In this document: piece after piece, positions 1-63,920 of the stretch
Numbering within the stretch: the first letter of the stretch is position 1
How the letters are laid out: every line of letters begins with the position of its first letter
DNA from: a virus
Reading direction: 5' to 3' (one strand)
DNA: 63,920 nt
Virus record (IMG/VR): IMGVR_UViG_3300044464_000029
Location: 1 to 63,920 of that record
The notes under the pieces: model-generated
What the model was told of the DNA's origin: nothing
Database searches by the model: none
What the model saw: the letters and a program-made list of their open reading frames with translations, nothing else
Made by a program: the position numbers and the translations under genes

Positions 1-225
1 AGAGCTCGGTATATTGGTACTAACTAAAATCAATCTAAACAAAAACATTATTGGTACACTATGCCAATAACCAATAGTTGGCAAGTCATGAAGCCAATTT
101 GCATGTATAATTCCAACCATAAGCATGAAAATCCAGCCATAAAGCATAGAAAAAACCAATGCTAATGACCAAGATAGTGCCATTGCAAACAATAATAAAT
201 TCAGTTTTGCCTTGAAATCATTCAT
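1..225 (-). CDS. Partial membrane protein, cut by window edge
   Basis: Unrecognised protein; only the first 75 codons lie in the window and the frame is still open at base 1. It starts at an ATG overlapping the upstream stop in an ATGA junction (222-225), implying translational coupling. Residues about 8-42 are strongly hydrophobic, with probably two membrane helices, and a third hydrophobic run lies near residues 57-70. Function unknown. Confidence 0.55.
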   Translation of the reverse strand, partial: MNDFKAKLNLLLFAMALSWSLALVFSMLYGWIFMLMVGIIHANWLHDLPTIGYWHSVPIMFLFRLILVSTNIPSS

Positions 226-488
226 TCGTAGTTGTTTCCAATCCATTCATTATCTTCGAGATCAATGTGCGGCATTGGGTGGTTCATTTCACTAACACAG
301 TAATTGCCAGTTAAACGTGGATGTTCCATTCCGCACTCTGGTTCTGCGTCGTCGAGTAGTACCTGTGGGGTTTTTTGAGTTAGCATTTCAACCTTTGTTA
401 GGTGGTTAGGTCGATACCAATCAGGACAGTTACGCTTATGAAGTATGTATCCGTTCTTCGCCTTCGAATGGCAAATCAGGCACTTCAT
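222..488 (-). CDS. Small cysteine-rich protein
   Basis: About 88 residues, unrecognised. The ATG at 488 is preferred over an upstream TTG because TTAGGAAG lies just before it. It begins MKCLICHSK, and further cysteines (NCPDW, ECGME, NYC) could bind zinc. It overlaps the upstream gene by about 50 nt in another frame and the downstream gene by four bases. Confidence 0.5.
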   Translation of the reverse strand: MKCLICHSKAKNGYILHKRNCPDWYRPNHLTKVEMLTQKTPQVLLDDAEPECGMEHPRLTGNYCVSEMNHPMPHIDLEDNEWIGNNYE

Positions 489-639
489 TCCACAACTTCC
501 TAACTTCTTCTCGACGGAGACTGAGCTTTTCAGCGACTTCGACAATTCGCTGTTGTGCCAACAGATTTTGATCTAGCTCAAATCGTCTACGTGCCGCCTT
601 TATGTATAACTTAACAAATTGTTCCATACCTAGCGTCAT
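436..639 (-). CDS. Small charged helical protein
   Basis: 67 residues, unrecognised. Rich in Arg, Glu and Leu with a long predicted helix (AARRRFELDQNLLAQQ), so possibly a coiled-coil or nucleic-acid-associated protein. Its start overlaps the stop of the 25-residue membrane gene upstream (ATGA), so it is probably translated by coupling. Confidence 0.55.
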   Translation of the reverse strand: MTLGMEQFVKLYIKAARRRFELDQNLLAQQRIVEVAEKLSLRREEVRKLWNEVPDLPFEGEERIHTS

Positions 640-713
640 TTGAACACCTTAAGAAATAGTAGATAACCAATCAAAAGTGCTACTGGCCATGCCATAGTTT
701 CAATGATATCCAT
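636..713 (-). CDS. 25-residue membrane peptide
   Basis: A tiny gene: ATG at 713 preceded by AAAGGATAAAA, ending in TGA that overlaps the next ATG. The peptide starts MDIIETMAWP and is one hydrophobic helix (VALLIGYLLFLKVF). The ribosome binding site and coupled stop/start support it despite its size. It resembles the other one-helix peptides of this arm. Confidence 0.5.
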   Translation of the reverse strand: MDIIETMAWPVALLIGYLLFLKVFK

Positions 714-727
714 TTTTATCCTTTGTT

Positions 728-776
728 AGTTGAGCAACACACCACAGGAACGAGTCCTGTAGCATGCAATTCAACT
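728..776. repeat. Nested-hairpin intergenic element 1
   Basis: Outer arms AGTTGA/TCAACT (728-733, 771-776) enclose an inner hairpin ACAGGA-N5-TCCTGT (744-760). The linkers GCAACACACC and AGCATGCAAT are conserved in sister elements while the stems vary. Read on the gene strand, it sits at the stop of one gene and just before the ribosome binding site of the next. Confidence 0.7.
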
Positions 777-947
777 AAACCTCCAAAATACTAGGATTAT
801 AGTAATCCAAGTCAGTATACCGACACAAAGTGCCCAAAGCCATTTTTCTTTAGAAGCTGTTGGACGACCTATCAATGATAAAGCCATCAAAAATATAAGG
901 GTGAAAGTAAATATGATGTTGAATTTGATAGCATTATTCATAATCAT
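771..947 (-). CDS. Small two-helix membrane protein
   Basis: 58 residues, unrecognised. Two hydrophobic segments (about residues 9-26 and 37-54) are separated by a short polar loop, RPTASKEK. The ATG at 947 overlaps the previous stop (ATGA). Its TGA lies inside nested-hairpin element 1, so the element starts where translation ends. Confidence 0.55.
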   Translation of the reverse strand: MIMNNAIKFNIIFTFTLIFLMALSLIGRPTASKEKWLWALCVGILTWITIILVFWRFS

Positions 948-1117
948 GAATGGTAAGCAGCTTCGTCATCTATGTCATCAATAACTTTTAGCACATCAAG
1001 CACGGGTACATCGAGCAATGCTGCCATATAGGCAATCAAGCGTTCTAGCTCTCGATCTACAAATTTCATGTGTCCTTCGTACATTTCTTTAATCATGTGC
1101 TTTTTAACATCGTTCAT
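944..1117 (-). CDS. Small acidic helical protein
   Basis: 57 residues, unrecognised. It starts MNDVKKHMIKEMYEG at an ATG overlapping the stop of the DUF2786 gene (ATGA). Mostly helical, with an acidic C-terminus (VIDDIDDEAAYHS). Coupled on both sides, so part of the same operon. Confidence 0.55.
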   Translation of the reverse strand: MNDVKKHMIKEMYEGHMKFVDRELERLIAYMAALLDVPVLDVLKVIDDIDDEAAYHS

Positions 1118-1872
1118 CCGATTGCCCTACGTCCGCCACCTAGTCCAGTCTGACCAATGTTGGCACTACGTCCGGCAGACTGTCCAGCACCGTAAGCCGT
1201 ACCACTAGAAGCACGAGCATTCATATCAATGCGCCGGGTATGCGGATGATCGACATTAAACGCAGCCATGACGGCTACTTCTCGTGTCTTCAATACAAGC
1301 TCCATGCCACTACCTGTGTGGCTCTCACTGACATCGGACTTCGCTTTGCTATATGCTTTAATAACCCGATCAACTACAGTATCAACATAGCCAACTACAA
1401 ATGAACTATTGAAGGTTTTACCATGCATATGGGCAGGCTTATCCGCAGTAACCAGCGAAGTTGCCATCTGAATGTTCAAAGAACCATACAACATGAGAAT
1501 TTTCTCAATGTCACTTGGATAACCATAGATCTGCATGATGGTCTTAGGATCTGGCTCACGCTGTATACCATTGCGACGGCCAGGCTTCCTTTGCGACATA
1601 CCCATCATAATACCATGAGCACCAAACGTCTTAACAATTCCCCATAGAAGTGTGACCTTGGAATTAATGTACGGTGTCCCAATGGTGAATCTAACTGAAG
1701 TGACTACTTCAGGCTCCGCCTGTCCGGCATTCAGCATAGCTTGTTCAATGCCATGCTTGGCCATCAACGTAGTCATCATTTCTACAATGGAGTTACGCTC
1801 TTCCATCGTAGTAGCAGAGTTTTCAGCCTTTGCCATCATTTTTTGTAGAATTGTCAACCATTTATCGTCCAT
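1114..1872 (-). CDS. DUF2786 domain protein
   Basis: 252 residues. Residues about 4-45 (LQKMMAKAENSATTMEERN, then LMAKHGIEQA) match the N-terminal helical pattern of the DUF2786 family, which is common in actinobacteria and their phages and has no firmly assigned activity. The rest includes a basic stretch (SQRKPGRRNG) and a Gly/Ser-rich tail. ATG at 1872 follows GGAGGAAATAA. Its stop couples to the 57-residue gene. Confident for the family, not the function. Confidence 0.75.
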   Translation of the reverse strand: MDDKWLTILQKMMAKAENSATTMEERNSIVEMMTTLMAKHGIEQAMLNAGQAEPEVVTSVRFTIGTPYINSKVTLLWGIVKTFGAHGIMMGMSQRKPGRRNGIQREPDPKTIMQIYGYPSDIEKILMLYGSLNIQMATSLVTADKPAHMHGKTFNSSFVVGYVDTVVDRVIKAYSKAKSDVSESHTGSGMELVLKTREVAVMAAFNVDHPHTRRIDMNARASSGTAYGAGQSAGRSANIGQTGLGGGRRAIG

Positions 1873-1890
1873 TTATTTCCTCCATTTTAT

Positions 1891-1939
1891 AGTTGTATAA
1901 CAATGTACTGGTGCTAGACCAGTACAAAGCAATGCAACT
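1891..1939. repeat. Nested-hairpin intergenic element 2
   Basis: Outer arms AGTTG/CAACT (1891-1895, 1935-1939) enclose a perfect 8-bp hairpin GTACTGGT-gctag-ACCAGTAC (1905-1925). It lies immediately before the ribosome binding site of the DUF2786 gene on the minus strand. The 3' side keeps the AATGCAACT signature. Confidence 0.7.
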
Positions 1940-2135
1940 ACTTGTTACGATTTTCTATCCAGCGAAGATAGCTCAACTTTTTAAAAATATATGGAGTAAT
2001 CAACGGCGAAAATATACGCCAATTGTATTCGTATTTTTCTGGATCTTCCTTGTAAAGAATAGCCCAAGCAATAAAGCCGAGAACTTGATCAAAAGCAAGA
2101 ATCCAAATGATTAACAAGATTACATCATCGCTCAT
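1938..2135 (-). CDS. Small membrane protein
   Basis: 65 residues, unrecognised. The N-terminus holds one long hydrophobic helix (VILLIIWILAFDQVLGFIAW) and the C-terminus is basic and aromatic. Start chosen at 2135 because that ATG overlaps the stop of a 38-residue membrane gene (ATGA). A longer reading would run through two genes. Confidence 0.6.
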   Translation of the reverse strand: MSDDVILLIIWILAFDQVLGFIAWAILYKEDPEKYEYNWRIFSPLITPYIFKKLSYLRWIENRNK

Positions 2136-2248
2136 GCTCGAATAGCTCTCTGGTAATAGAACCGATAAATCAGCATGATCGTACGTACGATAACCAGTAG
2201 TTGTAAGGCAAACATCCATACAAGCAAGAATGCCACATGTGGATGCAT
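2132..2248 (-). CDS. 38-residue membrane peptide
   Basis: Starts at an ATG overlapping the upstream stop in TAATG (2246-2250) and ends in an ATGA overlap with the next gene. The peptide begins MHPHVAFLLVWMFALQLL and is essentially one membrane helix with a basic C-terminus. Double coupling is good evidence that it is translated. Together with the following 65-residue protein it forms a membrane pair of unknown role. Confidence 0.6.
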   Translation of the reverse strand: MHPHVAFLLVWMFALQLLVIVRTIMLIYRFYYQRAIRA

Positions 2249-2424
2249 TACCGCTCGATTCGCTGACCAAAAGTTGGCGAACCAGGCCGCATATCCTTGA
2301 TGTGCGTGTACAAACTAGCAGGCGATAGCTTAGCCGAGGTAATACTACCCTTGGTCATGCCCTCATACGCACGAGTCTTCTTCTTCTGTGACTTTTTCTG
2401 CTTGGTACCGAACTTCCGACTCAT
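2248..2424 (-). CDS. Small lysine-rich basic protein
   Basis: 58 residues, starting MSRKFGTKQKKSQKKKTR and followed by a conserved-looking GMTKGSITSAKLSP segment. Highly basic, so possibly nucleic-acid-binding. Its start overlaps the previous stop (TAATG at 2422-2426) and its own stop overlaps the next start, in a run of four coupled genes. Confidence 0.6.
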   Translation of the reverse strand: MSRKFGTKQKKSQKKKTRAYEGMTKGSITSAKLSPASLYTHIKDMRPGSPTFGQRIER

Positions 2425-2684
2425 TATTTATTCCAATCCTTCTGTTGTTTTATATGTGTGCCACGAGATCGTAAAAGCATTTCTAGGTTATCGCAACGCA
2501 ATTCCGCTGCTATTTGCAACTTACTTCTAGTTTCGGCATCTACGGCTACCTTCGCGCTGCCATCATTGGCACAAGAAGCGCAAGTTTCCGGTAGATGTCC
2601 ACGTCGAGAGGGAATTGCTTTCATTTCTTGACAATGTTTACAGAAAAAGAACGACATTTTCTCTTCTGTTACAAAAACTTCCAT
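2424..2684 (-). CDS. Small zinc-ribbon protein
   Basis: 86 residues. Two cysteine pairs, CKHC (about 15-18) and CASC (about 35-38), separated by about 16 residues, make a typical treble-clef or ribbon zinc site. A helical C-terminus follows. ATG at 2684 has AAGGAG eight bases upstream. First gene of a four-gene coupled run. Specific function unknown. Confidence 0.65.
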   Translation of the reverse strand: MEVFVTEEKMSFFFCKHCQEMKAIPSRRGHLPETCASCANDGSAKVAVDAETRSKLQIAAELRCDNLEMLLRSRGTHIKQQKDWNK

Positions 2685-2711
2685 TTTAGTTTTCTCCTTT
2701 ATGTTTGAATA

Positions 2712-2761
2712 AATAGCACGCCTCCGGTAGGAAACACCCCACAGGAAGCATACTAGCTATT
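2712..2761. repeat. Nested-hairpin intergenic element 3
   Basis: Outer arms AATAGC/GCTATT (2712-2717, 2756-2761) with a weaker inner pairing. The element contains CCCCACAGG (2737-2745), a copy of the genome-wide motif. It sits between the stop of the 81-residue gene upstream and the ribosome binding site of the zinc-ribbon gene. Confidence 0.6.
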
Positions 2762-3006
2762 CAATTACGCAGTTGAAACTCAAAGAGGCAAGTACGCCAG
2801 TTGTCGTCATATCCACCGAAGTCTCGGCTTGGTGATAGTCGAGCCTGAATGACATCACGATCCCAGGGAGAATTACGCAATTCCCAAACTCCCATGGCAA
2901 GTGTACCATTCTTCAAATAGTCTTGCAATGCCTCTTCCAAGAATCTCTTACCAACTTTTCTAACTACTGCCCCCGTGCTTCTACTAACTGCAACGTACGT
3001 TTCCAT
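2761..3006 (-). CDS. Hypothetical protein
   Basis: 81 residues, unrecognised. Starts METYVAVSRSTGAVVRK after AGGGGAATAAA. A short mixed alpha/beta protein ending in an aromatic, Asn/Asp-rich tail. It begins two bases after the preceding stop. No motif seen. Confidence 0.55.
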   Translation of the reverse strand: METYVAVSRSTGAVVRKVGKRFLEEALQDYLKNGTLAMGVWELRNSPWDRDVIQARLSPSRDFGGYDDNWRTCLFEFQLRN

Positions 3007-3007
3007 T

Positions 3008-3361
3008 TTATTCCCCTATTTTCAATATTTTTAGGCGTCTTCTGTAAGAGCCATCAAAAGCTGGTAACCGTTCAGTTACAATTTTAGCCGTGAAACGTTG
3101 TCCAAACATTAATATAGCTGCACTATCCATTAATTCAGTCAATCTGAACCGATCTACCATACCGCCAAGAATAAGTTCTAGACTCTTTTTGTAGTGTACT
3201 GGGTTCATGTCAGAAATAATATGATAATATTCTGCATATTTGTATGGTCCATCATCTAAGACGATCAAAGTTAATGCGATATAGTATCTTTCTGTACTTC
3301 TGAATCTTTTTATTTCACTTTTGCTTACTTCGAATTGATATTTTCCGTCTGGTATGTACAT
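3008..3361 (-). CDS. DUF669-like small protein
   Basis: 117 residues from the ATG at 3361, which has AAAGGG eight bases upstream. The longer open frame runs back through nested-hairpin element 4 and is rejected. The opening PDGKYQFEV, then RYYIALTLIV and a GPY turn, recall the DUF669/single-strand-binding fold seen more clearly in the gene at 54898-55362. The resemblance is weak, so the family call is tentative. Confidence 0.5.
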   Translation of the reverse strand: MYIPDGKYQFEVSKSEIKRFRSTERYYIALTLIVLDDGPYKYAEYYHIISDMNPVHYKKSLELILGGMVDRFRLTELMDSAAILMFGQRFTAKIVTERLPAFDGSYRRRLKILKIGE

Positions 3362-3375
3362 TTTCACATCCCTTT

Positions 3376-3426
3376 TAGTAGTACAACACCACACAGATAC
3401 TAGATCTGTATGATGCAATTCTACTA
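3376..3426. repeat. Nested-hairpin intergenic element 4
   Basis: Outer arms TAGTAG/CTACTA (3376-3381, 3421-3426) enclose a perfect inner hairpin ACAGAT-actag-ATCTGT (3393-3409). The linkers TACAACACC and ATGATGCAATT match those of elements 1 and 6 although both stems differ, which points to structure being maintained. Confidence 0.7.
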
Positions 3427-3714
3427 AAGCGGTGGTTCTTCCCATTGTGGTACTACGTTATGTACAGTAGAACCAGGATCATTCAAATCGTCTAATTCAT
3501 CATTGATGTACTTGTCTATTTGCGAATCTTTGTAACGTTCACAAGCACTCATGTATGCGTCGAATCGATGTAGAAGATTCAAACAGCCATTATAAAAATC
3601 ATTGTCTGTCGTATTGCTACCAGGTCCATTTTCGCTAGAGAATTTCCGCAACAATACACGAAACTCAGTTGGAGTGAGCATCATTGCGTCTGAATGGAAC
3701 ATGATTTCAGTCAT
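3424..3714 (-). CDS. Hypothetical protein
   Basis: 96 residues, unrecognised. Starts MTEIMFHSDAMMLTPTEFR; overlaps the upstream gene's end by eight bases. Mostly helical with an acidic middle (NDELDDLNDP) and a Trp/Pro-rich end. Its stop lies in nested-hairpin element 4. Confidence 0.55.
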   Translation of the reverse strand: MTEIMFHSDAMMLTPTEFRVLLRKFSSENGPGSNTTDNDFYNGCLNLLHRFDAYMSACERYKDSQIDKYINDELDDLNDPGSTVHNVVPQWEEPPL

Positions 3715-4000
3715 TTTTAGGTAAGATCTCCCAATCTAGTTTGATTACTAGTCTACGCTTAACGATCGTGTCAACTGATTTACCAGCTATTCCATCTATC
3801 CAGGCAATAGGACAAGTAGGATCTGCTCGATAGGAATTACGGTGCATATTTTCTTTCTTTGACCAGTGTTCCGCTGCATGCTGTGTTTCAAAATCTCGGA
3901 TCGGACTGTTAAAAATCCAAGCATCTTTTTCACTTATTTCTGCGAGGATATCGTCTTCATTCCACACCGAGTATTCATATTCAACTTTTGCATCTGGCAT
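3707..4000 (-). CDS. Hypothetical protein
   Basis: 97 residues, unrecognised. Starts MPDAKVEYEYSVWNEDD. Mixed alpha/beta, with an H-A-A-E-H-W segment near residue 43 but no recognised catalytic site. It is the first gene after the non-coding gap 4001-4292 and lies downstream of the promoter candidate at 4096-4124. Confidence 0.5.
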   Translation of the reverse strand: MPDAKVEYEYSVWNEDDILAEISEKDAWIFNSPIRDFETQHAAEHWSKKENMHRNSYRADPTCPIAWIDGIAGKSVDTIVKRRLVIKLDWEILPKND

Positions 4001-4095
4001 ATTAAATCCTTGTCCGTTTTGTTATGATTGTACCGATGAAGACACAAATGTCCAATTCATGTCATCATAGCTGCAATCACTGGCTGTCTACAAAA

Positions 4096-4124
4096 ATCAT
4101 AGCGCACTTAAACACGTTCCGCAA
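4096..4124 (-). promoter_or_regulatory. Sigma70-like promoter candidate
   Basis: On the minus strand, TTGCGG (4119-4124) and TATGAT (4096-4101) are separated by exactly 17 bases. This lies in a 290-bp gap (4001-4292) with no convincing gene, about 95 bases upstream of the gene starting at 4000. Confidence 0.5.
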
Positions 4125-4224
4125 GATACTCAAAAATTTATTTCTCCGTACAGTCACTGAGACTCCACCCTGCCCAAAGCCTTTTCTCGCGTCAGCGACC
4201 CGTACAGCAGGCGGCAAGCCCTAT

Positions 4225-4286
4225 CCTGTGGGGTTCCACCAGCTACACCGTCAAGATCAACGATCTTGTTAACAGAACCCCACAGG
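4225..4286. repeat. Long nested inverted repeat in the 4.0-4.3 kb gap
   Basis: A perfect 12-bp outer inverted repeat, CCTGTGGGGTTC (4225-4236) and GAACCCCACAGG (4275-4286), encloses a perfect inner hairpin CAAGATC-aac-GATCTTG (4252-4268). Both outer arms contain the genome-wide CCTGTGGGG motif. It lies just after the stop of the gene at 4293, so it may act as a terminator or processing site. Confidence 0.65.
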
Positions 4287-4292
4287 TATGAA

Positions 4293-4673
4293 CTAAGCCT
4301 TATTACCTGTTACATACTCAAAATGATTGCAAGCAAAGACATAACACTGAGTCCAGGTACATCCTCTATCTTGGGCGCTCTGTGCTGCATTCATAACTGT
4401 CTTGGTTAGTTCACTGAATTTGTAACCAAATGAAAGAGGTGTCTTACCTTCAATTTCTAGTAGTTGGTCAATAGTCCAACCAAGCTTTTCTAACACCCTG
4501 CCAATGAGACAGCTAGCACAACCATTATCTACATAGTAACACTTTGGCCACGAACGTTCGCCGTGTGCTATTCTTTGATAGGTAAAGTCACTACCTGCTT
4601 CATCAACAACTTCACGCATAATCCCTAAAACGTGCTTACACTCTTCAATAGTTTCATCACTAAACTTTGCCAT
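4293..4673 (-). CDS. Conserved phage protein, hypothetical
   Basis: 126 residues. The pattern CASCLIGRVLEKLG, followed by a helix and AQSAQDRGCTW, recalls a small-protein family common in actinobacteriophages (P-x-C-hydrophobic-x-G-x-x-L). Recognised by pattern only; function unknown. The ATG at 4673 follows AGGAGAAAA. Confidence 0.6.
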   Translation of the reverse strand: MAKFSDETIEECKHVLGIMREVVDEAGSDFTYQRIAHGERSWPKCYYVDNGCASCLIGRVLEKLGWTIDQLLEIEGKTPLSFGYKFSELTKTVMNAAQSAQDRGCTWTQCYVFACNHFEYVTGNKA

Positions 4674-4681
4674 TTTTTCTC

Positions 4682-4834
4682 CTACCTGTTACTTACTTTT
4701 TCAACGACTTCTTGGTCCCATTCTTCGTCAAGACCACCTACGCGAACAATAAGTCTACCGCGTGTTAGGATCTCTTGTACCTTGCCCCATGTCTTACCAG
4801 ACTTGACCATTGATCCTACATAGATCCTGTCCAT
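4682..4834 (-). CDS. 50-residue hypothetical protein
   Basis: Starts MDRIYVGSMVKSGKTWGK after AAGGAGCAAA. A small beta-rich protein with a charged C-terminus (GLDEEWDQEVVEKV). The strong ribosome binding site and its place between a nested-hairpin element and the next gene support it. Function unknown. Confidence 0.6.
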   Translation of the reverse strand: MDRIYVGSMVKSGKTWGKVQEILTRGRLIVRVGGLDEEWDQEVVEKVSNR

Positions 4835-4847
4835 TTTGCTCCTTATT

Positions 4848-4897
4848 AATAGTACATTACCACACTGGTGTCTAAACCAGCATGATAAAACACTATT
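4848..4897. repeat. Nested-hairpin intergenic element 5
   Basis: Outer arms AATAGT/ACTATT (4848-4853, 4892-4897) enclose CTGGT-N6-ACCAG (4865-4880). It begins at the TAA of the 41-residue zinc peptide and ends about 13 bases before the ATG at 4834. Confidence 0.7.
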
Positions 4898-5021
4898 AAA
4901 GCATAATAAGACTGCGCCACCTAATTTTATTGCACTTGGTGCAAGTCTTTTCTTGGTAGTGACAGATCACGTTCCATACCTTTATTTCGCTCCATTTTGT
5001 GTAATTATGCCAACAGAACAT
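4896..5021 (-). CDS. 41-residue zinc-finger peptide, paralogue B
   Basis: Starts MFCWHNYTKWSEIK and carries C-W-H plus CTKCNK, a compact Cys2-His/Cys2 site. It follows GGAGGACATATTA, and its ATG overlaps the stop of its paralogue (TAATG, 5019-5023). The N-terminus is almost identical to the gene just upstream, so this is a tandem duplication that has diverged. Confidence 0.65.
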   Translation of the reverse strand: MFCWHNYTKWSEIKVWNVICHYQEKTCTKCNKIRWRSLIML

Positions 5022-5143
5022 TAATATGTCCTCCGTGTCTTGACTTTACCACACTTAATACATTCTTTCTTTTGATAAAGATAAACTATGCTTAAGTCAG
5101 CAACAGGATCAAACCACTCTGTGTATTTATGCCAGCAAAACAT
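5021..5143 (-). CDS. 40-residue zinc-finger peptide, paralogue A
   Basis: Starts MFCWHKYTEWFDP and ends CIKCGKVKTRRTY. The C-x-x-H and C-x-x-C layout is typical of a small zinc-binding fold. TAATG overlap with the upstream stop (5141-5145), GGAGG ahead. Paired with the next gene as a tandem duplicate. Role unknown; a small regulator or host-takeover peptide is possible. Confidence 0.65.
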   Translation of the reverse strand: MFCWHKYTEWFDPVADLSIVYLYQKKECIKCGKVKTRRTY

Positions 5144-5355
5144 TAATGCCTCCAATCACGATATCTACGAAAGAACAACCATAACACCCAATTTGGCGTC
5201 GAAATTATTATTCCATTGATTTTCTTCCAACTAATTTCGTCTTTCAATACTGCATGACCATTCTCTTCTGCGTATGACCAATGCAATCCGCGACTTATCA
5301 AATTCCAACGTGTTCGATGGAAATAATAGAATTTTTTAAGCAACGTAGTTTCCAT
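5143..5355 (-). CDS. Small membrane-associated protein
   Basis: 70 residues, unrecognised. Basic and aromatic, with a hydrophobic segment near the C-terminus (GIIISTPNWVLWLFF). Its start overlaps the end of the upstream gene by 20 bases, and its stop overlaps the start of the zinc peptide. Confidence 0.55.
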   Translation of the reverse strand: METTLLKKFYYFHRTRWNLISRGLHWSYAEENGHAVLKDEISWKKINGIIISTPNWVLWLFFRRYRDWRH

Positions 5356-5671
5356 TCTTGTCTACGTTCGCGAGCCGATGTCCGTCGACAAAGAATACGT
5401 AGTGTGTAAATGCTCTGTTCGTTTGGGTCTTGCGATCAACATTTTGTGCATTTACATTCTGGTAATAAACTTTTGGAACACCATTTGTATTCCATTCCAG
5501 TACAATGACCGCAGTATAGACATCCATTCGTTTGTGTTGACCATGCAGCGGTCCACCGGAAAAACGCATTGTTGAATAGGCAGGACCGCAATTTTTGATG
5601 TGTCTGGCTTCTGACTGTGACTCAATATAATCACCACAATCACAATTTTCCATACCATATTTACAGGACAT
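5336..5671 (-). CDS. Cysteine-rich N-terminus hypothetical protein
   Basis: 111 residues. MSCKYGMENCDCGDY gives a cysteine cluster at residues 3-13. Then FSGGPLHGQHKRM leads into a beta-rich C-terminal half, a layout seen in small phage proteins of unknown role. ATG at 5671 follows TTGGAGTGGTAA. Confidence 0.6.
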   Translation of the reverse strand: MSCKYGMENCDCGDYIESQSEARHIKNCGPAYSTMRFSGGPLHGQHKRMDVYTAVIVLEWNTNGVPKVYYQNVNAQNVDRKTQTNRAFTHYVFFVDGHRLANVDKNGNYVA

Positions 5672-5690
5672 TTACCACTCCAATATAGTT

Positions 5691-5739
5691 AGTTGTACAA
5701 CACAACGCAGGTGCTAGACCCACATCATGCAATGCAACT
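5691..5739. repeat. Nested-hairpin intergenic element 6
   Basis: Outer arms AGTTG/CAACT (5691-5695, 5735-5739) enclose GGT-gctag-ACC (5710-5720), the same loop as element 2. The linkers TACAACACAAC and CATCATGCAATG match the family signature. Confidence 0.7.
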
Positions 5740-5914
5740 AAGTCCATTGCTTTGGATATGCTCCACCATTAATCAAATTTTCATCTAGTTGGTCAACCTT
5801 GCTACATAGTTCATAAGCGGCATTGTGCCATTCACTATCACTGTTAGTATTCTTCATTACTCCCAGAAGCTGCCTGATCTCTTCGAGCGTTTCTGTTGAA
5901 TTGAACTCAGCCAT
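5738..5914 (-). CDS. 58-residue hypothetical protein
   Basis: Starts MAEFNSTETLEEIRQLLG with GAGGAAG upstream. Mostly helical and acidic. A segment EWHNAAYEL resembles EWHTAAYEH in the overlapping upstream gene, hinting that the two share ancestry. The TAG lies at the edge of nested-hairpin element 6. Confidence 0.5.
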   Translation of the reverse strand: MAEFNSTETLEEIRQLLGVMKNTNSDSEWHNAAYELCSKVDQLDENLINGGAYPKQWT

Positions 5915-6090
5915 ATTCTATATTCTTCCTCAGCTCTATAATGTTTCTGCCATAAATCCTTTATACCACTCATAGTGGTCATACCACAAGTACACAAATG
6001 CATAGTAACTCGGCCGAATAAGCCTACCTTTTTGACTGACACGAAATGTTCGTAAGCGGCCGTGTGCCACTCGTCTGGAATAAAACCCAA
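5857..6090 (-). CDS. Small basic protein with CTC motif
   Basis: 77 residues, starting at a TTG eight bases after AGGAG. Contains EWHTAAYEHF near the N-terminus and LCTCGM in the middle, with a basic C-terminus (QQKRSKRSG). It overlaps the next gene by 58 bases in another frame, unusual for this operon, so one of the two starts may be wrong. Confidence 0.45.
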   Translation of the reverse strand: MGFIPDEWHTAAYEHFVSVKKVGLFGRVTMHLCTCGMTTMSGIKDLWQKHYRAEEEYRIWLSSIQQKRSKRSGSFWE

Positions 6091-6109
6091 AAGCCTTACT
6101 CCTATCTAT

Positions 6110-6162
6110 TAGATATCCAACACAACACAGGCATTGCTATCCTGTATCATGCAAAACATCTA
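6110..6162. repeat. Nested-hairpin intergenic element 7
   Basis: Outer arms TAGAT/ATCTA (6110-6114, 6158-6162) enclose ACAGG-N9-CCTGT (6127-6145). The linkers CCAACACAAC and ATCATGCAAAAC are as in the other copies. Confidence 0.7.
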
Positions 6163-6357
6163 AGCTAATCTCAACGCTTCCTGCTGGCCGTACACAGCAA
6201 GCGTGACATGCCAGCGATCATTCTCATGACGCCAACCTTCACTCCAACTGTCTTTGACATCATCACAGTATTGGATGAAGTCATTCAAAAATCGATGTGC
6301 ATGTCCATTCTTTAGTTCTACTTCAGTAAAGGTGAACTTAGCAATTACCTTTTCCAT
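6160..6357 (-). CDS. Hypothetical protein
   Basis: 65 residues from the ATG at 6357, which overlaps the upstream stop (TGATG). Starts MEKVIAKFTFTEVEL and ends with a beta strand and short helix. The compact alpha/beta pattern with several His and Asp residues is not recognised. Confidence 0.55.
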   Translation of the reverse strand: MEKVIAKFTFTEVELKNGHAHRFLNDFIQYCDDVKDSWSEGWRHENDRWHVTLAVYGQQEALRLA

Positions 6358-6521
6358 CACGGTACCGGATCATTCTTCGGCCATTCTCCGCTGGCTTGTA
6401 GCCGTTCTTTTTCTGCACGTCGTTCTACAGCTTCATTTTGTAGCTTCTGATTGCGCAAGAATTTTTCTTGTGCTTCATTAAGCTCTCGCTGTGAACGTTG
6501 TTCGTCTGTCTCATCAGCCAC
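6357..6521 (-). CDS. 54-residue coiled-coil protein
   Basis: Starts at a GTG inside the end of the upstream gene and ends in TGATG. Dominated by Glu, Gln, Arg and Lys with heptad-like leucines (SQRELNEAQEKFLRNQ), consistent with a single coiled coil. Function unknown. Confidence 0.5.
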   Translation of the reverse strand: MADETDEQRSQRELNEAQEKFLRNQKLQNEAVERRAEKERLQASGEWPKNDPVP

Positions 6522-6729
6522 GATCAATTACCTCTGCATTTCTGCGGTTGCATTCTTCAGAAGCTTCTTCGTAAGTGTCAAAATCCACAAACACATAGGC
6601 AGTACCCTCTTCTATGTGTTTAGCCCACTCACTGAACAATGCTACACGGTACTTATCTGTTGGATTCGAAATGCTATTTTGAAAAAGAATCACATACGCA
6701 TCTGCTACTCCGTATGTGATTCTAGCCAT
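6514..6729 (-). CDS. Hypothetical protein
   Basis: 71 residues from the ATG at 6729, which overlaps the upstream stop by eight bases. Starts MARITYGVADAYVILFQN, then AYVFVDFDTYEEASEEC. The pattern suggests a small alpha/beta fold. No family assigned. Confidence 0.55.
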   Translation of the reverse strand: MARITYGVADAYVILFQNSISNPTDKYRVALFSEWAKHIEEGTAYVFVDFDTYEEASEECNRRNAEVIDRG

Positions 6730-7057
6730 TGGTATCTCCAACGTAAACATCTTGGGAGGTAACTGTTTCACTGAAGTCGACTTCTTCATATTCCATCGCT
6801 TCAGTAAAGAGATCCATTCTCTCATCATGACTAAGATCTCCCGTACACTTGATTGCTTCTTCAAGCGTCATATTAGGGTAATGTTCCTGATCGAACGGTA
6901 CCTTAGTAACAAGAGTAGCCGTTCTACGAATAACAATTTCCTTCTTTGTTTCCATTCTTATAACCTCTTCAACTTCGTTGTGATGTTTCCAAGGACAATT
7001 ACACCCACATCGGATGCAATCAGTACAGAAACACACGGGCCAGTCTGCATAATCCAT
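6722..7057 (-). CDS. Cysteine-rich N-terminal hypothetical protein
   Basis: 111 residues. The N-terminus packs six cysteines and two histidines into about 20 residues (CFCTDCIRCGCNCP, KHH), a probable zinc site. ATG at 7057 follows TTAGGAG. A second in-frame ATG with GAGG ahead (METKKEIVIRR, about residue 35) could give a shorter form lacking the cysteines. Confidence 0.6.
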   Translation of the reverse strand: MDYADWPVCFCTDCIRCGCNCPWKHHNEVEEVIRMETKKEIVIRRTATLVTKVPFDQEHYPNMTLEEAIKCTGDLSHDERMDLFTEAMEYEEVDFSETVTSQDVYVGDTNG

Positions 7058-7070
7058 TTTATCTCCTAAC

Positions 7071-7129
7071 TAATAGTACATGACGGCACCCGCAGACACA
7101 AAGCCCACAGGTGCCATCAAATGCTATTA
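7071..7129. repeat. Nested-hairpin intergenic element 8
   Basis: Outer arms TAATAG/CTATTA (7071-7076, 7124-7129) and inner arms GGCACC/GGTGCC (7085-7090, 7110-7115), both perfect. It carries CCCACAGG at 7104-7111. Confidence 0.7.
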
Positions 7130-7477
7130 GTCAATACATCGTACATAGTGGTCGAGCGCCATCAACGCCTTGATATTATCAAAAACCAGGCAAGATGAAT
7201 GTCCTAGTTGGTCAATAATTTCAAAGCGAATGGCAGCCAAGAAATCATCTTTATCGAGGATAGTACCAGTACTAGCAAAGGCAGCGAATTGTATTCCTCG
7301 TACGCCACCATCAGCCCACCAAGATGCAATTTCCCGAGCTACTTCGGTGTGAATAATTTCCGTGAAGTATGGCCGCTTTATCCAGTGATCAACTTGCCTA
7401 ACAATGAACTCAGACGTATTGTCCATTGGACAAGGCTGCATATACTCTGGTGGTTTGTGATTCCCAGTACCACGCAT
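7127..7477 (-). CDS. Hypothetical protein
   Basis: 116 residues, unrecognised. Starts MRGTGNHKPPEYMQPCP after GGAAAGG. A globular alpha/beta pattern with several Trp residues (WIKRPYF, SWWADGG) and an N-terminal Pro/Cys segment. Coupled to the 33-residue membrane peptide upstream by TAATG. Confidence 0.55.
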   Translation of the reverse strand: MRGTGNHKPPEYMQPCPMDNTSEFIVRQVDHWIKRPYFTEIIHTEVAREIASWWADGGVRGIQFAAFASTGTILDKDDFLAAIRFEIIDQLGHSSCLVFDNIKALMALDHYVRCID

Positions 7478-7578
7478 TAGTTTCGACCTTTCCAGTTGAT
7501 AAAGAAGCTAGCAAACAACGCTCCGACGATAGCCATCAAAGCCAACATCGGACAGGCTATTGTCCAAAACTTATCCAT
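7477..7578 (-). CDS. 33-residue membrane peptide
   Basis: ATG at 7578 follows AGGAGTAAA. One hydrophobic helix (MLALMAIVGALFASFFI) ends in WKGRN, typical of a C-terminal-in single-span peptide. The TAATG overlap with the next gene supports translation. Confidence 0.55.
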   Translation of the reverse strand: MDKFWTIACPMLALMAIVGALFASFFINWKGRN

Positions 7579-7591
7579 TTTACTCCTCCTT

Positions 7592-7645
7592 ATTAGTCGT
7601 ACATGAATGCGCTAGTTTACACTAGCACAAACAAATGCGGCTAAT
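7592..7645. repeat. Nested-hairpin intergenic element 9
   Basis: Outer arms ATTAG/CTAAT (7592-7596, 7641-7645) enclose GCTAGT-ttac-ACTAGC (7611-7626). The 3' outer arm contains the stop codon of the preceding gene. Confidence 0.65.
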
Positions 7646-7805
7646 AATCAGACAATGCTACAATTTGCTTAAATGTATTCTCTGCCAACTTGTACACATC
7701 CCATGGCTTTCCATGAAAGGTATCAAATTCCACTTGCATCAAGGCCGCTTCAATGATCCTAGCAGCATCGCTTTCATCTACTCTAATAGTAATGCTCTTT
7801 GCCAT
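7641..7805 (-). CDS. 54-residue hypothetical protein
   Basis: Starts MAKSITIRVDESDAARI after AGGAATAAA. The opening beta strand followed by helices is reminiscent of ribbon-helix-helix regulators, but the match is only in the general pattern, so the product stays hypothetical. Confidence 0.55.
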   Translation of the reverse strand: MAKSITIRVDESDAARIIEAALMQVEFDTFHGKPWDVYKLAENTFKQIVALSDY

Positions 7806-7821
7806 TTTATTCCTCCATTAT

Positions 7822-7875
7822 TAGTTATGCATGACGCTTCCCGAAGAACCCCACAGGAAGCATCAAACGCAACTA
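7822..7875. repeat. Nested-hairpin intergenic element 10
   Basis: Outer arms TAGTT/AACTA (7822-7826, 7871-7875) and inner arms GCTTCC/GGAAGC (7836-7841, 7856-7861). CCCCACAGG (7849-7857) lies within the inner loop. Confidence 0.7.
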
Positions 7876-8025
7876 CTCCGGCTGCACTAATACTTGTTTG
7901 ACCAAGTCTTGCGATGCTGTCTCATGTATGCCCTGCATCCACTGCATGACGTCGGGCCAGGATAGCCCCCGTTCCAGCCCGCTAGTACCATTACGCCAAA
8001 GTATTACCAGTGTGAATTTACCCAC
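7873..8025 (-). CDS. 50-residue hypothetical protein
   Basis: GTG start at 8025 with GGAGGG a few bases upstream. Starts MGKFTLVILWRNGTSG. Its ribosome binding site overlaps copy 1 of the bipartite CCGATTCC-N12-CAATTC motif (8025-8056), suggesting regulation at the start. Function unknown. Confidence 0.55.
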   Translation of the reverse strand: MGKFTLVILWRNGTSGLERGLSWPDVMQWMQGIHETASQDLVKQVLVQPE

Positions 8026-8056
8026 CGATTCCCTCCAATTGTTTCAATTCTTTAGG
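8025..8056 (-). promoter_or_regulatory. Bipartite fixed-spacing motif, copy 1
   Basis: CCGATTCC (8025-8032), 12 bases, then CAATTCTTTAGG (8045-8056) on the plus strand. The same two blocks with the same 12-base gap recur at 11820, 13326 and 15755. This copy overlaps the ribosome binding site of the gene starting at 8025. Confidence 0.5.
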
Positions 8057-8059
8057 ACT

Positions 8060-8281
8060 CTAATGTAATATCATCCACTGGGAACAGTTAGCAATGTAAT
8101 GAATCTCTGCTACACGCATGAGATCGCTAACACGTCCAGTTGTGATATTCAATTCGTAGTACGACAACGCAAAATCAAATTCTCTTTTGTAAATTACGTA
8201 ACCATTAGGCATTCTAGAAGTATAAGACTTCTTTCCGCCCAAAGGCTGGTAAGCGAACCATTCAATACCGTTGTCTATCAC
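8060..8281 (-). CDS. Hypothetical protein
   Basis: 73 residues from a GTG at 8281 preceded by AAAGGATGACAAA. The longer frame crosses nested-hairpin element 11 and is rejected. Beta-rich, with aromatic residues (IEWFAYQPLGGKK). Unrecognised. Confidence 0.5.
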   Translation of the reverse strand: MIDNGIEWFAYQPLGGKKSYTSRMPNGYVIYKREFDFALSYYELNITTGRVSDLMRVAEIHYIANCSQWMILH

Positions 8282-8294
8282 TTTGTCATCCTTT

Positions 8295-8342
8295 GGTCGA
8301 ACAACACGACACAGGATTGATCCTGTATCATGCAGAACGGCC
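8295..8342. repeat. Nested-hairpin intergenic element 11
   Basis: Outer arms GGTCG/CGGCC (8295-8299, 8338-8342; one G-T pair) enclose ACAGGA-ttga-TCCTGT (8311-8326). The linkers AACAACACG and ATCATGCAGAAC match the family signature. Confidence 0.65.
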
Positions 8343-8346
8343 AACT

Positions 8347-8538
8347 TTATTCTTGGTAGCTGTGTCCTTCAATCTTACCATGCCCACAACGGATGGCAGC
8401 AGAACCACCAGGACAATTGTACGGCACTTCGATGTTCATTACTACCATAATAAATTGATGTGCGTTCACTTGGCTATGTGCGGAACATCGAACTTCTTTA
8501 GTTCCGCCACTACACCACTTAGTTACTGTTTCTGCCAT
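8347..8538 (-). CDS. Small Cys/His-rich protein
   Basis: 63 residues from the ATG at 8538, six bases after the stop of the 30-residue membrane gene, with GGAAGAGAG ahead. Cysteines and histidines are spaced as CSGG, VRCSAH, CPGG and RCGHG, suggesting a zinc site. Unrecognised. Confidence 0.55.
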   Translation of the reverse strand: MAETVTKWCSGGTKEVRCSAHSQVNAHQFIMVVMNIEVPYNCPGGSAAIRCGHGKIEGHSYQE

Positions 8539-8543
8539 TACTA

Positions 8544-8636
8544 CTAAACTCTCTTCCACTTAGTCAGTACAATACCGAGGGCAACCAACAGTCCACCGGT
8601 AACTACTGCACCAAGGTACAAAATTGCAGCTTCCAT
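8544..8636 (-). CDS. 30-residue membrane peptide
   Basis: Starts MEAAILYLGAVV and is one hydrophobic helix ending KWKRV. It lies six bases before the next gene's ATG. Weak ribosome binding site (GAAGGTGAAAATAAA). Downstream of the TGTCAA/TTGACA dyad at 8662-8677. Confidence 0.5.
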   Translation of the reverse strand: MEAAILYLGAVVTGGLLVALGIVLTKWKRV

Positions 8637-8661
8637 TTTATTTTCACCTTCTTACTTTAAC

Positions 8662-8677
8662 TGTCAAAAACTTGACA
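8662..8677. promoter_or_regulatory. TGTCAA-N4-TTGACA dyad
   Basis: A perfect 6-bp dyad just upstream of the 8636 start. It could be an operator or a small hairpin. The minus-strand TTGACA lacks a well-spaced -10 box. Confidence 0.35.
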
Positions 8678-8681
8678 CAAT

Positions 8682-8719
8682 TAGGTAAGCAAAAAGCCCA
8701 CAGGCAGGGTTCTTACCTA
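8682..8719. repeat. Intergenic stem element 12
   Basis: A perfect 8-bp stem TAGGTAAG/CTTACCTA (8682-8689, 8712-8719), with CCCACAGG (8697-8704) in the loop. Simpler than the nested elements but in the same position relative to genes. Confidence 0.6.
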
Positions 8720-8728
8720 TCCTATGAG

Positions 8729-9043
8729 CTAGATCCAACTACTTGGGTTGTCATTACTACCCGAACCGGACCACCATGAACCATGCCCTTGTCCGGTGTG
8801 ACCACTTACTTTCCTTGCTACGTCTTCGATTTTCTTCCGCATACTAGAACTGACCTTACCGCTTTTTGCCAATTTAGCTAATTCATCTGCCGCGTGCCTG
8901 CGTGCGTCGACAGCATACTGCGCTGCCCTTTTGGCACTGGTATTGCCCTTGGCGACTGAATTAGCTGCCCTGGCAACGGCAGTTTGATAGTCATTTAGTA
9001 GACTTTTGGCTATTGCCTTTGCTTTGTCATCATTGGATGCCAA
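8729..9043 (-). CDS. Helical Ala/Lys-rich protein
   Basis: About 104 residues. Long amphipathic helices rich in Ala, Lys and Ser (AKAIAKSLL, AVARAANSVAKG) precede a low-complexity Gly/Ser/Trp tail (WWSGSGSND). Start uncertain: TTG at 9043 has AAAGG at good spacing, while a GTG at 9100 lies in the loop of a 9-bp hairpin. Higher GC than its neighbours to the left. Possibly DNA-associated; function unknown. Confidence 0.55.
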   Translation of the reverse strand: MASNDDKAKAIAKSLLNDYQTAVARAANSVAKGNTSAKRAAQYAVDARRHAADELAKLAKSGKVSSSMRKKIEDVARKVSGHTGQGHGSWWSGSGSNDNPSSWI

Positions 9044-9083
9044 CTTAATTACCTTTCGTTGTTCTTTTTCTTTGTTGCTGAGT

Positions 9084-9113
9084 GGGCCAGGACAGCTCAC
9101 GCCATCCTGGCCC
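9084..9113. terminator. GC-rich hairpin after the 9155-9907 gene
   Basis: A perfect 9-bp stem GGGCCAGGA/TCCTGGCCC (9084-9092, 9105-9113) with a 12-base loop, about 40 bases past the stop of the upstream gene. No T-run follows on the minus strand, so it may be an attenuator or processing hairpin rather than a full terminator. The alternative GTG start of the next gene is in the loop. Confidence 0.5.
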
Positions 9114-9154
9114 GCGATTTTGATTTGAGTCTGTTTCGTCAGACTTACTCTTTA

Positions 9155-9907
9155 CTATTCGTTGTCGTCCGGGATCTCGGTCCCGCCGTCAACCTCGTCG
9201 TCACTGACAACCTTGCCGTTCTTGGAGTTCTTAGCCTTTTCGGCCAGCTTCGCAGCCTTGTCCGTGTTGTAAGTGTCGGTGCCTTCCTGCACTGCCAAGT
9301 CCATTGTAGCTTCGTCAACGCCCTGAGTAGCAAGCATTGCCCGCTTCTTCTCAATGAGCTTGTCAGCCGCGTCGGACTTCGAAACCCACAGAGCAAGACG
9401 GTCCTTAGCATACAGTGCCTTACCGACTGCAACAGTCAGCAGGTTAAGGTTTTCCTCAGGAGTGCGGTTGCTCGCTCGTGTAGTACCACCACGAGTGGCA
9501 ATGTGCTCCCGACGTACCTTCCACCAGGCAAGGGCTTCATCGCGGAGAATGTAAACCCGCGCTTCGGTATCACCATCGGCCTTGACAAGAATGTGCGGAA
9601 TACGGTTCCTAGTAGCCTTAACGGTCTGGTAGACCGCCTGTGGCACTGTGTACTCAGAACCATCTAGGTCTTCCCCAGCGGCAATCTTCTCCCGCATGAG
9701 GTGCTGAGTAACATACGCGGCGAAATCAGTTACACTAAGTGCACCATCCGGCACACTAGATACTGTCTCGACGGGTACTTCTACTTCAGCTTCGACTGTC
9801 TGCTCCGCACTTTCACTTACAACATTGTCCGTGTTCTGCTCGCTGCTGTCTGTAGCTACAGCCTCTGGCGCATCGGCAATGTCGTCGAAAATGTCAACGT
9901 CACTCAT
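9155..9907 (-). CDS. Hypothetical protein, probably highly expressed
   Basis: 250 residues, unrecognised. The N-terminal 55 residues are acidic and disordered (Asp, Glu, Val, Ser). The core contains HILVKADGD, then EARVYILRDEALAWWK, a compact alpha/beta domain, and the C-terminus is helical then acidic. GC content and codon use are higher than in neighbouring genes. It follows the best sigma70-like promoter in the window (9994-10022) and a coupled 23-codon leader frame, so early, strong expression is likely. Role unknown. Confidence 0.7.
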   Translation of the reverse strand: MSDVDIFDDIADAPEAVATDSSEQNTDNVVSESAEQTVEAEVEVPVETVSSVPDGALSVTDFAAYVTQHLMREKIAAGEDLDGSEYTVPQAVYQTVKATRNRIPHILVKADGDTEARVYILRDEALAWWKVRREHIATRGGTTRASNRTPEENLNLLTVAVGKALYAKDRLALWVSKSDAADKLIEKKRAMLATQGVDEATMDLAVQEGTDTYNTDKAAKLAEKAKNSKNGKVVSDDEVDGGTEIPDDNE

Positions 9908-9975
9908 TGAATTGTCAACTTTCTGTTAGTTGTTGTTATTTCTGGTCTTACTTCTGTCTGGCTTTTGCCATCCAT
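9904..9975 (-). CDS. 23-codon leader frame
   Basis: ATG at 9975, starting MDGKSQTEVRPEITTTNRK and ending in an ATGA overlap with the 9907 start. It lies directly downstream of the promoter. Its own ribosome binding site is weak. It could be a leader peptide that couples or tunes translation of the next gene, or an accidental frame. Confidence 0.4.
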   Translation of the reverse strand: MDGKSQTEVRPEITTTNRKLTIQ

Positions 9976-9993
9976 TTTTGTTCTTCTTGCTCT

Positions 9994-10022
9994 ACTGTAC
10001 TGCGTAACACTCACAATGTCAA
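9994..10022 (-). promoter_or_regulatory. Strong sigma70-like promoter
   Basis: Minus strand: consensus TTGACA (10017-10022) and TACAGT (9994-9999), separated by exactly 17 bases. An A/T-rich run (TAAAAATTTTTA, about 10041-10052) lies upstream like an UP element. Confidence 0.75.
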
Positions 10023-10076
10023 GCACATTTTCCCAGCTTTTAAAAATTTTTAGCTCGCTGGGTGCCTGGGGTAGGT

Positions 10077-10098
10077 CCCACAGGTGCTTACCTGTGGG
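10077..10098. terminator. CCCACAGGT hairpin
   Basis: A perfect 9-bp stem CCCACAGGT/ACCTGTGGG with loop gctt. Both arms carry the genome-wide CCTGTGGG motif. It lies between the gene at 10272 and the promoter at 10022, a place for termination or insulation, but there is no clear T-run. Confidence 0.5.
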
Positions 10099-10130
10099 TC
10101 TGTCTCGCAGGCATGTGATGTGCTCTCGGT

Positions 10131-10183
10131 CTTGCTGGTACGGTCCTGCGTCTTCTTTCTTATGACTCAAGTGTACCAGCAAG
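10131..10183. repeat. Perfect 11-bp inverted repeat
   Basis: CTTGCTGGTAC (10131-10141) and GTACCAGCAAG (10173-10183) with a 31-base loop, in the gap 10100-10271. A smaller hairpin, CCTAG-atcaa-CTAGG followed by TTTTT, lies at 10207-10226. No gene is seen in this gap. Confidence 0.6.
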
Positions 10184-10271
10184 TCAGTCAACACACAACT
10201 TATAAGCCTAGATCAACTAGGTTTTTCTGGGTTTATTTTTGATCTTGTTTGGATGATGTGAAGATGTTACT

Positions 10272-11168
10272 TCAGAGTAGGTTGCGGTGTTGTAGATCTA
10301 GCAAAATACGCTCCCCGGGCGTTGACACCCGAATGATGTGCTTGGGTCGACCTCTGCCTGTCACATATGCTTTGAGTTCAACCAATCCATACCGAATTAA
10401 ATATCTTAGATCGGTACGGGCTTTTTGTCCGAATGTAGAAGTAGGCACATAAGCTTGGGCGCCTTGTGCACCATTATAGATCTGCGGTTGAAACTCCTGA
10501 TTCGGCGTGGCTACGTTAGCTCTAGTGTCTCTGATAGACACTACACCAATGTATGGCTTTTTGTCCGAATCTTGCTGTTGATTTGAATTTTCTGATTCTT
10601 CCGCATTCTCTGCTTTGTCTGAATTTTCTGAATTTTCTAATTCTAGCAATCTTTGCTGCTGTTGTACGGTTTGTGCTAATCTACCGTTTCGATGGATATC
10701 TTCCGCCTCTGCGGTTCCTCTACTAAGCATTTGAAGCATTTTTAGAGATCTAACTGGAATTGTCGCATTTATTATGATCTCGTCGGCACCTATCCAAGAC
10801 ATTGGTGTATAGGCATAATTTTCACGAAACTCGTTAACTTCCTGAATTATCTCAGAGACGAGTTCTGCCTTAATTCTGCCATCTTGGGTCATGTTGCCGT
10901 ATTCATCCCTCAATTGTGGAGTATAGCCACGTTCAGCGGCATTTTCCGATCTCTCCACAATTGCCCGAATTTGAGGCTGTCCTAAGAAATTGTTGAGACC
11001 TGTGAGTGCGTCCTGATCTCCGGACTCTTTGAGCCTTGTCCTACTTAGTTCGGCTTCTAGCCATATGGCTAGTTCCATGCTCATTTCGCCTAGTTCTAGG
11101 ACGTTTGGATGGTTACCTACTAATTTGTGCGCTATGAATATAGCTTGTCCGAAATTCATTATTGGCAT
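10272..11168 (-). CDS. Probable winged-helix DNA-binding protein
   Basis: 298 residues. The C-terminal 60 residues (TDLRYLIRYGLVELKAY, then a GRGRPKHIIRV wing and a TPGERILL end) look like a winged helix-turn-helix. The middle is a Glu/Asn/Ser/Gln-rich linker (about 175-205), and the N-terminus is helical. The start is preceded by a 13-bp inverted repeat (11191-11244) that could be its operator or a 5' hairpin. A candidate regulator of the left arm; not assigned to a named family. Confidence 0.6.
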   Translation of the reverse strand: MPIMNFGQAIFIAHKLVGNHPNVLELGEMSMELAIWLEAELSRTRLKESGDQDALTGLNNFLGQPQIRAIVERSENAAERGYTPQLRDEYGNMTQDGRIKAELVSEIIQEVNEFRENYAYTPMSWIGADEIIINATIPVRSLKMLQMLSRGTAEAEDIHRNGRLAQTVQQQQRLLELENSENSDKAENAEESENSNQQQDSDKKPYIGVVSIRDTRANVATPNQEFQPQIYNGAQGAQAYVPTSTFGQKARTDLRYLIRYGLVELKAYVTGRGRPKHIIRVSTPGERILLDLQHRNLL

Positions 11169-11190
11169 TTTTGTTCGTCACTCTCTGTGT

Positions 11191-11244
11191 TCATGAGGTA
11201 GCACAGGGCTTTAATTCGGTCTTATGCCTCATGCTACCACATGA
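11191..11244. promoter_or_regulatory. 13-bp inverted repeat upstream of 10272-11168
   Basis: TCATGAGGTAGCA (11191-11203) and TGCTACCACATGA (11232-11244) pair at 12 of 13 positions. On the minus strand this lies between TTGACA (RC at about 11249-11254) and the ATG at 11168, so it may be an autoregulatory operator. No good -10 box is evident. Confidence 0.45.
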
Positions 11245-11641
11245 CTACAGGGGCTGTGTCAACGGCTCTCAGAGCAAGATCAAGATGTTAATTATTTTAA
11301 AGTTTCTTGTTCACGACTTTCAGAGCCGTCTTAAAGGCGTAGGAAAGCGGTTTCCTAGAGCAATATTTTGGTCTTAATGTATGTGTTGATCAACACATAT
11401 AACTAATATGGACGTGCTAAAGTTCCTAGATTTTTGTGACGCAATTAGGGTCCCAAGACCAGCGAACTTAAGACGCATGATCGGTAACTCTTGGCACCTA
11501 AATAAGTGTGTCTATCTTAGGACACCCCAATAAATAAGTAATTTTAGTACAATTGTACACGTGAGTTTGAAGGCAAATGCCCGTTTTCGTTCGAACATCT
11601 GTATTAAAACCCGATAATACATATTAGTTGATGTTTCTACT
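11245..11641. other. Non-coding region with palindromes
   Basis: No convincing gene on either strand for about 400 bp. It contains an inverted repeat ACGGCTCT/AGAGCCGT (about 11259 and 11323), a perfect 20-bp palindrome at 11380-11399, and short A/T-rich tracts. A replication origin or control region is possible, but no iterons or DnaA boxes were recognised. Confidence 0.45.
11380..11399. repeat. Perfect 20-bp palindrome
   Basis: TATGTGTTGATCAACACATA reads the same on both strands with no spacer. It lies in gene-free DNA, so it may be a dimeric protein site or cruciform. No copy was noticed elsewhere. Confidence 0.7.
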
Positions 11642-11935
11642 TTAGGGGGGTAGGTTTTTTGGGGGTTGAATACAGGTGGTACCTGTGTGTGAATGTGTGT
11701 GAATGGTTCTGATGTGTAGTTTGGGTGTTATGTCCGATTCCTTGATCATCCGCTGTTGAGAGCCCCGTGCTGGGCTCCAAAGATAGAAATAAGCTTTTAA
11801 GCGTATTAAGGAAAGGTCACCGATTCCCAGCAAAAGGGCCAATTCTTTAGGACCTGATGGGGTATGGTTAAAAATGTCCGAATTGCACCGTACACCGATT
11901 TGATGATCATCGATGTACGATGCTAAATCGTACAT
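11642..11935 (-). CDS. Doubtful small reading frame with PKEL motif
   Basis: 97 residues, starting MYDLASYIDDHQIGV; no clear ribosome binding site. Residues about 28-40 read GPKELALLLGIG, similar to SPKELGLLVGIG in another doubtful frame at 15622-15816. The similarity comes from copy 2 of a bipartite DNA motif (11820-11851), so it may be DNA-level. The C-terminal half looks random. Low confidence as a gene. Confidence 0.25.
   Translation of the reverse strand: MYDLASYIDDHQIGVRCNSDIFNHTPSGPKELALLLGIGDLSLIRLKAYFYLWSPARGSQQRMIKESDITPKLHIRTIHTHSHTGTTCIQPPKNLPP
11820..11851 (-). promoter_or_regulatory. Bipartite fixed-spacing motif, copy 2
   Basis: CCGATTCC (11820-11827), 12 bases, CAATTCTTTAGG (11840-11851). 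Blocks and spacing are identical to copy 1. Confidence 0.5.
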
Positions 11936-12017
11936 TTCACGTGCTATGTGCTATTTATGTCATTTTTATGGTGATTTGGGAATGATTAACCCATGTTGCA
12001 TAGATTGATTGTATCTA

Positions 12018-12266
12018 TTACCAAATGAAGTTGTATCCAGCCAAACGGGTGGATGTAGATGGACCTGTGGCTGAAAGTCTCGCTTCTAGCTCTGGTGAAG
12101 CAATTACGCAGTCTGTGCCCTTACGGTAGATAAGTCCGATTTCGTTCGGTTGCTGCATAGATATCGGCTTTGATCCGTATGTGGTGAATGTGTGCTTTGT
12201 CCGCTTTCCCCGTTGTTTGGTGGTATAGGGCATAGGTACGGTTGGCTCATGTTCGGGCGTTGCCAT
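12018..12266 (-). CDS. Small basic hypothetical protein
   Basis: 82 residues from the ATG at 12266, which has AGGAG nine bases ahead. Starts MATPEHEPTVPMPYTTKQ. Basic and low in hydrophobic residues until a short ordered C-terminal part (NEIGLIYRKGTDCVIASPE). Unrecognised. Confidence 0.5.
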   Translation of the reverse strand: MATPEHEPTVPMPYTTKQRGKRTKHTFTTYGSKPISMQQPNEIGLIYRKGTDCVIASPELEARLSATGPSTSTRLAGYNFIW

Positions 12267-12459
12267 GCTGTATGCTCCTAATGTCCGTTTTGATGCTGAT
12301 TGTCTTGCTGTTTGTTGATCTTGATGCACTGTGCTTGGTGCTAGCACCCTCCGATGGGTCTTAAGACCCATCTCAGAGGCTCGCTGGCTTGATTTCCTGC
12401 CGTCTCGGTCTCTCTGTATGGGTAATGATGTGGATCTTGTTAGGATTGCTCTCAGCGGG

Positions 12460-12657
12460 TTAGTCTCCGTGGATCAAGGTCCATTCGTACGTGTGTTCGT
12501 CAAACTGTACTACATTGTGCGGTGCGCCTATACCATCCCCATATGGATTGATTTGGTGAATAGTATGGTTAATTGGGTTGTTTGTTGGAATTGCGAAAAT
12601 TGAGATGATTAGTAGAATTAAGATAGTTAAATCACTCCTTAGGTAGACATTCGACAT
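12460..12657 (-). CDS. Small secreted or membrane-anchored protein
   Basis: 65 residues from the ATG at 12657. A charged start, then a hydrophobic helix (LTILILLIISIFAIP), then a polar, His/Asn/Pro-rich external domain: either an uncleaved anchor or a signal peptide. No good ribosome binding site, and the start lies in an imperfect inverted repeat (12641-12703). Function unknown; such proteins sometimes act in superinfection exclusion. Confidence 0.45.
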   Translation of the reverse strand: MSNVYLRSDLTILILLIISIFAIPTNNPINHTIHQINPYGDGIGAPHNVVQFDEHTYEWTLIHGD

Positions 12658-12703
12658 ATGGGATTTTAATGTTGAATTCTGCCCATATGTCTGATGAGTA
12701 CCT
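12641..12703. repeat. Imperfect inverted repeat around a gene junction
   Basis: Arms 12641-12662 and 12682-12703 pair at 18 of 22 positions, with a 19-base spacer. The stem brackets the junction between the 12702-12977 gene and the start at 12657. The arms include ACATATGGG/CCCATATGT. Confidence 0.55.
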
Positions 12704-12977
12704 AATTGTTGGTTTTCCACTGTATGTGATTCTTACCGCATTTGCACACTGTTTGTGCAATAATGTCCTTTTCGTACTGCTCTTCGATGAATAGGGCTGC
12801 ATCTTGCAATCCAGCCCTATAGGCACTATTTAGTGCGTTTGCAGCTTCTGTGGCGTTTTTCTTTGTTGTCCCTCCTATGACAGTTCCATTCATTTGTCCG
12901 TTTATGTACCTATCTACGTAGTATTGGCCATATCGACCGCCTACTTCGTATTTGGTACCTTCTGTGGGCTTTGTCAT
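12702..12977 (-). CDS. Hypothetical protein with C-terminal CxC
   Basis: 91 residues after AAAGGGCCTATTTC. Starts MTKPTEGTKYEVGGRYGQ. A beta-rich N-terminal half is followed by an amphipathic helix (ATEAANALNSAYRAGLQD) and a short VCKCGKNH end. Unrecognised. Confidence 0.55.
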   Translation of the reverse strand: MTKPTEGTKYEVGGRYGQYYVDRYINGQMNGTVIGGTTKKNATEAANALNSAYRAGLQDAALFIEEQYEKDIIAQTVCKCGKNHIQWKTNN

Positions 12978-13003
12978 GAAATAGGCCCTTTCTAGGTAGA
13001 CAT

Positions 13004-13040
13004 AATCTGGTATGTCCGTTTTGAGCGGACATACCAGATT
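13004..13040. repeat. Perfect 15-bp hairpin with TGTCCG arms
   Basis: AATCTGGTATGTCCG (13004-13018) and its exact reverse complement (13026-13040) with a 7-base loop. It looks like a gene-enclosing inverted repeat of the 14.5-17.9 kb block with no gene between the arms. Confidence 0.75.
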
Positions 13041-13048
13041 AAATCCGA

Positions 13049-13249
13049 CTAGCTGCTACCTGTGGATGCTTCCATGTACGTTTTGGCTTCATTCTTGCTG
13101 TTTGCCTCATGTACTAGTGTAAGAGACATTTCCTTGCTATTGTTCGAATTGAGTGTAATCTTACTTACACGCCATTTTTGACCAAAAGACTCCCTAATTG
13201 CCATGTATTTATCAATTACGAAGTATTCGCCTTCTGTGCTGTTTACCAT
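13049..13249 (-). CDS. Hypothetical protein
   Basis: 66 residues, starting MVNSTEGEYFVIDKYMAIR. Beta-rich with a Ser/Asn/Lys-rich C-terminus. Its ATG overlaps the upstream stop by seven bases, so it is coupled to the 56-residue gene. Confidence 0.55.
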   Translation of the reverse strand: MVNSTEGEYFVIDKYMAIRESFGQKWRVSKITLNSNNSKEMSLTLVHEANSKNEAKTYMEASTGSS

Positions 13250-13413
13250 GCTACTGTCCCCTTAAGTACTACCTTGTCTGCCTTTGTCCTAATAATTGCA
13301 GACTTAAGCAGAAAATGTAGATTGTCCGATTCCTGCTCATTTGCCCAATTCCTTAGGCTTGTATTAGCTTTTCGGATTTGTGACATTTTGAGCACTACCC
13401 GGGCCTTGTGCAT
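13243..13413 (-). CDS. 56-residue basic helical protein
   Basis: Starts MHKARVVLKMSQIRKANT after TAGGAGTAAAA. Helical and basic. Copy 3 of the bipartite motif (13326-13357) lies inside it in a frame unrelated to PKEL, which argues that the motif acts as DNA. Function unknown. Confidence 0.55.
   Translation of the reverse strand: MHKARVVLKMSQIRKANTSLRNWANEQESDNLHFLLKSAIIRTKADKVVLKGTVAW
13326..13357 (-). promoter_or_regulatory. Bipartite fixed-spacing motif, copy 3
   Basis: CCGATTCC (13326-13333), 12 bases, CAATTCCTTAGG (13346-13357), inside a coding region. Confidence 0.5.
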
Positions 13414-13478
13414 TTTTACTCCTATTAGGTGGACATGAATGCATATGTCCGTTGTGGCCCATATGCAAACAAATTCAC

Positions 13479-13649
13479 CTAGTAGATGCTGGAAAAGTCT
13501 TCTTCGTCGTAGATGTCCGAATCGTAGAATTCGTCGTAAGTATCCCGATCGTACTCTTCGTCGTCATCCTCCCAAATGTCCAAATCGTCTAGCAAATCGA
13601 CATTTCCGCCGTTTGCGTCTTCATACGCCGATTCGAGCCACTCATCCAT
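13479..13649 (-). CDS. Small strongly acidic protein
   Basis: 56 residues from the ATG at 13649 (TTTGGAGATCAAAA ahead). Starts MDEWLESAYEDANGG and becomes almost entirely Asp, Glu and Tyr. Could mimic DNA or bind a basic partner, as some phage host-control proteins do, but there is no direct evidence. Confidence 0.55.
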   Translation of the reverse strand: MDEWLESAYEDANGGNVDLLDDLDIWEDDDEEYDRDTYDEFYDSDIYDEEDFSSIY

Positions 13650-13713
13650 TTTTGATCTCCAAATCGATGTCCAAAATGTGTTTGAAACTCTCCACTTAGG
13701 TGGATTTAACCAC

Positions 13714-13734
13714 AGTGGGCCATTTTGACCCACT
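13714..13734. terminator. AGTGGG hairpin
   Basis: AGTGGG (13714-13719) and CCCACT (13729-13734) with a 9-base loop, just after the stop of the DUF2637-type gene on the minus strand. Short stem, no T-run; a weak terminator at best. Confidence 0.35.
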
Positions 13735-13748
13735 ATGACTAGAACGAC

Positions 13749-14366
13749 CTAAACGTTCACTTTGTCCTGAATGTCGGGCTTTGTGGTATGAGGTACTGTT
13801 TTGCGAGGTGCACGCTTTACGGGTGGCTTTGTCTGTTTCTGTGGGGTTTGTCCTGAAACGACCGCTTCTTCCGGTTTGTCCACTTTTGTCGGCTTTGCGT
13901 TAGTTGACACCTTTTGAATCAGAATCGCCGTTGCTAGTGCAGTTGGGATATCTACGATGAATGGGTAGAATAAGGCAACAATCCAATGCTGTCCGTTTCT
14001 GACCGTTAACTCCCAAATGTGGAAGCCTGAAATCCCGAATGCTACTATAGCGACAAATCCCAACCCAAACCAGACTAAACCCTTCTCAAACTTGTTTTTC
14101 GGGGTATAGTAGGCAATTAGGTGAACTGTGCCAAAGAAGACAATTGTGGGCGCAACCGACGTAATGATCGGTTCCATGTTAATAGCCCCAGATCGGACAT
14201 TTGCATACGTACTGTATGCAAGCCCCAAAAGCATGACCACGAATGCGTACCTTTTCCCCTTTTGTAGCCTTGTGAGGGGAATTTTCCGCTTAGCCTCTTT
14301 TGTCCGATTAAACATTGTCTTGGCCCTTTCAGGTAGGGATGGCACAAAACGGACAGTTTCGTCCAT
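13749..14366 (-). CDS. DUF2637-like multi-span membrane protein
   Basis: 205 residues. A basic N-terminus, four hydrophobic segments (about 39-57, 67-86, 96-115 and 128-148) and a long Lys/Pro/Thr-rich cytoplasmic tail. The last helix reads ALFYPFIVDIPTALATAIL, the signature region of DUF2637 proteins, which are mostly known from Streptomyces plasmid-spread (Spd) proteins and phages. This is the best taxonomic hint in the left arm. No clear enclosing inverted repeat is seen, unlike its right-hand neighbours. Confidence 0.65.
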   Translation of the reverse strand: MDETVRFVPSLPERAKTMFNRTKEAKRKIPLTRLQKGKRYAFVVMLLGLAYSTYANVRSGAINMEPIITSVAPTIVFFGTVHLIAYYTPKNKFEKGLVWFGLGFVAIVAFGISGFHIWELTVRNGQHWIVALFYPFIVDIPTALATAILIQKVSTNAKPTKVDKPEEAVVSGQTPQKQTKPPVKRAPRKTVPHTTKPDIQDKVNV

Positions 14367-14530
14367 TCTGCACCATTTCTACCTGAAATGAGTGACATAC
14401 ACTATTTAGGTATTAATGTCCGATTTGCCAGCTTCGAGGTTCCCCTGTCAGCTCTGGCTCCCCGTTTTCGTTCTACTGCAAGTATACCATGTGCAAAATG
14501 GACATTATTATAATAAGCCATATACTGCAC

Positions 14531-14546
14531 TGTGACTTGAGTCACA
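14531..14546. promoter_or_regulatory. Crp-like palindrome TGTGA-N6-TCACA, site 1
   Basis: TGTGACTTGAGTCACA, a perfect match to the Crp/GlxR consensus, in the non-coding DNA between 14400 and 14600. Confidence 0.6.
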
Positions 14547-14560
14547 TTCTGGTACAGGTA

Positions 14561-14998
14561 ATATGTCCAGATTTAGGCTGCCATGCCTGATTTGTCATAC
14601 TAAAGGTGGTGAACAGAGCTAGGTGCCTCGATTTGGTACAGAAGATCTTGTATCCGACTTACCCATGCATATGCATCCAGATAGGTGAAATGCAGACTAC
14701 ACCAGACATAGAGTGCAGATCCGTCTTTTGCTGGTAAATGGTACGAAAGCTCCGAATCGTACTTCTCATACGGATTGTTGGTCACATGCCACAAAATCGT
14801 GACATGTCCGGTTTGTCCGATGAAGAAGTCATTCGACTGATTCGTAGCGCTTCCATCCCAACTGTCCCCATAACCGACAGGAAGTGCCGAATCGTCCATA
14901 ATGTCCGAATGGTAAGCCATTTCCGACATGTCGTGGATTTCGTTATTGTCCATTTTTGCCCCTTTTGATGAGGCATGGCAGTCTAAAACTAGACATAT
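14561..14998. repeat. Gene-enclosing inverted repeat, pair 1
   Basis: Arms 14561-14588 and 14971-14998 pair at 25 of 28 positions and enclose the gene 14600-14953 with its ribosome binding site. The right arm overlaps the left arm of pair 2 over AGACATAT. Confidence 0.8.
14600..14953 (-). CDS. Hypothetical protein in inverted repeat
   Basis: 117 residues after AAAAGGGGCAAAA. Starts MDNNEIHDMSEMAYHSD; the N-terminus is acidic and the C-terminal half beta/alpha with several Trp and Tyr. Unrecognised. Enclosed by pair 1. Confidence 0.55.
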   Translation of the reverse strand: MDNNEIHDMSEMAYHSDIMDDSALPVGYGDSWDGSATNQSNDFFIGQTGHVTILWHVTNNPYEKYDSELSYHLPAKDGSALYVWCSLHFTYLDAYAWVSRIQDLLYQIEAPSSVHHL

Positions 14999-15346
14999 GT
15001 AGATTTAAGTGGACATGTCCGCTTTTTCTAGTTTAGCGGGTTTGTCCGATTTCCCACAGATTGTCCATCTCTGTGGTAGTATGGGTGGGAATGTAATCTT
15101 GATGCCAATTGTACCGCATTGCGTGTAACATGCACAATTGCAGCCATCTGACCGTTACATCTACCTCTGCGTCGGTTTTGGCTCCGCCGTCTGGTTCGTG
15201 AAACTCTGTAATGATTCCGACGCAAACGCCCTGATTGCACGTTTTAATGTCATTGTCCAAATCGAACGGTGTGACCAAAGTTCCGATGTTAAGAGCCATT
15301 TTGTCCCCTTTGATGAGGACATGCCCACATAGATCTACATATGTCT
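14991..15346. repeat. Gene-enclosing inverted repeat, pair 2
   Basis: Arms 14991-15020 and 15317-15346 pair at 27 of 30 positions around the gene 15033-15299. Confidence 0.8.
15033..15299 (-). CDS. Hypothetical protein in inverted repeat
   Basis: 88 residues after AAAGGGGACAAA. Starts MALNIGTLVTPFDLDND; beta-rich first half, then a helix with HAMRYNWHQD. Resembles small regulatory-size phage proteins but matches no family I know. Enclosed by pair 2. Confidence 0.55.
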   Translation of the reverse strand: MALNIGTLVTPFDLDNDIKTCNQGVCVGIITEFHEPDGGAKTDAEVDVTVRWLQLCMLHAMRYNWHQDYIPTHTTTEMDNLWEIGQTR

Positions 15347-15347
15347 T

Positions 15348-15696
15348 ACATGTACGGATATAAGGAGATATGGGCTAGATGTCCGATTAGTTCTTTACGA
15401 TCCAGAATGTGATACCAGGTCCGTAAAATATGAATGCCCATTGGTCCGGATCATCCATAATGCCCTTGTCGCCGTAGATGTCGTTAATGTCCGAAATAAC
15501 TTGGATCCATTCTGGCATATTAGAATCATCCCGGGCAGTTAGGGCAAGGTTGCGCAAAATGCGCATACCCTTACGAAATGTGACATCTCCGGCGAAAGCG
15601 AAATCTTCATAGCCATCGTGCTCAAAGCCAACAGACCATGACATAATAACCCCTGTCCGATTTTGTCAGCCCATATCCCCATATATCCGTACATGT
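15348..15696. repeat. Gene-enclosing inverted repeat, pair 3
   Basis: Arms 15348-15376 and 15668-15696 pair at 27 of 29 positions around the gene 15387-15644. Confidence 0.8.
15387..15644 (-). CDS. Hypothetical protein in inverted repeat
   Basis: 85 residues after AGGGGTTATT. Starts MSWSVGFEHDGYEDFAF; globular, with an acidic middle (DINDIYGDKGIMDDP) and an aromatic C-terminus. Unrecognised. Enclosed by pair 3. Confidence 0.55.
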   Translation of the reverse strand: MSWSVGFEHDGYEDFAFAGDVTFRKGMRILRNLALTARDDSNMPEWIQVISDINDIYGDKGIMDDPDQWAFIFYGPGITFWIVKN

Positions 15697-15816
15697 CCCC
15701 CTCCCCCTATATGTCTGAATTTTGCCCATATAGTCGAGAATGCTACAGGGTCCGCCGATTCCTACCAAAAGTCCCAATTCCTTAGGACTCTTATAGGGGT
15801 TCCGCTCGGTATGCAC
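15622..15816 (-). CDS. Doubtful frame with SPKEL motif
   Basis: 64 residues from a GTG, no convincing ribosome binding site. It crosses the right arm of pair 3 and overlaps the next gene by 23 bases. SPKELGLLVGIG arises from copy 4 of the bipartite motif. More likely regulatory DNA than a gene. Confidence 0.2.
   Translation of the reverse strand: MHTERNPYKSPKELGLLVGIGGPCSILDYMGKIQTYRGRGTCTDIWGYGLTKSDRGYYVMVCWL
15755..15786 (-). promoter_or_regulatory. Bipartite fixed-spacing motif, copy 4
   Basis: CCGATTCC (15755-15762), 12 bases, CAATTCCTTAGG (15775-15786), in the otherwise gene-poor stretch 15700-16055. Confidence 0.5.
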
Positions 15817-15851
15817 CTTATGTGCACCCTGTGGGGTCTTATCCCTTTCGC

Positions 15852-15924
15852 CACTTTTGAGTTCTTAAGTTACGATTGTCCGCTTTGGGCGGGACTGCCC
15901 TTTTTCTTTTTTCTTTTTTCTTTT
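15852..15924. promoter_or_regulatory. Duplicated box and polypyrimidine tract
   Basis: GTTCTTAAGTTACGATT (15861-15877) recurs with two changes at 17899-17915, each preceded by a CTTTT run. It is followed here by GGGC-N6-GCCC and a TTTTTC-type pyrimidine tract (about 15900-15924), terminator-like on the plus strand. On the minus strand the box may be a promoter for the block to its left. Confidence 0.4.
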
Positions 15925-15987
15925 AAGTCTAGCACGGACGATGTCGGAAATTCCCGACTTATCATGCTAAACCGGACATTCTGAAAG

Positions 15988-16003
15988 TGTGAGTTAAATC
16001 ACA
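15988..16003. promoter_or_regulatory. Crp-like palindrome, site 2
   Basis: TGTGAGTTAAATCACA, a perfect TGTGA-N6-TCACA, in the non-coding stretch just left of pair 4. Confidence 0.6.
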
Positions 16004-16016
16004 CCCAAAATATCAT

Positions 16017-16294
16017 GATTTAGGAGCTTTAGACCGTCATGTCCGGATTTATCAATTACAGTGCGATTTGGGCGTTACGTCGAATTTGGTACATTTTGAC
16101 CACAATGTCCAATTGGCGGTCAATGACGTTAATGTGCGGTTCGTTCATTATGCACAGAAAGTTCTGCTTGTCCATTTTGTCCAAGAAGTCCATCATGCGA
16201 CGAAACTTCCCGATTGTGACTCTTTCTGCTGCTTTTTCCATTTTTAGTCCTTTGTCCGATTTGGTCGGACATGACGGTTTAGAACTACTAAAGC
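16017..16294. repeat. Gene-enclosing inverted repeat, pair 4
   Basis: Arms 16017-16045 and 16266-16294 pair at 24 of 29 positions around the gene 16056-16241. The core CGGACATGACGGT is perfect. Confidence 0.7.
16056..16241 (-). CDS. Hypothetical protein in inverted repeat
   Basis: 61 residues after AAAGGACTAAAA. Starts MEKAAERVTIGKFRRMMD; helical and basic. Unrecognised. Enclosed by pair 4. Confidence 0.55.
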   Translation of the reverse strand: MEKAAERVTIGKFRRMMDFLDKMDKQNFLCIMNEPHINVIDRQLDIVVKMYQIRRNAQIAL

Positions 16295-16297
16295 ATG

Positions 16298-16606
16298 AAT
16301 TATCCTGGTTTAGAAGGCTATGTCTGGTTTGTCGTTTTAGTCCTGTGAGCGGTTTTTGCGCCTTTCATCCCGAATTAAGACAAGTGCCCGGTATGTGGCC
16401 AAAACGTCGTCTTCGTCCTTAATGCCGGATTTGACTACTTCGTCGTAAATGGCCTCATTTGTCCAAGTTGAGAGCAATCGGCGTGATATGCCCGTATAGA
16501 CCTTCATGTGCACTTTTGGGGTGGATGTCCAGAGATATGGCAATGTTACCATTTTAGCTCCCTATGTCCGATTTATCCAGACATAGCCCTTTAGACCAGG
16601 ATAATT
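16298..16606. repeat. Gene-enclosing inverted repeat, pair 5
   Basis: Arms 16298-16327 and 16577-16606 pair at 27 of 30 positions around the gene 16337-16552. Confidence 0.8.
16337..16552 (-). CDS. Hypothetical protein in inverted repeat
   Basis: 71 residues after AGGGAGCTAAA. Starts MVTLPYLWTSTPKVHMK, with a helical, charged C-terminus (RALVLIRDERRKNRSQD). Unrecognised. Enclosed by pair 5. Confidence 0.55.
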   Translation of the reverse strand: MVTLPYLWTSTPKVHMKVYTGISRRLLSTWTNEAIYDEVVKSGIKDEDDVLATYRALVLIRDERRKNRSQD

Positions 16607-16608
16607 CT

Positions 16609-16863
16609 GACTTACTACCTTTTGTCCGGCATGTCTGATTTGCGGATTAATTCACTATAAGAGTGGAAGTGTCCGACATCGCCCAGATAAGCAACATAAT
16701 GAGTGCTATGTTGAACAATGCGGCAATTATTACTTCTACGTGCTTTGTCGCGAATGTCTGAATTGACCAGGTACGCACGTGCTTGCCGTGATATGCCATG
16801 GTATTCCCCTTTTGTCCGATTTTGGCTGTTTTGGCAGACATGCCGGATAAGAGGTAGTAAGTC
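16609..16863. repeat. Gene-enclosing inverted repeat, pair 6
   Basis: Arms 16609-16637 and 16835-16863 pair at 27 of 29 positions around the gene 16647-16799. Confidence 0.8.
16647..16799 (-). CDS. 50-residue membrane protein in inverted repeat
   Basis: Starts MAYHGKHVRTWSIQTF after AAAAGGGGAATACC. One membrane helix (VEVIIAALFNIALIMLLIW) and a short polar tail. The longer frame upstream is rejected because it crosses the right arm. Enclosed by pair 6. Confidence 0.55.
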   Translation of the reverse strand: MAYHGKHVRTWSIQTFATKHVEVIIAALFNIALIMLLIWAMSDTSTLIVN

Positions 16864-16874
16864 TTTAATGTGCC

Positions 16875-17203
16875 ACATGTACGGATATAGCAGGATATGT
16901 CCGATTTCGTCCTACTGTGTGATGTTTTGGAACGATTCGGCCGCATTCAGCCAGCTATGCGAAGAATGCCACCATTTGTCCGTTCTGTCCTCTGAGTCCC
17001 AAATGACCACATAGAACCCATTGCCCATATTGTCGCATATGTCCAATTTGACCACTACGACCGTATTGTCCGAATTGTAGTAGTGTGGCGCAAATGCCAC
17101 GATCTGCCCGTATTTCTCCATTTGCGCAATAACATCCAGAATGTCCATCTTTGTACTCCTATGTCCGATTTATTCGGACATATCCTGTTAAATCCGTACA
17201 TGT
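16875..17203. repeat. Gene-enclosing inverted repeat, pair 7
   Basis: Arms 16875-16904 and 17174-17203 pair at 28 of 30 positions around the gene 16912-17148. A local hairpin TATGTCCGA/TCGGACATA (17160-17182) competes with the right arm next to the ribosome binding site. Confidence 0.8.
16912..17148 (-). CDS. Hypothetical protein in inverted repeat
   Basis: 78 residues after AGGAGTACAAAG. Starts MDILDVIAQMEKYGQIV; alternating strands (VVVVKLDICDNMGNGFYVV) and Trp/Ser-rich C-terminus (DKWWHSSHSW). Unrecognised. Enclosed by pair 7. Confidence 0.55.
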   Translation of the reverse strand: MDILDVIAQMEKYGQIVAFAPHYYNSDNTVVVVKLDICDNMGNGFYVVIWDSEDRTDKWWHSSHSWLNAAESFQNITQ

Positions 17204-17206
17204 CCA

Positions 17207-17587
17207 GAATTATCCAGGTTTGGGAGGGTATGTCCGTTTTATACTAGACGCAGCCGATTCGCCACGGTTCGACGGATATAACACGACTTTCCGGGACAAT
17301 CTCCCATACAAGCCGCAATTCCGACTCAAGTGGTGCATCTGGGTACATTTGGAACGCTTCGCGCATTTCGACCATATCGCCCATATTGGGCAGATCAGTC
17401 ACAATGTAGACAAAGTTGGATTTTCCGTCCATAACGGACATTTCGTATTCTTCGAAGAATTCGGTAAAACCCACCGTTTCTCCGATTTTTACGGTATATC
17501 CGTTATTGTCCACAAATTCGCCAAGTTTCATAATAACTCCTCTTATGTCCGATTTGTCGGACATACCCTCTCAGACCCGGATAATTC
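17207..17587. repeat. Gene-enclosing inverted repeat, pair 8
   Basis: Arms 17207-17236 and 17558-17587 pair at 27 of 30 positions around the gene 17244-17531. A local ATGTCCGA/TCGGACAT hairpin (about 17545-17564) sits three bases before the ribosome binding site. Confidence 0.8.
17244..17531 (-). CDS. Hypothetical protein in inverted repeat
   Basis: 95 residues from the ATG at 17531 after GAGGAGTTATT. Starts MKLGEFVDNNGYTVKIGET; beta-rich with TVKIGETVGF and MSVMDGKSNFVYIVTD strands, then a helix. Unrecognised. Enclosed by pair 8. Confidence 0.55.
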   Translation of the reverse strand: MKLGEFVDNNGYTVKIGETVGFTEFFEEYEMSVMDGKSNFVYIVTDLPNMGDMVEMREAFQMYPDAPLESELRLVWEIVPESRVISVEPWRIGCV

Positions 17588-17599
17588 CGGTAAGACCTC

Positions 17600-17870
17600 C
17601 ATGTACCCTATAACCGACATGTCCGTTATTCCCTAGTTTGTCGGATTTAGCAGTTCTGCTAGCTCAATTCGGGCTTTTTCCTCTATTTGCGACATTTCCT
17701 TGTAAGTCGGGCATGTCGCCTTTTTACACCCCGAATGGGTCCGAATGTGGACATTTACCTTATCCACTAGGTTTTCCCAGATTATCACCTTTTTGGCGGT
17801 TTCTCCACGAAATACCATGTTAACTCCCTCTATGTCCGATTTAGTGGACATGTCGGTTATGGGGCACATG
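17600..17870. repeat. Gene-enclosing inverted repeat, pair 9
   Basis: Arms 17600-17624 and 17846-17870 pair at 23 of 25 positions around the gene 17633-17818. Confidence 0.75.
17633..17818 (-). CDS. Hypothetical protein in inverted repeat
   Basis: 61 residues from the ATG at 17818 after GAGGGAGTTAAC. Starts MVFRGETAKKVIIWENL; HSGCKKATCPTYKEM could bind a metal. Rightmost gene of the leftward block. Enclosed by pair 9. Confidence 0.55.
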   Translation of the reverse strand: MVFRGETAKKVIIWENLVDKVNVHIRTHSGCKKATCPTYKEMSQIEEKARIELAELLNPTN

Positions 17871-18138
17871 TGGCCTTTGTCCGATTTTCCTCTTTTTAGT
17901 TATTAAGTAACGATTCGGGGGAATTTCACCGGTTTGCCGGAATTTTCCGGTATTTCCGTTTTCCACCTATTGTCTTGTTTTTCTGTTCTGCCTTAATTCT
18001 ACAGGGGCCCTATATGGGCCATATGTCCGATATAGGGTATATATCATGACATAGTGGGTCAAAAAATATACCCCTATGTACTACTATATACGGCATATCG
18101 GACATATACGGGCACAAGGCCCAAATGGGATGTTGATC

Positions 18139-18154
18139 TGTGACACAGGTCACA
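18139..18154. promoter_or_regulatory. Crp-like palindrome, site 3
   Basis: TGTGACACAGGTCACA, perfect TGTGA-N6-TCACA, extended to CTGTGAC/GTCACAG. Confidence 0.65.
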
Positions 18155-18236
18155 GTGTGGGTAGTATGTCAACATATAGTGCACATAACGGACATGTCGG
18201 ACAGGACATGTCATGATAAATCCGGACATACCGGAC

Positions 18237-18267
18237 TGTGATGCTCGTCACAGTGATTTGGGTCACA
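18237..18267. promoter_or_regulatory. Tandem Crp-like palindromes, sites 4 and 5
   Basis: TGTGATGCTCGTCACA (18237-18252) is perfect. AGTGATTTGGGTCACA (18252-18267) follows with one mismatch and shares one base. A tandem arrangement 200 bases upstream of the rightward promoter suggests activation or repression. Confidence 0.65.
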
Positions 18268-18448
18268 GACAAAGTGGACATTTAGTAAATATTAACTATA
18301 TTATGTTATAAGAGGATAAAAAGGACATTTGGTACGTAAGAAGTAGATCAGAGTGGTAAAAAAGTGTTCGAAAGTTGACACTAATCATATATACGTTTTC
18401 CAAAATTTTATAAGGCTTTTCAGAAAGGTGTTAGAGACTTGACATGTG

Positions 18449-18477
18449 TTGACGAGATAGCCAAGACGTTGTACTCT
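18449..18477 (+). promoter_or_regulatory. Rightward promoter candidate for virion genes
   Basis: TTGACG (18449-18454), 17 bases, TACTCT (18472-18477), about 30 bases before the first virion gene. A second TTGACA at 18439-18444 overlaps. The -10 box is weak. Confidence 0.45.
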
Positions 18478-18505
18478 TGCCTTGAGGACTAACAGGAGGT
18501 GTGAC

Positions 18506-18838
18506 ATGTCCGCTGACTCTCTACCGTCGTTCGATGGCGAATGGAATCCGACCAGAGCACTTGAAAATCTGACTATGGAACGTGCTCTCAGTTCTACTGA
18601 GACACCACAGCAAATGGCTAAGAAGCTGCTAGAAGAAAACTTGCCCGTTGCTGTCATGGCCATTGCGCATCTTGCTACTTATTCTGAAACTGAGGTTATT
18701 CGGCTTAATGCCGCTAAGTTTGTTGTAGAACGCACTATGGGTCCTGCTGAGCGTGTTATTAACGAATCCGGCAAGCACGCATGGGATGATATCTATGACA
18801 ATGTAGTCGTAGAAGCACAGAATTACTTGAAGAGCTAG
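18506..18838 (+). CDS. Putative terminase small subunit
   Basis: 110 residues from the ATG at 18506 (AGGAGG ahead). Helical: residues about 33-90 hold repeated helices with EVIRLNAAKFVVERTMGPAE, a pattern common in small terminase-like proteins of phages. It is the first gene of the virion operon and lies upstream of the large terminase, which supports a packaging role. Sequence alone is not decisive. Confidence 0.5.
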   Translation: MSADSLPSFDGEWNPTRALENLTMERALSSTETPQQMAKKLLEENLPVAVMAIAHLATYSETEVIRLNAAKFVVERTMGPAERVINESGKHAWDDIYDNVVVEAQNYLKS

Positions 18839-18839
18839 A

Positions 18840-18858
18840 CCCACTCCTGTGGGGTTTT
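18840..18858 (+). terminator. Weak hairpin after the first virion gene
   Basis: CCCAC-tcct-GTGGG followed by GTTTTAT, directly after the stop codon. It contains CCTGTGGGG (18846-18854). A short stem, so partial attenuation at most. Confidence 0.35.
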
Positions 18859-18882
18859 ATCAAAAATCAGATTGGAGGAATT

Positions 18883-19389
18883 GTGGCTGTTAAGAGAGCA
18901 CTTCGTGGCGATAACGTAATCTATCGAAATGCTGCGGGCGATTCGATGGCCGTTATTATCACCGGTGGACAAGGTGATGCACCTAGTGTCGCTCCTGTGG
19001 GTGTGGGTAGTGGCACGGGTGGTTCACTAGCCGCTGGTACTTATTCTTATAAGTACAGTTACGTAAAAGATGGCGTTGAATCTCCAGTTTCAGCAGTTTC
19101 GAACAGTGTTGTGACTACTGGTTCTACCAGCAGCATAGCGGTTACGGTAACTGCGGTTACTGGCGCGACCTCGTATAAGATCTACGGTCGTGGTGTTGCC
19201 GCGTCGTATCTGCTAATGGCAACATTAACTGCACCAACTGTGCTCTATACTGATACCGCCGCTGATACGCCTGCTGGTGCTGCGATCGCTGCTAACTTCA
19301 ATGCGTCATTCAGAACTCCGTATACTGGTCACGCAGCGGTTACAGGCGTATTGCCTGGACTCGGTGCTTCGCAGTACCAGAAGATCTGA
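18883..19389 (+). CDS. Structural protein with Ig/FN3-like domain
   Basis: 168 residues, GTG start after GGAGGAATT. Residues about 45-130 (AGTYSYKYSYVKDG, then TGATSYKIYGRG and YTDTAAD) form an FN3-like beta sandwich also found at the N-terminus of the tail tube protein at 30104. Likely a virion decoration or accessory protein; location unknown. Confidence 0.55.
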   Translation: MAVKRALRGDNVIYRNAAGDSMAVIITGGQGDAPSVAPVGVGSGTGGSLAAGTYSYKYSYVKDGVESPVSAVSNSVVTTGSTSSIAVTVTAVTGATSYKIYGRGVAASYLLMATLTAPTVLYTDTAADTPAGAAIAANFNASFRTPYTGHAAVTGVLPGLGASQYQKI

Positions 19390-19398
19390 GGTTGGAAG

Positions 19399-19506
19399 AT
19401 GGCTGCGTATATTGCTGGCGGGAGTGGCAGCGGAAATACTTCTAATGGTGGCAAGCCGGTTAAGGTAGTAAAACCTAAGCCTAAGTCTAAGAAGGCGACC
19501 AAATAA
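19399..19506 (+). CDS. 35-residue Lys/Pro-rich peptide
   Basis: ATG at 19399 after GAGGTTGGAAG. Gly/Ser-rich first half, then VKVVKPKPKSKKATK. TAATG overlap with the next gene. A disordered basic tail, possibly nucleic-acid-binding. Confidence 0.5.
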   Translation: MAAYIAGGSGSGNTSNGGKPVKVVKPKPKSKKATK

Positions 19507-19823
19507 TGGCAGGCTATGAAAAAGAAAAAGACCGTGTTCATGTGTTATTTGAGAATCATACGTTGCTGAGTGGTGCATCGGCTGATTCTGGTTATGTCAA
19601 ATTAGGTCGAAACACAATTGTGATTCTAAAGAAACACACCACAGGTACTTATGCTTTCACTATTGATTGGTCAGTTGATGGTACGAATTCACTAATTCAG
19701 GAAACTGTTACGTTAGTTGATTTCGTTGCAACTACAAAAACTGCCGTGGCACCATATGCTAAATTTACTGTTACTGCGAGCGTTGCGCAGTTTACTGTAC
19801 ATCAAACTATTGTGAGTGCTTAG
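19506..19823 (+). CDS. Hypothetical beta-rich protein
   Basis: 105 residues, starting MAGYEKEKDRVHVLFENH; mostly short strands with Thr, Val and Ser, typical of small capsid-associated proteins. Coupled to the gene before it by TAATG. Unrecognised. Confidence 0.5.
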   Translation: MAGYEKEKDRVHVLFENHTLLSGASADSGYVKLGRNTIVILKKHTTGTYAFTIDWSVDGTNSLIQETVTLVDFVATTKTAVAPYAKFTVTASVAQFTVHQTIVSA

Positions 19824-19824
19824 G

Positions 19825-20112
19825 ATGCAAACTTGGGACGACGCCATGAAGCAGTTTGATGAAAAAGAGCGGCCAGTTAATCTTAGTTATATGAAATTTG
19901 CTTCAGAAGAAATGCATTCTTTGTTCGTAGATATGTTGAAGAGACATAGAACTTTCAAAGAAAAAGATGTAATGGCATTTAAGGAACAGTACTTAGTGAA
20001 GTGTCCTGCTTGTGATGGTAGTAGAATTAGAATTTGGCAAGACGGCGATACTGAGTACAAGTGTGAATTTTGGATTAGAGCTGAGAAGTTGGGTTTAACT
20101 AATGGACTTTAG
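19825..20112 (+). CDS. Hypothetical protein with CPAC motif
   Basis: 96 residues from the ATG at 19825. A helical N-terminal half is followed by KCPACDGSRIRIW and YKCEFW, which may bind zinc. It overlaps the Tad2-like gene by 11 bases, so the two are co-translated. Confidence 0.5.
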   Translation: MQTWDDAMKQFDEKERPVNLSYMKFASEEMHSLFVDMLKRHRTFKEKDVMAFKEQYLVKCPACDGSRIRIWQDGDTEYKCEFWIRAEKLGLTNGL

Positions 20113-20371
20113 TCAAGCATTGTTAGCTCTGAAGCGACAAAAGAAATTAGTTCGAGATGGTTGGGCCGGTCGTGGTCTGTTTGTGTGTATGCAAAAAGGT
20201 TACCCTAATGGCATAAATATTAATCAGAACACGGCCGACGCAACTGGGTTTGCGGCTGGAGTGAGTTACACATTCTCGCCGTACTTTATGCTTTATAATG
20301 CAGGGAATTTTACACCATGGGTTCCTAGCACGGGGGATTTGATGGCAGAGGATTGGTTCATTATTGAGTGA
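20102..20371 (+). CDS. tad2: Tad2-like anti-Thoeris protein (DUF2829)
   Basis: 89 residues, the usual length of the family. The signature is visible: FSQALLALKRQKKLVRDGW with G-R-G near the N-terminus, SPYFMLY in the middle, then FTPWVPSTGDLMAEDWF at the C-terminus. DUF2829 proteins include Tad2, which sequesters the cyclic ADP-ribose variants that signal in Thoeris defence; some members also bind CBASS nucleotides. An anti-defence role is inferred from family. Its place just upstream of terminase is unusual for a counter-defence gene. Confidence 0.75.
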   Translation: MDFSQALLALKRQKKLVRDGWAGRGLFVCMQKGYPNGININQNTADATGFAAGVSYTFSPYFMLYNAGNFTPWVPSTGDLMAEDWFIIE

Positions 20372-20410
20372 AGCTCCCTGTGGGCTCTCCATATCGAAGA
20401 GGCGATATTA

Positions 20411-20548
20411 ATGACTGTCAATTTAGACTGGGTATTGTGGCTTCTGGCGGCAATAAGTTTCGCTGTTGGCGCTATTGGAGTAAATACTGGTCGAGTTAAC
20501 ATGATGCTGTTAGGTTTCATGTTCATTGCAATAACATTCTTGGTGTAA
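20411..20548 (+). CDS. 45-residue two-span membrane protein
   Basis: ATG at 20411 after AGAGGCGATATTA. Two hydrophobic helices (WVLWLLAAISFAVGAIG and MMLLGFMFIAITFLV) are joined by NTGRVN. It ends one base before the terminase ATG. A holin-like size, but nothing else supports lysis. Confidence 0.55.
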   Translation: MTVNLDWVLWLLAAISFAVGAIGVNTGRVNMMLLGFMFIAITFLV

Positions 20549-20549
20549 T

Positions 20550-22991
20550 ATGTTAACTGGTGGACGAGCGGTCTCTAAAGAAAAGTATTTTGAGCATATT
20601 GGCTATAAGCCACATGAGAAGCAACAACTGTTTCATGATAGCAACGCAAGATTTAAGATTCCTGTATGCGGTAGAAGATTCGGAAAACTTCTCGATGTAA
20701 ATACAATAATTCCAACAGTTAATGGTATGATTAAGATTGGCGATTTGTCTGTTGGAGATCAAGTATTTGATGAGAATGGTTTAGTTTGTAATGTTATAGG
20801 TGTAAGTGAAATACAGCACCGCGAAGATGTATTTGAGTTAACGTTCGACGATGGCAATACATTAGTTGCACATGGTGAACATGAGTGGCTAACATATGAC
20901 AAGAAAGCTCGAAAGACACGTGATTCTGTCGATAGCTTACATGCATCTGATAGTCGTAGAAAAATTGTACCCCCCGCAGTTAGAACTACAAACGAAATTA
21001 GAAACACATTAATTGCACTAGGAGAAACCAATCACGCAATTGAGCTGACTAAGCCAATTGAGTACCCAAAGCAAGATTTGCCTATAGATCCATATTTGCT
21101 AGGTGTTTGGCTTGGTGATGGTAGCACTAATGATGGCGTAATTACCTTGCCTGATTATGACGAATGGATCTTAAGCAAGATTCAAGATCGTGGTTATGAA
21201 ATTACAAGAACACAAAGCAAAGATCGTTGTCCGCAATGGCGTGTACTTGGCTTACGAACCTTGTTAAAAGATAATTTCTTACTTGGCAACAAAAGAGTTC
21301 CAGTTGCTTACTTGTATGGTAGTGTGGAACAACGTAGAGATCTACTACATGGCTTGATGGATACAGATGGTACAGTAGGAAATAATCATGTGGATTTTGA
21401 TAATACTAATGAAAAACTTGCTGCGGTTGTTGATTACTTGATTTGCTCTCTTGGCGGTCGAGTGACTAGATCAAAGCGCATTGGTAAGCTGTATGGTGTA
21501 GAAAAGAAAATGTGTTACAGAGTGCATACCGGAAACATAATTGATGTGTTTAGTTTGCCTAGAAAATTAGAAGCCCAACAGAAATTACCATTCAGAAATC
21601 GTTATTATAGATTCATAAAATCAGTTGAGCCTGCCACACCAAGACTGATGCGTTGTATTGCTGTAGATTCTCCTTCAAATTTGTATTTAGCTGGCAAAGC
21701 TTTCATTCCAACTCACAATACATACATGGGAGCAAGAGAGGCTGAACCTCTCTTGATGGTGCCGAATAAGCACATATGGATCGTTGGGCCAACTTATGAT
21801 CTTGGAGAGAAGGAATTCCGGGTCATTTGGCAAGATATGATTGTAAAACTGGGTATGGGTCGCGAGAAGCAAATTCGTAAAGCATTCAACAAACGTGCTG
21901 GCGATATGTTTATTGAATTCCCCTGGAATACTAGAATTGAAGTGAGATCTGCCGATCGACCGGAAACTTTGGTCGGTGATGCTTTAGATTATGTAATTAT
22001 GGCAGAAGCTGCTAAGCATACTAAAGAAACCTGGGATCGTTATATTAGACCAGCGCTAGCCGACCGCAGAGGTTCCGCAACCTTCAGTACGACACCCGAG
22101 GGTCAGAATTGGATTCATGATCTGTGGCAGCTTGGTCGTAACCCACTCTTCGATGATTATGAATCGTGGAGATTTCCATCTTGGGAAAACAAAGTAGTTT
22201 ATCCTGATGGTAGAAACGATAAAGAAATAATTCTACTTGAACGAACAATGCCGCCAGAATGGTTCTTACAGGAAATTGCGGCTGATTTTACTAGCTTCAT
22301 GGGTAAGATTTACTCGGAGTGGGATGAAATAACACATGTTAGGCCACATAAATATAACCCACTCTGGAAAAATTATATAGCATTTGACTGGGGTTTCGTT
22401 AACCCAATGGCCGCAGTAGAATTTCAAGTTGATCCAATGGATCGCATTCATGTTTGGCGTTTGCATTACAAGACACATACCAGACTTGAAACATTCTTAC
22501 ACCAAATGCAAGACAGAGAACAGCCTGAAGGTTATAAAATTGATCTTTGTTTCGGAGATGCTGCGGATCCTGAAGCAGTAGCAACAGTGTGCGCAAGGTT
22601 CGCTCCTTGCATTGCTGATCCGCTTTCAAAGTCAAATTGGCGAGAAGGCATAGATTTAGTAAAAAGTTTTCTCTCGACCCGTACCGTAGGGTACCTCGAC
22701 GAATTCGAAACACCGCTAGACGAGCCATGGCTATTTGTAGACCCTGCCTGTGGGGATTTGATCCGCGAGTTCAATAACTACCGGGCGGTTGCACCTAGTT
22801 CAGGTAAGCCGAGAAACCCGAGAGAAGACGCCCAGAAGTATGATGACCACGCACTAGACGCATTGCGCTACGCTTTAATGCATATTTTCAAACTTGGTGC
22901 AACCATGAGCTTGAGTGAAGTTATGATGGATCAGATAATGGAAGATAAACCAGCCACAGGTTACTTTACCTCAAATAAGGAATTTGTGTGA
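20550..22991 (+). CDS. terL: Terminase large subunit with intein
   Basis: 813 residues before splicing, about 469 after. The mature protein is the packaging motor: Walker A VCGRRFGK-T (residues 39-46, then Thr391 after the intein), Walker B YVIMAEAAK, and a C-terminal RNase H-like nuclease with DWGFVNP, FGDAADPEA and DDHALDALRY acidic residues. It cuts concatemeric DNA and drives it into proheads through the portal encoded downstream. The 344-residue intein (20688-21719) splits the P-loop exactly between Lys and Thr, so packaging depends on splicing. Confidence 0.9.
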   Translation: MLTGGRAVSKEKYFEHIGYKPHEKQQLFHDSNARFKIPVCGRRFGKLLDVNTIIPTVNGMIKIGDLSVGDQVFDENGLVCNVIGVSEIQHREDVFELTFDDGNTLVAHGEHEWLTYDKKARKTRDSVDSLHASDSRRKIVPPAVRTTNEIRNTLIALGETNHAIELTKPIEYPKQDLPIDPYLLGVWLGDGSTNDGVITLPDYDEWILSKIQDRGYEITRTQSKDRCPQWRVLGLRTLLKDNFLLGNKRVPVAYLYGSVEQRRDLLHGLMDTDGTVGNNHVDFDNTNEKLAAVVDYLICSLGGRVTRSKRIGKLYGVEKKMCYRVHTGNIIDVFSLPRKLEAQQKLPFRNRYYRFIKSVEPATPRLMRCIAVDSPSNLYLAGKAFIPTHNTYMGAREAEPLLMVPNKHIWIVGPTYDLGEKEFRVIWQDMIVKLGMGREKQIRKAFNKRAGDMFIEFPWNTRIEVRSADRPETLVGDALDYVIMAEAAKHTKETWDRYIRPALADRRGSATFSTTPEGQNWIHDLWQLGRNPLFDDYESWRFPSWENKVVYPDGRNDKEIILLERTMPPEWFLQEIAADFTSFMGKIYSEWDEITHVRPHKYNPLWKNYIAFDWGFVNPMAAVEFQVDPMDRIHVWRLHYKTHTRLETFLHQMQDREQPEGYKIDLCFGDAADPEAVATVCARFAPCIADPLSKSNWREGIDLVKSFLSTRTVGYLDEFETPLDEPWLFVDPACGDLIREFNNYRAVAPSSGKPRNPREDAQKYDDHALDALRYALMHIFKLGATMSLSEVMMDQIMEDKPATGYFTSNKEFV
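20688..21719 (+). mobile_element. Class 3 intein with LAGLIDADG domain in terminase
   Basis: 344 codons. The first residue is Leu (LLDVNT) where class 1 inteins have Cys or Ser. The WCT triad of class 3 inteins is present: Trp in GEHEW (block B), Cys in LMRCIAVDS (block F) and Thr in FIPTHN (block G), with Thr as +1 residue. DPYLLGVWLGDGS and LLHGLMDTDGTVG are the two LAGLIDADG motifs, both with intact Asp, so the homing endonuclease may be active. The insertion site is the conserved P-loop. Confidence 0.85.
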
Positions 22992-23158
22992 AAAAATATA
23001 CGCTCGATGGTGCAGAGATTACTGAGAATTACATTAAATGTGGAATTAATGGTTGTATTAGACATTACCTGCATAATCGATTTGGTACTCAGCATTGGAC
23101 CAAAGACGATTTGGTGGTGAAAGAAGATGCGTTGTCCACGACGAATCGAGAATCCTAG
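22988..23158 (+). CDS. 56-residue hypothetical protein
   Basis: GTG at 22988 overlaps the terminase stop (GTGTGA). Starts MKKYTLDGAEITENY; KCGINGC and HYLHNRF suggest a small metal-binding fold. Overlaps the next gene by 32 bases. Moderate confidence. Confidence 0.45.
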   Translation: MKKYTLDGAEITENYIKCGINGCIRHYLHNRFGTQHWTKDDLVVKEDALSTTNRES

Positions 23159-23483
23159 CTCGGTTTGGCGTTATCCTGAAGATGATCACTGGCGTGATGA
23201 TGATACGTGTTCCTACTGTGGGTGTTATAATCCAGATTTACTTCTGGAAGCGATACGTAGCAATATGGTTGAGTTAGGACCCACAGATAAGAACTACAAA
23301 GTGTATTTGAAGTTTGAAGCTAATCGTGAAAAGAAGTTTTATTTTCAGCACTTCTCAGTTGAACAACAAAAAGAATTCATTTTATTGTTGAATTTAAAAG
23401 AAGCTGGTTTTTCAAAAATAAGGTTTGGTTATCCTGGTCATTTTTATGTCTTACCGTATTTTGCTAGCAAGGAAGGAGGGTAA
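23127..23483 (+). CDS. Hypothetical protein with zinc motif
   Basis: 119 residues, starting MRCPRRIENPSSVWRYP. CSYCGCYNP near residue 28 resembles a zinc knuckle; the rest is alpha/beta with aromatic residues (KKFYFQHFS). It sits between terminase and portal, where phages often keep small accessory genes. Confidence 0.55.
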   Translation: MRCPRRIENPSSVWRYPEDDHWRDDDTCSYCGCYNPDLLLEAIRSNMVELGPTDKNYKVYLKFEANREKKFYFQHFSVEQQKEFILLLNLKEAGFSKIRFGYPGHFYVLPYFASKEGG

Positions 23484-23484
23484 G

Positions 23485-24999
23485 ATGACATCGCCAGAGG
23501 AACCTGAAGACATCATTAATGCAATAGAGCAGCAGCATGCGGAACGTCAGCGCTCATTCAGCGAATATATGTCTAAGTACGATACTGTCAATGCGGTATA
23601 TGATCCCGTGCACGGTTCATATGTTATCATGGCAGAACGTGATCCAAAGCTTGGATTAGATACTGCGTTTACTGAAATGGGTTACGCTTCACTATCTCCG
23701 TTTACATCTTGGACACGTGATGAGCGTGTAGGTGAGCTTAGAGATAAGCAAGGTATTCGTAAATATTATGACATGAAGCGAGCAGATGGTACTGTTCGTG
23801 GTGCATTAAGACTGGTTAAGACACCAGTGATGGCCGCTCGTTGGTTTATCGAACCAGCTAGTGATTCTGCAATTGACAAAAACATTGCCAAATTTGTAGA
23901 AGAGAACCTGTTTGAAGGGCTTAACATGCCTTTCGAACGTGTTCTTGAAGATGCTCTGCTCATGTGTGAATATGGTTATATGCCACTAGAAAAGGTCTAT
24001 GCTCTAAGTTCTGATGGCAAAATTGTTCTAAAGAAGTTGGCTCCACGGCATCCATTGGATATCCAGGAATGGTTATTCGATATGGAAGGTGGTCCTAACG
24101 GAATTATTATGGATGCAACTGAAGCTAACGGTTGGAATGCTTCTGCAATTCCAATTGAGAAGCTAGTTGTATTCACATTAGAGCAAGAAGCTGGCGACAT
24201 TCGTGGTATTTCCTTGTTAAGAAGTGCTTATAAGCACTATTATTACAAGGACACGCTCTATAAGATCGATGCAATTCAGAAAGAACGTCATGGTATTGGT
24301 ATTCCGATCATCAAGATGCCATTAGGCTATACAGCTGATGACAAAAGGCTCGCAGAAGATCTCGGCCGTAATCTTAGAACCAACGAGCGTGCACACATTA
24401 CTGTTCCAATGAACTGGGAGGTAGCATTTGCAAAGCTAGAAGGACAACCAGTAGATTGTCTACCGTCAATCAAGCACCACAATGATCAGATCATGGGAAA
24501 CATTCTTGCACCATTCTACAATGATCCAGGTGCTAAAGAAGATTCCATGACGATGTTCTACAAAGCCACTAGATACATTGCATCAACTATTGCTGGTACA
24601 TTCAATCGCTATGTTATTAAGCAGCTAGTTGATTTCAATTATTCCCGTGGAAAATACCCAATATTAAGAGCACGTCGTATCGGTGAAAATGAAGATCTAC
24701 GTACATGGTCGTTTGCTTTCCGTAACTTGGTTGGTACCGACGCAATTAGACCTGATGCACCGTTAGAAGCATTCTTACGTAAAGAACTCGATTTACCGCC
24801 AGCAGATCCAACAACTGTCCGTTTACGACCAACACCACAGGCACCAGGTGGCGGATCTGCTGACTCTCCTGGTAATACAACAAACCCAGCAGCTAATGTT
24901 GGACCACCAAAAATTGGTCCACCTAGACAAAAAACTACTCCTCCAGTTGGCACTCCAAAAGGTAATTCAGGTACCGACCGTTCTGGCGGAGGTAAGTAA
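23485..24999 (+). CDS. Portal protein (Mu gp29/DUF935-like)
   Basis: 504 residues from the ATG at 23485 (AAGGAGGGTAAG ahead). GTVRGALRLVKTPVMAARW, then ALLMCEYGYMPLEKVY and PRHPLDIQEW follow the Mu-type portal layout; the C-terminus is Pro/Gly/Thr-rich and disordered. Twelve copies form the channel at the capsid vertex that docks the terminase and later the connectors. Order terminase-portal-protease matches Mu-like modules. Confidence 0.8.
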   Translation: MTSPEEPEDIINAIEQQHAERQRSFSEYMSKYDTVNAVYDPVHGSYVIMAERDPKLGLDTAFTEMGYASLSPFTSWTRDERVGELRDKQGIRKYYDMKRADGTVRGALRLVKTPVMAARWFIEPASDSAIDKNIAKFVEENLFEGLNMPFERVLEDALLMCEYGYMPLEKVYALSSDGKIVLKKLAPRHPLDIQEWLFDMEGGPNGIIMDATEANGWNASAIPIEKLVVFTLEQEAGDIRGISLLRSAYKHYYYKDTLYKIDAIQKERHGIGIPIIKMPLGYTADDKRLAEDLGRNLRTNERAHITVPMNWEVAFAKLEGQPVDCLPSIKHHNDQIMGNILAPFYNDPGAKEDSMTMFYKATRYIASTIAGTFNRYVIKQLVDFNYSRGKYPILRARRIGENEDLRTWSFAFRNLVGTDAIRPDAPLEAFLRKELDLPPADPTTVRLRPTPQAPGGGSADSPGNTTNPAANVGPPKIGPPRQKTTPPVGTPKGNSGTDRSGGGK

Positions 25000-25020
25000 T
25001 ATGCGGAAAGGAGCAATATA

Positions 25021-25296
25021 ATGAGACCTGAACCGCCTACTTCTGTTCGTCAACGTAGGCTAACAGAACTAAAAGGCGAATCTTTGCAGACGGTCCGTCA
25101 GAAAACTATCATTGAGATGTCTGACCGGATGGTTAGAGGTTTCAAGAAAAACGCACAGAGGATTGCATCCAAGCAAGACATGCCTTACGATAGAGCTGCC
25201 GCTATCCTGGCTGCGGCTGCCCGCAAGGCGTCACCGGCGGCAAGACGCAAAAATCCTAACCTGAATAAGGTTAAGGGAAAAGGTGATAATAAATGA
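25021..25296 (+). CDS. Small basic protein
   Basis: 91 residues after AAAGGAG. Starts MRPEPPTSVRQRRLTE; strongly basic, helical, with an Ala-rich segment (RAAAILAAAARKASP) and a Lys-rich tail. It overlaps the protease start by four bases. Possibly a head-internal or DNA-binding protein. Confidence 0.55.
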   Translation: MRPEPPTSVRQRRLTELKGESLQTVRQKTIIEMSDRMVRGFKKNAQRIASKQDMPYDRAAAILAAAARKASPAARRKNPNLNKVKGKGDNK

Positions 25297-26414
25297 CGCT
25301 AGCTAGCTACTTGGTAGACGTAACAGGATTAGCGTTCGATGAACAAAATGGCGGAAAATCCACTTGGGTTCATGCGTTGCCTGTGGGGTCTTTCAAGCAC
25401 CCAATGTACGGCACCATCGATGTTAATTCTGATCGTGCAAAGCGATTTGCCGATGGTGTAAACAGTAAGGTACGTGGTATTGATCTTAGTATCAACTTCG
25501 TACACAACAACAATGATGTTGCCGCAGGTTGGGCCAAGAAGGCTGAAGCTCGCTCCGATGGAGTTTGGCTTTTTGTTGAATGGACCGATGATGCAGCACA
25601 GCAAATCAAAGAAAAGAAGTGGCGCTACTTCTCTTCCGAGTTTGAGGATGAGTGGGAAGACCCACAAGGTGCTAAGCACAAGGATGTCATGTTTGGCGGA
25701 GCACTAACTAACCGTCCATTCATGAAGAACTTAGTGCCAATTAATTTATCTGAAGCAGTATACGACAATGCATTTGAACTTGTCGCTGCTGTTCAGGGTG
25801 TTCCCGTCGACTCCTTGAAGGGGGGTAATACAGTGCCATTAAGCGAAGACGACCTTAAGAAGATCGTTGAAGGTGTATCAACAAAGCTGGCTGAGAACAA
25901 GGTAGCAAACCCGGATTCTACAGTTAAGAGACTAACCGAGATCCCGGAGCTGAAGGAACTAGCAGACGCAAACCCGCTAGTTAAGCTTCTAATCAGCCAG
26001 GTTGAAGCACAGAACATTGGAATCGCAACTAGTGCAAAGCAGCTTAAGGAAGCTGACATTGAGCGCAAGCTGGCAGATTTCGATCGTTCCAAGGTTATTC
26101 TAACACCAGTTGCACGTAAGCTTGCTTTTACTCTTGCGGAAGCAATTCCAGATGAGCTATCTGAGGCATTCTGGCAGTTGCTGACAGAAATGAAGAAGGG
26201 CACTTCGTTCCTGGTAGAACTTGGTGAGCGTGCTGGTGCAACTGTAAACTACGGTTCACACAAGACAGCGCATGCAATTCTTACTGAAGCTGCTGGTAAG
26301 ATTCGTAGCGAACGCAAGGATCTCACTGAGACCGATGCATTCGAAGCTGCTGTATCAGAAAACCCAGCTCTATATGCCCGTTATCGTCACGAGCTATTAG
26401 AAGGGGTTAAGTAA
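25293..26414 (+). CDS. Prohead protease with C-terminal scaffold (Mu I-like)
   Basis: 373 residues. The N-terminal 155 residues (INFVHNNNDVAAGW, then WRYFSSEF and GGALTNRPFMKNL) match the Mu I / S49-like prohead protease pattern. From about residue 180 it becomes a charged helical scaffold domain. An internal GTG at 25833 with AAGGGGGG ahead could produce the scaffold alone, as Mu does with genes I and Z. Processes and shapes the capsid before packaging. Confidence 0.75.
   Translation: MTLASYLVDVTGLAFDEQNGGKSTWVHALPVGSFKHPMYGTIDVNSDRAKRFADGVNSKVRGIDLSINFVHNNNDVAAGWAKKAEARSDGVWLFVEWTDDAAQQIKEKKWRYFSSEFEDEWEDPQGAKHKDVMFGGALTNRPFMKNLVPINLSEAVYDNAFELVAAVQGVPVDSLKGGNTVPLSEDDLKKIVEGVSTKLAENKVANPDSTVKRLTEIPELKELADANPLVKLLISQVEAQNIGIATSAKQLKEADIERKLADFDRSKVILTPVARKLAFTLAEAIPDELSEAFWQLLTEMKKGTSFLVELGERAGATVNYGSHKTAHAILTEAAGKIRSERKDLTETDAFEAAVSENPALYARYRHELLEGVK
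25833..26414 (+). CDS. Putative in-frame scaffold protein
   Basis: 193 residues from an internal GTG, in frame with the protease, starting MPLSEDDLKKIVEGVST. AAGGGGGGTAATACA precedes it at suitable spacing. Inferred by analogy with phage Mu and lambda, where the scaffold is the nested C-terminal part of the protease gene. Confidence 0.5.
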   Translation: MPLSEDDLKKIVEGVSTKLAENKVANPDSTVKRLTEIPELKELADANPLVKLLISQVEAQNIGIATSAKQLKEADIERKLADFDRSKVILTPVARKLAFTLAEAIPDELSEAFWQLLTEMKKGTSFLVELGERAGATVNYGSHKTAHAILTEAAGKIRSERKDLTETDAFEAAVSENPALYARYRHELLEGVK

Positions 26415-26849
26415 ATGGCTGGTACTGGCGCAAATACGGTCCTGGACAAGGCTCTTCCAGTCCTTGCGACATATAACTCTTCAGCAGCAGCAGGCGTACT
26501 TGCCAATCGGTTCGTTAAGTTTGGCGCTACCGCTGGAACTATTGATCTGAATGCAGCTACAACCACTCGTTCCATCGGTGTTGTTATGGAAAACATCGAT
26601 GCTACCAAGGTTGCGACTGGCAAGGCCACTGCTGATGTAAGAATGATGGGTATTGCTACTGTTATAGTTACAACAGCAACGTCTATTGTACTTGGTAGTC
26701 TTGTTATGTCATCATCAACTGGTGGTGCAGTTCTAGCTGCAACTACAGGCAACATACCTCTAGGTGTGGTTGTAGGCATTACTGGAACAATCACTGCTGG
26801 TGACTTAATTCAGGTTCTTCTTACCCCTGGCCTGCCGGCGATCCCATAA
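26415..26849 (+). CDS. Capsid decoration protein (DUF2190-like)
   Basis: 144 residues, Ala/Thr/Val/Gly-rich all-beta. NRFVKFGATAGTIDL, RSIGVVMENIDAT and IPLGVVVGITGTITAGD follow the DUF2190/decoration pattern found directly before major capsid genes. Probably stabilises the expanded shell. Confidence 0.65.
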   Translation: MAGTGANTVLDKALPVLATYNSSAAAGVLANRFVKFGATAGTIDLNAATTTRSIGVVMENIDATKVATGKATADVRMMGIATVIVTTATSIVLGSLVMSSSTGGAVLAATTGNIPLGVVVGITGTITAGDLIQVLLTPGLPAIP

Positions 26850-27148
26850 TGGTAATGTTTCTAGAACGCAAAACCAGGGTGGCTGCTATACAGTGGACAG
26901 GATCGAATCTATCTGAAATAGAAGATTTTGTAGATCTTTTACCTAAGTTAGATTCGTTCTATGATATTTTCACTGGTATATCAGTTACAAACGCTGGATC
27001 TGATGTTACAATCTCATGGAGCGGTGGAACAAAGACTGCTTCACAGGATTGGTGGATAACTGAAGGTCTTCGCACTGGTAGTATAGCTAGTCTCGTTGAT
27101 GTTCTTGATGGTGATGGCGTAAAGCTATATCGTCAAGTTACTCCGTAA
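26849..27148 (+). CDS. Hypothetical protein, AIQW family
   Basis: 99 residues. VAAIQWTGSNLSEIEDFV near the N-terminus, then DWWITEG, matches a small phage family with a similar opening to the gene at 45174 (IVNAVQWDP). TAATG overlap with the decoration gene. Function unknown. Confidence 0.5.
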   Translation: MVMFLERKTRVAAIQWTGSNLSEIEDFVDLLPKLDSFYDIFTGISVTNAGSDVTISWSGGTKTASQDWWITEGLRTGSIASLVDVLDGDGVKLYRQVTP

Positions 27149-27170
27149 TTTGAAGGGAGTGAAAAGATAA

Positions 27171-28142
27171 ATGGCGGCTTATAATCCATCTGGATCTGGT
27201 GGCGTTCATACTGACCAGGTGCTTACCAACATCAGTATTGGATGGCCGAACAACGGCTTAGTTGGGGAGAAGTTACTTCCTAGCGTACCAGTTCGGAAGC
27301 AGTCCGACAAGTACTACATTTTCGGCCGTGAAGGCTGGCTTCCAGAGGATGATGCACGTGCGCCTGGTACAGTAGCCAACGAAGTTGCTGGTCTTGCTGT
27401 ATCAACTGACACGTACTTTGCACGTGAACACTCTCTTCAGATTGCAGTTACTGATGAAGAGCGCGAGAATGTTGATTCTCCGCTAGCACCAGACCGCGAT
27501 GCAACTGAGATGATTACGTCTAAGATCATGCTTGGTCGTGAAGTTGCGATTAAGACTCTGGTCACGACAGCAGCCAACTACAACGCTGGTAACACGGCTA
27601 CACTAGCTGGTGCAGCACAGTGGAACTCTGCCAACTATGCTACGTCAGATCCGATTTCGGATTTGCGTACTGGTAAGGCTGCGGTTCACGCTAAGATCTT
27701 CATGGAGCCGAATACTCTGGTGATTCCTTACCAGGTTATGACAGCTCTGGAAGATCACCCAGACTTCCTAGAACGAATCAAGTACTCGGAGCGAGCAATT
27801 TTCTCTCCCGAGCTCCTTGCGTCAGTTCTTGGATTCAGCACAGTTGTTGTTCCAGGTGTAGGATACAACTCAGCTAACCCTGGGGCAACTCCTACGCTTG
27901 GTTACCTGTGGGGTAAGGATGTTGTAATGGCTTGGGTGCCACCGCGTCCAGGTCTAAAGATTCCTGCCTTTGGTTACGAGTTCACATGGGGAACTCAGTA
28001 TGTTGACCGTTGGCGTGAGGAACCACGTAAGTCTGATGTTATTAGGGCTGCGCGGCGTTATGACCTCAAGCTAACCGCACTAGACTCAGCAACGCCAGGT
28101 CTAGCTATTGCCGGTTACCTTATCAAAGCTGCAATCGCTTAA
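27171..28142 (+). CDS. Major capsid protein
   Basis: 323 residues, after AAGGGAGTGAAAAGATAA. Starts MAAYNPSGSGGVHTDQVL; GLVGEKLLPSVPVRKQSD, then EREN..SPLAP and PGLKIPAFGYEFTWG are typical of Mu- and HK97-fold capsid proteins in this gene order (protease, decoration, capsid). GC and codon bias rise here, as expected for the most expressed virion protein. Confidence 0.8.
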   Translation: MAAYNPSGSGGVHTDQVLTNISIGWPNNGLVGEKLLPSVPVRKQSDKYYIFGREGWLPEDDARAPGTVANEVAGLAVSTDTYFAREHSLQIAVTDEERENVDSPLAPDRDATEMITSKIMLGREVAIKTLVTTAANYNAGNTATLAGAAQWNSANYATSDPISDLRTGKAAVHAKIFMEPNTLVIPYQVMTALEDHPDFLERIKYSERAIFSPELLASVLGFSTVVVPGVGYNSANPGATPTLGYLWGKDVVMAWVPPRPGLKIPAFGYEFTWGTQYVDRWREEPRKSDVIRAARRYDLKLTALDSATPGLAIAGYLIKAAIA

Positions 28143-28157
28143 TAAGGGAGAGTCAAA

Positions 28158-28400
28158 ATGGCAAAGAAGATTTTTGCTGTTACCAATGTAAAAGTTGGTA
28201 GTGGTCCAGGAGAGTTTGTTGCTGCTGGTGATGAAATTGATTCAAATCTACCGGCTTTTGATCGAAAGACGCTACTCGAACTACATAGTCAAGGTGCTAT
28301 TGAGATTCGTGTAGTGGAAGAAGAGCCAGTTGCAGATGGATCTGTAGAGACACCAGATGGAAAAGGTCCAACTTCTTCAGAAACTGGTGCCAACGAGTAG
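28158..28400 (+). CDS. Small head protein
   Basis: 80 residues after AAGGGAGAGTCAAA. Starts MAKKIFAVTNVKVGSGPG; a beta domain (AAGDEIDSNLP, LLELHSQGAIEIR) then an acidic, Gly/Ser tail. Similar short proteins follow capsid genes in other phages and may line the capsid or connector. Confidence 0.55.
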   Translation: MAKKIFAVTNVKVGSGPGEFVAAGDEIDSNLPAFDRKTLLELHSQGAIEIRVVEEEPVADGSVETPDGKGPTSSETGANE

Positions 28401-28418
28401 TAAAGAAACCGAGGAGTA

Positions 28419-28871
28419 ATGGCTCGTATTACTCCAAGTGATGCACAAGGTTGGGCAGAGTCGACAAAACTGACTGTGTCCAACCTTGACGCATCATTAT
28501 TGGAACAAATAGAAGCAGAGATTATAGGTCGACTAAATAGCTTATTTACTACAACTGGCTGGATAGATCCATCAACCACGCCAGTTTTAGTTAAAGTTAT
28601 TATTGCTAAGACGTATGTTTCATGGGTATACGATAGACAATATAGCGAAAATCAAACCGAGGGCAATGATTATGCAGCACTGCTGCGACAAAATGCCGAA
28701 ATGCTAATGACAGGTTTGATTGATGGCACCATAGACATCCCTGGGGAAACTCCGGTGGGTGCTGGGGCAGGACCGAGCTTCTATCCTAATGATGCTTCTT
28801 CGGCTCAATGTCCTACATCAGATGATATGTCGCTAGGGCCAGCCAAATTCTCAATGAATCAACGGTTCTGA
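28419..28871 (+). CDS. Head-tail connector protein
   Basis: 150 residues. A helical core (LLEQIEAEIIGRLNSLF, then LVKVIIAKTYVSWVYDRQ and YAALLRQNAEMLMTGLIDG) matches head-tail adaptor proteins such as Mu gp36-like/DUF1320. Its position just after the capsid genes supports this. Confidence 0.65.
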   Translation: MARITPSDAQGWAESTKLTVSNLDASLLEQIEAEIIGRLNSLFTTTGWIDPSTTPVLVKVIIAKTYVSWVYDRQYSENQTEGNDYAALLRQNAEMLMTGLIDGTIDIPGETPVGAGAGPSFYPNDASSAQCPTSDDMSLGPAKFSMNQRF

Positions 28872-28872
28872 A

Positions 28873-29454
28873 ATGGCTATTTTACGTAGCATCAGTGGTG
28901 CTGGCAATGGTATGCAAATCGGCAATCCATTCAGCTTTGGTGCAGGCAGTTTTGTTAGACAAGCCTATATTGATGCTACTGACATTGATAAATTAAGTTC
29001 AAGTGTAAAAAGCTTTCGTGAACCACTTACTTTATCATTGAATGCGGTTGTACAGCCAGCTATTGTATCCAATTTTGCTGACCAAGGTAGACCTAGATGG
29101 ACACCATTAGCAGCGACAACGTTAGCTAGTCGTAATCCTCAAAAAACTACTAAGAAAAATGCAAAAACGAAATCTAGTGGAAATAGGATACTAGATAGAA
29201 CAGGTAGATTAAAAAACATTGCAACACAAAAGAATCTATGGGAAATCAAAGACGATCAACTAACCTTCAGAGTCAACTTCTTCACTCAAAAAGTTATCTA
29301 TGGTGCATTCCATCAACTTGGTACTAGAAACATGCCAGCTCGTCCTTTTATTAGTATGACAGAAAAAGACGAAGATGATGTAGAAGATATCTTTGAGCTT
29401 TGGCTCCAAACTAGAATGGAAAAATATTGGGGAAGGAGTGGCACTGGTGAGTAA
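28873..29454 (+). CDS. Virion morphogenesis / tail completion protein (Mu gpG-like)
   Basis: 193 residues. RPRWTPLAATTLASR, ILDRTGRLKN, YGAFHQLGTRNMPARPF is the clear signature of the phage virion morphogenesis (gpG/tail completion) family. Likely at the head-tail joint. Confidence 0.8.
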   Translation: MAILRSISGAGNGMQIGNPFSFGAGSFVRQAYIDATDIDKLSSSVKSFREPLTLSLNAVVQPAIVSNFADQGRPRWTPLAATTLASRNPQKTTKKNAKTKSSGNRILDRTGRLKNIATQKNLWEIKDDQLTFRVNFFTQKVIYGAFHQLGTRNMPARPFISMTEKDEDDVEDIFELWLQTRMEKYWGRSGTGE

Positions 29455-29908
29455 TCCACATACAGATAATGACACAGTTGTTGCTCAAGCTATCTTTGAT
29501 TTAATTGAAGCGAACAAAGTGGATTTAGCTCTTGATGATGTTCTGTGGGGTAATCAAGAAATGATACCTCGCGCTTCCGCTGCAATAGTGATACCATTGG
29601 GCAAGCGGAGAGTACTAGCTGGAGTTACCGCTCCGGGTGGTAGAACCGAAAATACTTTGTTGGTGACAATTGAAATAAGTAGAAGCAAGGTTGGCACTGA
29701 AGCGGTAGAAAGAAAAGCAGTAGATGATACTGGTACGGCCATTGAATTATTAATTCATTCAGATACTACTCTTGGTGGAATAGTAATTCATGGGTTTGTG
29801 GAACAAACAGATCGTGGTGAAGTAACTATTACATCTGGTCAGTACAGAACGGTAAGATTGATGTACGCTGCGCGTACTAAGACATATCTTAGTGTTCCAA
29901 CAGCTTAG
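29447..29908 (+). CDS. Tail terminator-like protein
   Basis: 153 residues from the GTG at 29447 (GGAAGGAGTGGCACTG ahead), overlapping the previous gene by eight bases. Starts MSNPHTDNDTVVAQAIFD; alpha/beta then beta-rich (ENTLLVTIEISRSK). Its position between tail completion and tail tube genes suggests the tail terminator; sequence support is modest. Confidence 0.55.
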   Translation: MSNPHTDNDTVVAQAIFDLIEANKVDLALDDVLWGNQEMIPRASAAIVIPLGKRRVLAGVTAPGGRTENTLLVTIEISRSKVGTEAVERKAVDDTGTAIELLIHSDTTLGGIVIHGFVEQTDRGEVTITSGQYRTVRLMYAARTKTYLSVPTA

Positions 29909-29915
29909 GAGTGCC

Positions 29916-30104
29916 ATGTACTTCGAAGTCGAATCGGACAGGGATGTCACTGTTAATGCCATTGGGCTTCTAGAGGCAGGCGTTCCTGTAAGAATAGATG
30001 ATAACACACGAACATTGTTCACACGTGAACATGGTGTAGATATCACACAAGCAAATTTCCCAACCTTTGTTCAAGTAACTGCTGTGGTGGAGGAGGATAA
30101 CTAA
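29916..30104 (+). CDS. Small neck or tail protein
   Basis: 62 residues from the ATG at 29916 after AGGAGTGCC. Starts MYFEVESDRDVTVNAIG; all-beta. TAATG overlap with the tail tube gene. Position suggests a connector or tail-initiation role; unrecognised. Confidence 0.5.
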   Translation: MYFEVESDRDVTVNAIGLLEAGVPVRIDDNTRTLFTREHGVDITQANFPTFVQVTAVVEEDN

Positions 30105-31366
30105 TGAGCATCGGTATTGGTGCTGCTGGCATAGCCGGCATTGCTGTAGAACAGTTAACACCTCCAGTATTAGCAGGATCTGCCACTGCTGGTGGTGCTC
30201 TAACTGCTGGTGTGTATAAGTACTATGTAACCGCAATAAATGCTAATGGTGAAACTACCGTTAGCAATGAAATTACTGTTACTACTTCTGCCGGTGACCT
30301 AACTGCTGCATTAACTTGGGCTACGGTTACCGGTGCTACAGGTTATAAAGTATATAGAACAGCCGCTGCTGGTGCAACTGATACAGAATTACTACGAGCA
30401 ACACTTGGTGTTGTTCTTCTATACAACGATACAGCAGTAGGTGCTCCGGCTGGTGCTTTTCCAACTACAAATACAGCGGAAGCTCCTGGTACTTACGTAG
30501 CACCAACTAAGTTTTTCCCATTCAACAGTGAATCGATTAGCTCAACCAACGAAACGATTTGGCGTAGACCAATTCGTCAATCAGCTGATATCATCGGTGC
30601 TGTTGCTGGTAACTATCACGCTGAAGGCGATCTTGAACTTGAATCGCTTGAAGATGTTGTTATCTACTTCCTGTGGGCCTCTCGTACGACCGTAGTGCGA
30701 ACAGGTACAACTCCAAACTGGATTTATACAATTACACCTACATCAGCAGCTACGGCAAATAAAACCTTCTCGTTGACGATTGTCCGTAATGGTATTGTGT
30801 TTGGTTATGTTGGTATTGTTACATCCAGTTTCAAGTTTGGTATTGATAGTGGATTGCTTACTTTCGGCGTAACTCTAATGGGTACGGATGAAGCAGTGCA
30901 ATCACTACCTACACCGACTTGGCCAACTACTGTTCCATTTGGTGCTGGATCTTACACTGTCGAAGTACCCACAGGATCAACCGTACTAGACACAGATACA
31001 TTTGAATTCTCGGTAGAGGATAACGCTGAAGCACAGTTCAGACTTAAGTCTACCGGACGTGGAGCACAGTTCATTAAGTATGGTGAGCGAAACTCAACTC
31101 TGAACATGGAACGTGACTTCGAATCTCGTACTGATTACGATGCATTCAAGGCTGTTACTTCTCAAAGCGTAACATTAACTGCATCTAAGGGAGCTAACAA
31201 CTCCATATCTATTCTGGCACCGGTAGCGATCAAAGACACATTCGAAGTAAATAATGGTGGACAAGGTGACCTGGTTCGTGCGACAATTGCTTACCAGAAC
31301 ATCATTGATGGTACAGGCAAGTCTTGGCAAATCACAATCAAGACACAGGAAACAATCATTCCATAG
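30104..31366 (+). CDS. Major tail tube protein with N-terminal Ig/FN3-like domain
   Basis: 420 residues. Residues about 25-130 are an FN3-like domain (AGVYKYYVTAINANG, TGATGYKVYRT) homologous to the protein at 18883. The remainder (SISSTNETIWRRPIRQ, ESLEDVVIYFLW, TFEFSVEDNAEAQF) matches tail tube proteins. The extra domain probably decorates the tail surface and may bind host glycans, as in other phages. Confidence 0.7.
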   Translation: MSIGIGAAGIAGIAVEQLTPPVLAGSATAGGALTAGVYKYYVTAINANGETTVSNEITVTTSAGDLTAALTWATVTGATGYKVYRTAAAGATDTELLRATLGVVLLYNDTAVGAPAGAFPTTNTAEAPGTYVAPTKFFPFNSESISSTNETIWRRPIRQSADIIGAVAGNYHAEGDLELESLEDVVIYFLWASRTTVVRTGTTPNWIYTITPTSAATANKTFSLTIVRNGIVFGYVGIVTSSFKFGIDSGLLTFGVTLMGTDEAVQSLPTPTWPTTVPFGAGSYTVEVPTGSTVLDTDTFEFSVEDNAEAQFRLKSTGRGAQFIKYGERNSTLNMERDFESRTDYDAFKAVTSQSVTLTASKGANNSISILAPVAIKDTFEVNNGGQGDLVRATIAYQNIIDGTGKSWQITIKTQETIIP

Positions 31367-31485
31367 GATGTTAAATGGGTTGGCATGCTATATATGAATT
31401 GCTGATCTTTCAAACAAAAATTTTTATACCGTTTTTAGTTGGCTACCTATATGCCAAATCCAAGTTTCAATACAGGAGTTATAAC

Positions 31486-31878
31486 ATGCCTAGTGCAGTA
31501 GTTACAGATAACGTTAGTGACAAAATGCCGTTGAAGTCATTACCACCAGACGGTTTCGTTATCGTGCGCAGAATGAACTATGGAGAAGAACTATCTCGCA
31601 GTTCAAAAGCTACTAAACTTCTAGTTGGTGGTGGAGACAACAAGAACAACAAAGATAATTTCCAAGGTGAAGTTGACATCCAGACTGAAGCCATTGCTCT
31701 GTGGGACTTTGCTAACTTGGTTGTTGATCACAACTGTGAAGATGCTGATGGACGCAAGTTGAATTTCAAAAATATTGCAGATGTAAAGAGACTAGATTCC
31801 AGAGTTGGAAAAGAAATTGGCCAAATCATTGATGACTTCAACAACGTGGAAGATTCCGAAGAAGTAAAAAACTCCTAA
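31486..31878 (+). CDS. Tail assembly chaperone, short form
   Basis: 130 residues from the ATG at 31486 (AGGAG ahead). A possible N-terminal extension to 31375 looks membrane-like and is less likely. Starts MPSAVVTDNVSDKMPLK. It lies between tail tube and tape measure genes, the conserved place of the lambda G/GT chaperones, and ends at a slippery heptamer. Confidence 0.7.
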   Translation: MPSAVVTDNVSDKMPLKSLPPDGFVIVRRMNYGEELSRSSKATKLLVGGGDNKNNKDNFQGEVDIQTEAIALWDFANLVVDHNCEDADGRKLNFKNIADVKRLDSRVGKEIGQIIDDFNNVEDSEEVKNS

Positions 31879-32096
31879 GCGAGATCAGGAAGGGGATAAT
31901 AGTTCCGAAAGCTATAATAAAACAAGAAGCAATTAATGTAATAAATTTGGTAAACTGGTGTGAAAAATTTTCAACCATGCCTCGTGCAGGTGGAATTTTA
32001 GATCAAGATAAATTGTTTGTACATGTAATGAATTATGTGTTGTTGTGGAAATCTCAACGAGAAGAGTTAGATAGTAAGAAGTCAGGCAACCACTAG
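31486..32096 (+). CDS. Tail assembly chaperone, -1 frameshift form
   Basis: The ribosome would slip back one base on A-AAA-AAC (31866-31872), immediately before the TAA at 31876, and continue as KKLLSEIRKG to a TAG at 32094-32096, giving about 203 residues. The -1 frame is open for 74 codons, with a hydrophobic helical core (NVINLVNWCEKF). Equivalent to lambda GT, which binds the tape measure during tail assembly. Confidence 0.75.
31866..31872 (+). promoter_or_regulatory. Programmed -1 frameshift site
   Basis: A canonical X-XXY-YYZ heptamer, A-AAA-AAC, in the correct frame two codons before the zero-frame stop. Its place in the tail chaperone gene matches the conserved system. Confidence 0.8.
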
Positions 32097-32109
32097 CTAA
32101 GGTAACAAA

Positions 32110-35100
32110 ATGCCATTCAGTGCAACGCGCGATCTTTGGTTGGTTCTCAAGGCCCGTGATGAAGGTGCACGGGCCATGCGAACGTTTGCCAGAGACGTTC
32201 GCATGGTTGGCGATAGTGTAACCCAAGCAAACATGCAAGCGGCTAGATCAGCATTACGAAACCAGCTAGCAATGCAGCGTATGACTGGTGCAACACAGGC
32301 TGATCAAATTGCTACTATGAAGCGCATTCAAACCATTGATCAACAGATCAATCAATCTAAGATTCATCGTGCTTCTCTGGAAGAAACCAGAATAAGTGCA
32401 CAGAAGCTTAGTAGTGCTATGAGTGGTGCAGCAGCCACCATGACCGCAGTTGGTACCGGTATGGTGGCTGCTGGAGTGCTCGGTGTAGCAGGCATAAAGA
32501 GTCTTGTAGATAGTGCAATTGACTATCAGAAGCAAGCCAGTCTGACTCGTACTCAGGTTGATAAATTCGCAGCATCTTTGAAGGATATCGAAGATATTGG
32601 TCTAAGAGTAGCGAATAAAATTGGTGTGCCGTTTGCCCAGATTCAACCAGCGTTGTTCGATATCTTCTCATCTTTGGAAATTGGCACCAAAGATGCAGAA
32701 AGATTATTGGAAATTTTTGCTAAGGCTGCTGTTGCTGGACAAACAGATATTCAATCAGCATCTCGTGCTACTATTGGTATATTGAACGCTTTCCAACTGC
32801 CTCTGACTTCTGTAAATCACTTAATGGATTTGCAGTTCCAGTTGGTTCAGGAAGGTGTTGGTACATATGAGGAATGGACCCAAAGAATCGGTCTAGTATC
32901 ACCGTCAGCGGTTCGTGCTGGACAGTCTGTCGAGACAATGTTGGCAGCACTAGCAGCAACTACCCGTCAGGGTATTTCAGCCGCTAGGTCTGGTACTGCG
33001 GTAGCTCGTGCTTTCGATGCTATGTCCAATCCCAATGCTGTTGAAGCTATGAAAGCAATGGGTGTTAATGCACTTGATGCTTCAGGTAAGTTCCGTCCAA
33101 TCATTGATGTTCTAGGTGAATTCCGTACACAGATAACTAAGCTACCACAATCAGAACGAATTGCTAAAATTCTTGAAGTCTTCAAGGGTGCCGGTGGAAC
33201 TATTGAAGCACGAAGATTCCTTCAGAACATGCTTCTTACGCCTGGAAACCTTGAACAGTTCAAGTCTATTTTCGAAGAAATGAGCAATGAGTCAGGTTCA
33301 TTCGAAAAAGCTTATTCTATTATGGCTGAATCAGCTGCAACTAAATCTGAATTATTATCTAACAAGTGGGAAACACTTAAGGTCAAAGCTGGCGAAGCAC
33401 TTATACCAACGTTCTTGAAGGTAGTTGGCGCACTAGGATCCTTGTTTGACTGGTTTAACAAACTAGATCCAAGCACTCAGAGTATGATTGCTACCAGCAC
33501 TGCATTATTCTTAGCATTAACAGGTGTTGGTGGTATTCTATTGATATTGGTAGGAACGCTCGCCGCATTTATTGCTGCGGTGGTTGTAGCAGGATCATCA
33601 TTGTTTGTTGTTCTTGGTATACTATCAGCAGTAGGTATAGCTGTTGTTGCTTTTGGTGTTGGTTTAGCAATAGCTTGGAAGAATAGTGCCAACTTCCGAG
33701 GTATAATCCAAGACCTTGGCAAGAAGATGGAAGATTTCTACAAGAATTACATAGTGCCAACAGGGCTTGCTATTAAAGAAGCTTGGGAAAAGAACATGCA
33801 GCCAGCGCTCTCAGCGCTTGCTGATATAATTGAACACAAGATCTTACCTGTGGTGCGTGACTTCAACAATTTCTTGGCTAGTGAACTATTTAAGTCAGCA
33901 ATGGAAGTTGGCAACAATATTAAGGACTTCCTAGTATTTGCATTTGAAAAGCTTGGCTCAATTATTAACACAATGATTATACCAGTCATTCAAAAACTAA
34001 CTCAATACTACCATGACCATGAAGAAACCATTAAGCAAGTTGCAACATGGATGATTTTCCTTGGAAAGTGGATCGCAAAGATAGCTTTGATATTCGGAGC
34101 CATTCTTGCTGTAGTACTAATTGGACCAGTAGTGGCAGCCTTTGTGGCTGTTATCGCTGTTATTGGTGCTGTGATTGGTATCATTGTATTCTTGGTAGAA
34201 GCTGTAAAAGCAATAATACATTGGTTCGGCACTGAAGTTCCAAAGGCTTGGGGTGCTCTAGTAGATGCAGCAAAGGCTACTTGGAATGCTATAGCAAGTT
34301 TCTTCGTTGAATTATGGAATAACATTGCTAGCTTCTTTGTAGGCGTTTGGAATAACATCGTTGGAATCTTCAATACAGTTATGGGAGTACTTGCCGCTGC
34401 CTGGAACACTTTCTGGAATAGTTCCATTGGTGGTTTGATTAAAGCAGTCCTAGGTGCTATATGGGCATTCATAAAATTGATCTTTGTAAGCATTCAATTT
34501 ACAATTCTAGTTGTACTTAAAGCTATTGAAGACGCTTGGAATTTCACTTGGAATGCAATGAAGAATGGTGCCATGATTATCTGGAACTTCATCTTCCCAT
34601 TCCTAAAGGATACTTGGGAAAAAATATCTGGCGGAGCTAAATTAATTTGGCAATCAATTTCAGATTTTTGGAATTTCATTTGGACTGGTGTTAAAAACGC
34701 AGCAACTGTAATTTGGAATGCTACCGTTGGATTTATAATTGGAAAATGGAATGAGATCAAAGCGGCTGCTTCTGCAATCTGGAATGCTGTTCATGCTGGT
34801 ATAGTTGGTCCAGTAGATAAATCAAATGATAAAATCGTTAGTGTATGGAATAGCATAAAAGAGTTCTTCTCTAACACTGGTAGTTGGCTCTTCAACGCTG
34901 GTAAGAATTTGATTCAAGGTCTTATTGATGGTATCACAAGCATGGTTAACAAAGTAACGGACAAGATTAACGAGATAACTCAAAAAATCAAAGATCACTT
35001 CCCACACTCACCAGCGAAGATTGGTCCATTGTCTGGTAAGGGTGGTATGTATTTTGCTGGACAAAATATTACCAAGCAGCTTTATCAAGGTATGCAAAGT

Positions 35101-35286
35101 AACATGAGTTTAGTAGCAAATGCATCTAGCTTAATTGCATCAGCAGTTGGTCCGACTACCCCTGGTGTAAATGGTTCTACGGCTACTGGACGAACATATA
35201 ACCAGCAAATTACAATCAATACGCAAGAAATTAATCCACGACGTCAAGCCGCTGAACTTGGTTGGCTTCTACAAGGGAGGGCCTAG
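32110..35286 (+). CDS. Tape measure protein
   Basis: 1058 residues. N-terminal coiled helices (MRTFARDVRMVGDSV), a phage tape-measure core near residues 110-420 (FSSLEIGTKDAERLLEIFAK, MSNPNAVEAMKAMGVNALD), several hydrophobic segments (about 455-520 and 650-710), Trp-rich repeats (AWNTFWN, WNFIWTGVKN) and a C-terminal NKVTDKINEITQKIKDHFP. It sets tail length and is ejected with the DNA. Confidence 0.9.
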   Translation: MPFSATRDLWLVLKARDEGARAMRTFARDVRMVGDSVTQANMQAARSALRNQLAMQRMTGATQADQIATMKRIQTIDQQINQSKIHRASLEETRISAQKLSSAMSGAAATMTAVGTGMVAAGVLGVAGIKSLVDSAIDYQKQASLTRTQVDKFAASLKDIEDIGLRVANKIGVPFAQIQPALFDIFSSLEIGTKDAERLLEIFAKAAVAGQTDIQSASRATIGILNAFQLPLTSVNHLMDLQFQLVQEGVGTYEEWTQRIGLVSPSAVRAGQSVETMLAALAATTRQGISAARSGTAVARAFDAMSNPNAVEAMKAMGVNALDASGKFRPIIDVLGEFRTQITKLPQSERIAKILEVFKGAGGTIEARRFLQNMLLTPGNLEQFKSIFEEMSNESGSFEKAYSIMAESAATKSELLSNKWETLKVKAGEALIPTFLKVVGALGSLFDWFNKLDPSTQSMIATSTALFLALTGVGGILLILVGTLAAFIAAVVVAGSSLFVVLGILSAVGIAVVAFGVGLAIAWKNSANFRGIIQDLGKKMEDFYKNYIVPTGLAIKEAWEKNMQPALSALADIIEHKILPVVRDFNNFLASELFKSAMEVGNNIKDFLVFAFEKLGSIINTMIIPVIQKLTQYYHDHEETIKQVATWMIFLGKWIAKIALIFGAILAVVLIGPVVAAFVAVIAVIGAVIGIIVFLVEAVKAIIHWFGTEVPKAWGALVDAAKATWNAIASFFVELWNNIASFFVGVWNNIVGIFNTVMGVLAAAWNTFWNSSIGGLIKAVLGAIWAFIKLIFVSIQFTILVVLKAIEDAWNFTWNAMKNGAMIIWNFIFPFLKDTWEKISGGAKLIWQSISDFWNFIWTGVKNAATVIWNATVGFIIGKWNEIKAAASAIWNAVHAGIVGPVDKSNDKIVSVWNSIKEFFSNTGSWLFNAGKNLIQGLIDGITSMVNKVTDKINEITQKIKDHFPHSPAKIGPLSGKGGMYFAGQNITKQLYQGMQSNMSLVANASSLIASAVGPTTPGVNGSTATGRTYNQQITINTQEINPRRQAAELGWLLQGRA

Positions 35287-36149
35287 TGACTATTGGGCTT
35301 TCTGACTATCAATTTCAATTGAATGATACAGGCGTCTTGCTCAATGGTAACGATTCAGCAACTCCATTTGTAGATGTTGAACGAGTGGCCGGGTTAGATT
35401 CACCGCCGTTTCGTGAGACGGTTCGAGATCATGAAGGCGTAGATGGTGGTTTCATTGATGCAGAATTTGAAAAAGGTAGAGAAATAGTTATAGAAGGTAC
35501 AGCATATTGTGATATAAGTAGTGTTGAACCTTTCATTGATGATCTAAAAGCAAATTATGCTCCAGTAACCACACCTATACCACTCTATTTCAAATCTTCT
35601 GGAGTTGATGAACGAGTCATTTTTGTTAAACCAAGAGGTGCTAGGTTTGACTGGGAAACAATGCGTCGACTTGGTATGACTGCAATTCAATTCTTAATGT
35701 ACGCCGAAGATCCTCGAATTTATACAAATTCACTAAGTTCAACAACAATTAATTATGGTGGAGATACTGGAATAGGTTTTGCTTTCAGTGTTGCTTTTAG
35801 CCTCGATTTTGGTGGTGGAGCAACACCTGGTGGTGCCAATGTTACCAATGATGGAAATAGACCAAGTCCTTGTGTTCTAACCATCACTGGTCCGGTTATA
35901 AATCCAGTAATTTACAACAACACCACAGGTAACGTTATCAGATTTACAATTGAACTTGCTGCCATGGATACACTCACCATAGATACTGGTAATAGAACGG
36001 TGTATCTTAATGGTAGTATAAATAGACGCAACACAATGACCAATCCAGATTGGTTCTTCATCATTCCTGGTGTTAATCAAATCTTGTATGGTGGACTAAC
36101 TGGTACTGGTAGTACGCTAAATGTCGCATTCAGATCTGCTTGGCGTTAG
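35286..36149 (+). CDS. Distal tail protein (Dit-like)
   Basis: 287 residues from a GTG overlapping the tape measure stop (TAGTG), with GGGAGGG ahead. FVDVERVAGLDSPPFRETV, then GFIDAEFEKGREIVIEG and LKANYAPVTTPIPLYF match the distal tail family, which forms the hub ring under the tail tube. Confidence 0.75.
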   Translation: MTIGLSDYQFQLNDTGVLLNGNDSATPFVDVERVAGLDSPPFRETVRDHEGVDGGFIDAEFEKGREIVIEGTAYCDISSVEPFIDDLKANYAPVTTPIPLYFKSSGVDERVIFVKPRGARFDWETMRRLGMTAIQFLMYAEDPRIYTNSLSSTTINYGGDTGIGFAFSVAFSLDFGGGATPGGANVTNDGNRPSPCVLTITGPVINPVIYNNTTGNVIRFTIELAAMDTLTIDTGNRTVYLNGSINRRNTMTNPDWFFIIPGVNQILYGGLTGTGSTLNVAFRSAWR

Positions 36150-36158
36150 GAGAATAAA

Positions 36159-37211
36159 GTGACAGTTGCAAACCCTCCTGGCTTCTTGCAGAATGCCGGA
36201 GCTACACATACTGCTGAACAGTTTCGCAACTGGACCAGTATGGAATATGCAGGTAAGAATGGTGCTACATCATTAATTACTCGTGGTGGGGTAAATCCTA
36301 ATCTTGGAAATCAACTTAGTGTAACACAAACAGGTTCACCGTCTATGGCAGTTATAGTTAAAAATGGTCATGCTGTTATTCCAGGCACAGAAGGTTCCAA
36401 GCAAGGTGGATATTCTGTATTCAATGATGCTGATGTCACACTAAGCATTGGTGCGGCACATGCTTCTTTGAACCGTATTGATAGTATTGTTTTCAAAGTT
36501 GAAGACTCTGCTTATTCTGGTGCCAACAACACAAGCTCGTTGGTCGTTGTAGCTGGCACACCAGCATCATCACCAGCCGCACCTACCTTACCAGCTAATT
36601 CAATAGAGCTTGCTAGAGTTTCTATTCTTGCTAACGACACTTCAATAACAACTGGTGAAATCACAGATCGGCGATTCTTCCTCTGTGGGCTCGGTGGCAT
36701 TATTATCGCTACCAGCTCAACAAGACCCGCTGGTACCACCGTTGCTGAAGGTCAAACAATCTACGAAACTGATACTGATTCCATTTATTCTTATGACGGC
36801 GCAACTTGGAATCTTGTTTGGATTCTTGGTGCTTGGACTACTTATGCTACGACATGGACGTCTACTGGTACTGCTCCTGCTATCGGCAATGGAACACTAG
36901 TTTCCAAATATCGTCAAATAGGTAAAACCGTACATGTACGAATTACAATAACGATGGGTTCCACAACTACTTATGGTGGAGCTAACTTCTGGACACTTTC
37001 GCTACCTGTTACTGCTGTAGCAGATAAGCAATGTGGAGTTGCTGTGTACGAGGATATAGGCATTCTCGATAGGTGCGGTGCTGTATACACCTTCTCGACG
37101 ACTCAACTGGCAATGGTGACCTCGGCCGGTGGTGTTGTAACTAGTACGACGCCGCACACCTGGGGCAACACAGATGTACTTATAGTGAATATAACTTACG
37201 AGGCAGCCTAA
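36159..37211 (+). CDS. Minor tail protein / receptor-binding candidate
   Basis: 350 residues, GTG after AGGAGAATAAA. Starts MTVANPPGFLQNAGATHTAE, resembling the opening of baseplate proteins of many siphoviruses, followed by a long beta-rich, Thr/Gly/Ser-rich region and TETDTDSIYSYDGATWN. Likely at the tail tip. Confidence 0.6.
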   Translation: MTVANPPGFLQNAGATHTAEQFRNWTSMEYAGKNGATSLITRGGVNPNLGNQLSVTQTGSPSMAVIVKNGHAVIPGTEGSKQGGYSVFNDADVTLSIGAAHASLNRIDSIVFKVEDSAYSGANNTSSLVVVAGTPASSPAAPTLPANSIELARVSILANDTSITTGEITDRRFFLCGLGGIIIATSSTRPAGTTVAEGQTIYETDTDSIYSYDGATWNLVWILGAWTTYATTWTSTGTAPAIGNGTLVSKYRQIGKTVHVRITITMGSTTTYGGANFWTLSLPVTAVADKQCGVAVYEDIGILDRCGAVYTFSTTQLAMVTSAGGVVTSTTPHTWGNTDVLIVNITYEAA

Positions 37212-37212
37212 A

Positions 37213-38349
37213 ATGGTAGAATCATTAGAGCTGTTAAGTATTTTAGATCCAATAGATACACCTCCAATAGAATACAGATACATCTATGGTAGCATGCTGA
37301 CAGAAGAAGTTATCGAAGAGATTCCAACTTATGGCGTTTTCATGGATATGGAAATGAATAAGGGTGGACAATTCCAAGGTACATATCAACTAGATCAAAC
37401 TGGAAAAAGCAATGAGAGCTTAGTTGCTGCTAGTATTCCAGGTAGAACTTGGGTTGCGGTAGAACGCAATGGAGTTTGCATTTGGCATGGTTATATTTGG
37501 AGTAGAGTATACTCTGCACAGTCAAAATCACTACAGCTATATGCGCTTTCGTTTGAAAATGTTCCTTCAAAAAGATTAATTCGATATGATTTGAATTACA
37601 CTGCAATCGAGCAACGAAACATATTTAGAGATTTATGGACAAATATGCAAACTGGCACTAACTGCAATGTTAACGTAAACGTACCAACAGCTTTTAGCGA
37701 TGTTGTTTTGAAAGATTTAACTGGATTTGCTACTGACTTCAAATATTATGATGAAGCAATGACACAAATTGCTGATTCTGTAGATGGTTTTGATTGGTTT
37801 GTTTCTGTTACTAAAGATGGTACTAACTATCGAAAAGATTTGAACATAGGATATCCAACTCTTGGTATCAATCAAGCAAACAGCACAATAGTATTTGAGT
37901 ATCCTGGTAACATAATTCAATATTATCTAACCGAAAGCATAATCGACGCTGGCACAAATGTATTTGTTATTGGTGGCGGTGAAGGTTCTAACATGATCAC
38001 TGCGGAAGTTGTTGATCCAGACATATTTAGTCAAGGTTGGCCAAGGTGGGATGTAGACATCACAAGGAAAGATGTTAGTTCATCTGATGATATCACTGCA
38101 TTAGCAAATCAAATGTCACAAATTAGAAAACCTCCAATGAGTGTGATAAAAGTTACGATCAAAGCTAACCTAGCACCAGAATTTGGTAGTTACAGTTTGG
38201 GAGATACTTGCCAAATTGTCATCAAGGATCCACGTAATCCAACGATATTTAGTCAGTACAAAAGAATTCTAAAATGGGAATTGCATCCAGCATCTTCAGA
38301 TTCTGTTGAAGAAGTTAATCTAATATTCGAAGGTGATCCAGATGTTTAG
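37213..38349 (+). CDS. Minor tail protein (Gp37-like)
   Basis: 378 residues. SKRLIRYDLNYTAIEQRN, then DGFDWFVSVTKDG and GSYSLGDTCQIVI are typical of tail hub proteins of the ReqiPepy6 Gp37-like family. Follows the Dit gene as expected for a tail tip operon. Confidence 0.65.
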   Translation: MVESLELLSILDPIDTPPIEYRYIYGSMLTEEVIEEIPTYGVFMDMEMNKGGQFQGTYQLDQTGKSNESLVAASIPGRTWVAVERNGVCIWHGYIWSRVYSAQSKSLQLYALSFENVPSKRLIRYDLNYTAIEQRNIFRDLWTNMQTGTNCNVNVNVPTAFSDVVLKDLTGFATDFKYYDEAMTQIADSVDGFDWFVSVTKDGTNYRKDLNIGYPTLGINQANSTIVFEYPGNIIQYYLTESIIDAGTNVFVIGGGEGSNMITAEVVDPDIFSQGWPRWDVDITRKDVSSSDDITALANQMSQIRKPPMSVIKVTIKANLAPEFGSYSLGDTCQIVIKDPRNPTIFSQYKRILKWELHPASSDSVEEVNLIFEGDPDV

Positions 38350-38354
38350 GAGTT

Positions 38355-39074
38355 ATGATGGCTGACACAGGTAGATATCGCACTGAACCTGAAGATCTTC
38401 TTACTAAAATACGTAACTTGGAAAAGCGAATATCCAAGCTAGAACGCAGCCCACAGCTACCATCATCGGCTATTGATTCACAAGGAATTGATATTTTCGA
38501 TGGTGCTATTCGGGCACGTGATGCTAGTGGAACAATTGTAGCACAATTTGGAAAGCAAGACGATAGTACCTATGGTGTAACAGTACTTGAAAATGGCGAA
38601 ATGGTTCCACCAGCAGCACTGCTGAATCATTATGTTTATGCAGATACTGTATCAGTACAGGAAACCTATACTTCAACTAGCTTTGGTGATTTAGCTACCT
38701 TTGGTCCACAAGTTACTGTACCAGTTAGATCAACTGGTAGAATCTTGGTTATCTGTACAGCACAAATGCAGTGGGTCTCTACTGCATTTGGAATTTCAAT
38801 TGCGGGTGGTGGTTGGACCACGATACAGATGGATGGTCCAGCAAACTTTATGACTACAGCAACAGCATCAGTAGTATTACTTCCGTCATTCAACGCAACA
38901 CATACTGTTACTGCTGGTACAATTGCCGATGCTAACCAAGTTACCACTACTGCGGCAGAAGTTTTTGATGGATTGAATCCTGGTGAAACAATCATCACTA
39001 TGAAATATCGTAACCAAATTGGTGGTCAGAACATTGACTATGGACGACGCACGTTAGTAGTCATTACTTTGTAA
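38355..39074 (+). CDS. Tail fibre protein with coiled coil
   Basis: 239 residues. Residues about 13-36 form a coiled coil (DLLTKIRNLEKRISKLE), then an all-beta C-terminal domain rich in Thr, Val and Ala ending YGRRTLVVITL. The trimeric-fibre layout suggests a tail tip or side-fibre component. Confidence 0.6.
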   Translation: MMADTGRYRTEPEDLLTKIRNLEKRISKLERSPQLPSSAIDSQGIDIFDGAIRARDASGTIVAQFGKQDDSTYGVTVLENGEMVPPAALLNHYVYADTVSVQETYTSTSFGDLATFGPQVTVPVRSTGRILVICTAQMQWVSTAFGISIAGGGWTTIQMDGPANFMTTATASVVLLPSFNATHTVTAGTIADANQVTTTAAEVFDGLNPGETIITMKYRNQIGGQNIDYGRRTLVVITL

Positions 39075-39126
39075 TTCATTTGGCATAGTAACATCCAACC
39101 CCATCTAGAAAGTCTGAGGATTATGG

Positions 39127-39315
39127 GTGGACAGATGGGTCAAAAATACTGTCATGCTAGCAGTATTGTTAGTGTGGTTCGTATATATGTTAACGAACTT
39201 GGTAAGAGGTGTCCTGCCTGAACCAGCCCTGTGGGGCGTTCCAGGTGGGATTTGGCTCGCTTTAAATCCTCCATTTATTGGACGCTCCAATAAAACTCAG
39301 GAGATTGAAAAGTGA
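39127..39315 (+). CDS. 62-residue membrane protein
   Basis: GTG at 39127 after GAGGATTATGG. One helix (VMLAVLLVWFVYMLTNLV) then a Pro-rich C-terminus with a conserved-looking NPPFIG. GTGA overlap with the next gene. Holin-like in size, but no endolysin is nearby. Confidence 0.5.
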   Translation: MDRWVKNTVMLAVLLVWFVYMLTNLVRGVLPEPALWGVPGGIWLALNPPFIGRSNKTQEIEK

Positions 39316-39434
39316 GCTATGTGACTCAATCCCTCGTATACGTCGTGTTATTTTTAGCGCTTGGTGCGCTAATAGGTTTCATTGGTGTTGTTGCCAAGGA
39401 ATCTAAAAGGAGGACAAATGGCGGTAAACGTTAA
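39312..39434 (+). CDS. 40-residue membrane protein
   Basis: GTG overlapping the previous stop (GTGA). One hydrophobic helix (LVYVVLFLALGALIGFIGVV) and a basic tail (KESKRRTNGGKR). It overlaps the start of the next gene by 17 bases. Confidence 0.5.
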   Translation: MSYVTQSLVYVVLFLALGALIGFIGVVAKESKRRTNGGKR

Positions 39435-39786
39435 AAGATGGATAGGCAGCGATATAGTCGAAGTTATTATCAGAATAATTGTCATATTAACAGTATGCGC
39501 TGCACTATTCCTCTTTTTTAGGCAAAACAGTATAGCTACTTGTCAAAGTGCGTATAACCAATCGTATGCAGAATATGCACTCGATGCAAGAAATGTTCGC
39601 GATTCTGACGATAAAGTCAGAGACGAATTATTCAGAACATTATATGCAGCTAGAACTCTTGACAGTGTTGCAGCACAAAAGCAAATAGACGCGGCATTCG
39701 TGAAATATTTTACCACAATCGAATTAACAAATAAACAAAGACAAGAGAATCCTGCACCAGCGTTACCTAATGATTATTGCGGGTGA
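39418..39786 (+). CDS. Membrane-anchored hypothetical protein
   Basis: 122 residues from the ATG at 39418 (AGGAGGACAA ahead). N-terminal helix (IIRIIVILTVCAALFLFF), then a helical charged periplasm- or wall-side domain with two cysteines. Third membrane protein in a row; a lysis or tail-associated role is possible. Confidence 0.55.
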   Translation: MAVNVKRWIGSDIVEVIIRIIVILTVCAALFLFFRQNSIATCQSAYNQSYAEYALDARNVRDSDDKVRDELFRTLYAARTLDSVAAQKQIDAAFVKYFTTIELTNKQRQENPAPALPNDYCG

Positions 39787-39790
39787 TGAC

Positions 39791-40141
39791 ATGACAGCTA
39801 CTAGACTAGATATCTCAATTGAACAAGGTGCCAAGTTCGAACGTAATATTCTTGTTAAAAACAACAATGGCACTGTTAAAGATCTAACTGGATATTCAGC
39901 TAGAATGCAGATTAGACCAACGTTCGCTTCCGATACAGTTTTATTAGAAGCGACTACCACCAATGGTCTAATAAGCATTAACAGTCCTGGTGGTGTTGTC
40001 ACCATTAGCTTGACGGCTGATGTAACAACAACTTTGGATTGGAGTGTTGCTGTATACGATCTAGAAATATACAGCAGTGTAACGGAAGTAATTCGCATTC
40101 TAGAAGGTAGTGCTTCTCTCAGTTTGGAAGTGACTCGATGA
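39791..40141 (+). CDS. Small beta-rich baseplate-type protein
   Basis: 116 residues from the ATG at 39791 (GGGTGATGAC ahead). KFERNILVKNNNGTVKDL, then TGYSARMQIRP and YDLEIYSS resemble Ig-like upper baseplate proteins. ATGA overlap with the next gene. Confidence 0.55.
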   Translation: MTATRLDISIEQGAKFERNILVKNNNGTVKDLTGYSARMQIRPTFASDTVLLEATTTNGLISINSPGGVVTISLTADVTTTLDWSVAVYDLEIYSSVTEVIRILEGSASLSLEVTR

Positions 40142-40998
40142 ATGGTTTATTCGAAAAAGGACGTGAAGGATTCCTCGATGGCAGCATCGATTGGGATACT
40201 GACACGATCAAGGCAGCCCTGCTTGACCTTGGTACCGCTGATACTGGTATCAAGGCAATTGTAAGCTCGACAAATGCTACTCCAATTGTAGTAACAGTGA
40301 CATCACATGGATTTACTAACGGTGACTTTGTATTCATTGATGGGCATACAACCAACACTGCTGCCAATGGTTATTGGAAGGTTGCTAATCAAGCTACCAA
40401 CACAATTGAATTAACTCGCCCGGATGGTACAAACTCTGTGGGGAATGGTGTCGGTGGTGCTACTGGCTACGCCGTCAACTATGGTCCTAGTACTTCTGGC
40501 GACAACTATGATGACTTCAATGGTGCTGTAGTTGGTACCGATCAAACTCTTGGCACAAAAACAGTAGTTGCAGGTGTAGCTGACGCTGCCGATGCTACTT
40601 TCACATCAGTTACTGGTAACTCAGTTGAAGCAGTACTACTCTACAAAGACACTGGTACACCATCGACATCAAGAGTAATTGGTCTTATTACAGGTAAGCA
40701 GATTGTTACTTGTGCAGTACAGGCTGCATCATCTTCTACTTCTATTGTAGTTGATGCACTGACGTATGCAATTCCTTCCGGAACTGTATTAGCATTTAGC
40801 AATGGTGCTTCTGCAACACTATCTTCACTTGCTACGGCTGGAGATCGTTCCATTGCAGTCTCTTCTACTGCTGCAACGATTACGGCAAACTCACGTGCTC
40901 TTGCACCTATTACAGGTTCTGGACTTCCTGTAACTCCTAATGGTGGTAACATCGTGGTTACGTGGGATAACGGGGCAAATAAGATATTCAAACTGTAA
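40138..40998 (+). CDS. Minor tail protein, end duplicated after an endonuclease
   Basis: 286 residues. N-terminal MNGLFEKGREGFLDGSI is typical of a tail/fibre family; the body is Thr/Ala/Val-rich beta. It ends in DNGANKIFKL (40966-40998), and almost the same ten residues are encoded again at 41523-41555 after the homing endonuclease, with mostly synonymous changes. The gene seems to have been invaded and its end replaced. Confidence 0.65.
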   Translation: MNGLFEKGREGFLDGSIDWDTDTIKAALLDLGTADTGIKAIVSSTNATPIVVTVTSHGFTNGDFVFIDGHTTNTAANGYWKVANQATNTIELTRPDGTNSVGNGVGGATGYAVNYGPSTSGDNYDDFNGAVVGTDQTLGTKTVVAGVADAADATFTSVTGNSVEAVLLYKDTGTPSTSRVIGLITGKQIVTCAVQAASSSTSIVVDALTYAIPSGTVLAFSNGASATLSSLATAGDRSIAVSSTAATITANSRALAPITGSGLPVTPNGGNIVVTWDNGANKIFKL

Positions 40999-41029
40999 AG
41001 ATAAAATATAAAAGAATTTGCTGATCAAG

Positions 41030-41527
41030 ATGATATCAAATGATTTCAAAATTGGATGGATTGTAGGAATAATAGAAGGAGAAGGATGGATAGGCAGTGA
41101 CAAAGATGGTAGACCTAAAGTTCAAGTTGCAATGACTGATAGAGATACAATATACAAATTACTGGAGTGGGCAGAAACTGGAATAGTATCAGAGTCAGAT
41201 TGTGGAACTATTACTGGTAAAAGAATTTGGAAATGGGCAATCTATGCTAGAGAAGATGCAGGAAAATTTATTGAGAAAATATTACCTTATCTAGGTACAC
41301 GTAGGAGCGAAAGAGCTATAGAAGTTTTAAACAAATGGAAACTCTTAAAACCAAAACATGGTACCTCAACAACATGTAAACGTGGTCATGAATTGTCTGG
41401 AGAAAACTTATATATTGATGTTAGCCAAGAAAAATATCCTAGACGGCGTTGTAAGAAATGTATGGCCATAAGAGTCAATCAGTACAAGGAAAGATGGAAG
41501 GAGAGGTTGCAACATGCTTCGAGGTAA
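41030..41527 (+). CDS. LAGLIDADG-like homing endonuclease
   Basis: 165 residues from the ATG at 41030 (TTG at 41018 possible). GWIVGIIEGEGWIG near the N-terminus is a single LAGLIDADG motif, so it probably acts as a dimer. The C-terminus holds a zinc finger, CKRGHELSGENLYID with RCKKC, like that of the HNH protein at 63337. It is inserted at the 3' end of the tail gene 40138-40998, reading through into the leftover target. Confidence 0.75.
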   Translation: MISNDFKIGWIVGIIEGEGWIGSDKDGRPKVQVAMTDRDTIYKLLEWAETGIVSESDCGTITGKRIWKWAIYAREDAGKFIEKILPYLGTRRSERAIEVLNKWKLLKPKHGTSTTCKRGHELSGENLYIDVSQEKYPRRRCKKCMAIRVNQYKERWKERLQHASR

Positions 41528-41555
41528 CGGAGCGAACAAAATTTTCAAACTCTAG
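41523..41555 (+). pseudogene. Orphan 3' end of the 40138 gene
   Basis: Encodes GNGANKIFKL and a stop, matching the end of the upstream gene in 9 of 10 residues but only 25 of 33 bases; seven of the eight differences are synonymous. It has no start of its own. It is probably the original gene end, displaced by the endonuclease cassette. Confidence 0.65.
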
Positions 41556-41576
41556 TGAAAATGGTGAGGTGCTACC

Positions 41577-43748
41577 ATGGCCACACCTCCTACCGTTGTA
41601 AGTAGTGGTGTATTAACTGGGTCAACTTCATGGGGAACTGATAAACCAAAGACAGCTTCCGTGACTGTCGCCTCTGGTAACATACTAGTAGTGTGTGGTA
41701 TTGGAGGCGACTACGGTAGTGCGGGTGATGATTTCTCAACCCCCACAGGGGGCGGACTCACTTACACATTAGCGCAACAACATCAGCTAACTCTAAACTC
41801 ATTTCCATGGACTTGGACCGCAATAGGTAATAGCTCTACACCATTCACATTGTCTTTGACTGTACCAACAAATTCACCAAGATATGGTTGCTTCTACGTA
41901 GTTCTATCCGGGTCTGATGGTGTTGGTGCAAGTGATAAAAACAACGGGTCCGGCGCTTCTACCGTAAGCTTAACAACTACTCAGGCCAATTCACTAGTGA
42001 TTTGTTCTGTGGGAGACTGGGATGCTACCAATGGTGATGCGACAAGAGTATATCGAACTGTAAATGGTATAACACCTGTTCGTGCTGGTGCTGGTGAAGT
42101 TACTTATAACAGAACTAGTGGTGAATATACAGCTTATGGTGCGTATTGGACAGATGCTGGTGCTACTGGTTCTAATGCCTATGGTTTCACTACGCCATCG
42201 GCTGGTGTCAAATATACCACAATTGCAATTGAAATCAAAGGTTCAGCTGCTGGTGGCACACAAACAATTAATGCAAATGGAATAGTGTCTGGTGAAGTAT
42301 CTGGTACGGCAACGATTTCAGCAACTTATACAGTAGATGCCAATGGTGTAATATCTAATGAAGTAGCTGGTTCACCTACAGTTTCTGCTACTTATAACAT
42401 CGTTGATAATGGAATTACATCTGGTGAAACTATCGGAGCTGCCACATTAACTACTAATTACACAGCTAACGTAAATGGTATAGTTAGTAGCGAAACACCT
42501 GGTTCTCCAACTGTAACATCAATTTACAACATTGGCGACACTGGTATTGTTACTGGTGAAACGTTTGGTTCTCCAACAATAACTACAACTTATACATTAG
42601 ATGTACAAGGAATAATTAGCCAAGAAATTACTGGTAACAATCAAGCAGTTGCTGGTGCTGCAACTATTCTTGCTAATGGCATTGTTAGTCAAGAAATAAC
42701 TGGCACACCAAGTATAATAAACGCATTCTCACTTAACACTGATTACATTGGAAGCAGCGAAAGATTTGGTGCTACTGCTGTTACAGCCGGAGATGCAACA
42801 ATAGCTGCTGGTGGAATTGTAAGCCAAGAATATATTGGTGATAATCAACTAACAACTACAATTACAATTGCACTAAATGGAATTGTCAGCCAAGAATTAT
42901 TTGGCACCGCTACAAGTACTGCATCGGTTGATGCTAATGGAATAGAATCTGAAGAGAATTTTGGTTCTCCAGCTATAACAACTACAGCGACGATAAGTGC
43001 AAGTGGTATAATTTCTAATGAGCTTTATGGCAACAACAATGTTTCAACGGGTATTGCTCCTGTAACGGTTGATGGGATCGCAAGCCAAGAACTTTTTGGC
43101 AGTCCAATACTGTCGGCAACTTATACAGAAAATGCCAATGGTATACCAACAAATGAACAATTTGGTGCTACATCTATTACAACTATTTATACACTAAATA
43201 CAGAAGGAAAGACAACAGATGAAAAATTTGGTTCCGCAGTAGTATCTGCAACCTACAGTGCTGCAATAGCTGGAATAGATTCTACAGAGAAATTCGGTTC
43301 ACCAACAGTTACGCCAGGTAGTTTGACAATAAATGCTGGTGGAATCAATTCTGATTCTAGCTTTGGTTTACCAAGTTTTGCTGAAACTGTCACCATAAAT
43401 GCTAGTGGCATTATATCCACAGAATTATTTGGACGGCAGGTAGTAGGAGCCACCTACGAGTTAATTGGGTCGGGAGTCGAGAGCTCGGAGCGGCTAGGCA
43501 ACGCGCTGGTGATGGCAGGATCGTTCACTGCCTCTGTTAGTAGTGCGGTTAGCGGCGAGATTTTCGGCAATGCCACAGCAGTACTAGGAGAAGTTCCACA
43601 AAGCATATTTGCGAATGGAATTAAAACTAGCGAATTTGTTGGTACACCACACACTGGCAAGCAAGTATCAATAGATGCAGTAATGACTCTACCAAGCGAC
43701 ATAATTTCTATTGTGATGGAAGACGATGTCTTGGTCACAATAAGCTAA
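41577..43748 (+). CDS. Tail fibre protein with about 21 tandem 22-residue repeats
   Basis: 723 residues. Residues 1-225 are a globular beta domain (PPTVVSSGVLTGSTSWG, ending TTIAIEIKGSA). From about 228 to 705 there are about 21 repeats of roughly 22 residues with the core NGIVSxExFGxPxV, giving a long beta solenoid-like shaft. The stretch 43430-43620 is clearly GC-richer than the rest, as if recombined. Likely a long side or tip fibre. Confidence 0.7.
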   Translation: MATPPTVVSSGVLTGSTSWGTDKPKTASVTVASGNILVVCGIGGDYGSAGDDFSTPTGGGLTYTLAQQHQLTLNSFPWTWTAIGNSSTPFTLSLTVPTNSPRYGCFYVVLSGSDGVGASDKNNGSGASTVSLTTTQANSLVICSVGDWDATNGDATRVYRTVNGITPVRAGAGEVTYNRTSGEYTAYGAYWTDAGATGSNAYGFTTPSAGVKYTTIAIEIKGSAAGGTQTINANGIVSGEVSGTATISATYTVDANGVISNEVAGSPTVSATYNIVDNGITSGETIGAATLTTNYTANVNGIVSSETPGSPTVTSIYNIGDTGIVTGETFGSPTITTTYTLDVQGIISQEITGNNQAVAGAATILANGIVSQEITGTPSIINAFSLNTDYIGSSERFGATAVTAGDATIAAGGIVSQEYIGDNQLTTTITIALNGIVSQELFGTATSTASVDANGIESEENFGSPAITTTATISASGIISNELYGNNNVSTGIAPVTVDGIASQELFGSPILSATYTENANGIPTNEQFGATSITTIYTLNTEGKTTDEKFGSAVVSATYSAAIAGIDSTEKFGSPTVTPGSLTINAGGINSDSSFGLPSFAETVTINASGIISTELFGRQVVGATYELIGSGVESSERLGNALVMAGSFTASVSSAVSGEIFGNATAVLGEVPQSIFANGIKTSEFVGTPHTGKQVSIDAVMTLPSDIISIVMEDDVLVTIS

Positions 43749-43749
43749 A

Positions 43750-43773
43750 GGCCGCCTACTAATGTAGGCGGCC
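43750..43773. terminator. Bidirectional terminator between convergent arms
   Basis: A perfect 10-bp GC-rich stem GGCCGCCTAC-taat-GTAGGCGGCC, two bases after the last rightward gene and 25 bases before the end of the leftward genes. A TTTG-containing tail on the plus side. Well placed to stop both transcription units. Confidence 0.85.
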
Positions 43774-43797
43774 AATAGTTTGTCTATATTCAAAAAT

Positions 43798-44175
43798 TTA
43801 GCATGGTCGAGCAAGAGAACGGCATCCAATCACAGTGCCCGATTTGTTTCTTACTTCAAGATATGGCACTAAGAAGTCTAACCTGCCGACAGCTAATGCA
43901 GTAGCAAGAGATACAATATAGTAGGTACCTGTTACCTGTGGGGGTGTGCTTGATAAATGTCCATATTCAATACGTTCTATATTAATTTCATCAATCTTGT
44001 ATGAACCAAGTTCGATTTCTACAAGTCTCGCTGGTGGATATTCTGTTGATTTTGGAATTATCTTGCACCAACTAATGATCCATTTGTCTGTTGCTTCGAT
44101 CCAGCCTTCACCTTCCAAGATTGGATGATCTGCTGGAAAGATCACTATAGGATGTGGAGTTAAATTTATTAGCAT
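43798..44175 (-). CDS. Conserved phage protein (INLTPHPI family)
   Basis: 125 residues. Begins MLINLTPHPIVIFP, then TGTYYIVSLATALAVGR and VIGCRSLARP, a recurring pattern in bacterial and phage small proteins of unknown function. Last gene of the leftward arm, overlapping the MazG-like gene by seven bases. Confidence 0.65.
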   Translation of the reverse strand: MLINLTPHPIVIFPADHPILEGEGWIEATDKWIISWCKIIPKSTEYPPARLVEIELGSYKIDEINIERIEYGHLSSTPPQVTGTYYIVSLATALAVGRLDFLVPYLEVRNKSGTVIGCRSLARPC

Positions 44176-44528
44176 GCTTCACCGTTAATGGTTGCTCTTG
44201 GACTACCAAGATATGGTCTAAGACAGGCAGGACATATTGCTGGATTGTTTACTGCGGTAGAAGTTTCAAGTGATTCTACCCAAGTCAATGCTACATTAGC
44301 AACTTGGATAAGCTCCTTGACAAGATGATCCTTGCCTTCATCTCCATCATAAGTAAGAGCTCGACCAACTTCACCTATCTCTTCAACCAAGGCAGCGAGT
44401 TTAGCCAGCGTACTCATATTAGGATCGAAGATTGAACCACCATGGTCTTTGTGCTTTATGTGTGCTCTTATTGACTCAGCTCTGACTGCCTGTAGAGTCA
44501 AATCAGACAACATTAGTAAATCATCCAC
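44169..44528 (-). CDS. MazG-like nucleotide pyrophosphohydrolase
   Basis: 119 residues. LAALVEEIGEVGRAL supplies the EExxE metal-binding helix of the MazG/all-alpha NTP-PPase fold, and KELIQVANVALTW the second helix. A C-terminal CPAC may bind zinc. Probably hydrolyses (d)NTPs or alarmones during infection. ATG overlaps the upstream stop. Confidence 0.7.
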   Translation of the reverse strand: MDDLLMLSDLTLQAVRAESIRAHIKHKDHGGSIFDPNMSTLAKLAALVEEIGEVGRALTYDGDEGKDHLVKELIQVANVALTWVESLETSTAVNNPAICPACLRPYLGSPRATINGEAC

Positions 44529-44977
44529 TATAAATTTTCCTTCAACTTCTGAAGTGTTGTTTCATTGAAGATTTTGTTATGTTTCATTTCATAAGACATC
44601 ATTAAACGCATGGCATCGTTACCGTGAACATGACCTTTGTTGAACACGTTTACAACCTTAAGTTTTCGGTCATCCCAAAAACCTTTACCATACGCTGGTG
44701 TAACTAGAATCTTATCAATGTACTTTAATTGACAATAAAGCTCAATTACACCAATGAACTCTACACCTGTAAAAACCACACCAGTCATTCCCTGACGGAA
44801 ATGGAACTGTTCATAGATGACTAGTTTTGGTTGTAGATTACAAAGCATATCATATAATGACTCATGCGGATGCGGGTACTCATCTGGTCTAATATGAAAA
44901 GATCGATATCGTCCATCTTCTTTAGTTGCTACTCCTGTGGTGGTTCCAGGATCTAACGCAACAATTTCAACTGACAA
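44528..44977 (-). CDS. RuvC-like Holliday junction nuclease
   Basis: 149 residues. VEIVALDPGTTTGVA (first Asp of the RNase H fold), LVIYEQFHF (Glu) and HGNDAMRLMM (His/Asp) form the RuvC-type catalytic pattern seen in many phages. Likely resolves branched replication intermediates before packaging. Confidence 0.75.
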   Translation of the reverse strand: MSVEIVALDPGTTTGVATKEDGRYRSFHIRPDEYPHPHESLYDMLCNLQPKLVIYEQFHFRQGMTGVVFTGVEFIGVIELYCQLKYIDKILVTPAYGKGFWDDRKLKVVNVFNKGHVHGNDAMRLMMSYEMKHNKIFNETTLQKLKENL

Positions 44978-44986
44978 GTTAGCTCC

Positions 44987-45190
44987 TTATATCTTATAAA
45001 ATTCTAATCTAAGTTTAGCTTCTTTTGGACCACCATATAATCCTCGTTCGTATGATAAATCCATACTAAACATTTTACCCCCAAAAGCAACGTTATCCGA
45101 TTCAATCAAAATGACTTCAGTTTCAAGATCTCTAAGATCAATCTTTATTACCTTTGGAGATTCTTTACGCTTATTAAACAATTTCCTCAT
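44987..45190 (-). CDS. Hypothetical protein
   Basis: 67 residues from the ATG at 45190. Starts MRKLFNKRKESPKVIKID; basic N-terminus, then beta strands (EVILIESDNVAFGGKMF). Unrecognised. Confidence 0.5.
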   Translation of the reverse strand: MRKLFNKRKESPKVIKIDLRDLETEVILIESDNVAFGGKMFSMDLSYERGLYGGPKEAKLRLEFYKI

Positions 45191-45425
45191 ATAAGTCACT
45201 CATATCTTGTGCACTCTGTGTGAATGATATTAGACCGCGTGTGATTACTACGTAAGTACCTATAGGAACCAATCTAAACGCGAAAGCCGAAAATATTCTT
45301 AATACATCATCGATGAGAGTATATTCAACTTCCTTTTCTACAAGGAGATCTATCATCGGCTGTTGATTCTGTGGATCCCACTGAACAGCATTGACAATTT
45401 CTGGCTTCTTCTCGTAGAGTGTCAC
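45174..45425 (-). CDS. Hypothetical protein, AVQW family
   Basis: 83 residues. EIVNAVQWDPQNQQPMID, then RLVPIGTYVVITRGLISF and a C-terminal DLYEE helix match a widespread small phage family whose C-terminal part reads P-G-D-Y/W-hydrophobic. Related in pattern to the gene at 26849. Function unknown. Confidence 0.55.
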   Translation of the reverse strand: MTLYEKKPEIVNAVQWDPQNQQPMIDLLVEKEVEYTLIDDVLRIFSAFAFRLVPIGTYVVITRGLISFTQSAQDMSDLYEEIV

Positions 45426-45655
45426 GCGGCAACCCTTCCTTTGGTGGAATATCTGATCTGTCGATTCTTAACTCTAATAGCTTCGGTCTCTGCAAAGAGC
45501 TTTGCTTGTCCATCGCAATCACCACAGCCACAGAGTTTAGCAATGGTTGCAGTTGTATGACAGGTCCAGCAATGTCCGCTATTTGCTAGACAACACTTAC
45601 AACTAGTACACAATGCGGCTATCACTTCGCCACCAACTGTTGGAAGTTTATTCAT
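45422..45655 (-). CDS. Cysteine-rich zinc-binding protein
   Basis: 77 residues from the ATG at 45655 (ATGA overlap). CTSCKCCLANSGHCWTCH and CGCGDCDG give at least ten cysteines and two histidines, enough for two zinc sites. Unrecognised. Confidence 0.55.
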   Translation of the reverse strand: MNKLPTVGGEVIAALCTSCKCCLANSGHCWTCHTTATIAKLCGCGDCDGQAKLFAETEAIRVKNRQIRYSTKGRVAA

Positions 45656-46250
45656 TTGATCCTCCTGACGCTCTGGCAGCTTCAACTATATCCTTAGTAG
45701 TTGCCGTCGTAGTAGCATCACCAGCTTCTACAATCTCTGGTGCATTAACTGGATCTGGGACAAGGACTGCGACTCGTGCATTTGCAGTTACTGCCGGTCT
45801 GGTCCACAAAGCCTGGACAATAGCTAGCACCGTTGCAATAAAGCCGATCAAAGAATTAGGTACTTCTGGTGAAACCAAAATTCCAAGTGAAGACAGCAAT
45901 AGTACTGCTGCCATAATCAAACCCCGTAATAGTGTTGGATCCAAATGAACTAGCTTCCACCAAAATGTGTCTGTGGGCTCTTCCACTTTATGTTCCTCTT
46001 CTCTATATACTGGCATGATTGAATCAGATACTAGCTCAATCATTCTAACCTGTTCACTGATTTGAAGATATCTTGGATGCTGATAGAAAGTCTCATAGAA
46101 AATAAATTCTATGTTTTCGTTCTTCAATACGCCATGCAGTTGCTCTTCGCTATTAACATATACAAAACTCTGAGATCTCGGATTTACTCCATTTTGCTTG
46201 GCACAGTACATTGCATGTGACAAATTAGCTGCAAAAATATAATATCTCAT
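45648..46250 (-). CDS. Two-domain protein with C-terminal membrane helices
   Basis: 200 residues. N-terminal domain (YYIFAANLSHAMYCAKQ, then FVYVNSEEQLHGVL) looks Rossmann-like. Residues about 115-158 form two membrane helices (GLIMAAVLLLSSLGILV and LIGFIATVLAIVQALW) of the kind found in phage holins, then an Ala/Thr-rich tail. Fusion of a soluble domain to a membrane pair is notable. Confidence 0.55.
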   Translation of the reverse strand: MRYYIFAANLSHAMYCAKQNGVNPRSQSFVYVNSEEQLHGVLKNENIEFIFYETFYQHPRYLQISEQVRMIELVSDSIMPVYREEEHKVEEPTDTFWWKLVHLDPTLLRGLIMAAVLLLSSLGILVSPEVPNSLIGFIATVLAIVQALWTRPAVTANARVAVLVPDPVNAPEIVEAGDATTTATTKDIVEAARASGGSNE

Positions 46251-46600
46251 GATGAGTAACAATCATCATACACAATATCTCCAAAACCTACAAACATTTT
46301 GTTGCCTGATTGTAGAGATGGAACATGTGGAACAACAGTGATTCTATTATTTCTTGCATAGACAAGATCCGCTTTTAGTACATTCATTTCTTTGTCATAA
46401 AATGACACCATGCCAGATACTTCATTTAGGAAATTATCCATGGGAAAACTTAGAGTCCAGAAACCTCTGCCATATGTAGTTGTTCTAGCGAATTCAATCC
46501 ATATTGAAAGACTTCTGCTCATATCATAGACGCCGTTTATAGATCCATTGGCTATCGTTGGATGTATTTGTGATCCAAGCCATACTGGTATATACTTCAT
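46247..46600 (-). CDS. Hypothetical protein
   Basis: 117 residues, starting MKYIPVWLGSQIHPTIA; beta-rich with RGFWTLSFPMD and MFVGFGDIVYDD. Unrecognised; coupled to both neighbours. Confidence 0.5.
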   Translation of the reverse strand: MKYIPVWLGSQIHPTIANGSINGVYDMSRSLSIWIEFARTTTYGRGFWTLSFPMDNFLNEVSGMVSFYDKEMNVLKADLVYARNNRITVVPHVPSLQSGNKMFVGFGDIVYDDCYSS

Positions 46601-46995
46601 AATCTCTCGATTTCACAATTTGGCATAAACATAAATCGTTCTACTTTTTTACCTATTCTTTCTGCATGATCCGCAGTCCAACCAGATCCATATGTCTTTG
46701 AAGCAAAGTGCCGAACACAGACAAGTCTGGTGCAAGTGCTAGCTATTTCAATATTGCGTGCTTTGTAACCGTCTGGTTCCCAACGTTTATTTTCTGGCAA
46801 GAAATTTCTGTAATGAACTTCTAGCAAATTGGCAATTTGAATTCCAATTGTATCCAAGCCTGATGCACCACCAGATATAACTTCGTCAGGTAGTTGTTCA
46901 CTTACATAGTTAGCCAGGAAATTGAATGCCACGTAAGAGGCATGAGTGTCGCTTTCAAATTTGGTGCTTCCTACGATAGCTAGTATGTCACCCAT
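46597..46995 (-). CDS. SLOG/DprA-like nucleotide-binding protein
   Basis: 132 residues. ILAIVGSTKF, VISGGASGLDTIGIQIAN and PDGYKARNIEIAS are the SLOG Rossmann motifs of DUF2493/DprA-like proteins that bind nucleotides or derivatives. Possible roles in recombination or nucleotide signalling. ATGG overlap with neighbours. Confidence 0.75.
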   Translation of the reverse strand: MGDILAIVGSTKFESDTHASYVAFNFLANYVSEQLPDEVISGGASGLDTIGIQIANLLEVHYRNFLPENKRWEPDGYKARNIEIASTCTRLVCVRHFASKTYGSGWTADHAERIGKKVERFMFMPNCEIERL

Positions 46996-47275
46996 TATCC
47001 TTACCTACAGTTATTTCTTTCTTGGCCTTCAATTCATGCATAGCAATCAAACCAAGAACTTGATACCAAGGCATGTCGCCATTGGACATGAACATTGGAT
47101 ATTCTGTTACAACTACACCTTCAGGCCATAGCTGTTGCATCGTTGTTAATACAACGAAATTAACCAAAGTGTATTGACTAGCATGTTCTGGCATGTATGC
47201 TTCAAGACAACCTTGTATAGCTAAGGACAATACTTCGTCTGCCTTAACTTGCGCTTCATTTCTAACTTCAGTCAT
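46988..47275 (-). CDS. Hypothetical protein
   Basis: 95 residues from the ATG at 47275. Starts MTEVRNEAQVKADEVLS; helical, with a C-terminal KAKKEIT. Unrecognised. Confidence 0.5.
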   Translation of the reverse strand: MTEVRNEAQVKADEVLSLAIQGCLEAYMPEHASQYTLVNFVVLTTMQQLWPEGVVVTEYPMFMSNGDMPWYQVLGLIAMHELKAKKEITVGKDNG

Positions 47276-47627
47276 TGATTGCACCTACTAATTCGGTTTT
47301 GATAACTTCTCCTAGTAATTGCTCTTCATAATATTCTAATGGCATGATACATATATTCAATTCGAAATCCCAAATAGATCCTGATAGTGTGCAGAACACA
47401 TCCACAGAATGTCTCATCTTCACTAGATCTTCTGGTGGTGCATCTTTGTGTTCTTCACAACCAAAACCGCCAGGATGCAAACCTTCTTCATCAAGAGTGT
47501 CAAACATGAAATGAACCACCACAGGAAGCGCATCACAGTCTAAACTAGGATCGTAGGACTCGCCAGGAATACCACTGTTGTATCCACAAGAAGGTCTGTC
47601 TCTCAATGCACCAACTCGATTATCCAT
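47268..47627 (-). CDS. Hypothetical protein
   Basis: 119 residues from the ATG at 47627, overlapping the polymerase stop (TAATG). Starts MDNRVGALRDRPSCGYN; GLHPGGFGCEEHKDAPPED suggests a metal-binding loop. Unrecognised. Confidence 0.5.
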   Translation of the reverse strand: MDNRVGALRDRPSCGYNSGIPGESYDPSLDCDALPVVVHFMFDTLDEEGLHPGGFGCEEHKDAPPEDLVKMRHSVDVFCTLSGSIWDFELNICIMPLEYYEEQLLGEVIKTELVGAIND

Positions 47628-50600
47628 TACAACTCCGACCATCTTTTGCCAATTGACGCATCGACCACAAATGGTACGTAGTTGGTGAATGCTCGTCCTG
47701 CTGCTGTCATCTCTTCATTGATGATTGAAGTTACTTCATCTGCATCTGTTTCTTTGCATTCTACGATTAATGCATCATGGATTGTTAAACGTATAGTGGC
47801 TAAATCGTGTAGTCTCGGTTGTAGTTTAATAAGAGCGGTGAGGGTAATATCTGATGAGATGGATTGTGGTAGGAAGGAAAGAGCTTCGTTGATGACATCT
47901 GCTCGATTTTGGTCGGTAATAAGCCAGAAGGAACGCTTACGACCGAATGACGTCGTGAGATCTTCCCCAGCCAAGATCTTGTGCGTAATTGATGCTTGCC
48001 ACGATACCGTAGCTGGGATGAGCGCCTTGAAATTTGCAAGTAGTTCACGGGATTCCTCGATTGGTATTCCTAGTTCCGTTCCAATAGAGGCAGCACCTCT
48101 ACCGTAACTGTTGCCAGTCAAAACTGTTAACCCATTTTGATGCATAGTCCAAGTACCTAATTCAGTCTTTACACACCAAACATCTGTTTTACGTGGATTA
48201 TATCTGTGAATCATTTGCCCAGTAAGAATCGGTTTTGCGAGTCTATGTTTAAAATGATTTTTAGTTTGTGTTTCACTTGAATTATCCAAACGGGATTTTA
48301 CCAAATACCCTTCTAAATATCCAATAATTTTTATTACCTCATTTAACCAGCCACTACTTTGTGAAATTATATTGGTTGATTTTGTTCCTTCCGCTTGATC
48401 TACTGCATTAAAAAATGCTTTTCTTTGTAAGTTACTCATTGATAATGCAAATTGCACCGGATCACATTTATCGATCAAATTGGCTCTTATTAGTAAATCA
48501 CGAGCAGTTTCAGCAGGAATATTCCACCATACTTGCGATCTGTTTTCATATTCATACTTGGTATTATTGTATCCGATTAATAATTCATTAATTGTTTTAT
48601 AGTGCTCACTAGTTTTGTCTTGACAAATACGTAGCTTGACGCCTCTACGCCTGCCATCAAGACCTTGTGCTGTTGTATTATTGATTGATTTTATATCAAC
48701 ACTTCCATCACTATAAGCCCAACCCAAAATTGCAGCTTCTTGTTCAGTTATATCTATCTTAGAATCAGAATCAAAATCAAATGCTAATAACAATCGCGTA
48801 TCATTATTTATATTTTTTGTGGTAGTAAATTGTTGAACCCATGTACGCTTTCCATTTATACTTTTACGTTGTTCACTAATCCAACGGTGATTTGGTGTTG
48901 TTTCAAACGTAATATTGCTATGACCAAAACTATAAACATCTGCATCATTATAAGTTAGTACTTCTTCAATTTTGGTCCATCTAGACTTGGCCAAATTTTT
49001 ATCATATCCAATTGTTTCATCTACACCTGGTATAACTTTATCATAAGTTAGCCAACCACGGCGTGTCAAAATTTTTGTATCGATTGGCACACACAATCCA
49101 TAAAAGACAGATTTTATTTTTACTCGTTCTTCTTTGTTCCAGACACTTCCATAAATCTGTTCTGTTAATTCATTGAAGATATCTCGGGTTGGATCTCGGA
49201 AAATACTAGCCAAATATTCATCATGTGCTAGTGTAGTGATTACTCGACCTTCAGATTGCTTTTGATCAACTTGAATTAAAACATTTTCCGGATGAGATAC
49301 TGTAAATTGCTTTTTAATTCGCTTATCACGGACGATGTTTTGTAGGTTGGGATTCTTCGAAGCGAGCCGCCCCGATGTCGTCCCGTGTAATGTGTAGGTC
49401 GTGAAGACTCGGCCTTTATAGACTCGCTTCTGGAAGCCCTTAACATACGTTCCGTCGAGCTTCGTTCGCCTTCTGTGAAGTAGGAGTTGTTCAATGAATG
49501 TCCTTATGTTATCTTTCAATCCCTGACGTGCTAGGACAGCTTCCAATGTATCTGCATTAGTAGTTTCTAATCTAAAACCTTCATCAGCAAACCATTTTAA
49601 AATTTGCATCGGCGATCTAGGATTTAGATTCCTACCTGTGGTGCCTGATATTTGCACTTCAAGATCATATAGTTCTTTATCAAACATTTCATGCAGTTCT
49701 TCACTATATTTCTCATCAAAAGTAATGCCAGCCCGTTCCAAACCCATCAAAGCGTTGGAGGCTTGAATGAGAAAATCGTGTTGCTTTCGTTCTCTATCTC
49801 CAAACTTACTGGAGAACAACTCGTACAGATCCCAAGTTGCACCAACATCGAAAGCATTGTATTTATAAAGAATGTGCTTTGGAATTGCACCGTAATCTTT
49901 CCCACGGGGAATGTATTGCTTGATAGCTGCTTCCCAGTCTGGTGCTCCCAATAGTTCAATTGCAAGCTTCTTAAGTCCATGAAGTCCTGGCCGTTCATCT
50001 AGGCAATAACTCATGAGCATGGTATCCGCGAATAATTCTAATTCACCGAATACTGGAAACATACCATTCAGATCGAACTTACCATTATGTCCAATGAGTT
50101 TTTTAGTTCTGAAAAGCTTCTTAAGAACTTCAACAACACGTGCTACATATAGTGCAGCACCAGCAAATACAACTGCTCTACCACGGGCATACGCAATACC
50201 AACACAAAGTAAAGTGTAATGTTCAGGATGGGCGAAAGAAAAGTCTTTATCCATTCCTGCTTCGATGTCGATGATTAATGGACCATCAAGTTCCATTAGT
50301 CTATTGGCAGCTTCAATGATTGTGTCTTCAGTGGTGAACACACGATACTTTGGTTCATTCCATTTCTCGTATATTCTACCTTTTAGTTTTCCTGTATCTG
50401 ATACGAATGATGGAAAGTTATCAGGAGAACGTAAGCAATAAGCTGGGTGCCATGATGCTACAACTTTAACTTCTGGATTCTCAATGTATGGTTTAGGTGG
50501 GCCAACACGCAATGCTGAGATTTTCTTTTTCGGATCGATCAGCACGCTGGCTGCGGTACCACCTACAGCTAAAATCTTGTCTACGCCGCTGTGAGCCAGC

Positions 50601-50914
50601 TCCGCGTCCAGTCTGGGCTTGCAGGCGGCAACCGCTGCCTTGGGTGGATCATCGTTATTTTGTGGTCTACACAAACAGACATTTGTTACCATAACTTCAG
50701 AACGTTCGTATCCATGATGACTAAGTACTTGATCTAACAACCTACCCGACGGTCCTGTAAATGGAATACCTCGACCGGCTTCATAAGCACCTGGCGCTTC
50801 ACCTACTACCGCGAGCTTAGCTCTTGGCTGTGGGTTCTGTGTTGGAACAAATGGTGCTTTTTCAAATGGACATTTTTCGCAAATTGCTAATGGGTGTTTT
50901 CTGTGCACCGTCAC
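47627..50914 (-). CDS. Uracil-DNA glycosylase / DNA polymerase A fusion with intein
   Basis: 1095 residues before splicing. Residues 1-175 are a family 4 uracil-DNA glycosylase: GEAPG (38-42), SWHPAYC, and Cys12, Cys15, Cys82 and Cys98 in the 4Fe-4S spacing. Then a 3'-5' exonuclease (IDIEAG, IGHNGKFDL, DVGATWDLYE) and a family A polymerase (motif A VDQKQSEGR near 548, motif B KSVFYGL-SYGRG, motif C LTIHDALIVE). The intein at 48110-49093 splits motif B. Likely the replicative polymerase; an N-terminal UDG-like domain also occurs in SPO1 polymerase. Confidence 0.85.
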   Translation of the reverse strand: MTVHRKHPLAICEKCPFEKAPFVPTQNPQPRAKLAVVGEAPGAYEAGRGIPFTGPSGRLLDQVLSHHGYERSEVMVTNVCLCRPQNNDDPPKAAVAACKPRLDAELAHSGVDKILAVGGTAASVLIDPKKKISALRVGPPKPYIENPEVKVVASWHPAYCLRSPDNFPSFVSDTGKLKGRIYEKWNEPKYRVFTTEDTIIEAANRLMELDGPLIIDIEAGMDKDFSFAHPEHYTLLCVGIAYARGRAVVFAGAALYVARVVEVLKKLFRTKKLIGHNGKFDLNGMFPVFGELELFADTMLMSYCLDERPGLHGLKKLAIELLGAPDWEAAIKQYIPRGKDYGAIPKHILYKYNAFDVGATWDLYELFSSKFGDRERKQHDFLIQASNALMGLERAGITFDEKYSEELHEMFDKELYDLEVQISGTTGRNLNPRSPMQILKWFADEGFRLETTNADTLEAVLARQGLKDNIRTFIEQLLLHRRRTKLDGTYVKGFQKRVYKGRVFTTYTLHGTTSGRLASKNPNLQNIVRDKRIKKQFTVSHPENVLIQVDQKQSEGRVITTLAHDEYLASIFRDPTRDIFNELTEQIYGSVWNKEERVKIKSVFYGLCVPIDTKILTRRGWLTYDKVIPGVDETIGYDKNLAKSRWTKIEEVLTYNDADVYSFGHSNITFETTPNHRWISEQRKSINGKRTWVQQFTTTKNINNDTRLLLAFDFDSDSKIDITEQEAAILGWAYSDGSVDIKSINNTTAQGLDGRRRGVKLRICQDKTSEHYKTINELLIGYNNTKYEYENRSQVWWNIPAETARDLLIRANLIDKCDPVQFALSMSNLQRKAFFNAVDQAEGTKSTNIISQSSGWLNEVIKIIGYLEGYLVKSRLDNSSETQTKNHFKHRLAKPILTGQMIHRYNPRKTDVWCVKTELGTWTMHQNGLTVLTGNSYGRGAASIGTELGIPIEESRELLANFKALIPATVSWQASITHKILAGEDLTTSFGRKRSFWLITDQNRADVINEALSFLPQSISSDITLTALIKLQPRLHDLATIRLTIHDALIVECKETDADEVTSIINEEMTAAGRAFTNYVPFVVDASIGKRWSEL
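48110..49093 (-). mobile_element. Class 1 intein in DNA polymerase
   Basis: 328 codons. Starts at Cys (CVPIDTKILTRRGW), block B TPNHRW, ends VLTGN with Ser as +1 residue. The penultimate His is Gly. AAILGWAYSDGSVD and AFFNAVDQAEGT are candidate LAGLIDADG motifs, the second degenerate. Splits the O-helix (KSVFYGL|SYGRG), the most conserved polymerase motif. Confidence 0.8.
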
Positions 50915-50934
50915 ATTATCTCCAACAAGTTTTA

Positions 50935-51237
50935 TTAGAACATTTTAGCTTGCGTAATTAACCACAATGATGCACCCAGTAATAGCAAGCCAGGTAAAAT
51001 GCTGATGGTTGATTCTACAAAATCTTTAGTTACATAAAACAGAGTTACAAGTCGGTCATATATTGGAGCAAAAAATGTTACCATTAATAGTATTAGAGAA
51101 ACTACTTTGGCAACACGTGCCGCTCTTTTACGCTTGACTACGCTGTGCTTGCTGCTATATGATAATCTATGTAGAAGACTTCCACCCGTGTGATATAAAT
51201 CTGGACCGAGCATATTAGCGAATGCATGTGTGGACAT
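50935..51237 (-). CDS. Two-span membrane protein
   Basis: 100 residues. A basic cytoplasmic start (SVVKRKRAARVAK), helices VVSLILLMVTFFAPIY and ILPGLLLLGASLWLI. TAATG overlap with the gene upstream. Function unknown; sits between polymerase and primase. Confidence 0.55.
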   Translation of the reverse strand: MSTHAFANMLGPDLYHTGGSLLHRLSYSSKHSVVKRKRAARVAKVVSLILLMVTFFAPIYDRLVTLFYVTKDFVESTISILPGLLLLGASLWLITQAKMF

Positions 51238-51542
51238 TACGTAGTTACCTTCTCTGCGGAAGAGCCATACATGGCTCCATCATTTGATATAGTTTCGACC
51301 TGAGTCCAGACTACACCCTCTCCATTAACATAATGCTTACAAAGATCATCTGCAAGCCAATCGCAAATACTATAAATACCATCTGAAGTAGTGTAAGAGA
51401 GTTTGTAATCTTTTAGGAATTTATATACTTGTTGTTTTAGATCTTCAACTGCAATATGATCAATGTTTCTTGGACCGTGTAATCGTACTGAAAAATCCGT
51501 AGATAAATATCTTAATCTTACGCCAATGTATGGCATTCTCAT
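51237..51542 (-). CDS. Hypothetical protein
   Basis: 101 residues; ATG overlaps the PrimPol stop. MRMPYIGVRLRYLSTDFSV then a helix and CDWLADDLCKHY. Unrecognised. Confidence 0.5.
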   Translation of the reverse strand: MRMPYIGVRLRYLSTDFSVRLHGPRNIDHIAVEDLKQQVYKFLKDYKLSYTTSDGIYSICDWLADDLCKHYVNGEGVVWTQVETISNDGAMYGSSAEKVTT

Positions 51543-54500
51543 TTCCCAACATATCTAGGTTGACCTCCAAAGCTGGAGAGAAATAAGAGTCGACGCTGAT
51601 TGATTGTTGTTAGCAACAGTTCTGCACGTCTGGAATCTAGTCTGAACTTTCTCATGATGTCGGAACGACCAACGCCCATTGGGCCTGCTTGAATAGAAAA
51701 ATCAACAATTGCATCAATCATACGCTCGTCAGAACTCTTACCAATGCCATTAACCATTTCGCTTGCATATACGTGCCAGTGTCTACAGTAATAAATAGCA
51801 TGAACAATATCTCTTTCTTCTACAGTTACAGATCCTCCATCTAGTTGTTGCGATGCTGCAATCAATATTGCTGCTTTGAGTGTTGACTTTGCCAACCTGT
51901 CATATACTGGAGTCAAATGTGGCAGTCCAGTATCTAGTGCGGCATTTGTTAAAGTGTTTTCCAATTGATTGTACCGTTCCCAAGCCTCTGGTGTCAACGT
52001 TGCATCGAATTCAGGACGCAAACTCGCTGTTGATTTTCCATCTGGCATGAGAACCATACGAGGACTATTATATTGCATGTCTATGTTTATTAATTCATCC
52101 TTGATTAGATTACGCTCTTCATGAGTTACTTTAACTGGCGGGCCCACAGGGCGTACTCTGTCTCGATCTGCTACTGCGGTAATGAATACAAATCTTGGAA
52201 TGAATCCACTATTTACATGTTCTTCACTCAACAACATTTGCATCTTTGTCTTGACACCACCAGCAAAGATGATGAGTCGTGGATCTCTGATTGAAATTTC
52301 TTCTTTACGAAGCAAACGCTTTAGGTTTTGTCCGTCGTAAAGCTTAGTTAGTTGTTCGCCCAAACCAGCCATGTAATCTTTGTGAGCCATCTGCTCGATT
52401 AGACCAGTGAACTCATCACGCAAATAGATTGATGGCTTCTTTGGCCTATCCTTCATTGCAGATAGAATACCTTCAGGTGAACCATCGGTACCCATAATGG
52501 CATCGGGATTGACTTCATCCAACAATGACATTGCAATATTCATGGCAGTAGTATTATGCGTTAGAATAAAATCATCTGTAATGTACAAACCATCTTCGTT
52601 GTCTACTTTAATACATTGCATTGGTTTTTGTCCAACGTGTTCTATTTTTTTAATAACACGTGGACGAGCCCACGATCTGTTATTTAGTCTTATTGCTTTT
52701 CTTGATAAAGAAAATGGATTAATTCCCATTGGCATTGATACACTAACCAAATGGCTATCTTTGCATTTTATAAAATTGCCATCTATATCATTATATCCAG
52801 CTTCATGTCCTCCATCATATTTGCTCCAACCTCCAAGAGATCTCACCAAATATTGAACCTGCAATGCAAGTTTCTTAGAGCTTGAAGCAAAATTTGTAGA
52901 TCTGTTTTCTCCGACCCATCCATCAGTATCCATTAGTCCACGAAGTAGAGCTAATCTTTGATCTGCCGATCCTAACCAATAATTTTTAGGTATAAATTTC
53001 TCATGACTATGAGTTCCACGTAGACCCAAAACTTTTATTGCATTACTAACATAATTTTCTTTACTCCAACGGCTCATTCTTGTAGTTATTCTATAATCAA
53101 CACCATCATTTGATACTTTATCCAAATACAATTCATGTTCTTTTATTTTTTCTCTAATTGTAAATAGTACTTCTTCGTCAATACCTGAAAATCTTATGCT
53201 ACCATCATCGTAAAATGTGCCATTACCAAGAAGCAATCCTAACAAATATGGATCTAATATTAAATCTTGAGTTGGCAATTGAACTGGTTCAACCATTGGA
53301 ATTTGTCTAACCCATGTGCCATTATGATCTTGTAGTGGTGTAGACATTAGTTTTTTTAATGTCCAAGTAGACCATTTAGATTTTTTTCCTGGACGTTTGT
53401 GTGTCCATAGATGATCACTAGAACATTCAGTTTTTGCTCCATCATTAAATGTAACTTTATAGTTTTGTTTGACACCTTGAGGATAAATACCTAGAACTGT
53501 TGTAGGTTTACCATCACTACCAATTACTTGTTCCCCAATTTTAATATCACCCATCAACTTCCAACCGTTAATGGTCAAAATCTTTGCATCTAATGGTTGT
53601 GCTTTTCTTGTCAATGTTGTATCTGCAACAATCATAAACCAAAGATTAGGAATTACCATACCGAATGATGTATCGAGTTTAATTGCTCCACAGAGTATTG
53701 CACTGAGAATAACGAACGCACCAGCTTGATGGTACTGTGGCGCTGCGTCAGTTAGATCTGACGCCCACTTTATATATTTTTCTACAAAGGTTACTCTAGC
53801 CTGAACTTGCTTAACTTCCTCTTCTGAGATTAGTTCAGGAATCACTGCTGTGGGGGTTGGTATTAAGTTATGTGATTCAAATTCTTTTACATATACCTTC
53901 TTGATTTCAGCCCACAAATCTTTCTGTGGTCTACCATCTCGGGCATATTTGTTGCATGCAGCACTGCGTACTACAGAGAATGTTTCTTCTGGAGACATTC
54001 CAGCCTCGCTACAAAGCTTAGCGAGCTTCCACTGTAGCTTGCTCCAATCATCTTGTTCAGTTGGTTCTTCAACAAACAGACTATACGCACTTGGATGCAA
54101 CACCATGCGATAGCGTTGCATGATGTCTTCGGGGTTTTCCTGTGGGAGATCTTCAGGAAGCGGCACCGGATTATCAACGAACTTTAATGCATCATATGCT
54201 GGATATGCAACGAAATCTGAAGGACGATATAGAGCCGACGTTGTTGTCAGAACGGTAACAATAGGAGCAGTATGCAAATCACCATACTTGTAATTTGGCG
54301 TATAAGGCACACGCATTAGTTGAGTAAGATCCCAACCACTACGATCGGCGCCTTGATCTGCATGGAAATAAGCGATTTTCATGCATAATGTTTGTGCAGC
54401 GTCAGGCGATAGTGATTCTTCCATTCGCCAAAACGCTTGCCATCTTCCAGTACTAGATTGAACAACAATAGAAGCCGGCACTTGTAGAACCTGCGGATTG

Positions 54501-54811
54501 CAAGAATCTAGATCAGCCCAAAGTACTGGGCACCTGACAACATTCTCCTTTTTTCTCCTCTTGGCACCATCTAGAAGTTGAGGGCAAAAATATACGTGTG
54601 TAAGAGTCAAAGCTTTTTTGTCAATATCCGCACACATCTCTTCGAGCTGTGATGGATAGTGAAAGAACTTCTCAGTCATTCCCTTATCGAGATGACTCTT
54701 ATACGCTATACATACGTACCCAGATTCTTCGCCAAAAATGAGACGGAAGAAGTCATAGCGCCGTTTCTCTGTGTGTTCAACTGCATCCCGGAAGGTGGAG
54801 TATGCTGTCAT
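51539..54811 (-). CDS. PrimPol-helicase with intein
   Basis: 1090 residues before splicing. N-terminal AEP primase-polymerase: WADLD (98-102) catalytic acids, SSTGRWQAFW and WDLTQLMRVPYTPN. Then a DUF3987-like helicase core: P-loop variant TTLTRK-T (Lys403, Thr754), IYLRDEF near the Walker B, then a helical C-terminus and a winged-helix end (GRSDIMRKFRLD). Probably primes and unwinds DNA for the polymerase downstream. The intein (52553-53602) sits between the P-loop Lys and Thr. Confidence 0.85.
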   Translation of the reverse strand: MTAYSTFRDAVEHTEKRRYDFFRLIFGEESGYVCIAYKSHLDKGMTEKFFHYPSQLEEMCADIDKKALTLTHVYFCPQLLDGAKRRKKENVVRCPVLWADLDSCNPQVLQVPASIVVQSSTGRWQAFWRMEESLSPDAAQTLCMKIAYFHADQGADRSGWDLTQLMRVPYTPNYKYGDLHTAPIVTVLTTTSALYRPSDFVAYPAYDALKFVDNPVPLPEDLPQENPEDIMQRYRMVLHPSAYSLFVEEPTEQDDWSKLQWKLAKLCSEAGMSPEETFSVVRSAACNKYARDGRPQKDLWAEIKKVYVKEFESHNLIPTPTAVIPELISEEEVKQVQARVTFVEKYIKWASDLTDAAPQYHQAGAFVILSAILCGAIKLDTSFGMVIPNLWFMIVADTTLTRKAQPLDAKILTINGWKLMGDIKIGEQVIGSDGKPTTVLGIYPQGVKQNYKVTFNDGAKTECSSDHLWTHKRPGKKSKWSTWTLKKLMSTPLQDHNGTWVRQIPMVEPVQLPTQDLILDPYLLGLLLGNGTFYDDGSIRFSGIDEEVLFTIREKIKEHELYLDKVSNDGVDYRITTRMSRWSKENYVSNAIKVLGLRGTHSHEKFIPKNYWLGSADQRLALLRGLMDTDGWVGENRSTNFASSSKKLALQVQYLVRSLGGWSKYDGGHEAGYNDIDGNFIKCKDSHLVSVSMPMGINPFSLSRKAIRLNNRSWARPRVIKKIEHVGQKPMQCIKVDNEDGLYITDDFILTHNTTAMNIAMSLLDEVNPDAIMGTDGSPEGILSAMKDRPKKPSIYLRDEFTGLIEQMAHKDYMAGLGEQLTKLYDGQNLKRLLRKEEISIRDPRLIIFAGGVKTKMQMLLSEEHVNSGFIPRFVFITAVADRDRVRPVGPPVKVTHEERNLIKDELINIDMQYNSPRMVLMPDGKSTASLRPEFDATLTPEAWERYNQLENTLTNAALDTGLPHLTPVYDRLAKSTLKAAILIAASQQLDGGSVTVEERDIVHAIYYCRHWHVYASEMVNGIGKSSDERMIDAIVDFSIQAGPMGVGRSDIMRKFRLDSRRAELLLTTINQRRLLFLSSFGGQPRYVGK
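52553..53602 (-). mobile_element. Class 3 intein in PrimPol-helicase
   Basis: 350 codons. First residue Ala (AQPLDAKILTINGW). Trp in SSDHLW (block B), Cys in PMQCIKVDN (block F) and Thr in FILTHN (block G), with Thr as +1, give the class 3 WCT set. LAGLIDADG motifs are LLGLLLGNGT and LLRGLMDTDGWVG; the first has Asn in place of the catalytic Asp, suggesting a weakened nuclease. Same insertion point, after the P-loop Lys, as the terminase intein. Confidence 0.8.
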
Positions 54812-54837
54812 ACTTACCCCTTAGGATGACAGAAGCC

Positions 54838-54872
54838 AGCCCATACCTACTATCAATAGATATGGACTGGCC
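54838..54872. terminator. Intergenic hairpin before PrimPol gene
   Basis: CCAG-C-CCATA and TATGG-A-CTGG pair with one mismatch around an inner CTAT..ATAG, between the DUF669-like gene and the PrimPol gene. Could attenuate or process the transcript. Confidence 0.45.
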
Positions 54873-54897
54873 TCTTAAACAATTAACGATTTAGATA

Positions 54898-55362
54898 TTA
54901 AGGGAGAATTGAAGAGCTTGCAGCTTTTGCAGTTGTCTTATTTGCTTTCTTGTATCCCTTGATTTCAAATCGTTCAGAGAGCTCTTGACCATCTGGAAGA
55001 GTGCGAGGAGGCATCTTCTGTCCACGTACGTTTACAACCTTGCCGATAACATCATCTAGATCTGGAACTACAAAGTCACCAGAAGTAATGTCATAATCGA
55101 GTGCCTTCATGAGCTGCGCGAAAGAATAGAGCGCACCATCGAAAAGCATGATTGAACTCATAAGGGAAACGCCGTCGTATTGACCTTCTTGAATGACCAT
55201 CTTGATCTGCCAAAACGGCTTGCCAGTGTTCTTACGACCCGGCTTAACTTCCTTGAGTTCTCCGTCAGTAATCGCGACGGTGTACTCTCCAGTGGGAGGA
55301 ATCTCTCTTACAGAAGAACCAGCTTCTTCACTAGAAAAGTTAACCTTGAGTGGTTGAGTCAT
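54898..55362 (-). CDS. DUF669-like single-strand-binding protein
   Basis: 154 residues. PPTGEYTVAITDGELKEV, KPFWQIKMVIQEGQYDG and DDVIGKVVNVRGQ follow the DUF669 pattern, an OB-like phage protein usually beside Sak4/Erf-type recombination genes. Overlaps the Sak4-like gene by 23 bases. Probably coats ssDNA for annealing. Confidence 0.7.
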   Translation of the reverse strand: MTQPLKVNFSSEEAGSSVREIPPTGEYTVAITDGELKEVKPGRKNTGKPFWQIKMVIQEGQYDGVSLMSSIMLFDGALYSFAQLMKALDYDITSGDFVVPDLDDVIGKVVNVRGQKMPPRTLPDGQELSERFEIKGYKKANKTTAKAASSSILP

Positions 55363-56101
55363 TTTCTTTTAACCCCTTGATCGTATTCCAGATATCTGAC
55401 ATTGTTGGTTTTTGTATTACTTGTTCTAGCCTGCCGGTGCGGTCTTTAGCTACGTTGTCTTGGGTTGCACCACACAGTAACATTCGCGTTTGCTCCCCGT
55501 CGACCTCCTTGGTATATAGATAAGCTACTATATCAAGAAAGCCTGCTACCTCGTCCGCAACTTTACCTGATAAAGATGGTTTGGTTTTACTAGCCCCAGT
55601 ACGTTGATTTTTATCTGTTTTAGCTAGAGCCGTGAATACTGTGTTTAATGGCAGATCTCGTAATGCACGAACAAACTTCCGAGTTTGTTCGATATTAATG
55701 TTCCACTCGCGAATGCCTGGTACGTCTGCGTCACGCTCTTCATGTTCTTTAATGAGCCTGCGCATGACTTCATCCATCGACATCTTTTGTGCTTCAGTTA
55801 GACTATCAACTACAATGGTGTTGTAACCATGATTCCCATTGGCCAACTCATCGTAGACACTCTGCATATCTATCCATGACCTGATTCGAACAGCATCTAC
55901 ATTTGGATAGATTGACTTTAAAGAAAGAAGTCCACCTTCAATATCCAAGACTAGAACTTTACGCATTTCAGGTACGGCATCTGATGATCCGGATAATGTG
56001 GTTTTACCTGCACCAGATTCTCCGTAAATCATCATATTCACATGAAATGGTTGTTCTGAAACTCTTGTAACTGGTAGACCTGCGATGGCATTCAGCGACA
56101 T
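55340..56101 (-). CDS. Sak4-like RecA-fold ATPase
   Basis: 253 residues. IYGESGAGKTTLSG (Walker A, about 26-39), YNTIVVDSLTEAQ (Walker B, about 94-106) and FTALAKTDKNQRTG (sensor loop) match Sak4/AAA_24 phage ATPases that work with an ssDNA-binding partner, encoded just downstream. The C-terminus lacks a zinc or helicase domain. Likely strand annealing or recombination. Confidence 0.75.
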   Translation of the reverse strand: MSLNAIAGLPVTRVSEQPFHVNMMIYGESGAGKTTLSGSSDAVPEMRKVLVLDIEGGLLSLKSIYPNVDAVRIRSWIDMQSVYDELANGNHGYNTIVVDSLTEAQKMSMDEVMRRLIKEHEERDADVPGIREWNINIEQTRKFVRALRDLPLNTVFTALAKTDKNQRTGASKTKPSLSGKVADEVAGFLDIVAYLYTKEVDGEQTRMLLCGATQDNVAKDRTGRLEQVIQKPTMSDIWNTIKGLKENDSTTQG

Positions 56102-56234
56102 TGAAATTCCTTAATATCACTTTTGTCCGAATTGATACGATTCAGGTGTGTATTCTTTGGTCCCTTAGTCTACCATCGCAGGGCTGACCAGCGCAAGAGG
56201 CCATTGATCAGTTTCTGTCTATGCAATTTTTGCT
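56102..56234 (-). promoter_or_regulatory. Gap with possible promoter
   Basis: 133 bp with no gene. On the minus strand TTGCGC, 18 bases, TAGACT upstream of the 56101 start could be a weak promoter. AAGGAATTTCA is the ribosome binding site. Confidence 0.3.
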
Positions 56235-56408
56235 TTATTCTTCGTCTTCTTCGTCATCATCTTCTTCGTCATCGTCTTCAGTTTCTTCATCGTCGTCTTC
56301 ATCGTTGCCTTCAGCAACGTCGTTCTCATTGTCTTCGATAGGACTGAGATTGAACGGTCTAACCTCAGCAACTTCATTCATGTTCTTAGATGGATCCTGT
56401 TCACTCAT
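56235..56408 (-). CDS. Acidic-tailed small protein
   Basis: 57 residues. Starts MSEQDPSKNMNEVAEVRP; the last 25 residues are nearly all Asp and Glu. ATG overlaps the previous gene's end. An acidic tail could recruit basic replication proteins, as in SSB tails, but this is inference. Confidence 0.55.
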   Translation of the reverse strand: MSEQDPSKNMNEVAEVRPFNLSPIEDNENDVAEGNDEDDDEETEDDDEEDDDEEDEE

Positions 56409-56544
56409 TTATTTCTTCCTTTACTTCAGTTGTAATAGTTGTTACTACAATAGGCAATCTATGTAGGCAGTCACACCAGGTGCCACCCTTACAATTCTTG
56501 GGTTGCCCTTGATGGACAACACCCTTGCAAGCATTGCAAACCAT
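56401..56544 (-). CDS. 47-residue zinc protein
   Basis: From the ATG at 56544 (GGGAGGTAAT ahead). MVCNACKGVVHQGQPKNC then WCDCLHR: a likely single zinc site. The longer frame covers another gene and is rejected. Confidence 0.55.
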   Translation of the reverse strand: MVCNACKGVVHQGQPKNCKGGTWCDCLHRLPIVVTTITTEVKEEINE

Positions 56545-56545
56545 A

Positions 56546-56869
56546 TTACCTCCCAGTTGGGTTTTCCAAGTCTGTATAACGCTTGTGCCATTTGCTAAGT
56601 CTAGCTGCTTCTCTTTCATCTTCCATCTGAGTATAAAGATGAGACATGCAATACGTACCACTCTTAGCATAACGACTGTTTCGTAATGCAGTAAATCTCC
56701 AGTAAGCAATAGCTCTACAAGCAAATCTCAAAGTGATTTCTGCACGTTGTTCATCAGTGCCTGTATACAACTTTAGTGGTGCATTGTGTCTTGTCGAATC
56801 ACAAGTAGTTGAATTCTTAAGTCGCTTTATCCAAGGTACTTTTTCAAGAAAAATTCTTCGAGTTGACAT
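56546..56869 (-). CDS. Hypothetical protein
   Basis: 107 residues, starting MSTRRIFLEKVPWIKRLK; basic, helical, with AEITLRFACRAIAYWRF. Overlaps the exoribonuclease gene by 26 bases. Unrecognised. Confidence 0.5.
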   Translation of the reverse strand: MSTRRIFLEKVPWIKRLKNSTTCDSTRHNAPLKLYTGTDEQRAEITLRFACRAIAYWRFTALRNSRYAKSGTYCMSHLYTQMEDEREAARLSKWHKRYTDLENPTGR

Positions 56870-57365
56870 TGCTAATGTGATACCACGCTTCCTTTAACCA
56901 TTGTGCATCAGCCAAAGCATCGTGTGCCCCCTGTGGGTCCTGTACAGGTAGCTCTGGATTTCCTTGATAGTACTGAAAGGTCTTAAGATCATTGGTGAAC
57001 ATCGGAAAACCATTGGGCAGTTCCATCATTCGACCAAAGAGCTGACACAACACTACGTGATCGTAAGCACCATAGTAAGCCCACAGACGTGGGTTGGTTT
57101 CGCGAAGAACGAAGTTTCGCACTTCTTCCGCAATCAAGCTACGACTCTTCACATCAGGGTGATTGAAATCAAGCATTGTATCTTTGGTTGGCAGATGTGG
57201 AACTACATTCTCCACCAACCAATCGTACTTGAGAATATCACTCCATGGCATGGTTGAATTAATTGCATAGTAAGTATCACCATACTCATTAACCATACCA
57301 ATTGAGATCAACTCGATCGTCTTACCATTCTCAAGGAATTCTGTATCATAAAAAATCTTACCCAT
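56844..57365 (-). CDS. 3'-5' exoribonuclease (DEDD, Rv2179c-like)
   Basis: 173 residues. IFYDTEFLENGKTIELISIG carries the first Asp and Glu; WAYYGAYDHVVLC the second Asp; GAHDALADAQWLKE the final His/Asp, giving a DEDDh set. The opening matches the actinobacterial Rv2179c-like exoribonuclease family. Could degrade host RNA or process phage transcripts. Confidence 0.75.
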   Translation of the reverse strand: MGKIFYDTEFLENGKTIELISIGMVNEYGDTYYAINSTMPWSDILKYDWLVENVVPHLPTKDTMLDFNHPDVKSRSLIAEEVRNFVLRETNPRLWAYYGAYDHVVLCQLFGRMMELPNGFPMFTNDLKTFQYYQGNPELPVQDPQGAHDALADAQWLKEAWYHISNVNSKNFS

Positions 57366-57703
57366 TATTCTCCTAATAAGGCTCGACGTAGATTTAATGT
57401 TTTGTTCTGTGATTTCTTACGATCAAGTGTACCAATGATAACTTGTCCAGGTGACAAAGCATCATGACTCCAGGTTCCATCACGAAGTCTCCAAATTACC
57501 AACTGAAGATGTGGCCAGATTGGATGCACTGTTTGTGCAACAAACGTGTGACCATCGATAATAGAGCCTGGCACTAAATCAATCACCTTCAATTCTGAAT
57601 TTCCTAAAGCTATTCGTGCTTCAACAAGCTTCTGTAGTTCGTCTTTCTCTTCTAGGAGCTCTGCATATAAACGAGGTACTTTTGGAAAATCTCTATCAGA
57701 CAT
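57365..57703 (-). CDS. Hypothetical protein
   Basis: 112 residues. A coiled N-terminus (LYAELLEEKDELQKLVEAR) then a beta domain with GSIIDGHTFVAQTVHP. Its last codon overlaps the exoribonuclease start (TAATG). Unrecognised. Confidence 0.55.
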   Translation of the reverse strand: MSDRDFPKVPRLYAELLEEKDELQKLVEARIALGNSELKVIDLVPGSIIDGHTFVAQTVHPIWPHLQLVIWRLRDGTWSHDALSPGQVIIGTLDRKKSQNKTLNLRRALLGE

Positions 57704-57705
57704 TA

Positions 57706-57906
57706 TTATCCTATCTTATTAATCCCAAAAGCAATCTTCAATGCTACTATAAGCCTAGTAACTTCTTCCTCATTGATTGTATCAACACCTGTTAGAACAT
57801 GAATCTTTATTCCTGTTGGACCTGTTGATAATTCAGTTCGACCAGATTCAGAACGAAACAATAGTCGAGTTGGATTTTCGTTTTCATTACTAAGTGGCTG
57901 TGTCAT
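57706..57906 (-). CDS. Hypothetical protein
   Basis: 66 residues, starting MTQPLSNENENPTRLLF; a beta domain then a helix (EVTRLIVALKIAFG). Unrecognised. Begins one base after the preceding stop. Confidence 0.5.
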   Translation of the reverse strand: MTQPLSNENENPTRLLFRSESGRTELSTGPTGIKIHVLTGVDTINEEEVTRLIVALKIAFGINKIG

Positions 57907-58095
57907 TCAGTGTTCACTTTCTTCAATTAATGCTTTATGCATCACCGTAACTAGTCTGGCAAGTGCACTCAATGGAGAATCACCATCTGCATCCCAATTA
58001 CCATCGTTGGTACATGCATACCAATAACCTTGAGGATGCATTCTGGTTTCATTGTCAGCAAATGTGAGTTCAAAACCTGGTTTATCTTTATCCAT
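57907..58095 (-). CDS. Hypothetical protein
   Basis: 62 residues from the ATG at 58095, overlapping the nuclease stop (TAATG). MDKDKPGFELTFADNETR, then HPQGYWYACTNDG and a helix. Unrecognised. Confidence 0.5.
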   Translation of the reverse strand: MDKDKPGFELTFADNETRMHPQGYWYACTNDGNWDADGDSPLSALARLVTVMHKALIEESEH

Positions 58096-59378
58096 TATTC
58101 TGTACTCGCTTCTTTCTCCTCCCAATAATGTAGCGTTTTCTTATCAAAAAGCGTTTTTAATGTATAAACAAAATCTTCACCCATGTTGAGTCCAAGACAT
58201 GGCTGCTTAAACATGCACCAGTTACAACTGAATCGTCCTGGCATAGGATACACCCGAGGATTGCCAATCATATCTTTGGCTTCGAGTGCAATAACTTCAC
58301 CAACGTTTTTGATTTCATTTGCATTCTTGTGTATCTTATTACGTTGTGTAAACTTTGGTCCATCAGTTTGTAGCCAACTTAAATACTTATCATACAAACC
58401 CATTTGCCAACCATCAGGATCACCCTTTTGAAAGATTGGTTTGGCTAATTCATACGTAGTCATAAACTGTCTAGATGTTGAATACAGCTTGCCTTGATAT
58501 TTGCGAGTGAGCAGTTCTGGCTCCATTGGATATGTCTTCTTGATTTCAACATAAACAAAGCCAGCACAATCGATACCATATTTATGTAGAGCCCACAGGT
58601 AAGTTGCTACTTGATCGTCTAATTGTAGAAAGGACGCTTCAGCGTCTTCATCTAGAAGTCTAGCCGTCGTTTTCCAATCAGCAATCCAATATCTTCCAGT
58701 ATCATCTTGGAACAAGGCATCCAGACGTCCACCGTATGTTACCGGCAATCCATTCCAAACAACATTTCTATACAATTTTTCGTTAAGAGCTACTTCTCTG
58801 TCTTCAGCACTTAAGCTCTCTTGCCATTTGTCGTGATGTTCAATGCCTGCCTGAGATTTCTGCCAACGCTTCCAGCATGGATCACACTTACACCACATCT
58901 GTGTACCAGTATCAGGATCATCCAATGGTACTTCAAATGATACTTCTACTCTAACGGGTGTCCAACCCTTGTCATAGTGTGGCGTCATGTTGTTACAATA
59001 GTATTTGATCATGTTTAGACCAAGTTCAAGACGATCCTTATACGATTGAAGAATTAGCACGTCTGGATCTATGTTCATTTTTCGGTAGCTTTTTAGCTGT
59101 TCTGCGCACTTCCGCTTGAAGGCTACCAACGCCAGTCCGGTACGAATTTCCAACGGGTCGGTCCAGGTACGGGGCTCGTAAAAAATTTCCATAGCTTCAT
59201 GGAAAGCCACCCCAAACTCTAATGGTTCAGGCGTTGTCTGCGGATAATACATATCCCGATAGACCCATGACCATCTTCTACGACAAGAACGCCAAGCTCG
59301 ACGCTCTGACGTGTGGATTTGATGGGACAGATGCCTATCTAAATACCACTGGATTTCTTCAGGAACTACGAGAGGCAT
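58095..59378 (-). CDS. PD-(D/E)XK nuclease, Cas4/RecB-like with Fe-S cluster
   Basis: 427 residues. Cys32 (RSCRRRW) plus CNWCMFKQPC near residue 390 form the four-cysteine iron-sulphur signature. LEFGVAFHEAMEIFY is the conserved His helix; GGRLDALF and YWIADWKTT supply the catalytic Asp and DxK. Cas4- and AddB-type exonucleases produce single strands for recombination, fitting the nearby Sak4/SSB genes. Confidence 0.8.
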   Translation of the reverse strand: MPLVVPEEIQWYLDRHLSHQIHTSERRAWRSCRRRWSWVYRDMYYPQTTPEPLEFGVAFHEAMEIFYEPRTWTDPLEIRTGLALVAFKRKCAEQLKSYRKMNIDPDVLILQSYKDRLELGLNMIKYYCNNMTPHYDKGWTPVRVEVSFEVPLDDPDTGTQMWCKCDPCWKRWQKSQAGIEHHDKWQESLSAEDREVALNEKLYRNVVWNGLPVTYGGRLDALFQDDTGRYWIADWKTTARLLDEDAEASFLQLDDQVATYLWALHKYGIDCAGFVYVEIKKTYPMEPELLTRKYQGKLYSTSRQFMTTYELAKPIFQKGDPDGWQMGLYDKYLSWLQTDGPKFTQRNKIHKNANEIKNVGEVIALEAKDMIGNPRVYPMPGRFSCNWCMFKQPCLGLNMGEDFVYTLKTLFDKKTLHYWEEKEASTE

Positions 59379-59441
59379 TTGTTATCCTTTGTTAAGTTTC
59401 CATGACCACACATAGGTTGTCCTATGTATGATCAAAGCAAC
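59379..59441. other. Short gap with hairpin
   Basis: 63 bp containing ACATAGG-ttgt-CCTATGT (59409-59426), a 7-bp hairpin between the zinc peptide and the nuclease gene. Possibly a processing or attenuation site. Confidence 0.4.
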
Positions 59442-59588
59442 TTATTTTGCTAGATTGTGCATCTTATCATAGTGTCCGATGTGGAATGGAACGTTGTTCA
59501 TGGCGGGTCTATATGGATTAGCATTTAGATCATATCTTTGTATCTTTTGCCAAAACCATATCTTCTTACCACACTGCCCACAAATCAT
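59442..59588 (-). CDS. 48-residue zinc peptide
   Basis: MICGQCGKKIWFWQ at the start is a typical zinc knuckle; the rest is polar with two His. AAGGTGTAAT precedes the ATG. Too small for confident assignment. Confidence 0.5.
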   Translation of the reverse strand: MICGQCGKKIWFWQKIQRYDLNANPYRPAMNNVPFHIGHYDKMHNLAK

Positions 59589-59596
59589 ATTACACC

Positions 59597-59770
59597 TTAG
59601 AATGGTTTATTTGTATCTGTTCTTCCATCGCCTTCATCATACTTGATGTGCTTGTCAGATGCTAGATCTGCTTTCCAAGCGGCAGCACTACCAGAATGAC
59701 CACAAGAACATATCCAATAGCATCGTTCATCTTTGTCTTCTGGATAAGTATATATTTTATGTTCAGTCAT
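59597..59770 (-). CDS. 57-residue zinc-ribbon protein
   Basis: Starts MTEHKIYTYPEDKDE, then WICSCGHSGSAAAWK, a C-x-C-x-x-H motif. TAATG overlap with the VWA gene. Unrecognised. Confidence 0.55.
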   Translation of the reverse strand: MTEHKIYTYPEDKDERCYWICSCGHSGSAAAWKADLASDKHIKYDEGDGRTDTNKPF

Positions 59771-60792
59771 TATGCTGCCAGATAAAGATACTTAGTGCCA
59801 GCCTTCAACTTACGATTGACAGAAGTAGACTGTACGTATACTGCATAGTCGGCATTGAAATCTGGTCTAACGCGAACTTCTGCATCTGGTAGATTAAGCA
59901 TGTTACGAGCATCTGCACCTACATAAACCTTAGCACGCGGACCACGTTCTACAATTGCGATGACCTTCTGTGGCTGAATAGTTTCAGTCTTACTCAGCTC
60001 ATAGAAGCCCTGGCCAATAATGTATTGGAACCCACAGTCAACAGTGAACTGTCTAATCTCTACATCATATGGAACTGGTACTAGCTTATACTTACTAGCA
60101 GCAAGAGGTTTGAGTCCTGCCTGCTTGATTGTAATCTTGTTAACAGTCTGGGCATCTGTTGAGAATAGTCCTGTGGTGGATCGAATACCAGTTGCCCGAC
60201 TAGTCATGTAATTGTCAGTAGCAACGCGGATACGCTTGCCAACCTCTTCAACACCAAGCTTGGAAGTTGCATCCCAAATCTCAATGTTGCCTGGAGGAAA
60301 TCCAAAACGCTTTGCTTCGAACTTTCCATGTGAATCTGGAACTAGTGCTGCAAGAGTCCAATTGTCTGGAAGTTTCTCGATATGTTCCTTAAGACTACTT
60401 GATGTACTATCGCTACCATTCTCCTGTCCATCAGTCAGAACGTAGACAAGGAATGAGTGGTCGCCATAACGTTCTGGAATTTCTTTTAAATCATCAATAG
60501 TCTTGACAGTAGCATCGATTAACGCAGTGTTTCCATATGGCTTATAGTAGTTAGCAATACTTGGAAGTCGTAGTACATCCATATCCCATACAACACAATT
60601 AATATCGTGAGTATAGGAGAAGGTCCAAACTGAGATCCTTGTTTCTTGATCTAGTTCCTTTGAACGCTGAGCTAGATAAGAAATCTGCGCATCAGCAACT
60701 TGGATGAGACTTTGTGCTACGTTAGTCATTGAGCTAGAAGCATCCAGTACTAGCCCGATGTGATTGATAATGTTTGCTGGTTTGTTTTTCAT
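59770..60792 (-). CDS. VWA-domain protein
   Basis: 340 residues from the ATG at 60792 (AAGGAAAAAT ahead). LVLDASSSM (MIDAS DxSxS, about 15-22), a Thr in NTALIDAT and Asp in VLTDGQENGSDS complete the metal-ion-dependent adhesion site. The C-terminal half is a beta domain. VWA proteins usually mediate complex assembly; in phages the role is unclear. Preceded by a striking direct repeat at 60818-60859. Confidence 0.8.
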   Translation of the reverse strand: MKNKPANIINHIGLVLDASSSMTNVAQSLIQVADAQISYLAQRSKELDQETRISVWTFSYTHDINCVVWDMDVLRLPSIANYYKPYGNTALIDATVKTIDDLKEIPERYGDHSFLVYVLTDGQENGSDSTSSSLKEHIEKLPDNWTLAALVPDSHGKFEAKRFGFPPGNIEIWDATSKLGVEEVGKRIRVATDNYMTSRATGIRSTTGLFSTDAQTVNKITIKQAGLKPLAASKYKLVPVPYDVEIRQFTVDCGFQYIIGQGFYELSKTETIQPQKVIAIVERGPRAKVYVGADARNMLNLPDAEVRVRPDFNADYAVYVQSTSVNRKLKAGTKYLYLAA

Positions 60793-60817
60793 ATTTTTCC
60801 TTAATGTTAAAGTGTCC

Positions 60818-60859
60818 ATGTGCACGTACGTACTCATTAAATCAAATGTGCACGTACGT
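60818..60859. promoter_or_regulatory. Tandem 14-bp repeat with internal palindromes
   Basis: ATGTGCACGTACGT occurs at 60818-60831 and again at 60846-60859, 28 bp apart. Each copy contains the self-complementary GTGCAC and ACGTACGT. It lies 25-65 bp upstream of the VWA start, the expected place for an operator spanning about three helical turns. Confidence 0.6.
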
Positions 60860-60872
60860 GGTCAAAGAAACT

Positions 60873-61004
60873 TTACGTTGCTGGTGTTTGTATATTTAGA
60901 ATCCAATTCCAGAACCCAGCCCAAACCTCTGGTACTCCGGCCCTGATCATGACCAATATTGCTAGAAATCCAATTACCATTAGGATCTTCTTGAAAGTTC
61001 CCAA
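60873..61004 (-). CDS. 43-residue membrane peptide
   Basis: TTG at 61004; starts MGTFKKILMVIGFLAIL, one membrane helix, then PEVWAGFWNWILNIQ. An overlapping ATG frame looks less protein-like. Moderate to low confidence. Confidence 0.4.
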   Translation of the reverse strand: MGTFKKILMVIGFLAILVMIRAGVPEVWAGFWNWILNIQTPAT

Positions 61005-61027
61005 AATTCATATCCAATCTTAAATTG

Positions 61028-61237
61028 TTATTTCTTAATTATAATGCTAACAGAAGGTTGTGGACCACTTGGACTAGTGTTAGGTTTACCTGTTTGATTC
61101 GGACAGGCATTGTCTGCACCGGGTGGTGGATGACAAATTGTATCATCGCCACACTTAGCTGCCATACCAAGCACAGTAAGTACTAATGCTGTAATGGCAA
61201 TTGAGATCTTAGTGATCTCCTTTTTCCCAATAGCCAT
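61028..61237 (-). CDS. Membrane-anchored Pro-rich protein
   Basis: 69 residues from the ATG at 61237 (AGAGGAAGGACCAAGTC ahead). One helix (KISIAITALVLTVLGMAA) followed by CGDDTICHPPPGADNACP and a Pro/Ser/Gly tail. The Cys after the helix could be a lipobox-like or disulphide site. Possibly exported. Confidence 0.5.
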   Translation of the reverse strand: MAIGKKEITKISIAITALVLTVLGMAAKCGDDTICHPPPGADNACPNQTGKPNTSPSGPQPSVSIIIKK

Positions 61238-61658
61238 GACTTGGTCCTTCCTCTTCCCAGTCCTGTTGTAGTTCATCTTCGTCTGCATCTGGCTTAGCGG
61301 TCGATTCTTTTTCACCATTGTCAAATGCTTTGACTACATCTTCAACTGGTTCATCTTCTTCGTAGAAATCATTGACTACAGTATCGTCGTCACGTTGCAA
61401 ATATTCCGCAACACCTTCAACATCTACAGCAGTTGAATCATTCTCCACTACTACACCAGCGAACTCAAGCTTAGCAGCTTGAATACCTTGATAGTTTTCA
61501 CATTCGACTGGACCACTATACCAGGTAAACGAGCAACCGCAACCAGCTTCACCTTTGACGTGATTCCAACCACCTGCTACGTGCGCGATCCACTCGGTAG
61601 TACCGCTGGCGCCAAAAAATTTCTGTATAAATTCTATCCAATTTTCATTAGTAATCAT
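61209..61658 (-). CDS. Acidic hypothetical protein
   Basis: 149 residues. An N-terminal ordered part (NENWIEFIQKFFGASG, then KGEAGCGCSFTWYSG) and a long acidic C-terminus (EEDEPVEDV, DADEDELQQD). Overlaps both neighbours (ATGA upstream). Unrecognised. Confidence 0.5.
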   Translation of the reverse strand: MITNENWIEFIQKFFGASGTTEWIAHVAGGWNHVKGEAGCGCSFTWYSGPVECENYQGIQAAKLEFAGVVVENDSTAVDVEGVAEYLQRDDDTVVNDFYEEDEPVEDVVKAFDNGEKESTAKPDADEDELQQDWEEEGPSHGYWEKGDH

Positions 61659-61924
61659 TTTTCCGACTTCTTTTTAGGTAAGTGAGTTGCTAATTCAACA
61701 AGAGATTCACAAAAATTTACAATTGCATCATTGAATTGATCTCTTACTTGTTTTCTTTCAAGCCATTCATTATGTAACTCAACGATATGTTCAGCTAGTT
61801 CTTTGGTATCAAACTCAGAAATTAAATAATGTAAATTTTCCGAACTCATCACTAGCCATCTTGATTCGGATTCGAATTCTGAATCAGATTGCAACCACCA
61901 TTGACAATTTATATCGTCACGCAT
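61655..61924 (-). CDS. Hypothetical protein
   Basis: 89 residues from the ATG at 61924, overlapping the helicase stop (TGATG). MRDDINCQWWLQSDSEFES then helices (TKELAEHIVELHNEWLE). Unrecognised. Confidence 0.5.
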   Translation of the reverse strand: MRDDINCQWWLQSDSEFESESRWLVMSSENLHYLISEFDTKELAEHIVELHNEWLERKQVRDQFNDAIVNFCESLVELATHLPKKKSEK

Positions 61925-63334
61925 CAATCATCATCCTCATCACTAATTTCTTCAAGCTCTGGATCGAACTTGCTATCACCAATCAGTCTTCGAATCCATT
62001 GCCATTTTTGTTGAATTACCTTGATACGTTTGCCATCGATAGTATCTTTGGCAATGATATCAATAACTTGAACGGCTGATTTCTGTCCGATTCGGTGTAG
62101 TCTATCTTCAGCCTGAAGATTCAATGCATTGGACCAAGATCTGTCTGTGAAAATAACAATACTAGCGGCAGTAAGTGTGATACCAACCCCACCAGCAGCA
62201 ATAGTGCCAGCAAATACCTGTATCTTGCCATCTTGGAAGCCAGAAATGATTCTAGAACGTTCATCACTCGGCGTTTCTCCAATGAACTTCCCACAGGTAA
62301 TACCCTTCTTCTCCAGCCGCTTAGCTAACAGTTTTATTACCTGAGCAAATTGGCTGAACACTACAACTTGTTGTCCTGTGGACTCTATTACATCCATGAC
62401 AGCATCGAGCTTACTTGATGGTTCAGATAGCATCATCTTTTGACGTTCATTGTCCCACTCAGCAAATGCACAAGCAAACTGTTGTAGACGAGTAAGCTGG
62501 GCAATAACTACTGGGGCAACTACCGGCAAATGTTCTTGCTCACCGATCCAAGCTAACATATCATTCTTCATTGAGTTATATGCTCGACGTTGCTGTGGGT
62601 GTAACTCTACATCTATCTGGGTATAATATTTCTCAGGTAGATCAAACAGCACATCTTCCTTCTTTCTACGAATGTAGAAAGCTTCCATTTCTTGCTGTAA
62701 TCTTTCAGGATTGTTAACTCCAACAATTGTTTTATAACCATTGAAGTTATCAAACATAATATGATCATTATAGTATTTCCAATAGCTGGACCAATACTTA
62801 GGATACAACCAATTTAGAATACTCCAGAGATCATCTGGCTTATCAAATGCTGGTGTACCTGTTAGTGCACTTTTATATCCAGCAGGAATTTCCTTTAGAG
62901 CTATGGACTGCTTGGACTTTCTATTCTGAATTGCGTGTGCTTCATCTGCTATTACGTGAAACCACTTTACCTCTGTTAGTTCAGGCATAAGCCGAAGAGC
63001 TGGCCAGTGACAAATGAATACATCATATGCGTCTCCGGCCAGCTCTTCTACAAAATAGCTTCGATCTTTATTATTGATAGGTAAAATCCGCAAGTCAGAT
63101 GACCAAGCAAACCATGCCCTAGTCCAAGTAGAAACCATAGCTAGTGGGCAGATAACTAGTGTCTTAAGTTTGTGATTTGGAAAATCTGATCTACGCTTAA
63201 GATCCAATGCAATTGCCTCTATAGTTTTCCCGAGGCCCAGGTCTCATGTCGTCACCTATGAGAACGGATTTAACCCTCTCAAGTTTTTCAATACATTCCT
63301 TCTGAAAAGGAAACAATTTTAATGGTGACGACAT
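61924..63334 (-). pseudogene. SNF2-family helicase, frameshifted in Walker A
   Basis: Encodes a SNF2/RapA-like ATPase: LKLFPFQKECIEKLERVK at the start, Walker A split as GDDMRPG and LGKTIEAIALD, Walker B IADEAHAIQN, TGTPAF, and C-terminal VVVFSQF, LTAASIVIFTDR and QAEDRLHRIGQ. One extra G in the GGG run at 63236-63238 shifts the frame inside the P-loop; removing it restores one continuous protein of about 470 residues. The ATG at 63334 has a near-perfect GGAGGTGAT ahead. Either a real inactivation, an exploited shift, or a sequencing error. Upstream lies an HNH gene carrying a second copy of this N-terminus. Confidence 0.7.
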
Positions 63335-63336
63335 TT

Positions 63337-63867
63337 TTACATCACCTCCCCAGCTCGGAAGCGTCTAACCGCTTCATACCGACATGTTCTACATTCTCGC
63401 CATCCTCTTGGATCAACATAGATGTTTTCACCAAAAAAGTCATGACCATTTATACATTCTGTTTTCAAAATTCCGTTCAAACCTCGCCTTTGATTTTCTT
63501 TATGTGTCACAGCTTCTAAATCATGAGGACTTACACATTCATGAACACGACACAAATGATCTATGATCAAACCATCTGGAATTAATCCATGGAAAATCAT
63601 ATAAGTTATTATATGCGCTGGACGTTGATTCTTACGTTGATTGTTGAACTTATCTCGATAGCGCCAAGCATATGTTCCATAAAGAGCAGAACCACCTAGT
63701 GCACCGGTCCAAATCCAACAACCATCGTCGTTTAATCTGATTTTCTTTAGGAAGAGTTCTATTCTCATTCCAAAAAGTGGACCTGGTTCATCATAATCAC
63801 CAATTAGTACTGCCTTTACTCGTTCTAGTTTCTCAACTGCCTCTTTTTGGAATGGGAACAGTTTCAC
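63337..63867 (-). CDS. HNH homing endonuclease fused to a helicase N-terminus
   Basis: 176 residues from the GTG at 63867 (AGGAGG ahead). Residues 1-33 (MKLFPFQKEAVEKLERVK, then VLIGDYDEPG) copy the N-terminus of the SNF2 helicase next door. From MRIELFLKKIRL it is an HNH nuclease (CWIWTGALGG, IIDHLCRVHECVSPHDLE, KENQRRG) with a C-terminal zinc finger (CINGHDFFGENIYVD, CRTC) like that of the LAGLIDADG protein at 41030. It appears to have entered the helicase gene within the P-loop and to bring its own replacement for the displaced gene start. Confidence 0.75.
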   Translation of the reverse strand: MKLFPFQKEAVEKLERVKAVLIGDYDEPGPLFGMRIELFLKKIRLNDDGCWIWTGALGGSALYGTYAWRYRDKFNNQRKNQRPAHIITYMIFHGLIPDGLIIDHLCRVHECVSPHDLEAVTHKENQRRGLNGILKTECINGHDFFGENIYVDPRGWRECRTCRYEAVRRFRAGEVM

Positions 63868-63876
63868 GATCACCTC

Positions 63877-63920
63877 CTAACGGGTTTCTCCACCTGTTAA
63901 TGTCTGATCTAAGATGAATC
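63877..63920 (-). CDS. Possible C-terminal fragment of an upstream gene
   Basis: An open frame from the window edge ends FILDQTLTGGETR and TAG, ten bases before the HNH gene's start. Too short to identify. Confidence 0.3.
   Translation of the reverse strand, partial: FILDQTLTGGETR

Follow-up and report, generated by a model that had tools for sequence, protein, structure and literature searches.

RNase III cuts the leader-trailer helices of ribosomal RNA (rRNA), which are 25-40 bp long, at a site in mid-helix (PMC10250234). Each RNA on such transcripts is surrounded by an inverted repeat of this length, whose arms vary but covary, and several units follow in series (PMC10250234; PMC7038931). 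On phage mRNA, signals of the T7 R1.1 type are intergenic and consist of two helices around an internal loop, of 4/5 nt in R1.1 (PMC6121014). Cluster K mycobacteriophages carry SAS/ESAS elements, in which a repeated leader motif precedes the starts of small genes and inverted repeats lie just upstream, the ESAS dyads being local, 17 bp long with a 4-13 bp spacer, and of a consensus shared genome-wide (PMC3203893).

Here we describe a leftward phage operon, in a window of 63,920 nt (the whole stretch of DNA analysed), in which small genes each lie within their own arm pair. As in rRNA leader-trailers, a long covarying helix forms from the flanks of the RNA that would be released. The enclosed RNAs, however, are protein-coding ORFs of 40-150 codons rather than rRNA (a search of the window against Rfam matched no known RNA family up to E = 1), they stand 1-12 in series, are phage-borne, and have as their conserved element a symmetric mismatch-2bp-mismatch core instead of boxC; cleavage, too, is here an inference. 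T7 signals are local intergenic hairpins, whereas the array stems enclose a gene and their internal loop is symmetric; a second class of hairpins in the same phage is closely similar to the T7 type. Unlike the ESAS dyads, the array arms flank the gene and are private. The same scan on the ESAS phages Adephagia and Pixie found no gene-enclosing private pairs, and we reject SAS/ESAS as the same system because its dyads are local and shared. The original prediction knew of no phage system of this form, and our literature searches, with subscription journals mostly outside their reach, found none either: as far as we found, the gene-enclosing leader-trailer arrangement is known for rRNA and not for messenger RNA in the literature searched.

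Layout of the array

All nine of the predicted gene-enclosing inverted repeats were found in place, with 23-28 matches over 25-33 nt, and all nine score at least 18 in the 3.45-kb region; the best score in 200 dinucleotide-preserving shuffles of that region was 14. They had been described as consecutive, but a 316-bp gap splits them into sub-arrays of three and six. Across the 64-kb window no gene-enclosing pair of comparable strength lies outside the array, and the one further match, a 16-nt pair, falls within the array region. The units and the gap are as follows (3' and 5' in mRNA sense).

14561..14588, − strand: unit 1 3' arm, pairs with 14971-14998 (25/28)
14600..14953, − strand: unit 1 gene, 117-aa ORFan; its homologue in L009 is 72% identical and has a different arm pair around it
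14971..14998, − strand: unit 1 5' arm
14991..15020, − strand: unit 2 3' arm, pairs with 15317-15346 (27/30); shares 8 nt with the outer end of the unit 1 5' arm
15033..15299, − strand: unit 2 gene, 88 aa, cluster 0 (8 members, each with its own stem)
15317..15346, − strand: unit 2 5' arm
15348..15376, − strand: unit 3 3' arm, pairs with 15668-15696 (27/29)
15387..15644, − strand: unit 3 gene, 85 aa, cluster 3
15668..15696, − strand: unit 3 5' arm
15697..16012: gap of 316 bp without a unit, separating the sub-arrays
16013..16045, − strand: unit 4 3' arm, pairs with 16266-16298 (28/33); core CUAA/CUAA
16056..16241, − strand: unit 4 gene, 61 aa, cluster 9; weak match to PHROG 187
16266..16298, − strand: unit 4 5' arm
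16297..16327, − strand: unit 5 3' arm, pairs with 16577-16607 (28/31); core CUAA/CUAA
16337..16552, − strand: unit 5 gene, 71 aa, cluster 1 (8 members, all enclosed)
16577..16607, − strand: unit 5 5' arm
16609..16637, − strand: unit 6 3' arm, pairs with 16835-16863 (27/29); core CUUA/CAAA
16647..16799, − strand: unit 6 gene, 50 aa
16835..16863, − strand: unit 6 5' arm
16875..16904, − strand: unit 7 3' arm, pairs with 17174-17203 (28/30); core UUAA/CUAU
16912..17148, − strand: unit 7 gene, 78 aa
17174..17203, − strand: unit 7 5' arm
17207..17236, − strand: unit 8 3' arm, pairs with 17558-17587 (27/30); core CUGA/CCAA
17244..17531, − strand: unit 8 gene, 95 aa, cluster 8
17558..17587, − strand: unit 8 5' arm
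17600..17624, − strand: unit 9 (first on the transcript) 3' arm, pairs with 17846-17870 (23/25)
17633..17818, − strand: unit 9 gene, 61 aa
17846..17870, − strand: unit 9 5' arm

On the mRNA each unit runs from the 5' arm through a short leader with the ribosome binding site, which is indeed enclosed with each gene as predicted, to one small ORFan (rarely two), its stop, a spacer and the 3' arm. The arms are entirely non-coding, and in most units 6-20 nt separate the stop from the 3' arm. Within the nine pairs 21-24 of 24 positions match, compared with 2-20 of 24 across pairs. The arms had been said to differ from pair to pair. This holds for part of their length: the inner end TATGTCCG and a TTTAG-like core at the centre are common to most arms, and privacy is confined to the remainder.

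The enclosed genes are unrelated to one another, as the original prediction held, and this applies to all nine proteins. None matched a Pfam family above cut-off, Pfam and PHROGs together gave no firm function, and the seven proteins queried had no match in 50,697 phage records. Among cultured relatives there was no nucleotide match and TerL was at most 36% identical; neither Wollypog nor the terminase region of Micrococcus phage Kurnik showed gene-enclosing pairs. The architecture is present in ten close relatives, in which 84 units were analysed, and, outside the final 20 kb of the L046 record, where no array lies, in 12 more distant phage contigs that contribute 24 stems with unrelated arm sequences.

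Covariation and the symmetric core

The helix is sharply bounded and spans 29 positions: 12 bp, a mismatch, 2 bp, a second mismatch and 13 bp. Outside the core, 97.8% of positions pair in the 84 units, a figure that drops to 24-44% when the arms are slid by 1-3 nt and is 61.6% (maximum 68.2%) with partners permuted inside a contig. All four Watson-Crick types are represented at most helix positions. Comparison of 113 orthologous unit pairs yielded 1162 both-side changes that are paired versus 141 that are not, and genes 82% identical bear different arm pairs, which still pair. Where pairing outside the core is imperfect, it is G.U when read on the mRNA strand in 83 cases and when read on the other strand in 12 (55 versus 3 by unit; sign test, 2e-13). 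By their strand, these G.U pairs identify the mRNA as the selected molecule and, together with the differing yet pairing arms of the 82%-identical genes, show that an RNA helix rather than a DNA site is what selection maintains. The + strand was at first a candidate for the functional RNA because the core mismatches are G.U there, but it was rejected since G.U pairs outside the core track the mRNA strand and U.U cores are A.A on the + strand. The proposed mRNA stem linking the 5' and 3' untranslated ends has thus survived both the shuffled null and the comparison with relatives, where compensatory change is massive. In ViennaRNA every stem forms when units are folded singly; in the whole 3.4-kb transcript seven of nine do so, the other two losing to competing structures in the minimum free energy fold.

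At both core mismatch positions the usual combination is A.C or U.U; both strands consequently read 5'-CNNA-3' as a rule, and the core has two-fold symmetry. Position 0 is C.A in 55/84 units and U.U in 11/84, position +3 is A.C in 61/84 and U.U in 7/84, and positions +1/+2 are paired in all. Non-G.U mismatches lie 3 nt apart in 57 cases and at any other spacing in at most 5. Distant phages whose arms are unrelated (L032, L046, L049, L074, L082 and L086) have this core too. The core is not obligatory, since about one-third of units lack one or both mismatches, among them L016_5799, which is perfectly paired. In the archaeal bulge-helix-bulge, two 3-nt bulges on opposite strands flank 4 bp of helix. 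It likewise interrupts an RNA-enclosing stem symmetrically (PMC7038931), but the array core, with 1x1 mismatches around 2 bp and no bulges, is of another kind.

Proposed processing and its alternatives

The private helix formed by each gene's untranslated ends is shown by compensatory evolution. We consider it somewhat better than an even bet (roughly 55%) that these are processing stems, at which the polycistron would be cut into end-clamped single-gene mRNAs, most likely by host RNase III. Each small gene is transcribed inside its private 29-position helix, the private outer arms directing a 5' arm to its own partner and not to a neighbour's 3' arm. A homodimeric double-strand-specific endoribonuclease would then cleave the two strands at the symmetric core; with a 3' overhang of 2 nt, the position would be CNN^A on either strand. 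What is left of the helix, its 13-bp inner part, would clamp the ends and shield them from exonucleases, making expression of each gene independent of its neighbours. This would be the logic of the 16S/23S rRNA leader-trailer helices transferred to protein-coding genes. Among the three functions originally offered, processing of the RNase III type fits best because the core is conserved and two-fold symmetric. The enzyme would have to be the host's, since no credible phage-coded RNase III or double-stranded RNA-binding domain was found in ten contigs (one dsrm match in L032, at 12.8 bits, is below cut-off); the hosts are probably bacterial. RNase III stems of the rRNA type have near-continuous double strand over at least about two helical turns centred on the cut site; the array helix has 29 positions, with two mismatches at the centre in most units. 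Against processing, about one-third of units are without one or both core mismatches, two of the nine window stems lose out in the whole-transcript fold, and mismatches near a cut site can direct single-strand cutting or counteract RNase III.

It may be that the 5'-3' helix is itself functional and never cut, the loop protecting the ends and separating the genes while the mismatches block destruction by RNase III. We regard this as rather unlikely. The same compensatory evolution speaks for it, the mismatches leave segments of 12 and 13 bp, short for RNase III, and the leader-trailer helix of E. coli rRNA matters independently of that enzyme (PMC10250234). Yet mismatches of any kind and place would prevent cleavage, and those observed are fixed, symmetric, 3 nt apart and mostly A.C; the same core also recurs in local intergenic hairpins. 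Still less probable is a translation switch, in which the 5' arm would mask the leader near or over the ribosome binding site until pairing with the 3' arm frees completed mRNAs. Directly upstream of that site lies a CGGACATA motif, to which the inner end TATGTCCG shared by most arms is complementary; predicted accessibility of the site is 0.55 with the 3' arm versus 0.43 without (44 units up, 18 down; p 0.001), and in L032 unit 1598, where the 5' arm is complementary to the entire site, 0.47 versus 0.05. This rise lends weak support to the translational control originally suggested, but it is small and reversed in several units, including window units 14561 and 16875; moreover, the leader motif does not track arms with deviant inner ends, and the core is left unexplained.

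We think it very improbable that the arms are recombination or transposition ends of mobile DNA cassettes. Entire units are indeed gained, lost, reordered and duplicated between relatives, as the suggestion of a shuffling cassette would have it, and the arm type of unit 9, at the first position, recurs in relatives around other genes. However, arms do not travel with genes, as those 82%-identical genes with different arm pairs make plain, and are thus unlikely recombination ends; their imperfections obey RNA G.U rules on one strand, and the asymmetry of the core is constant on the mRNA strand. Transposon ends and transposon- or integron-like cassettes were rejected because the repeats fail to travel with the gene and orthologues carry different arm pairs. 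Chance, low complexity or assembly artefact, which the richness of the region in TGTCCG and GGACAT might suggest, can practically be dismissed: none of the 200 shuffles reaches a score of 16, and over 20 contigs of separate metagenomic origin show the same design.

If the processing reading is true, every mRNA of the operon sits in its own covarying helix, a new organisation of gene expression in which genes could be added, lost or exchanged as self-contained units without disturbing their neighbours. The 84 close and 24 distant stems, over 100 in total, would form a natural library for recognition by double-strand-specific nucleases, informative because the arms vary freely while the core stays. 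They would also provide a sequence-independent signature by which to detect this kind of operon in further phages, and a template for designing insulated multi-gene constructs.

Intergenic hairpins and a possible operon plan

Between genes, the window phage also has eleven hairpins built on the mismatch-2bp-mismatch core, with an upper stem of 13 bp.

5688..5743, − strand: example hairpin, core C.A / 2 bp / U.U, 13-bp upper stem
724-780: hairpin
1887-1943: hairpin
3373-3429: hairpin
4844-4901: hairpin
6107-6165: hairpin
7069-7132: hairpin
7591-7646: hairpin
7819-7878: hairpin
8292-8346: hairpin
59390-59447: hairpin

Like T7 R1.1-type signals, they lie between two cistrons and have an internal loop separating two helices. 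In this operon system the intergenic hairpins repeat the geometry of the array core, with C.A in 9/20 and U.U in 20/20, and covary strongly. We tentatively suggest that the operon may follow the plan of an rRNA operon, with a promoter, an antiterminator-like leader element and genes excised by the host's rRNA-processing nuclease, the symmetric CNNA core being a general sequence-independent signal shared with the intergenic hairpins. A repeated leader element lies inside the gap between the sub-arrays, near 15855-15885.

Gene-enclosing stems and their RNA helix

The entire window was scanned, without allowing gaps, for inverted repeats with arms 60-900 bp apart. This recovered all nine pairs of the original prediction, which had placed each of nine consecutive small genes between private arms; the only further hit was a 16-nt by-product from within the array region. 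In that region the nine pairs score at least 18 (+1/-2 scoring), against a maximum of 14 in 200 dinucleotide-preserving shuffles of it. Folded singly, every unit (5' arm, small gene and 3' arm) forms its stem, with a mean pair probability of 0.80-0.96, and seven of the nine stems form in a fold of the full 3.4-kb transcript. On the mRNA a unit runs from 5' arm through leader, start codon, gene and stop to the 3' arm 6-20 nt further on, and in the window's clade the leaders carry the motifs CGGACAWA and GGAGACAAA. The enclosed genes are 40-117 codons long, one per unit with two ORFs in a few, and their proteins fall into 43 clusters, 13 of which have more than one member. The outer arm ends of adjacent units touch or share a few bases. 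A literature search, with most subscription journals outside it, found no description of a private stem round each protein-coding gene, in phages or elsewhere, and we rate this as a categorically new mRNA architecture.

The stem is an RNA helix under selection, with private arms, conservation on the mRNA strand and a symmetric core (a mismatch-2bp-mismatch centre). In 84 units anchored on this core, the helix spans -12 to +16, pairing drops at -14 and +17/+18, and 97.8% of cells are paired when the two core positions are excluded. Sliding one arm by 1-3 nt leaves pairing at only 24-44%, while swapping partners within a contig gives a mean of 61.6%, because the inner end is shared between arms, and never above 68.2%. 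Compensatory arm changes, which had been proposed as a check, were abundant: across 113 orthologous unit pairs, 1162 cells changed on both sides and still pair, 160 changed on one side and still pair, and 141 lack pairing in one of the two units. The clearest cases are 82% identical genes with different arms (units L009_6710/L024_5602 and L016_5799/L019_2047 of the compared viral contigs). Imperfections outside the core include 83 G.U on the mRNA strand versus 12 on the opposite strand (by unit 55 versus 3, p 2e-13). A DNA-level site was rejected, since no such bias toward the mRNA strand would be expected there.

Non-G.U mismatches in the arms, counted without anchoring, show a spacing of 3 nt in 57 cases and no other spacing in more than 5. 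Core position 0 is C.A in 55 of the 84 units and U.U in 11, position +3 is A.C in 61 and U.U in 7, and the two pairs between them, mostly U-A A-U, always form. Both strands thus usually read 5'-CNNA-3' about a two-fold axis with 12-13 bp either side, a symmetry that suggests recognition by a homodimeric reader; a cut leaving 2-nt 3' overhangs would be expected to have just such a 2-bp centre.

Distribution and turnover of units

The TerL of this phage, a 63.9-kb uncultured record, is at most 36% identical to Microbacterium and Arthrobacter phage TerLs. Ten of the 30 viral contigs from a TerL search carry the same array (L009, L010, L011, L013, L015, L016, L017, L019, L020 and L024), adjoining the terminase region with its genes on the opposite strand, as does the 80-kb record of L012 when read from its other end (L118). 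A profile search yielded 80 loci, partly overlapping the earlier ones. L032, L044, L046, L047, L049, L058, L069, L074, L077, L079, L082 and L086 have 1-6 gene-enclosing stems each, with arms unrelated in sequence to those of the window. The same core occurs in such stems (L046_992, L049_1395, L049_1854, L032_1194, L032_1923, L074, L082, L086), and as U.U, U.U in L049_2337. Other relatives, e.g. L026, L034 and L037, showed no gene-enclosing stems within 10 kb. Among 84,980 prokaryote species genomes, relatives of the window TerL were confined to three, probably phage contigs binned with MAGs:

L114: UASB270
L115: a SAR202 MAG
L116: a Poribacteria MAG

Contigs differ from one another by the gain, loss, reordering and duplication of whole units, as had been anticipated. 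Judged from sequence comparison, a unit's arms are tied only loosely to its gene: outer-half arm similarity is 0.51 for orthologous units, little more than the 0.38 of unrelated ones, and the transcript's first unit keeps a recognisable arm type (0.52 versus 0.32) though its genes differ.

Probable processing and its alternatives

The architecture probably works like rRNA processing stems. The stems would be read by a nuclease specific for double strands, and cutting would release single-gene mRNAs with paired ends; no RNase III-type domain was found in ten phage records, so the nuclease is probably the RNase III of the host. Closest to this among known systems is the rRNA leader-trailer helix, of 25-40 bp with an RNase III site mid-helix (PMC10250234; also PMC7038931), and T7 R1.1 shows that an internal loop is possible in phage RNase III sites (PMC6121014). 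The main rival is a clamp that stays uncut, its mismatches preventing cleavage of the helix. A translation switch, in which the 3' arm alters ribosome-binding-site access, is a weakly supported candidate, predicted accessibility being 0.55 with that arm versus 0.43 without. In a distant GATC-type clade (L032 1598-1931 and other units) the 5' arm is itself able to pair with the region of the ribosome binding site and may act as a switch; for L032 1598-1931 the predicted accessibility is 0.05 without the 3' arm and 0.47 with it.

Intergenic hairpins and other elements

Scanning the remaining leftward genes of the window revealed a second class, local intergenic hairpins, seven of which were used to build a covariance model, R1. 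With this model eleven hairpins are detected in the window and eight in L118, plus a single weak match in L009:

724-8346, - strand: ten R1 hairpins (window)
59390-59447, - strand: one R1 hairpin (window)
836-8079: eight R1 hairpins (L118)

The family, for which Rfam gave no match, covaries strongly (113 double-changed cells versus 32 in shuffles), a signal lost on sliding. In the window the hairpins bridge many stop-to-start junctions, the upstream stop codon commonly lying in the hairpin's first bases and the downstream start, where called, 10-17 nt after it. Their core is C.A (9/20) or another pair, then two pairs, then U.U (20/20), below a 13-bp upper stem. This is the geometry of the array stems, so that a single structural signal seems to label many of the phage's intercistronic junctions, as gene-enclosing stems in the small-gene array and as hairpins elsewhere in the operon.

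Further elements were noted in the window:

17890-17915 and about 15855-15885, - strand: a leader element that recurs, approximately AATCGTNNYTTATCAACTCAATAGTGACGAA
about 15885-15915, + strand, in the gap between sub-arrays: GC-rich hairpin then T run (GGGCGGGACTGCCCTTTTTC)
20550-22991: TerL, with putative intein
47627-50914: DNA polymerase, with putative intein
51539-54811: helicase/primase-like gene, with putative intein

The leader element also lies 5' of the first unit in L009, L010, L011, L015, L016, L017, L019, L020 and L024, often with a -10-like TATACT upstream. It resembles the boxA antiterminator found in the rRNA operons of actinobacteria (TTGAGAACTCAAYAGTG); if it is one, the transcript would mimic an rRNA operon and the host would be an actinobacterium. 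The hairpin and T run look like a + strand terminator opposing the array genes, and the three genes appear, from insertions whose splice-like ends were read by eye, to carry inteins.

Follow-up and report, generated by a model that had tools for sequence, protein, structure and literature searches.

Results

What becomes of a helicase gene when a homing endonuclease gene lies across its start? In the window, by which we mean the whole 63,920-nt stretch analysed (IMG/VR record IMGVR_UViG_3300044464_000029), an HNH ORF that begins like a helicase is followed by a second helicase start and then by the body of an SNF2 helicase, and the helicase locus lies entirely on the minus strand. The original prediction, made from the sequence, held that the HNH protein starts with 33 helicase residues reaching to the P-loop (DYDEPG), that a second, DNA-diverged start with its own ribosome binding site leads into the helicase, and that such cassettes regenerate the lost terminus of the gene they enter. 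Between positions 20550 and 59378 the window also encodes a terminase, head protease, major head protein, tape measure protein, DNA polymerase, primase, Sak4-like annealing protein and exonuclease, a gene set typical of a tailed phage. The features of the locus are as follows.

63337 to 63867, minus strand: HNH homing-endonuclease-like ORF with a GTG start (Pfam HNH_3, E=3.8e-11)
63796 to 63867, minus strand: copy 1, helicase 5' end (VKLFPFQKEAVEKLERVKAVLIGD), at its native place behind the upstream gene and its ribosome binding site
63341 to 63349, minus strand: Shine-Dalgarno sequence (GGAGGTGAT), which shares bases with the final HNH codons
63245 to 63334, minus strand: copy 2, recoded helicase 5' end (MSSPLKLFPFQKECIEKLERVKSVLIGDDM), with its ATG at 63334
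63324 to 63334, minus strand: hairpin 5' arm (ATGTCGTCACC), start codon and next codons, 11/11 complementary to the 3' arm
63246 to 63256, minus strand: hairpin 3' arm (GGTGACGACAT), codons G D D M, abutting the gap; exact reverse complement of the 5' arm
63238 to 63244, minus strand: AGACCTG, the 7-nt gap within Walker A, which intact relatives lack
61924 to 63237, minus strand: SNF2 helicase body (GLGKTIEAI...; Pfam SNF2-rel_dom E=1e-33, Helicase_C E=5.3e-18)

The HNH ORF begins with a helicase N-terminus

The end of an upstream gene (LTGGETR-stop) and a ribosome binding site precede the GTG at 63867, and the first ~24 residues of the HNH ORF are the original helicase N-terminus. The helicase start foreseen for the HNH protein is therefore present, over ~24 residues rather than 33; the residues that follow, YDEPGP, are not clearly helicase. 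Because relatives of the HNH protein align with the ORF from residue 33 only, the helicase-like start is an addition to it, and the native HNH start is likely Met36. The Pfam HNH_3 match spans residues 85-129. The ORF combines this nuclease domain with placement in a conserved target whose site is empty in eight relatives. The window HNH has no match in the contigs of seven relatives. A search of a phage collection at the DNA level with the window region returned no matches.

The second start reads LKLFPFQKECIEKLERVKSVLIGD and, compared with copy 1, retains 20/24 residues and 46/72 nt. The two copies use the same codon at only 3 of the 20 residues they share, so that copy 2 is synonymously recoded, and the Shine-Dalgarno sequence precedes its ATG. 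These parts of the original prediction hold, as does the position of the junction inside Walker A. Eight contigs (L001, L003, L004, L006, L047, L050, L052 and L058) carry a single uninterrupted helicase reading GDDMGLGKT, in most of them visibly preceded by the same upstream gene, and the window body is 80-81% identical in amino acids to these intact relatives. The locus thus holds one interrupted gene and not two helicase-like genes.

Seven extra bases and an inverted repeat at Walker A

Copy 2 does not lead into the helicase. It is out of frame with the helicase body and reads DDMRPGPRENYRGNCIGS before a stop, its out-of-frame run being RPGPRENYRGNCIGS-stop. The body, of 437 aa, begins GLGKTIEAIALDL at 63237 in a different frame. 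Seven extra bases separate GAC GAC ATG from GGC CTC GGG AAA ACT, where intact relatives read GDDMGLGKT without interruption. Two reading frames together encode one conserved protein, from which residues specified by the gap are probably absent. The original prediction missed the gap and, with it, the 11-bp inverted repeat that joins the copy-2 start (63334-63324) to the codons preceding the insertion (63256-63246). This helix between the start region and the GDDM codons dominates the predicted RNA fold, with z-scores of -2.5 in the window and -3.8 in contig L005, which is described below.

We consider it probable that the HNH cassette restores the 5' end of the helicase and at the same time brings a programmed translational bypass, as mobA and gene 60 do in phage T4. 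An HNH homing-endonuclease cassette would have inserted at the Walker A codons of a phage SNF2 helicase, the old helicase 5' end becoming the N-terminus of the HNH ORF and the cassette bringing a recoded 5' end with a short insert in Walker A. With that insert the site would also differ from the uncut target, which may protect it from cutting. A ribosome would then read copy 2 as far as GAC GAC AUG, the mRNA behind it (start region with GDDM codons) would fold and pull the message backward, and the peptidyl-tRNA would release, skip 7 nt and allow decoding to resume at GGC CUC GGG AAA ACU, yielding GDDM-GLGKT. We propose AUG (63247-63245) as the take-off codon and CUG (63240-63238) as the landing codon, with decoding resumed at GGC 63237. 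AUG and CUG match imperfectly. Since no stop directly follows the candidate take-off, we do not count the window among the full members of the gene 60 type. It is an atypical case, so the claim of bypassing is weaker for it alone than for the LDMG group introduced below.

Relatives suggest loss and repetition of the cassette

The 80-kb contig L005 (represented also by a second record, L002/L028, over a stretch of 6,280 identical bases) lacks an HNH ORF but starts its helicase in the manner of copy 2, shares the inverted repeat and has a gap of 8 nt, TTACCTCG. Its leader, TYDAVARFRSKAVI followed by a stop, aligns with the C-terminus of the window HNH protein, RYEAVRRFRAGEVM followed by a stop, at a score that 0 of 200,000 random peptides reached. 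In our reading, L005 derives from this design and has lost the endonuclease while keeping the gap; its leader resembles a remnant of the HNH gene. Copy 2 of the window agrees with L005 in codon choice at 11 of 16 shared residues, other relatives doing so at 3-7 of 15-17. The bodies of the two helicases are no closer than other pairs, with third positions 43% alike and synonymous sites saturated. Likeness of the copy-2 codons despite distant bodies suits a cassette that moves between phages.

An independent second case of the duplication is contig L138, which repeats the window design: an older helicase start (YYLEYG) is fused to a remnant, and a second start leads to LDMG-stop-GLGKT. Together with the intact relatives, this second case upholds the idea of a cassette that regenerates a lost terminus; the part of that idea that fell is the direct joining of the regenerated start to the helicase. 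As a separate observation, an HNH-AP2 ORF lies exactly at the helicase start in L006 and L054, and the helicase behind it is intact and lacks a gap. This arrangement is a second way of invading the helicase gene.

Walker A is interrupted at the same spot in 39 phage helicases

Viral contigs were scanned for Walker A codons split by a few bases, and chance matches and near-duplicates were removed. With the window included, 39 distinct phage SNF2 helicases carry a break of 5-9 nt at the same Walker A spot, and each of the three frames occurs. A GDDM group comprises the window, L005, L017, L061 and L134. The LDMG group is large; many of its members follow VRR-NUC-like genes, and several come from IMG isolate-genome records. 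YYLDMG genes make up a third group, and L060, L117, L124, L131 and L135 are more distant. Matches of the type of L148-L153, in which the ATG lies outside the helicase frame (for example WADMGLGKT), are ordinary genes and were set aside.

The gap opens with GGT or GGC and an immediate stop in 34 of the 39 genes (TAA in 14, TGA in 12, TAG in 8), frequencies of stop and glycine that are biased in the largest scan, which required TRR after ATGGGN. Ten records came from scans free of that demand: five have GGY-stop (L060, L117, L124, L131 and L135), two have ATG-TAG (L017 and L061) and three, the window, L005 and L134, have no stop. Across the 34 GGY-stop genes the total gap is 6-9 nt, occurs in all three frames and ends ahead of a second glycine codon, GGY in 30 and GGA in four; a hop from the first glycine codon to the second gives a native-length MGLGKT in every frame. 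Take-off and landing match less well than in the window in L005 (AUG/UCG) and L134 (AUC).

Most of the 38 genes other than the window would accordingly take off from GGU or GGC at an immediate stop and land on the second GGN, in what has been called a 'stop-hop'. We incline, with some reserve, to the view that these genes represent a natural class of mobile stop-hop elements, in which phage homing endonucleases attack SNF2 helicases at their Walker A codons and either leave behind or travel with a 5-9-nt bypass element (Shine-Dalgarno sequence, start-anchored stem, glycine take-off, stop, glycine landing). The element would hide the target while ribosomes restore the protein, and would outlive the endonuclease.

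Two isolated phages have a related break, GGT TA GGT AAA in Paenibacillus phage Pd_22F (L217) and GGT TGAGA AAA in Fusobacterium phage phiPaco (L218). Their gap falls one codon pair later, after MGLG instead of MG, and their hairpins are less clear; in phiPaco the presumed landing codon, AGA, mismatches the GGT take-off. Both helicases are annotated as split or truncated genes. In bacteria, 257 Gb of genomes scanned with GACGANATG, a pattern that misses the LDMG type, gave 50 matches, none in an SNF2 gene, and the LDMG pattern gave three matches, all ATGGGG-, in ~790 genomes of two bacterial classes. The bacterial genomes sampled contained no certain gapped SNF2 case.

Homing endonucleases lie directly upstream of ~10 interrupted genes; the majority of the interrupted genes have no such neighbour. 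HNH_3 domains occur in the upstream ORFs of L143, L154, L157, L183, L197 and L209; weak matches occur to NUMOD4 in the ORF upstream of L117 and to AP2 in the ORF upstream of L134, the latter ORF being HNH-AP2-like. L124 neighbours a DUF559 (VSR-like) protein. On the minus strand of L124, upstream of position 1367, this DUF559/VSR-like ORF lies in another frame within a long in-frame extension of the helicase, which runs between FQKAAIKYALEKFG and TGVLFGDEMG-stop.

Gene-specific hairpins precede the gap

In every gene the start region was paired with the 12 bases that precede the gap, and the best helix was scored. The helix score is 17.8 in interrupted genes and 11.6 in 29 intact homologues, ten of which were added from the phage collection (p=1.8e-8). 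The stem-loop lies on the 5' side and ends at the candidate take-off codon. Swapping arms among interrupted genes abolishes pairing even within subfamilies, so that each hairpin is specific to its gene; permutation of the arms matched the observed pairing in 0 of 5,000 trials for the LDMG group (p<2e-4), with p=6e-4 for YYLDMG and p=0.02 for GDDM. The arms covary: GACAT occurs with ATGTT or ATGTC, GATAT with ATATT or ATATC, and GAAATG with CATTTC. Among 303 hairpin pairs, 33 are G-U, which suits a structure formed at the RNA level. Some interrupted genes have short or bulged helices only. An invertible DNA segment was rejected as an explanation of the repeats: the arms are short, and the G-U pairs indicate RNA.

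A Shine-Dalgarno-like motif lies near the 5' arm in 32 of 38 interrupted genes as against 10 of 29 intact ones (p=3.6e-5). By eye, AAAGGAGG stands just before a candidate 5' arm nearer the gap in L060, L124 and L131, and a similar sequence stands directly ahead of the candidate arm in L135. In L124 and L131 it falls inside coding sequence, where no start is required. The Shine-Dalgarno sequence may belong to the element and not serve initiation alone.

Alternative explanations

The helicase might be a pseudogene, broken by endonuclease insertion or imprecise repair and holding a functionless gap. The frame is indeed broken in the window, and the gap varies in length among relatives (7 and 8 nt). 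We regard this as unlikely. Bodies of 390-446 aa are open in nearly all members, and in the eight closest pairs of LDMG-type genes dN/dS is 0.04-0.28 in the bodies and N-terminal pN is well below pS. In the pair L184 and L188, body dS is 0.40 and dN 0.024, with zero replacements in the N-terminus. Both halves are under purifying selection, and the genes behave as functional on either side of the gap. Conservation extends to the N-terminal halves, 39 genes share the point of breakage and show gene-specific hairpins, and L005 and the window keep the same design despite synonymously saturated bodies. An error of one nucleotide in a G run was rejected as the source of the break: the insert has 7 nt, and L005 has a related one of 8 nt.

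Ordinary recoding, by stop readthrough or by +1 or -1 frameshifting, would leave extra residues in the P-loop. Gaps of 6 or 9 nt are in frame apart from their stop and would permit readthrough; the window would need a +1 shift and L005 a -1 or +2 shift. This too seems improbable, since all three frames and all three stops occur and no single shift serves all genes. The ATP-binding loop that would receive the extra residues is highly conserved, whereas a hop gives back MGLGKT without change. A conserved frameshift signal was rejected because gaps of 7 and 8 nt require different shifts.

We give little credence to a restart of translation after the gap, with assembly of two polypeptides split in Walker A and a hairpin that controls initiation. 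Split enzymes are known to follow endonuclease insertion (Aeh1 NrdA, PMC2988022), a strong Shine-Dalgarno sequence adjoins the hairpin, and a hairpin alone could act to control initiation. Against this, AUG, GUG and UUG are absent from the body frame of the window ahead of GLGKT, and from the stretch between gap and GLGKT in the other genes; a division into MG and LGKT within the P-loop would probably not work. Removal of the insert by splicing, whether of RNA (a group I intron or excision of a tiny RNA) or of protein (an intein), is hardly credible. Introns and inteins are common vehicles of homing endonucleases, but the gap is 5-9 nt, L005 has nothing else to remove, and Rfam gave no intron match, group I included, in 61900-63920.

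Discussion

A programmed bypass, the reading we prefer, has its precedent in T4 gene 60, the one case from which high-efficiency bypassing is firmly known in bacteria and phages. There, take-off at GGA-UAG is followed by landing at GGA, a 5' stem-loop is thought to pull the mRNA, and a homing endonuclease, mobA, split the ancestral gene and sits beside gene 60 (PMC5009743, PMC11194080, PMC2988022). The helicases resemble gene 60 in that a conserved phage protein is interrupted by non-coding nucleotides, a 5' stem-loop abuts the take-off site, most members have a glycine take-off, a stop and a glycine landing, and a homing endonuclease, of the HNH kind in the window, is adjacent in ~10 genes. 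They differ in their gaps of 5-9 nt (50 nt in gene 60), in a 5' arm that is the start-codon region, 60-100 nt upstream, and in comprising dozens of members, all SNF2 helicases interrupted at Walker A. They differ also in a cassette that bears a recoded N-terminus (window and L138), and the window lacks a stop.

Short-distance natural counterparts of synthetic stop-hops had long been presumed and were not established by 2016, when a review listed weak candidates only (PMC5009743). In the synthetic constructs matched codons flank a stop and 9 nt are used per residue (PMC5009743), and the GGY-stop-GGY of members with a 6-nt gap is exactly alike; those constructs are artificial, whereas the helicase cases are natural and lie in phage genes. 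The byp elements of Magnusiomyces capitatus mitochondria are likewise numerous short bypassed inserts that tolerate imperfect take-off and landing sites, but they are mitochondrial and largely independent of mRNA context, and no endonuclease with a regenerated terminus is described there (PMC5009743). Our search of the literature, mostly outside subscription papers, found no report of bypassing in phage helicases.

If the proposal is correct, ~40 natural candidates, several from isolate-genome records, would form a comparative system that directly tests the roles of stems, stops and codon matches. It would also account for the way in which a gene survives the entry of a homing endonuclease into its ATP-binding motif, and for annotation that splits or truncates such helicases.

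A mirror case at 41 kb

The original prediction had paired the helicase locus with a mirror case in the same window, and this proved real. On the plus strand at 40968-41554, a 286-aa gene ends DNGANKIFKL-stop and is followed by a LAGLIDADG-like ORF at 41018-41527 (E=2.8e-4, narrowly short of the Pfam cut-off), after which a synonymously different gene end, GNGANKIFKL-stop, lies at 41522-41554. In fungal mitochondria, for example at Allomyces atp6, endonuclease cassettes supply a replacement gene terminus. The helicase cassettes are like them in that the endonuclease ORF brings along a foreign version of the host gene's end; the mitochondrial cassettes differ in supplying 3' ends and in having no bypass gap. 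The 41-kb arrangement recurs in the contig of L017 (L224), where a second copy of the gene end (VTWDNGVNRIFKL-stop) lies ~500 nt past the gene; L225 and L227 carry a single copy.
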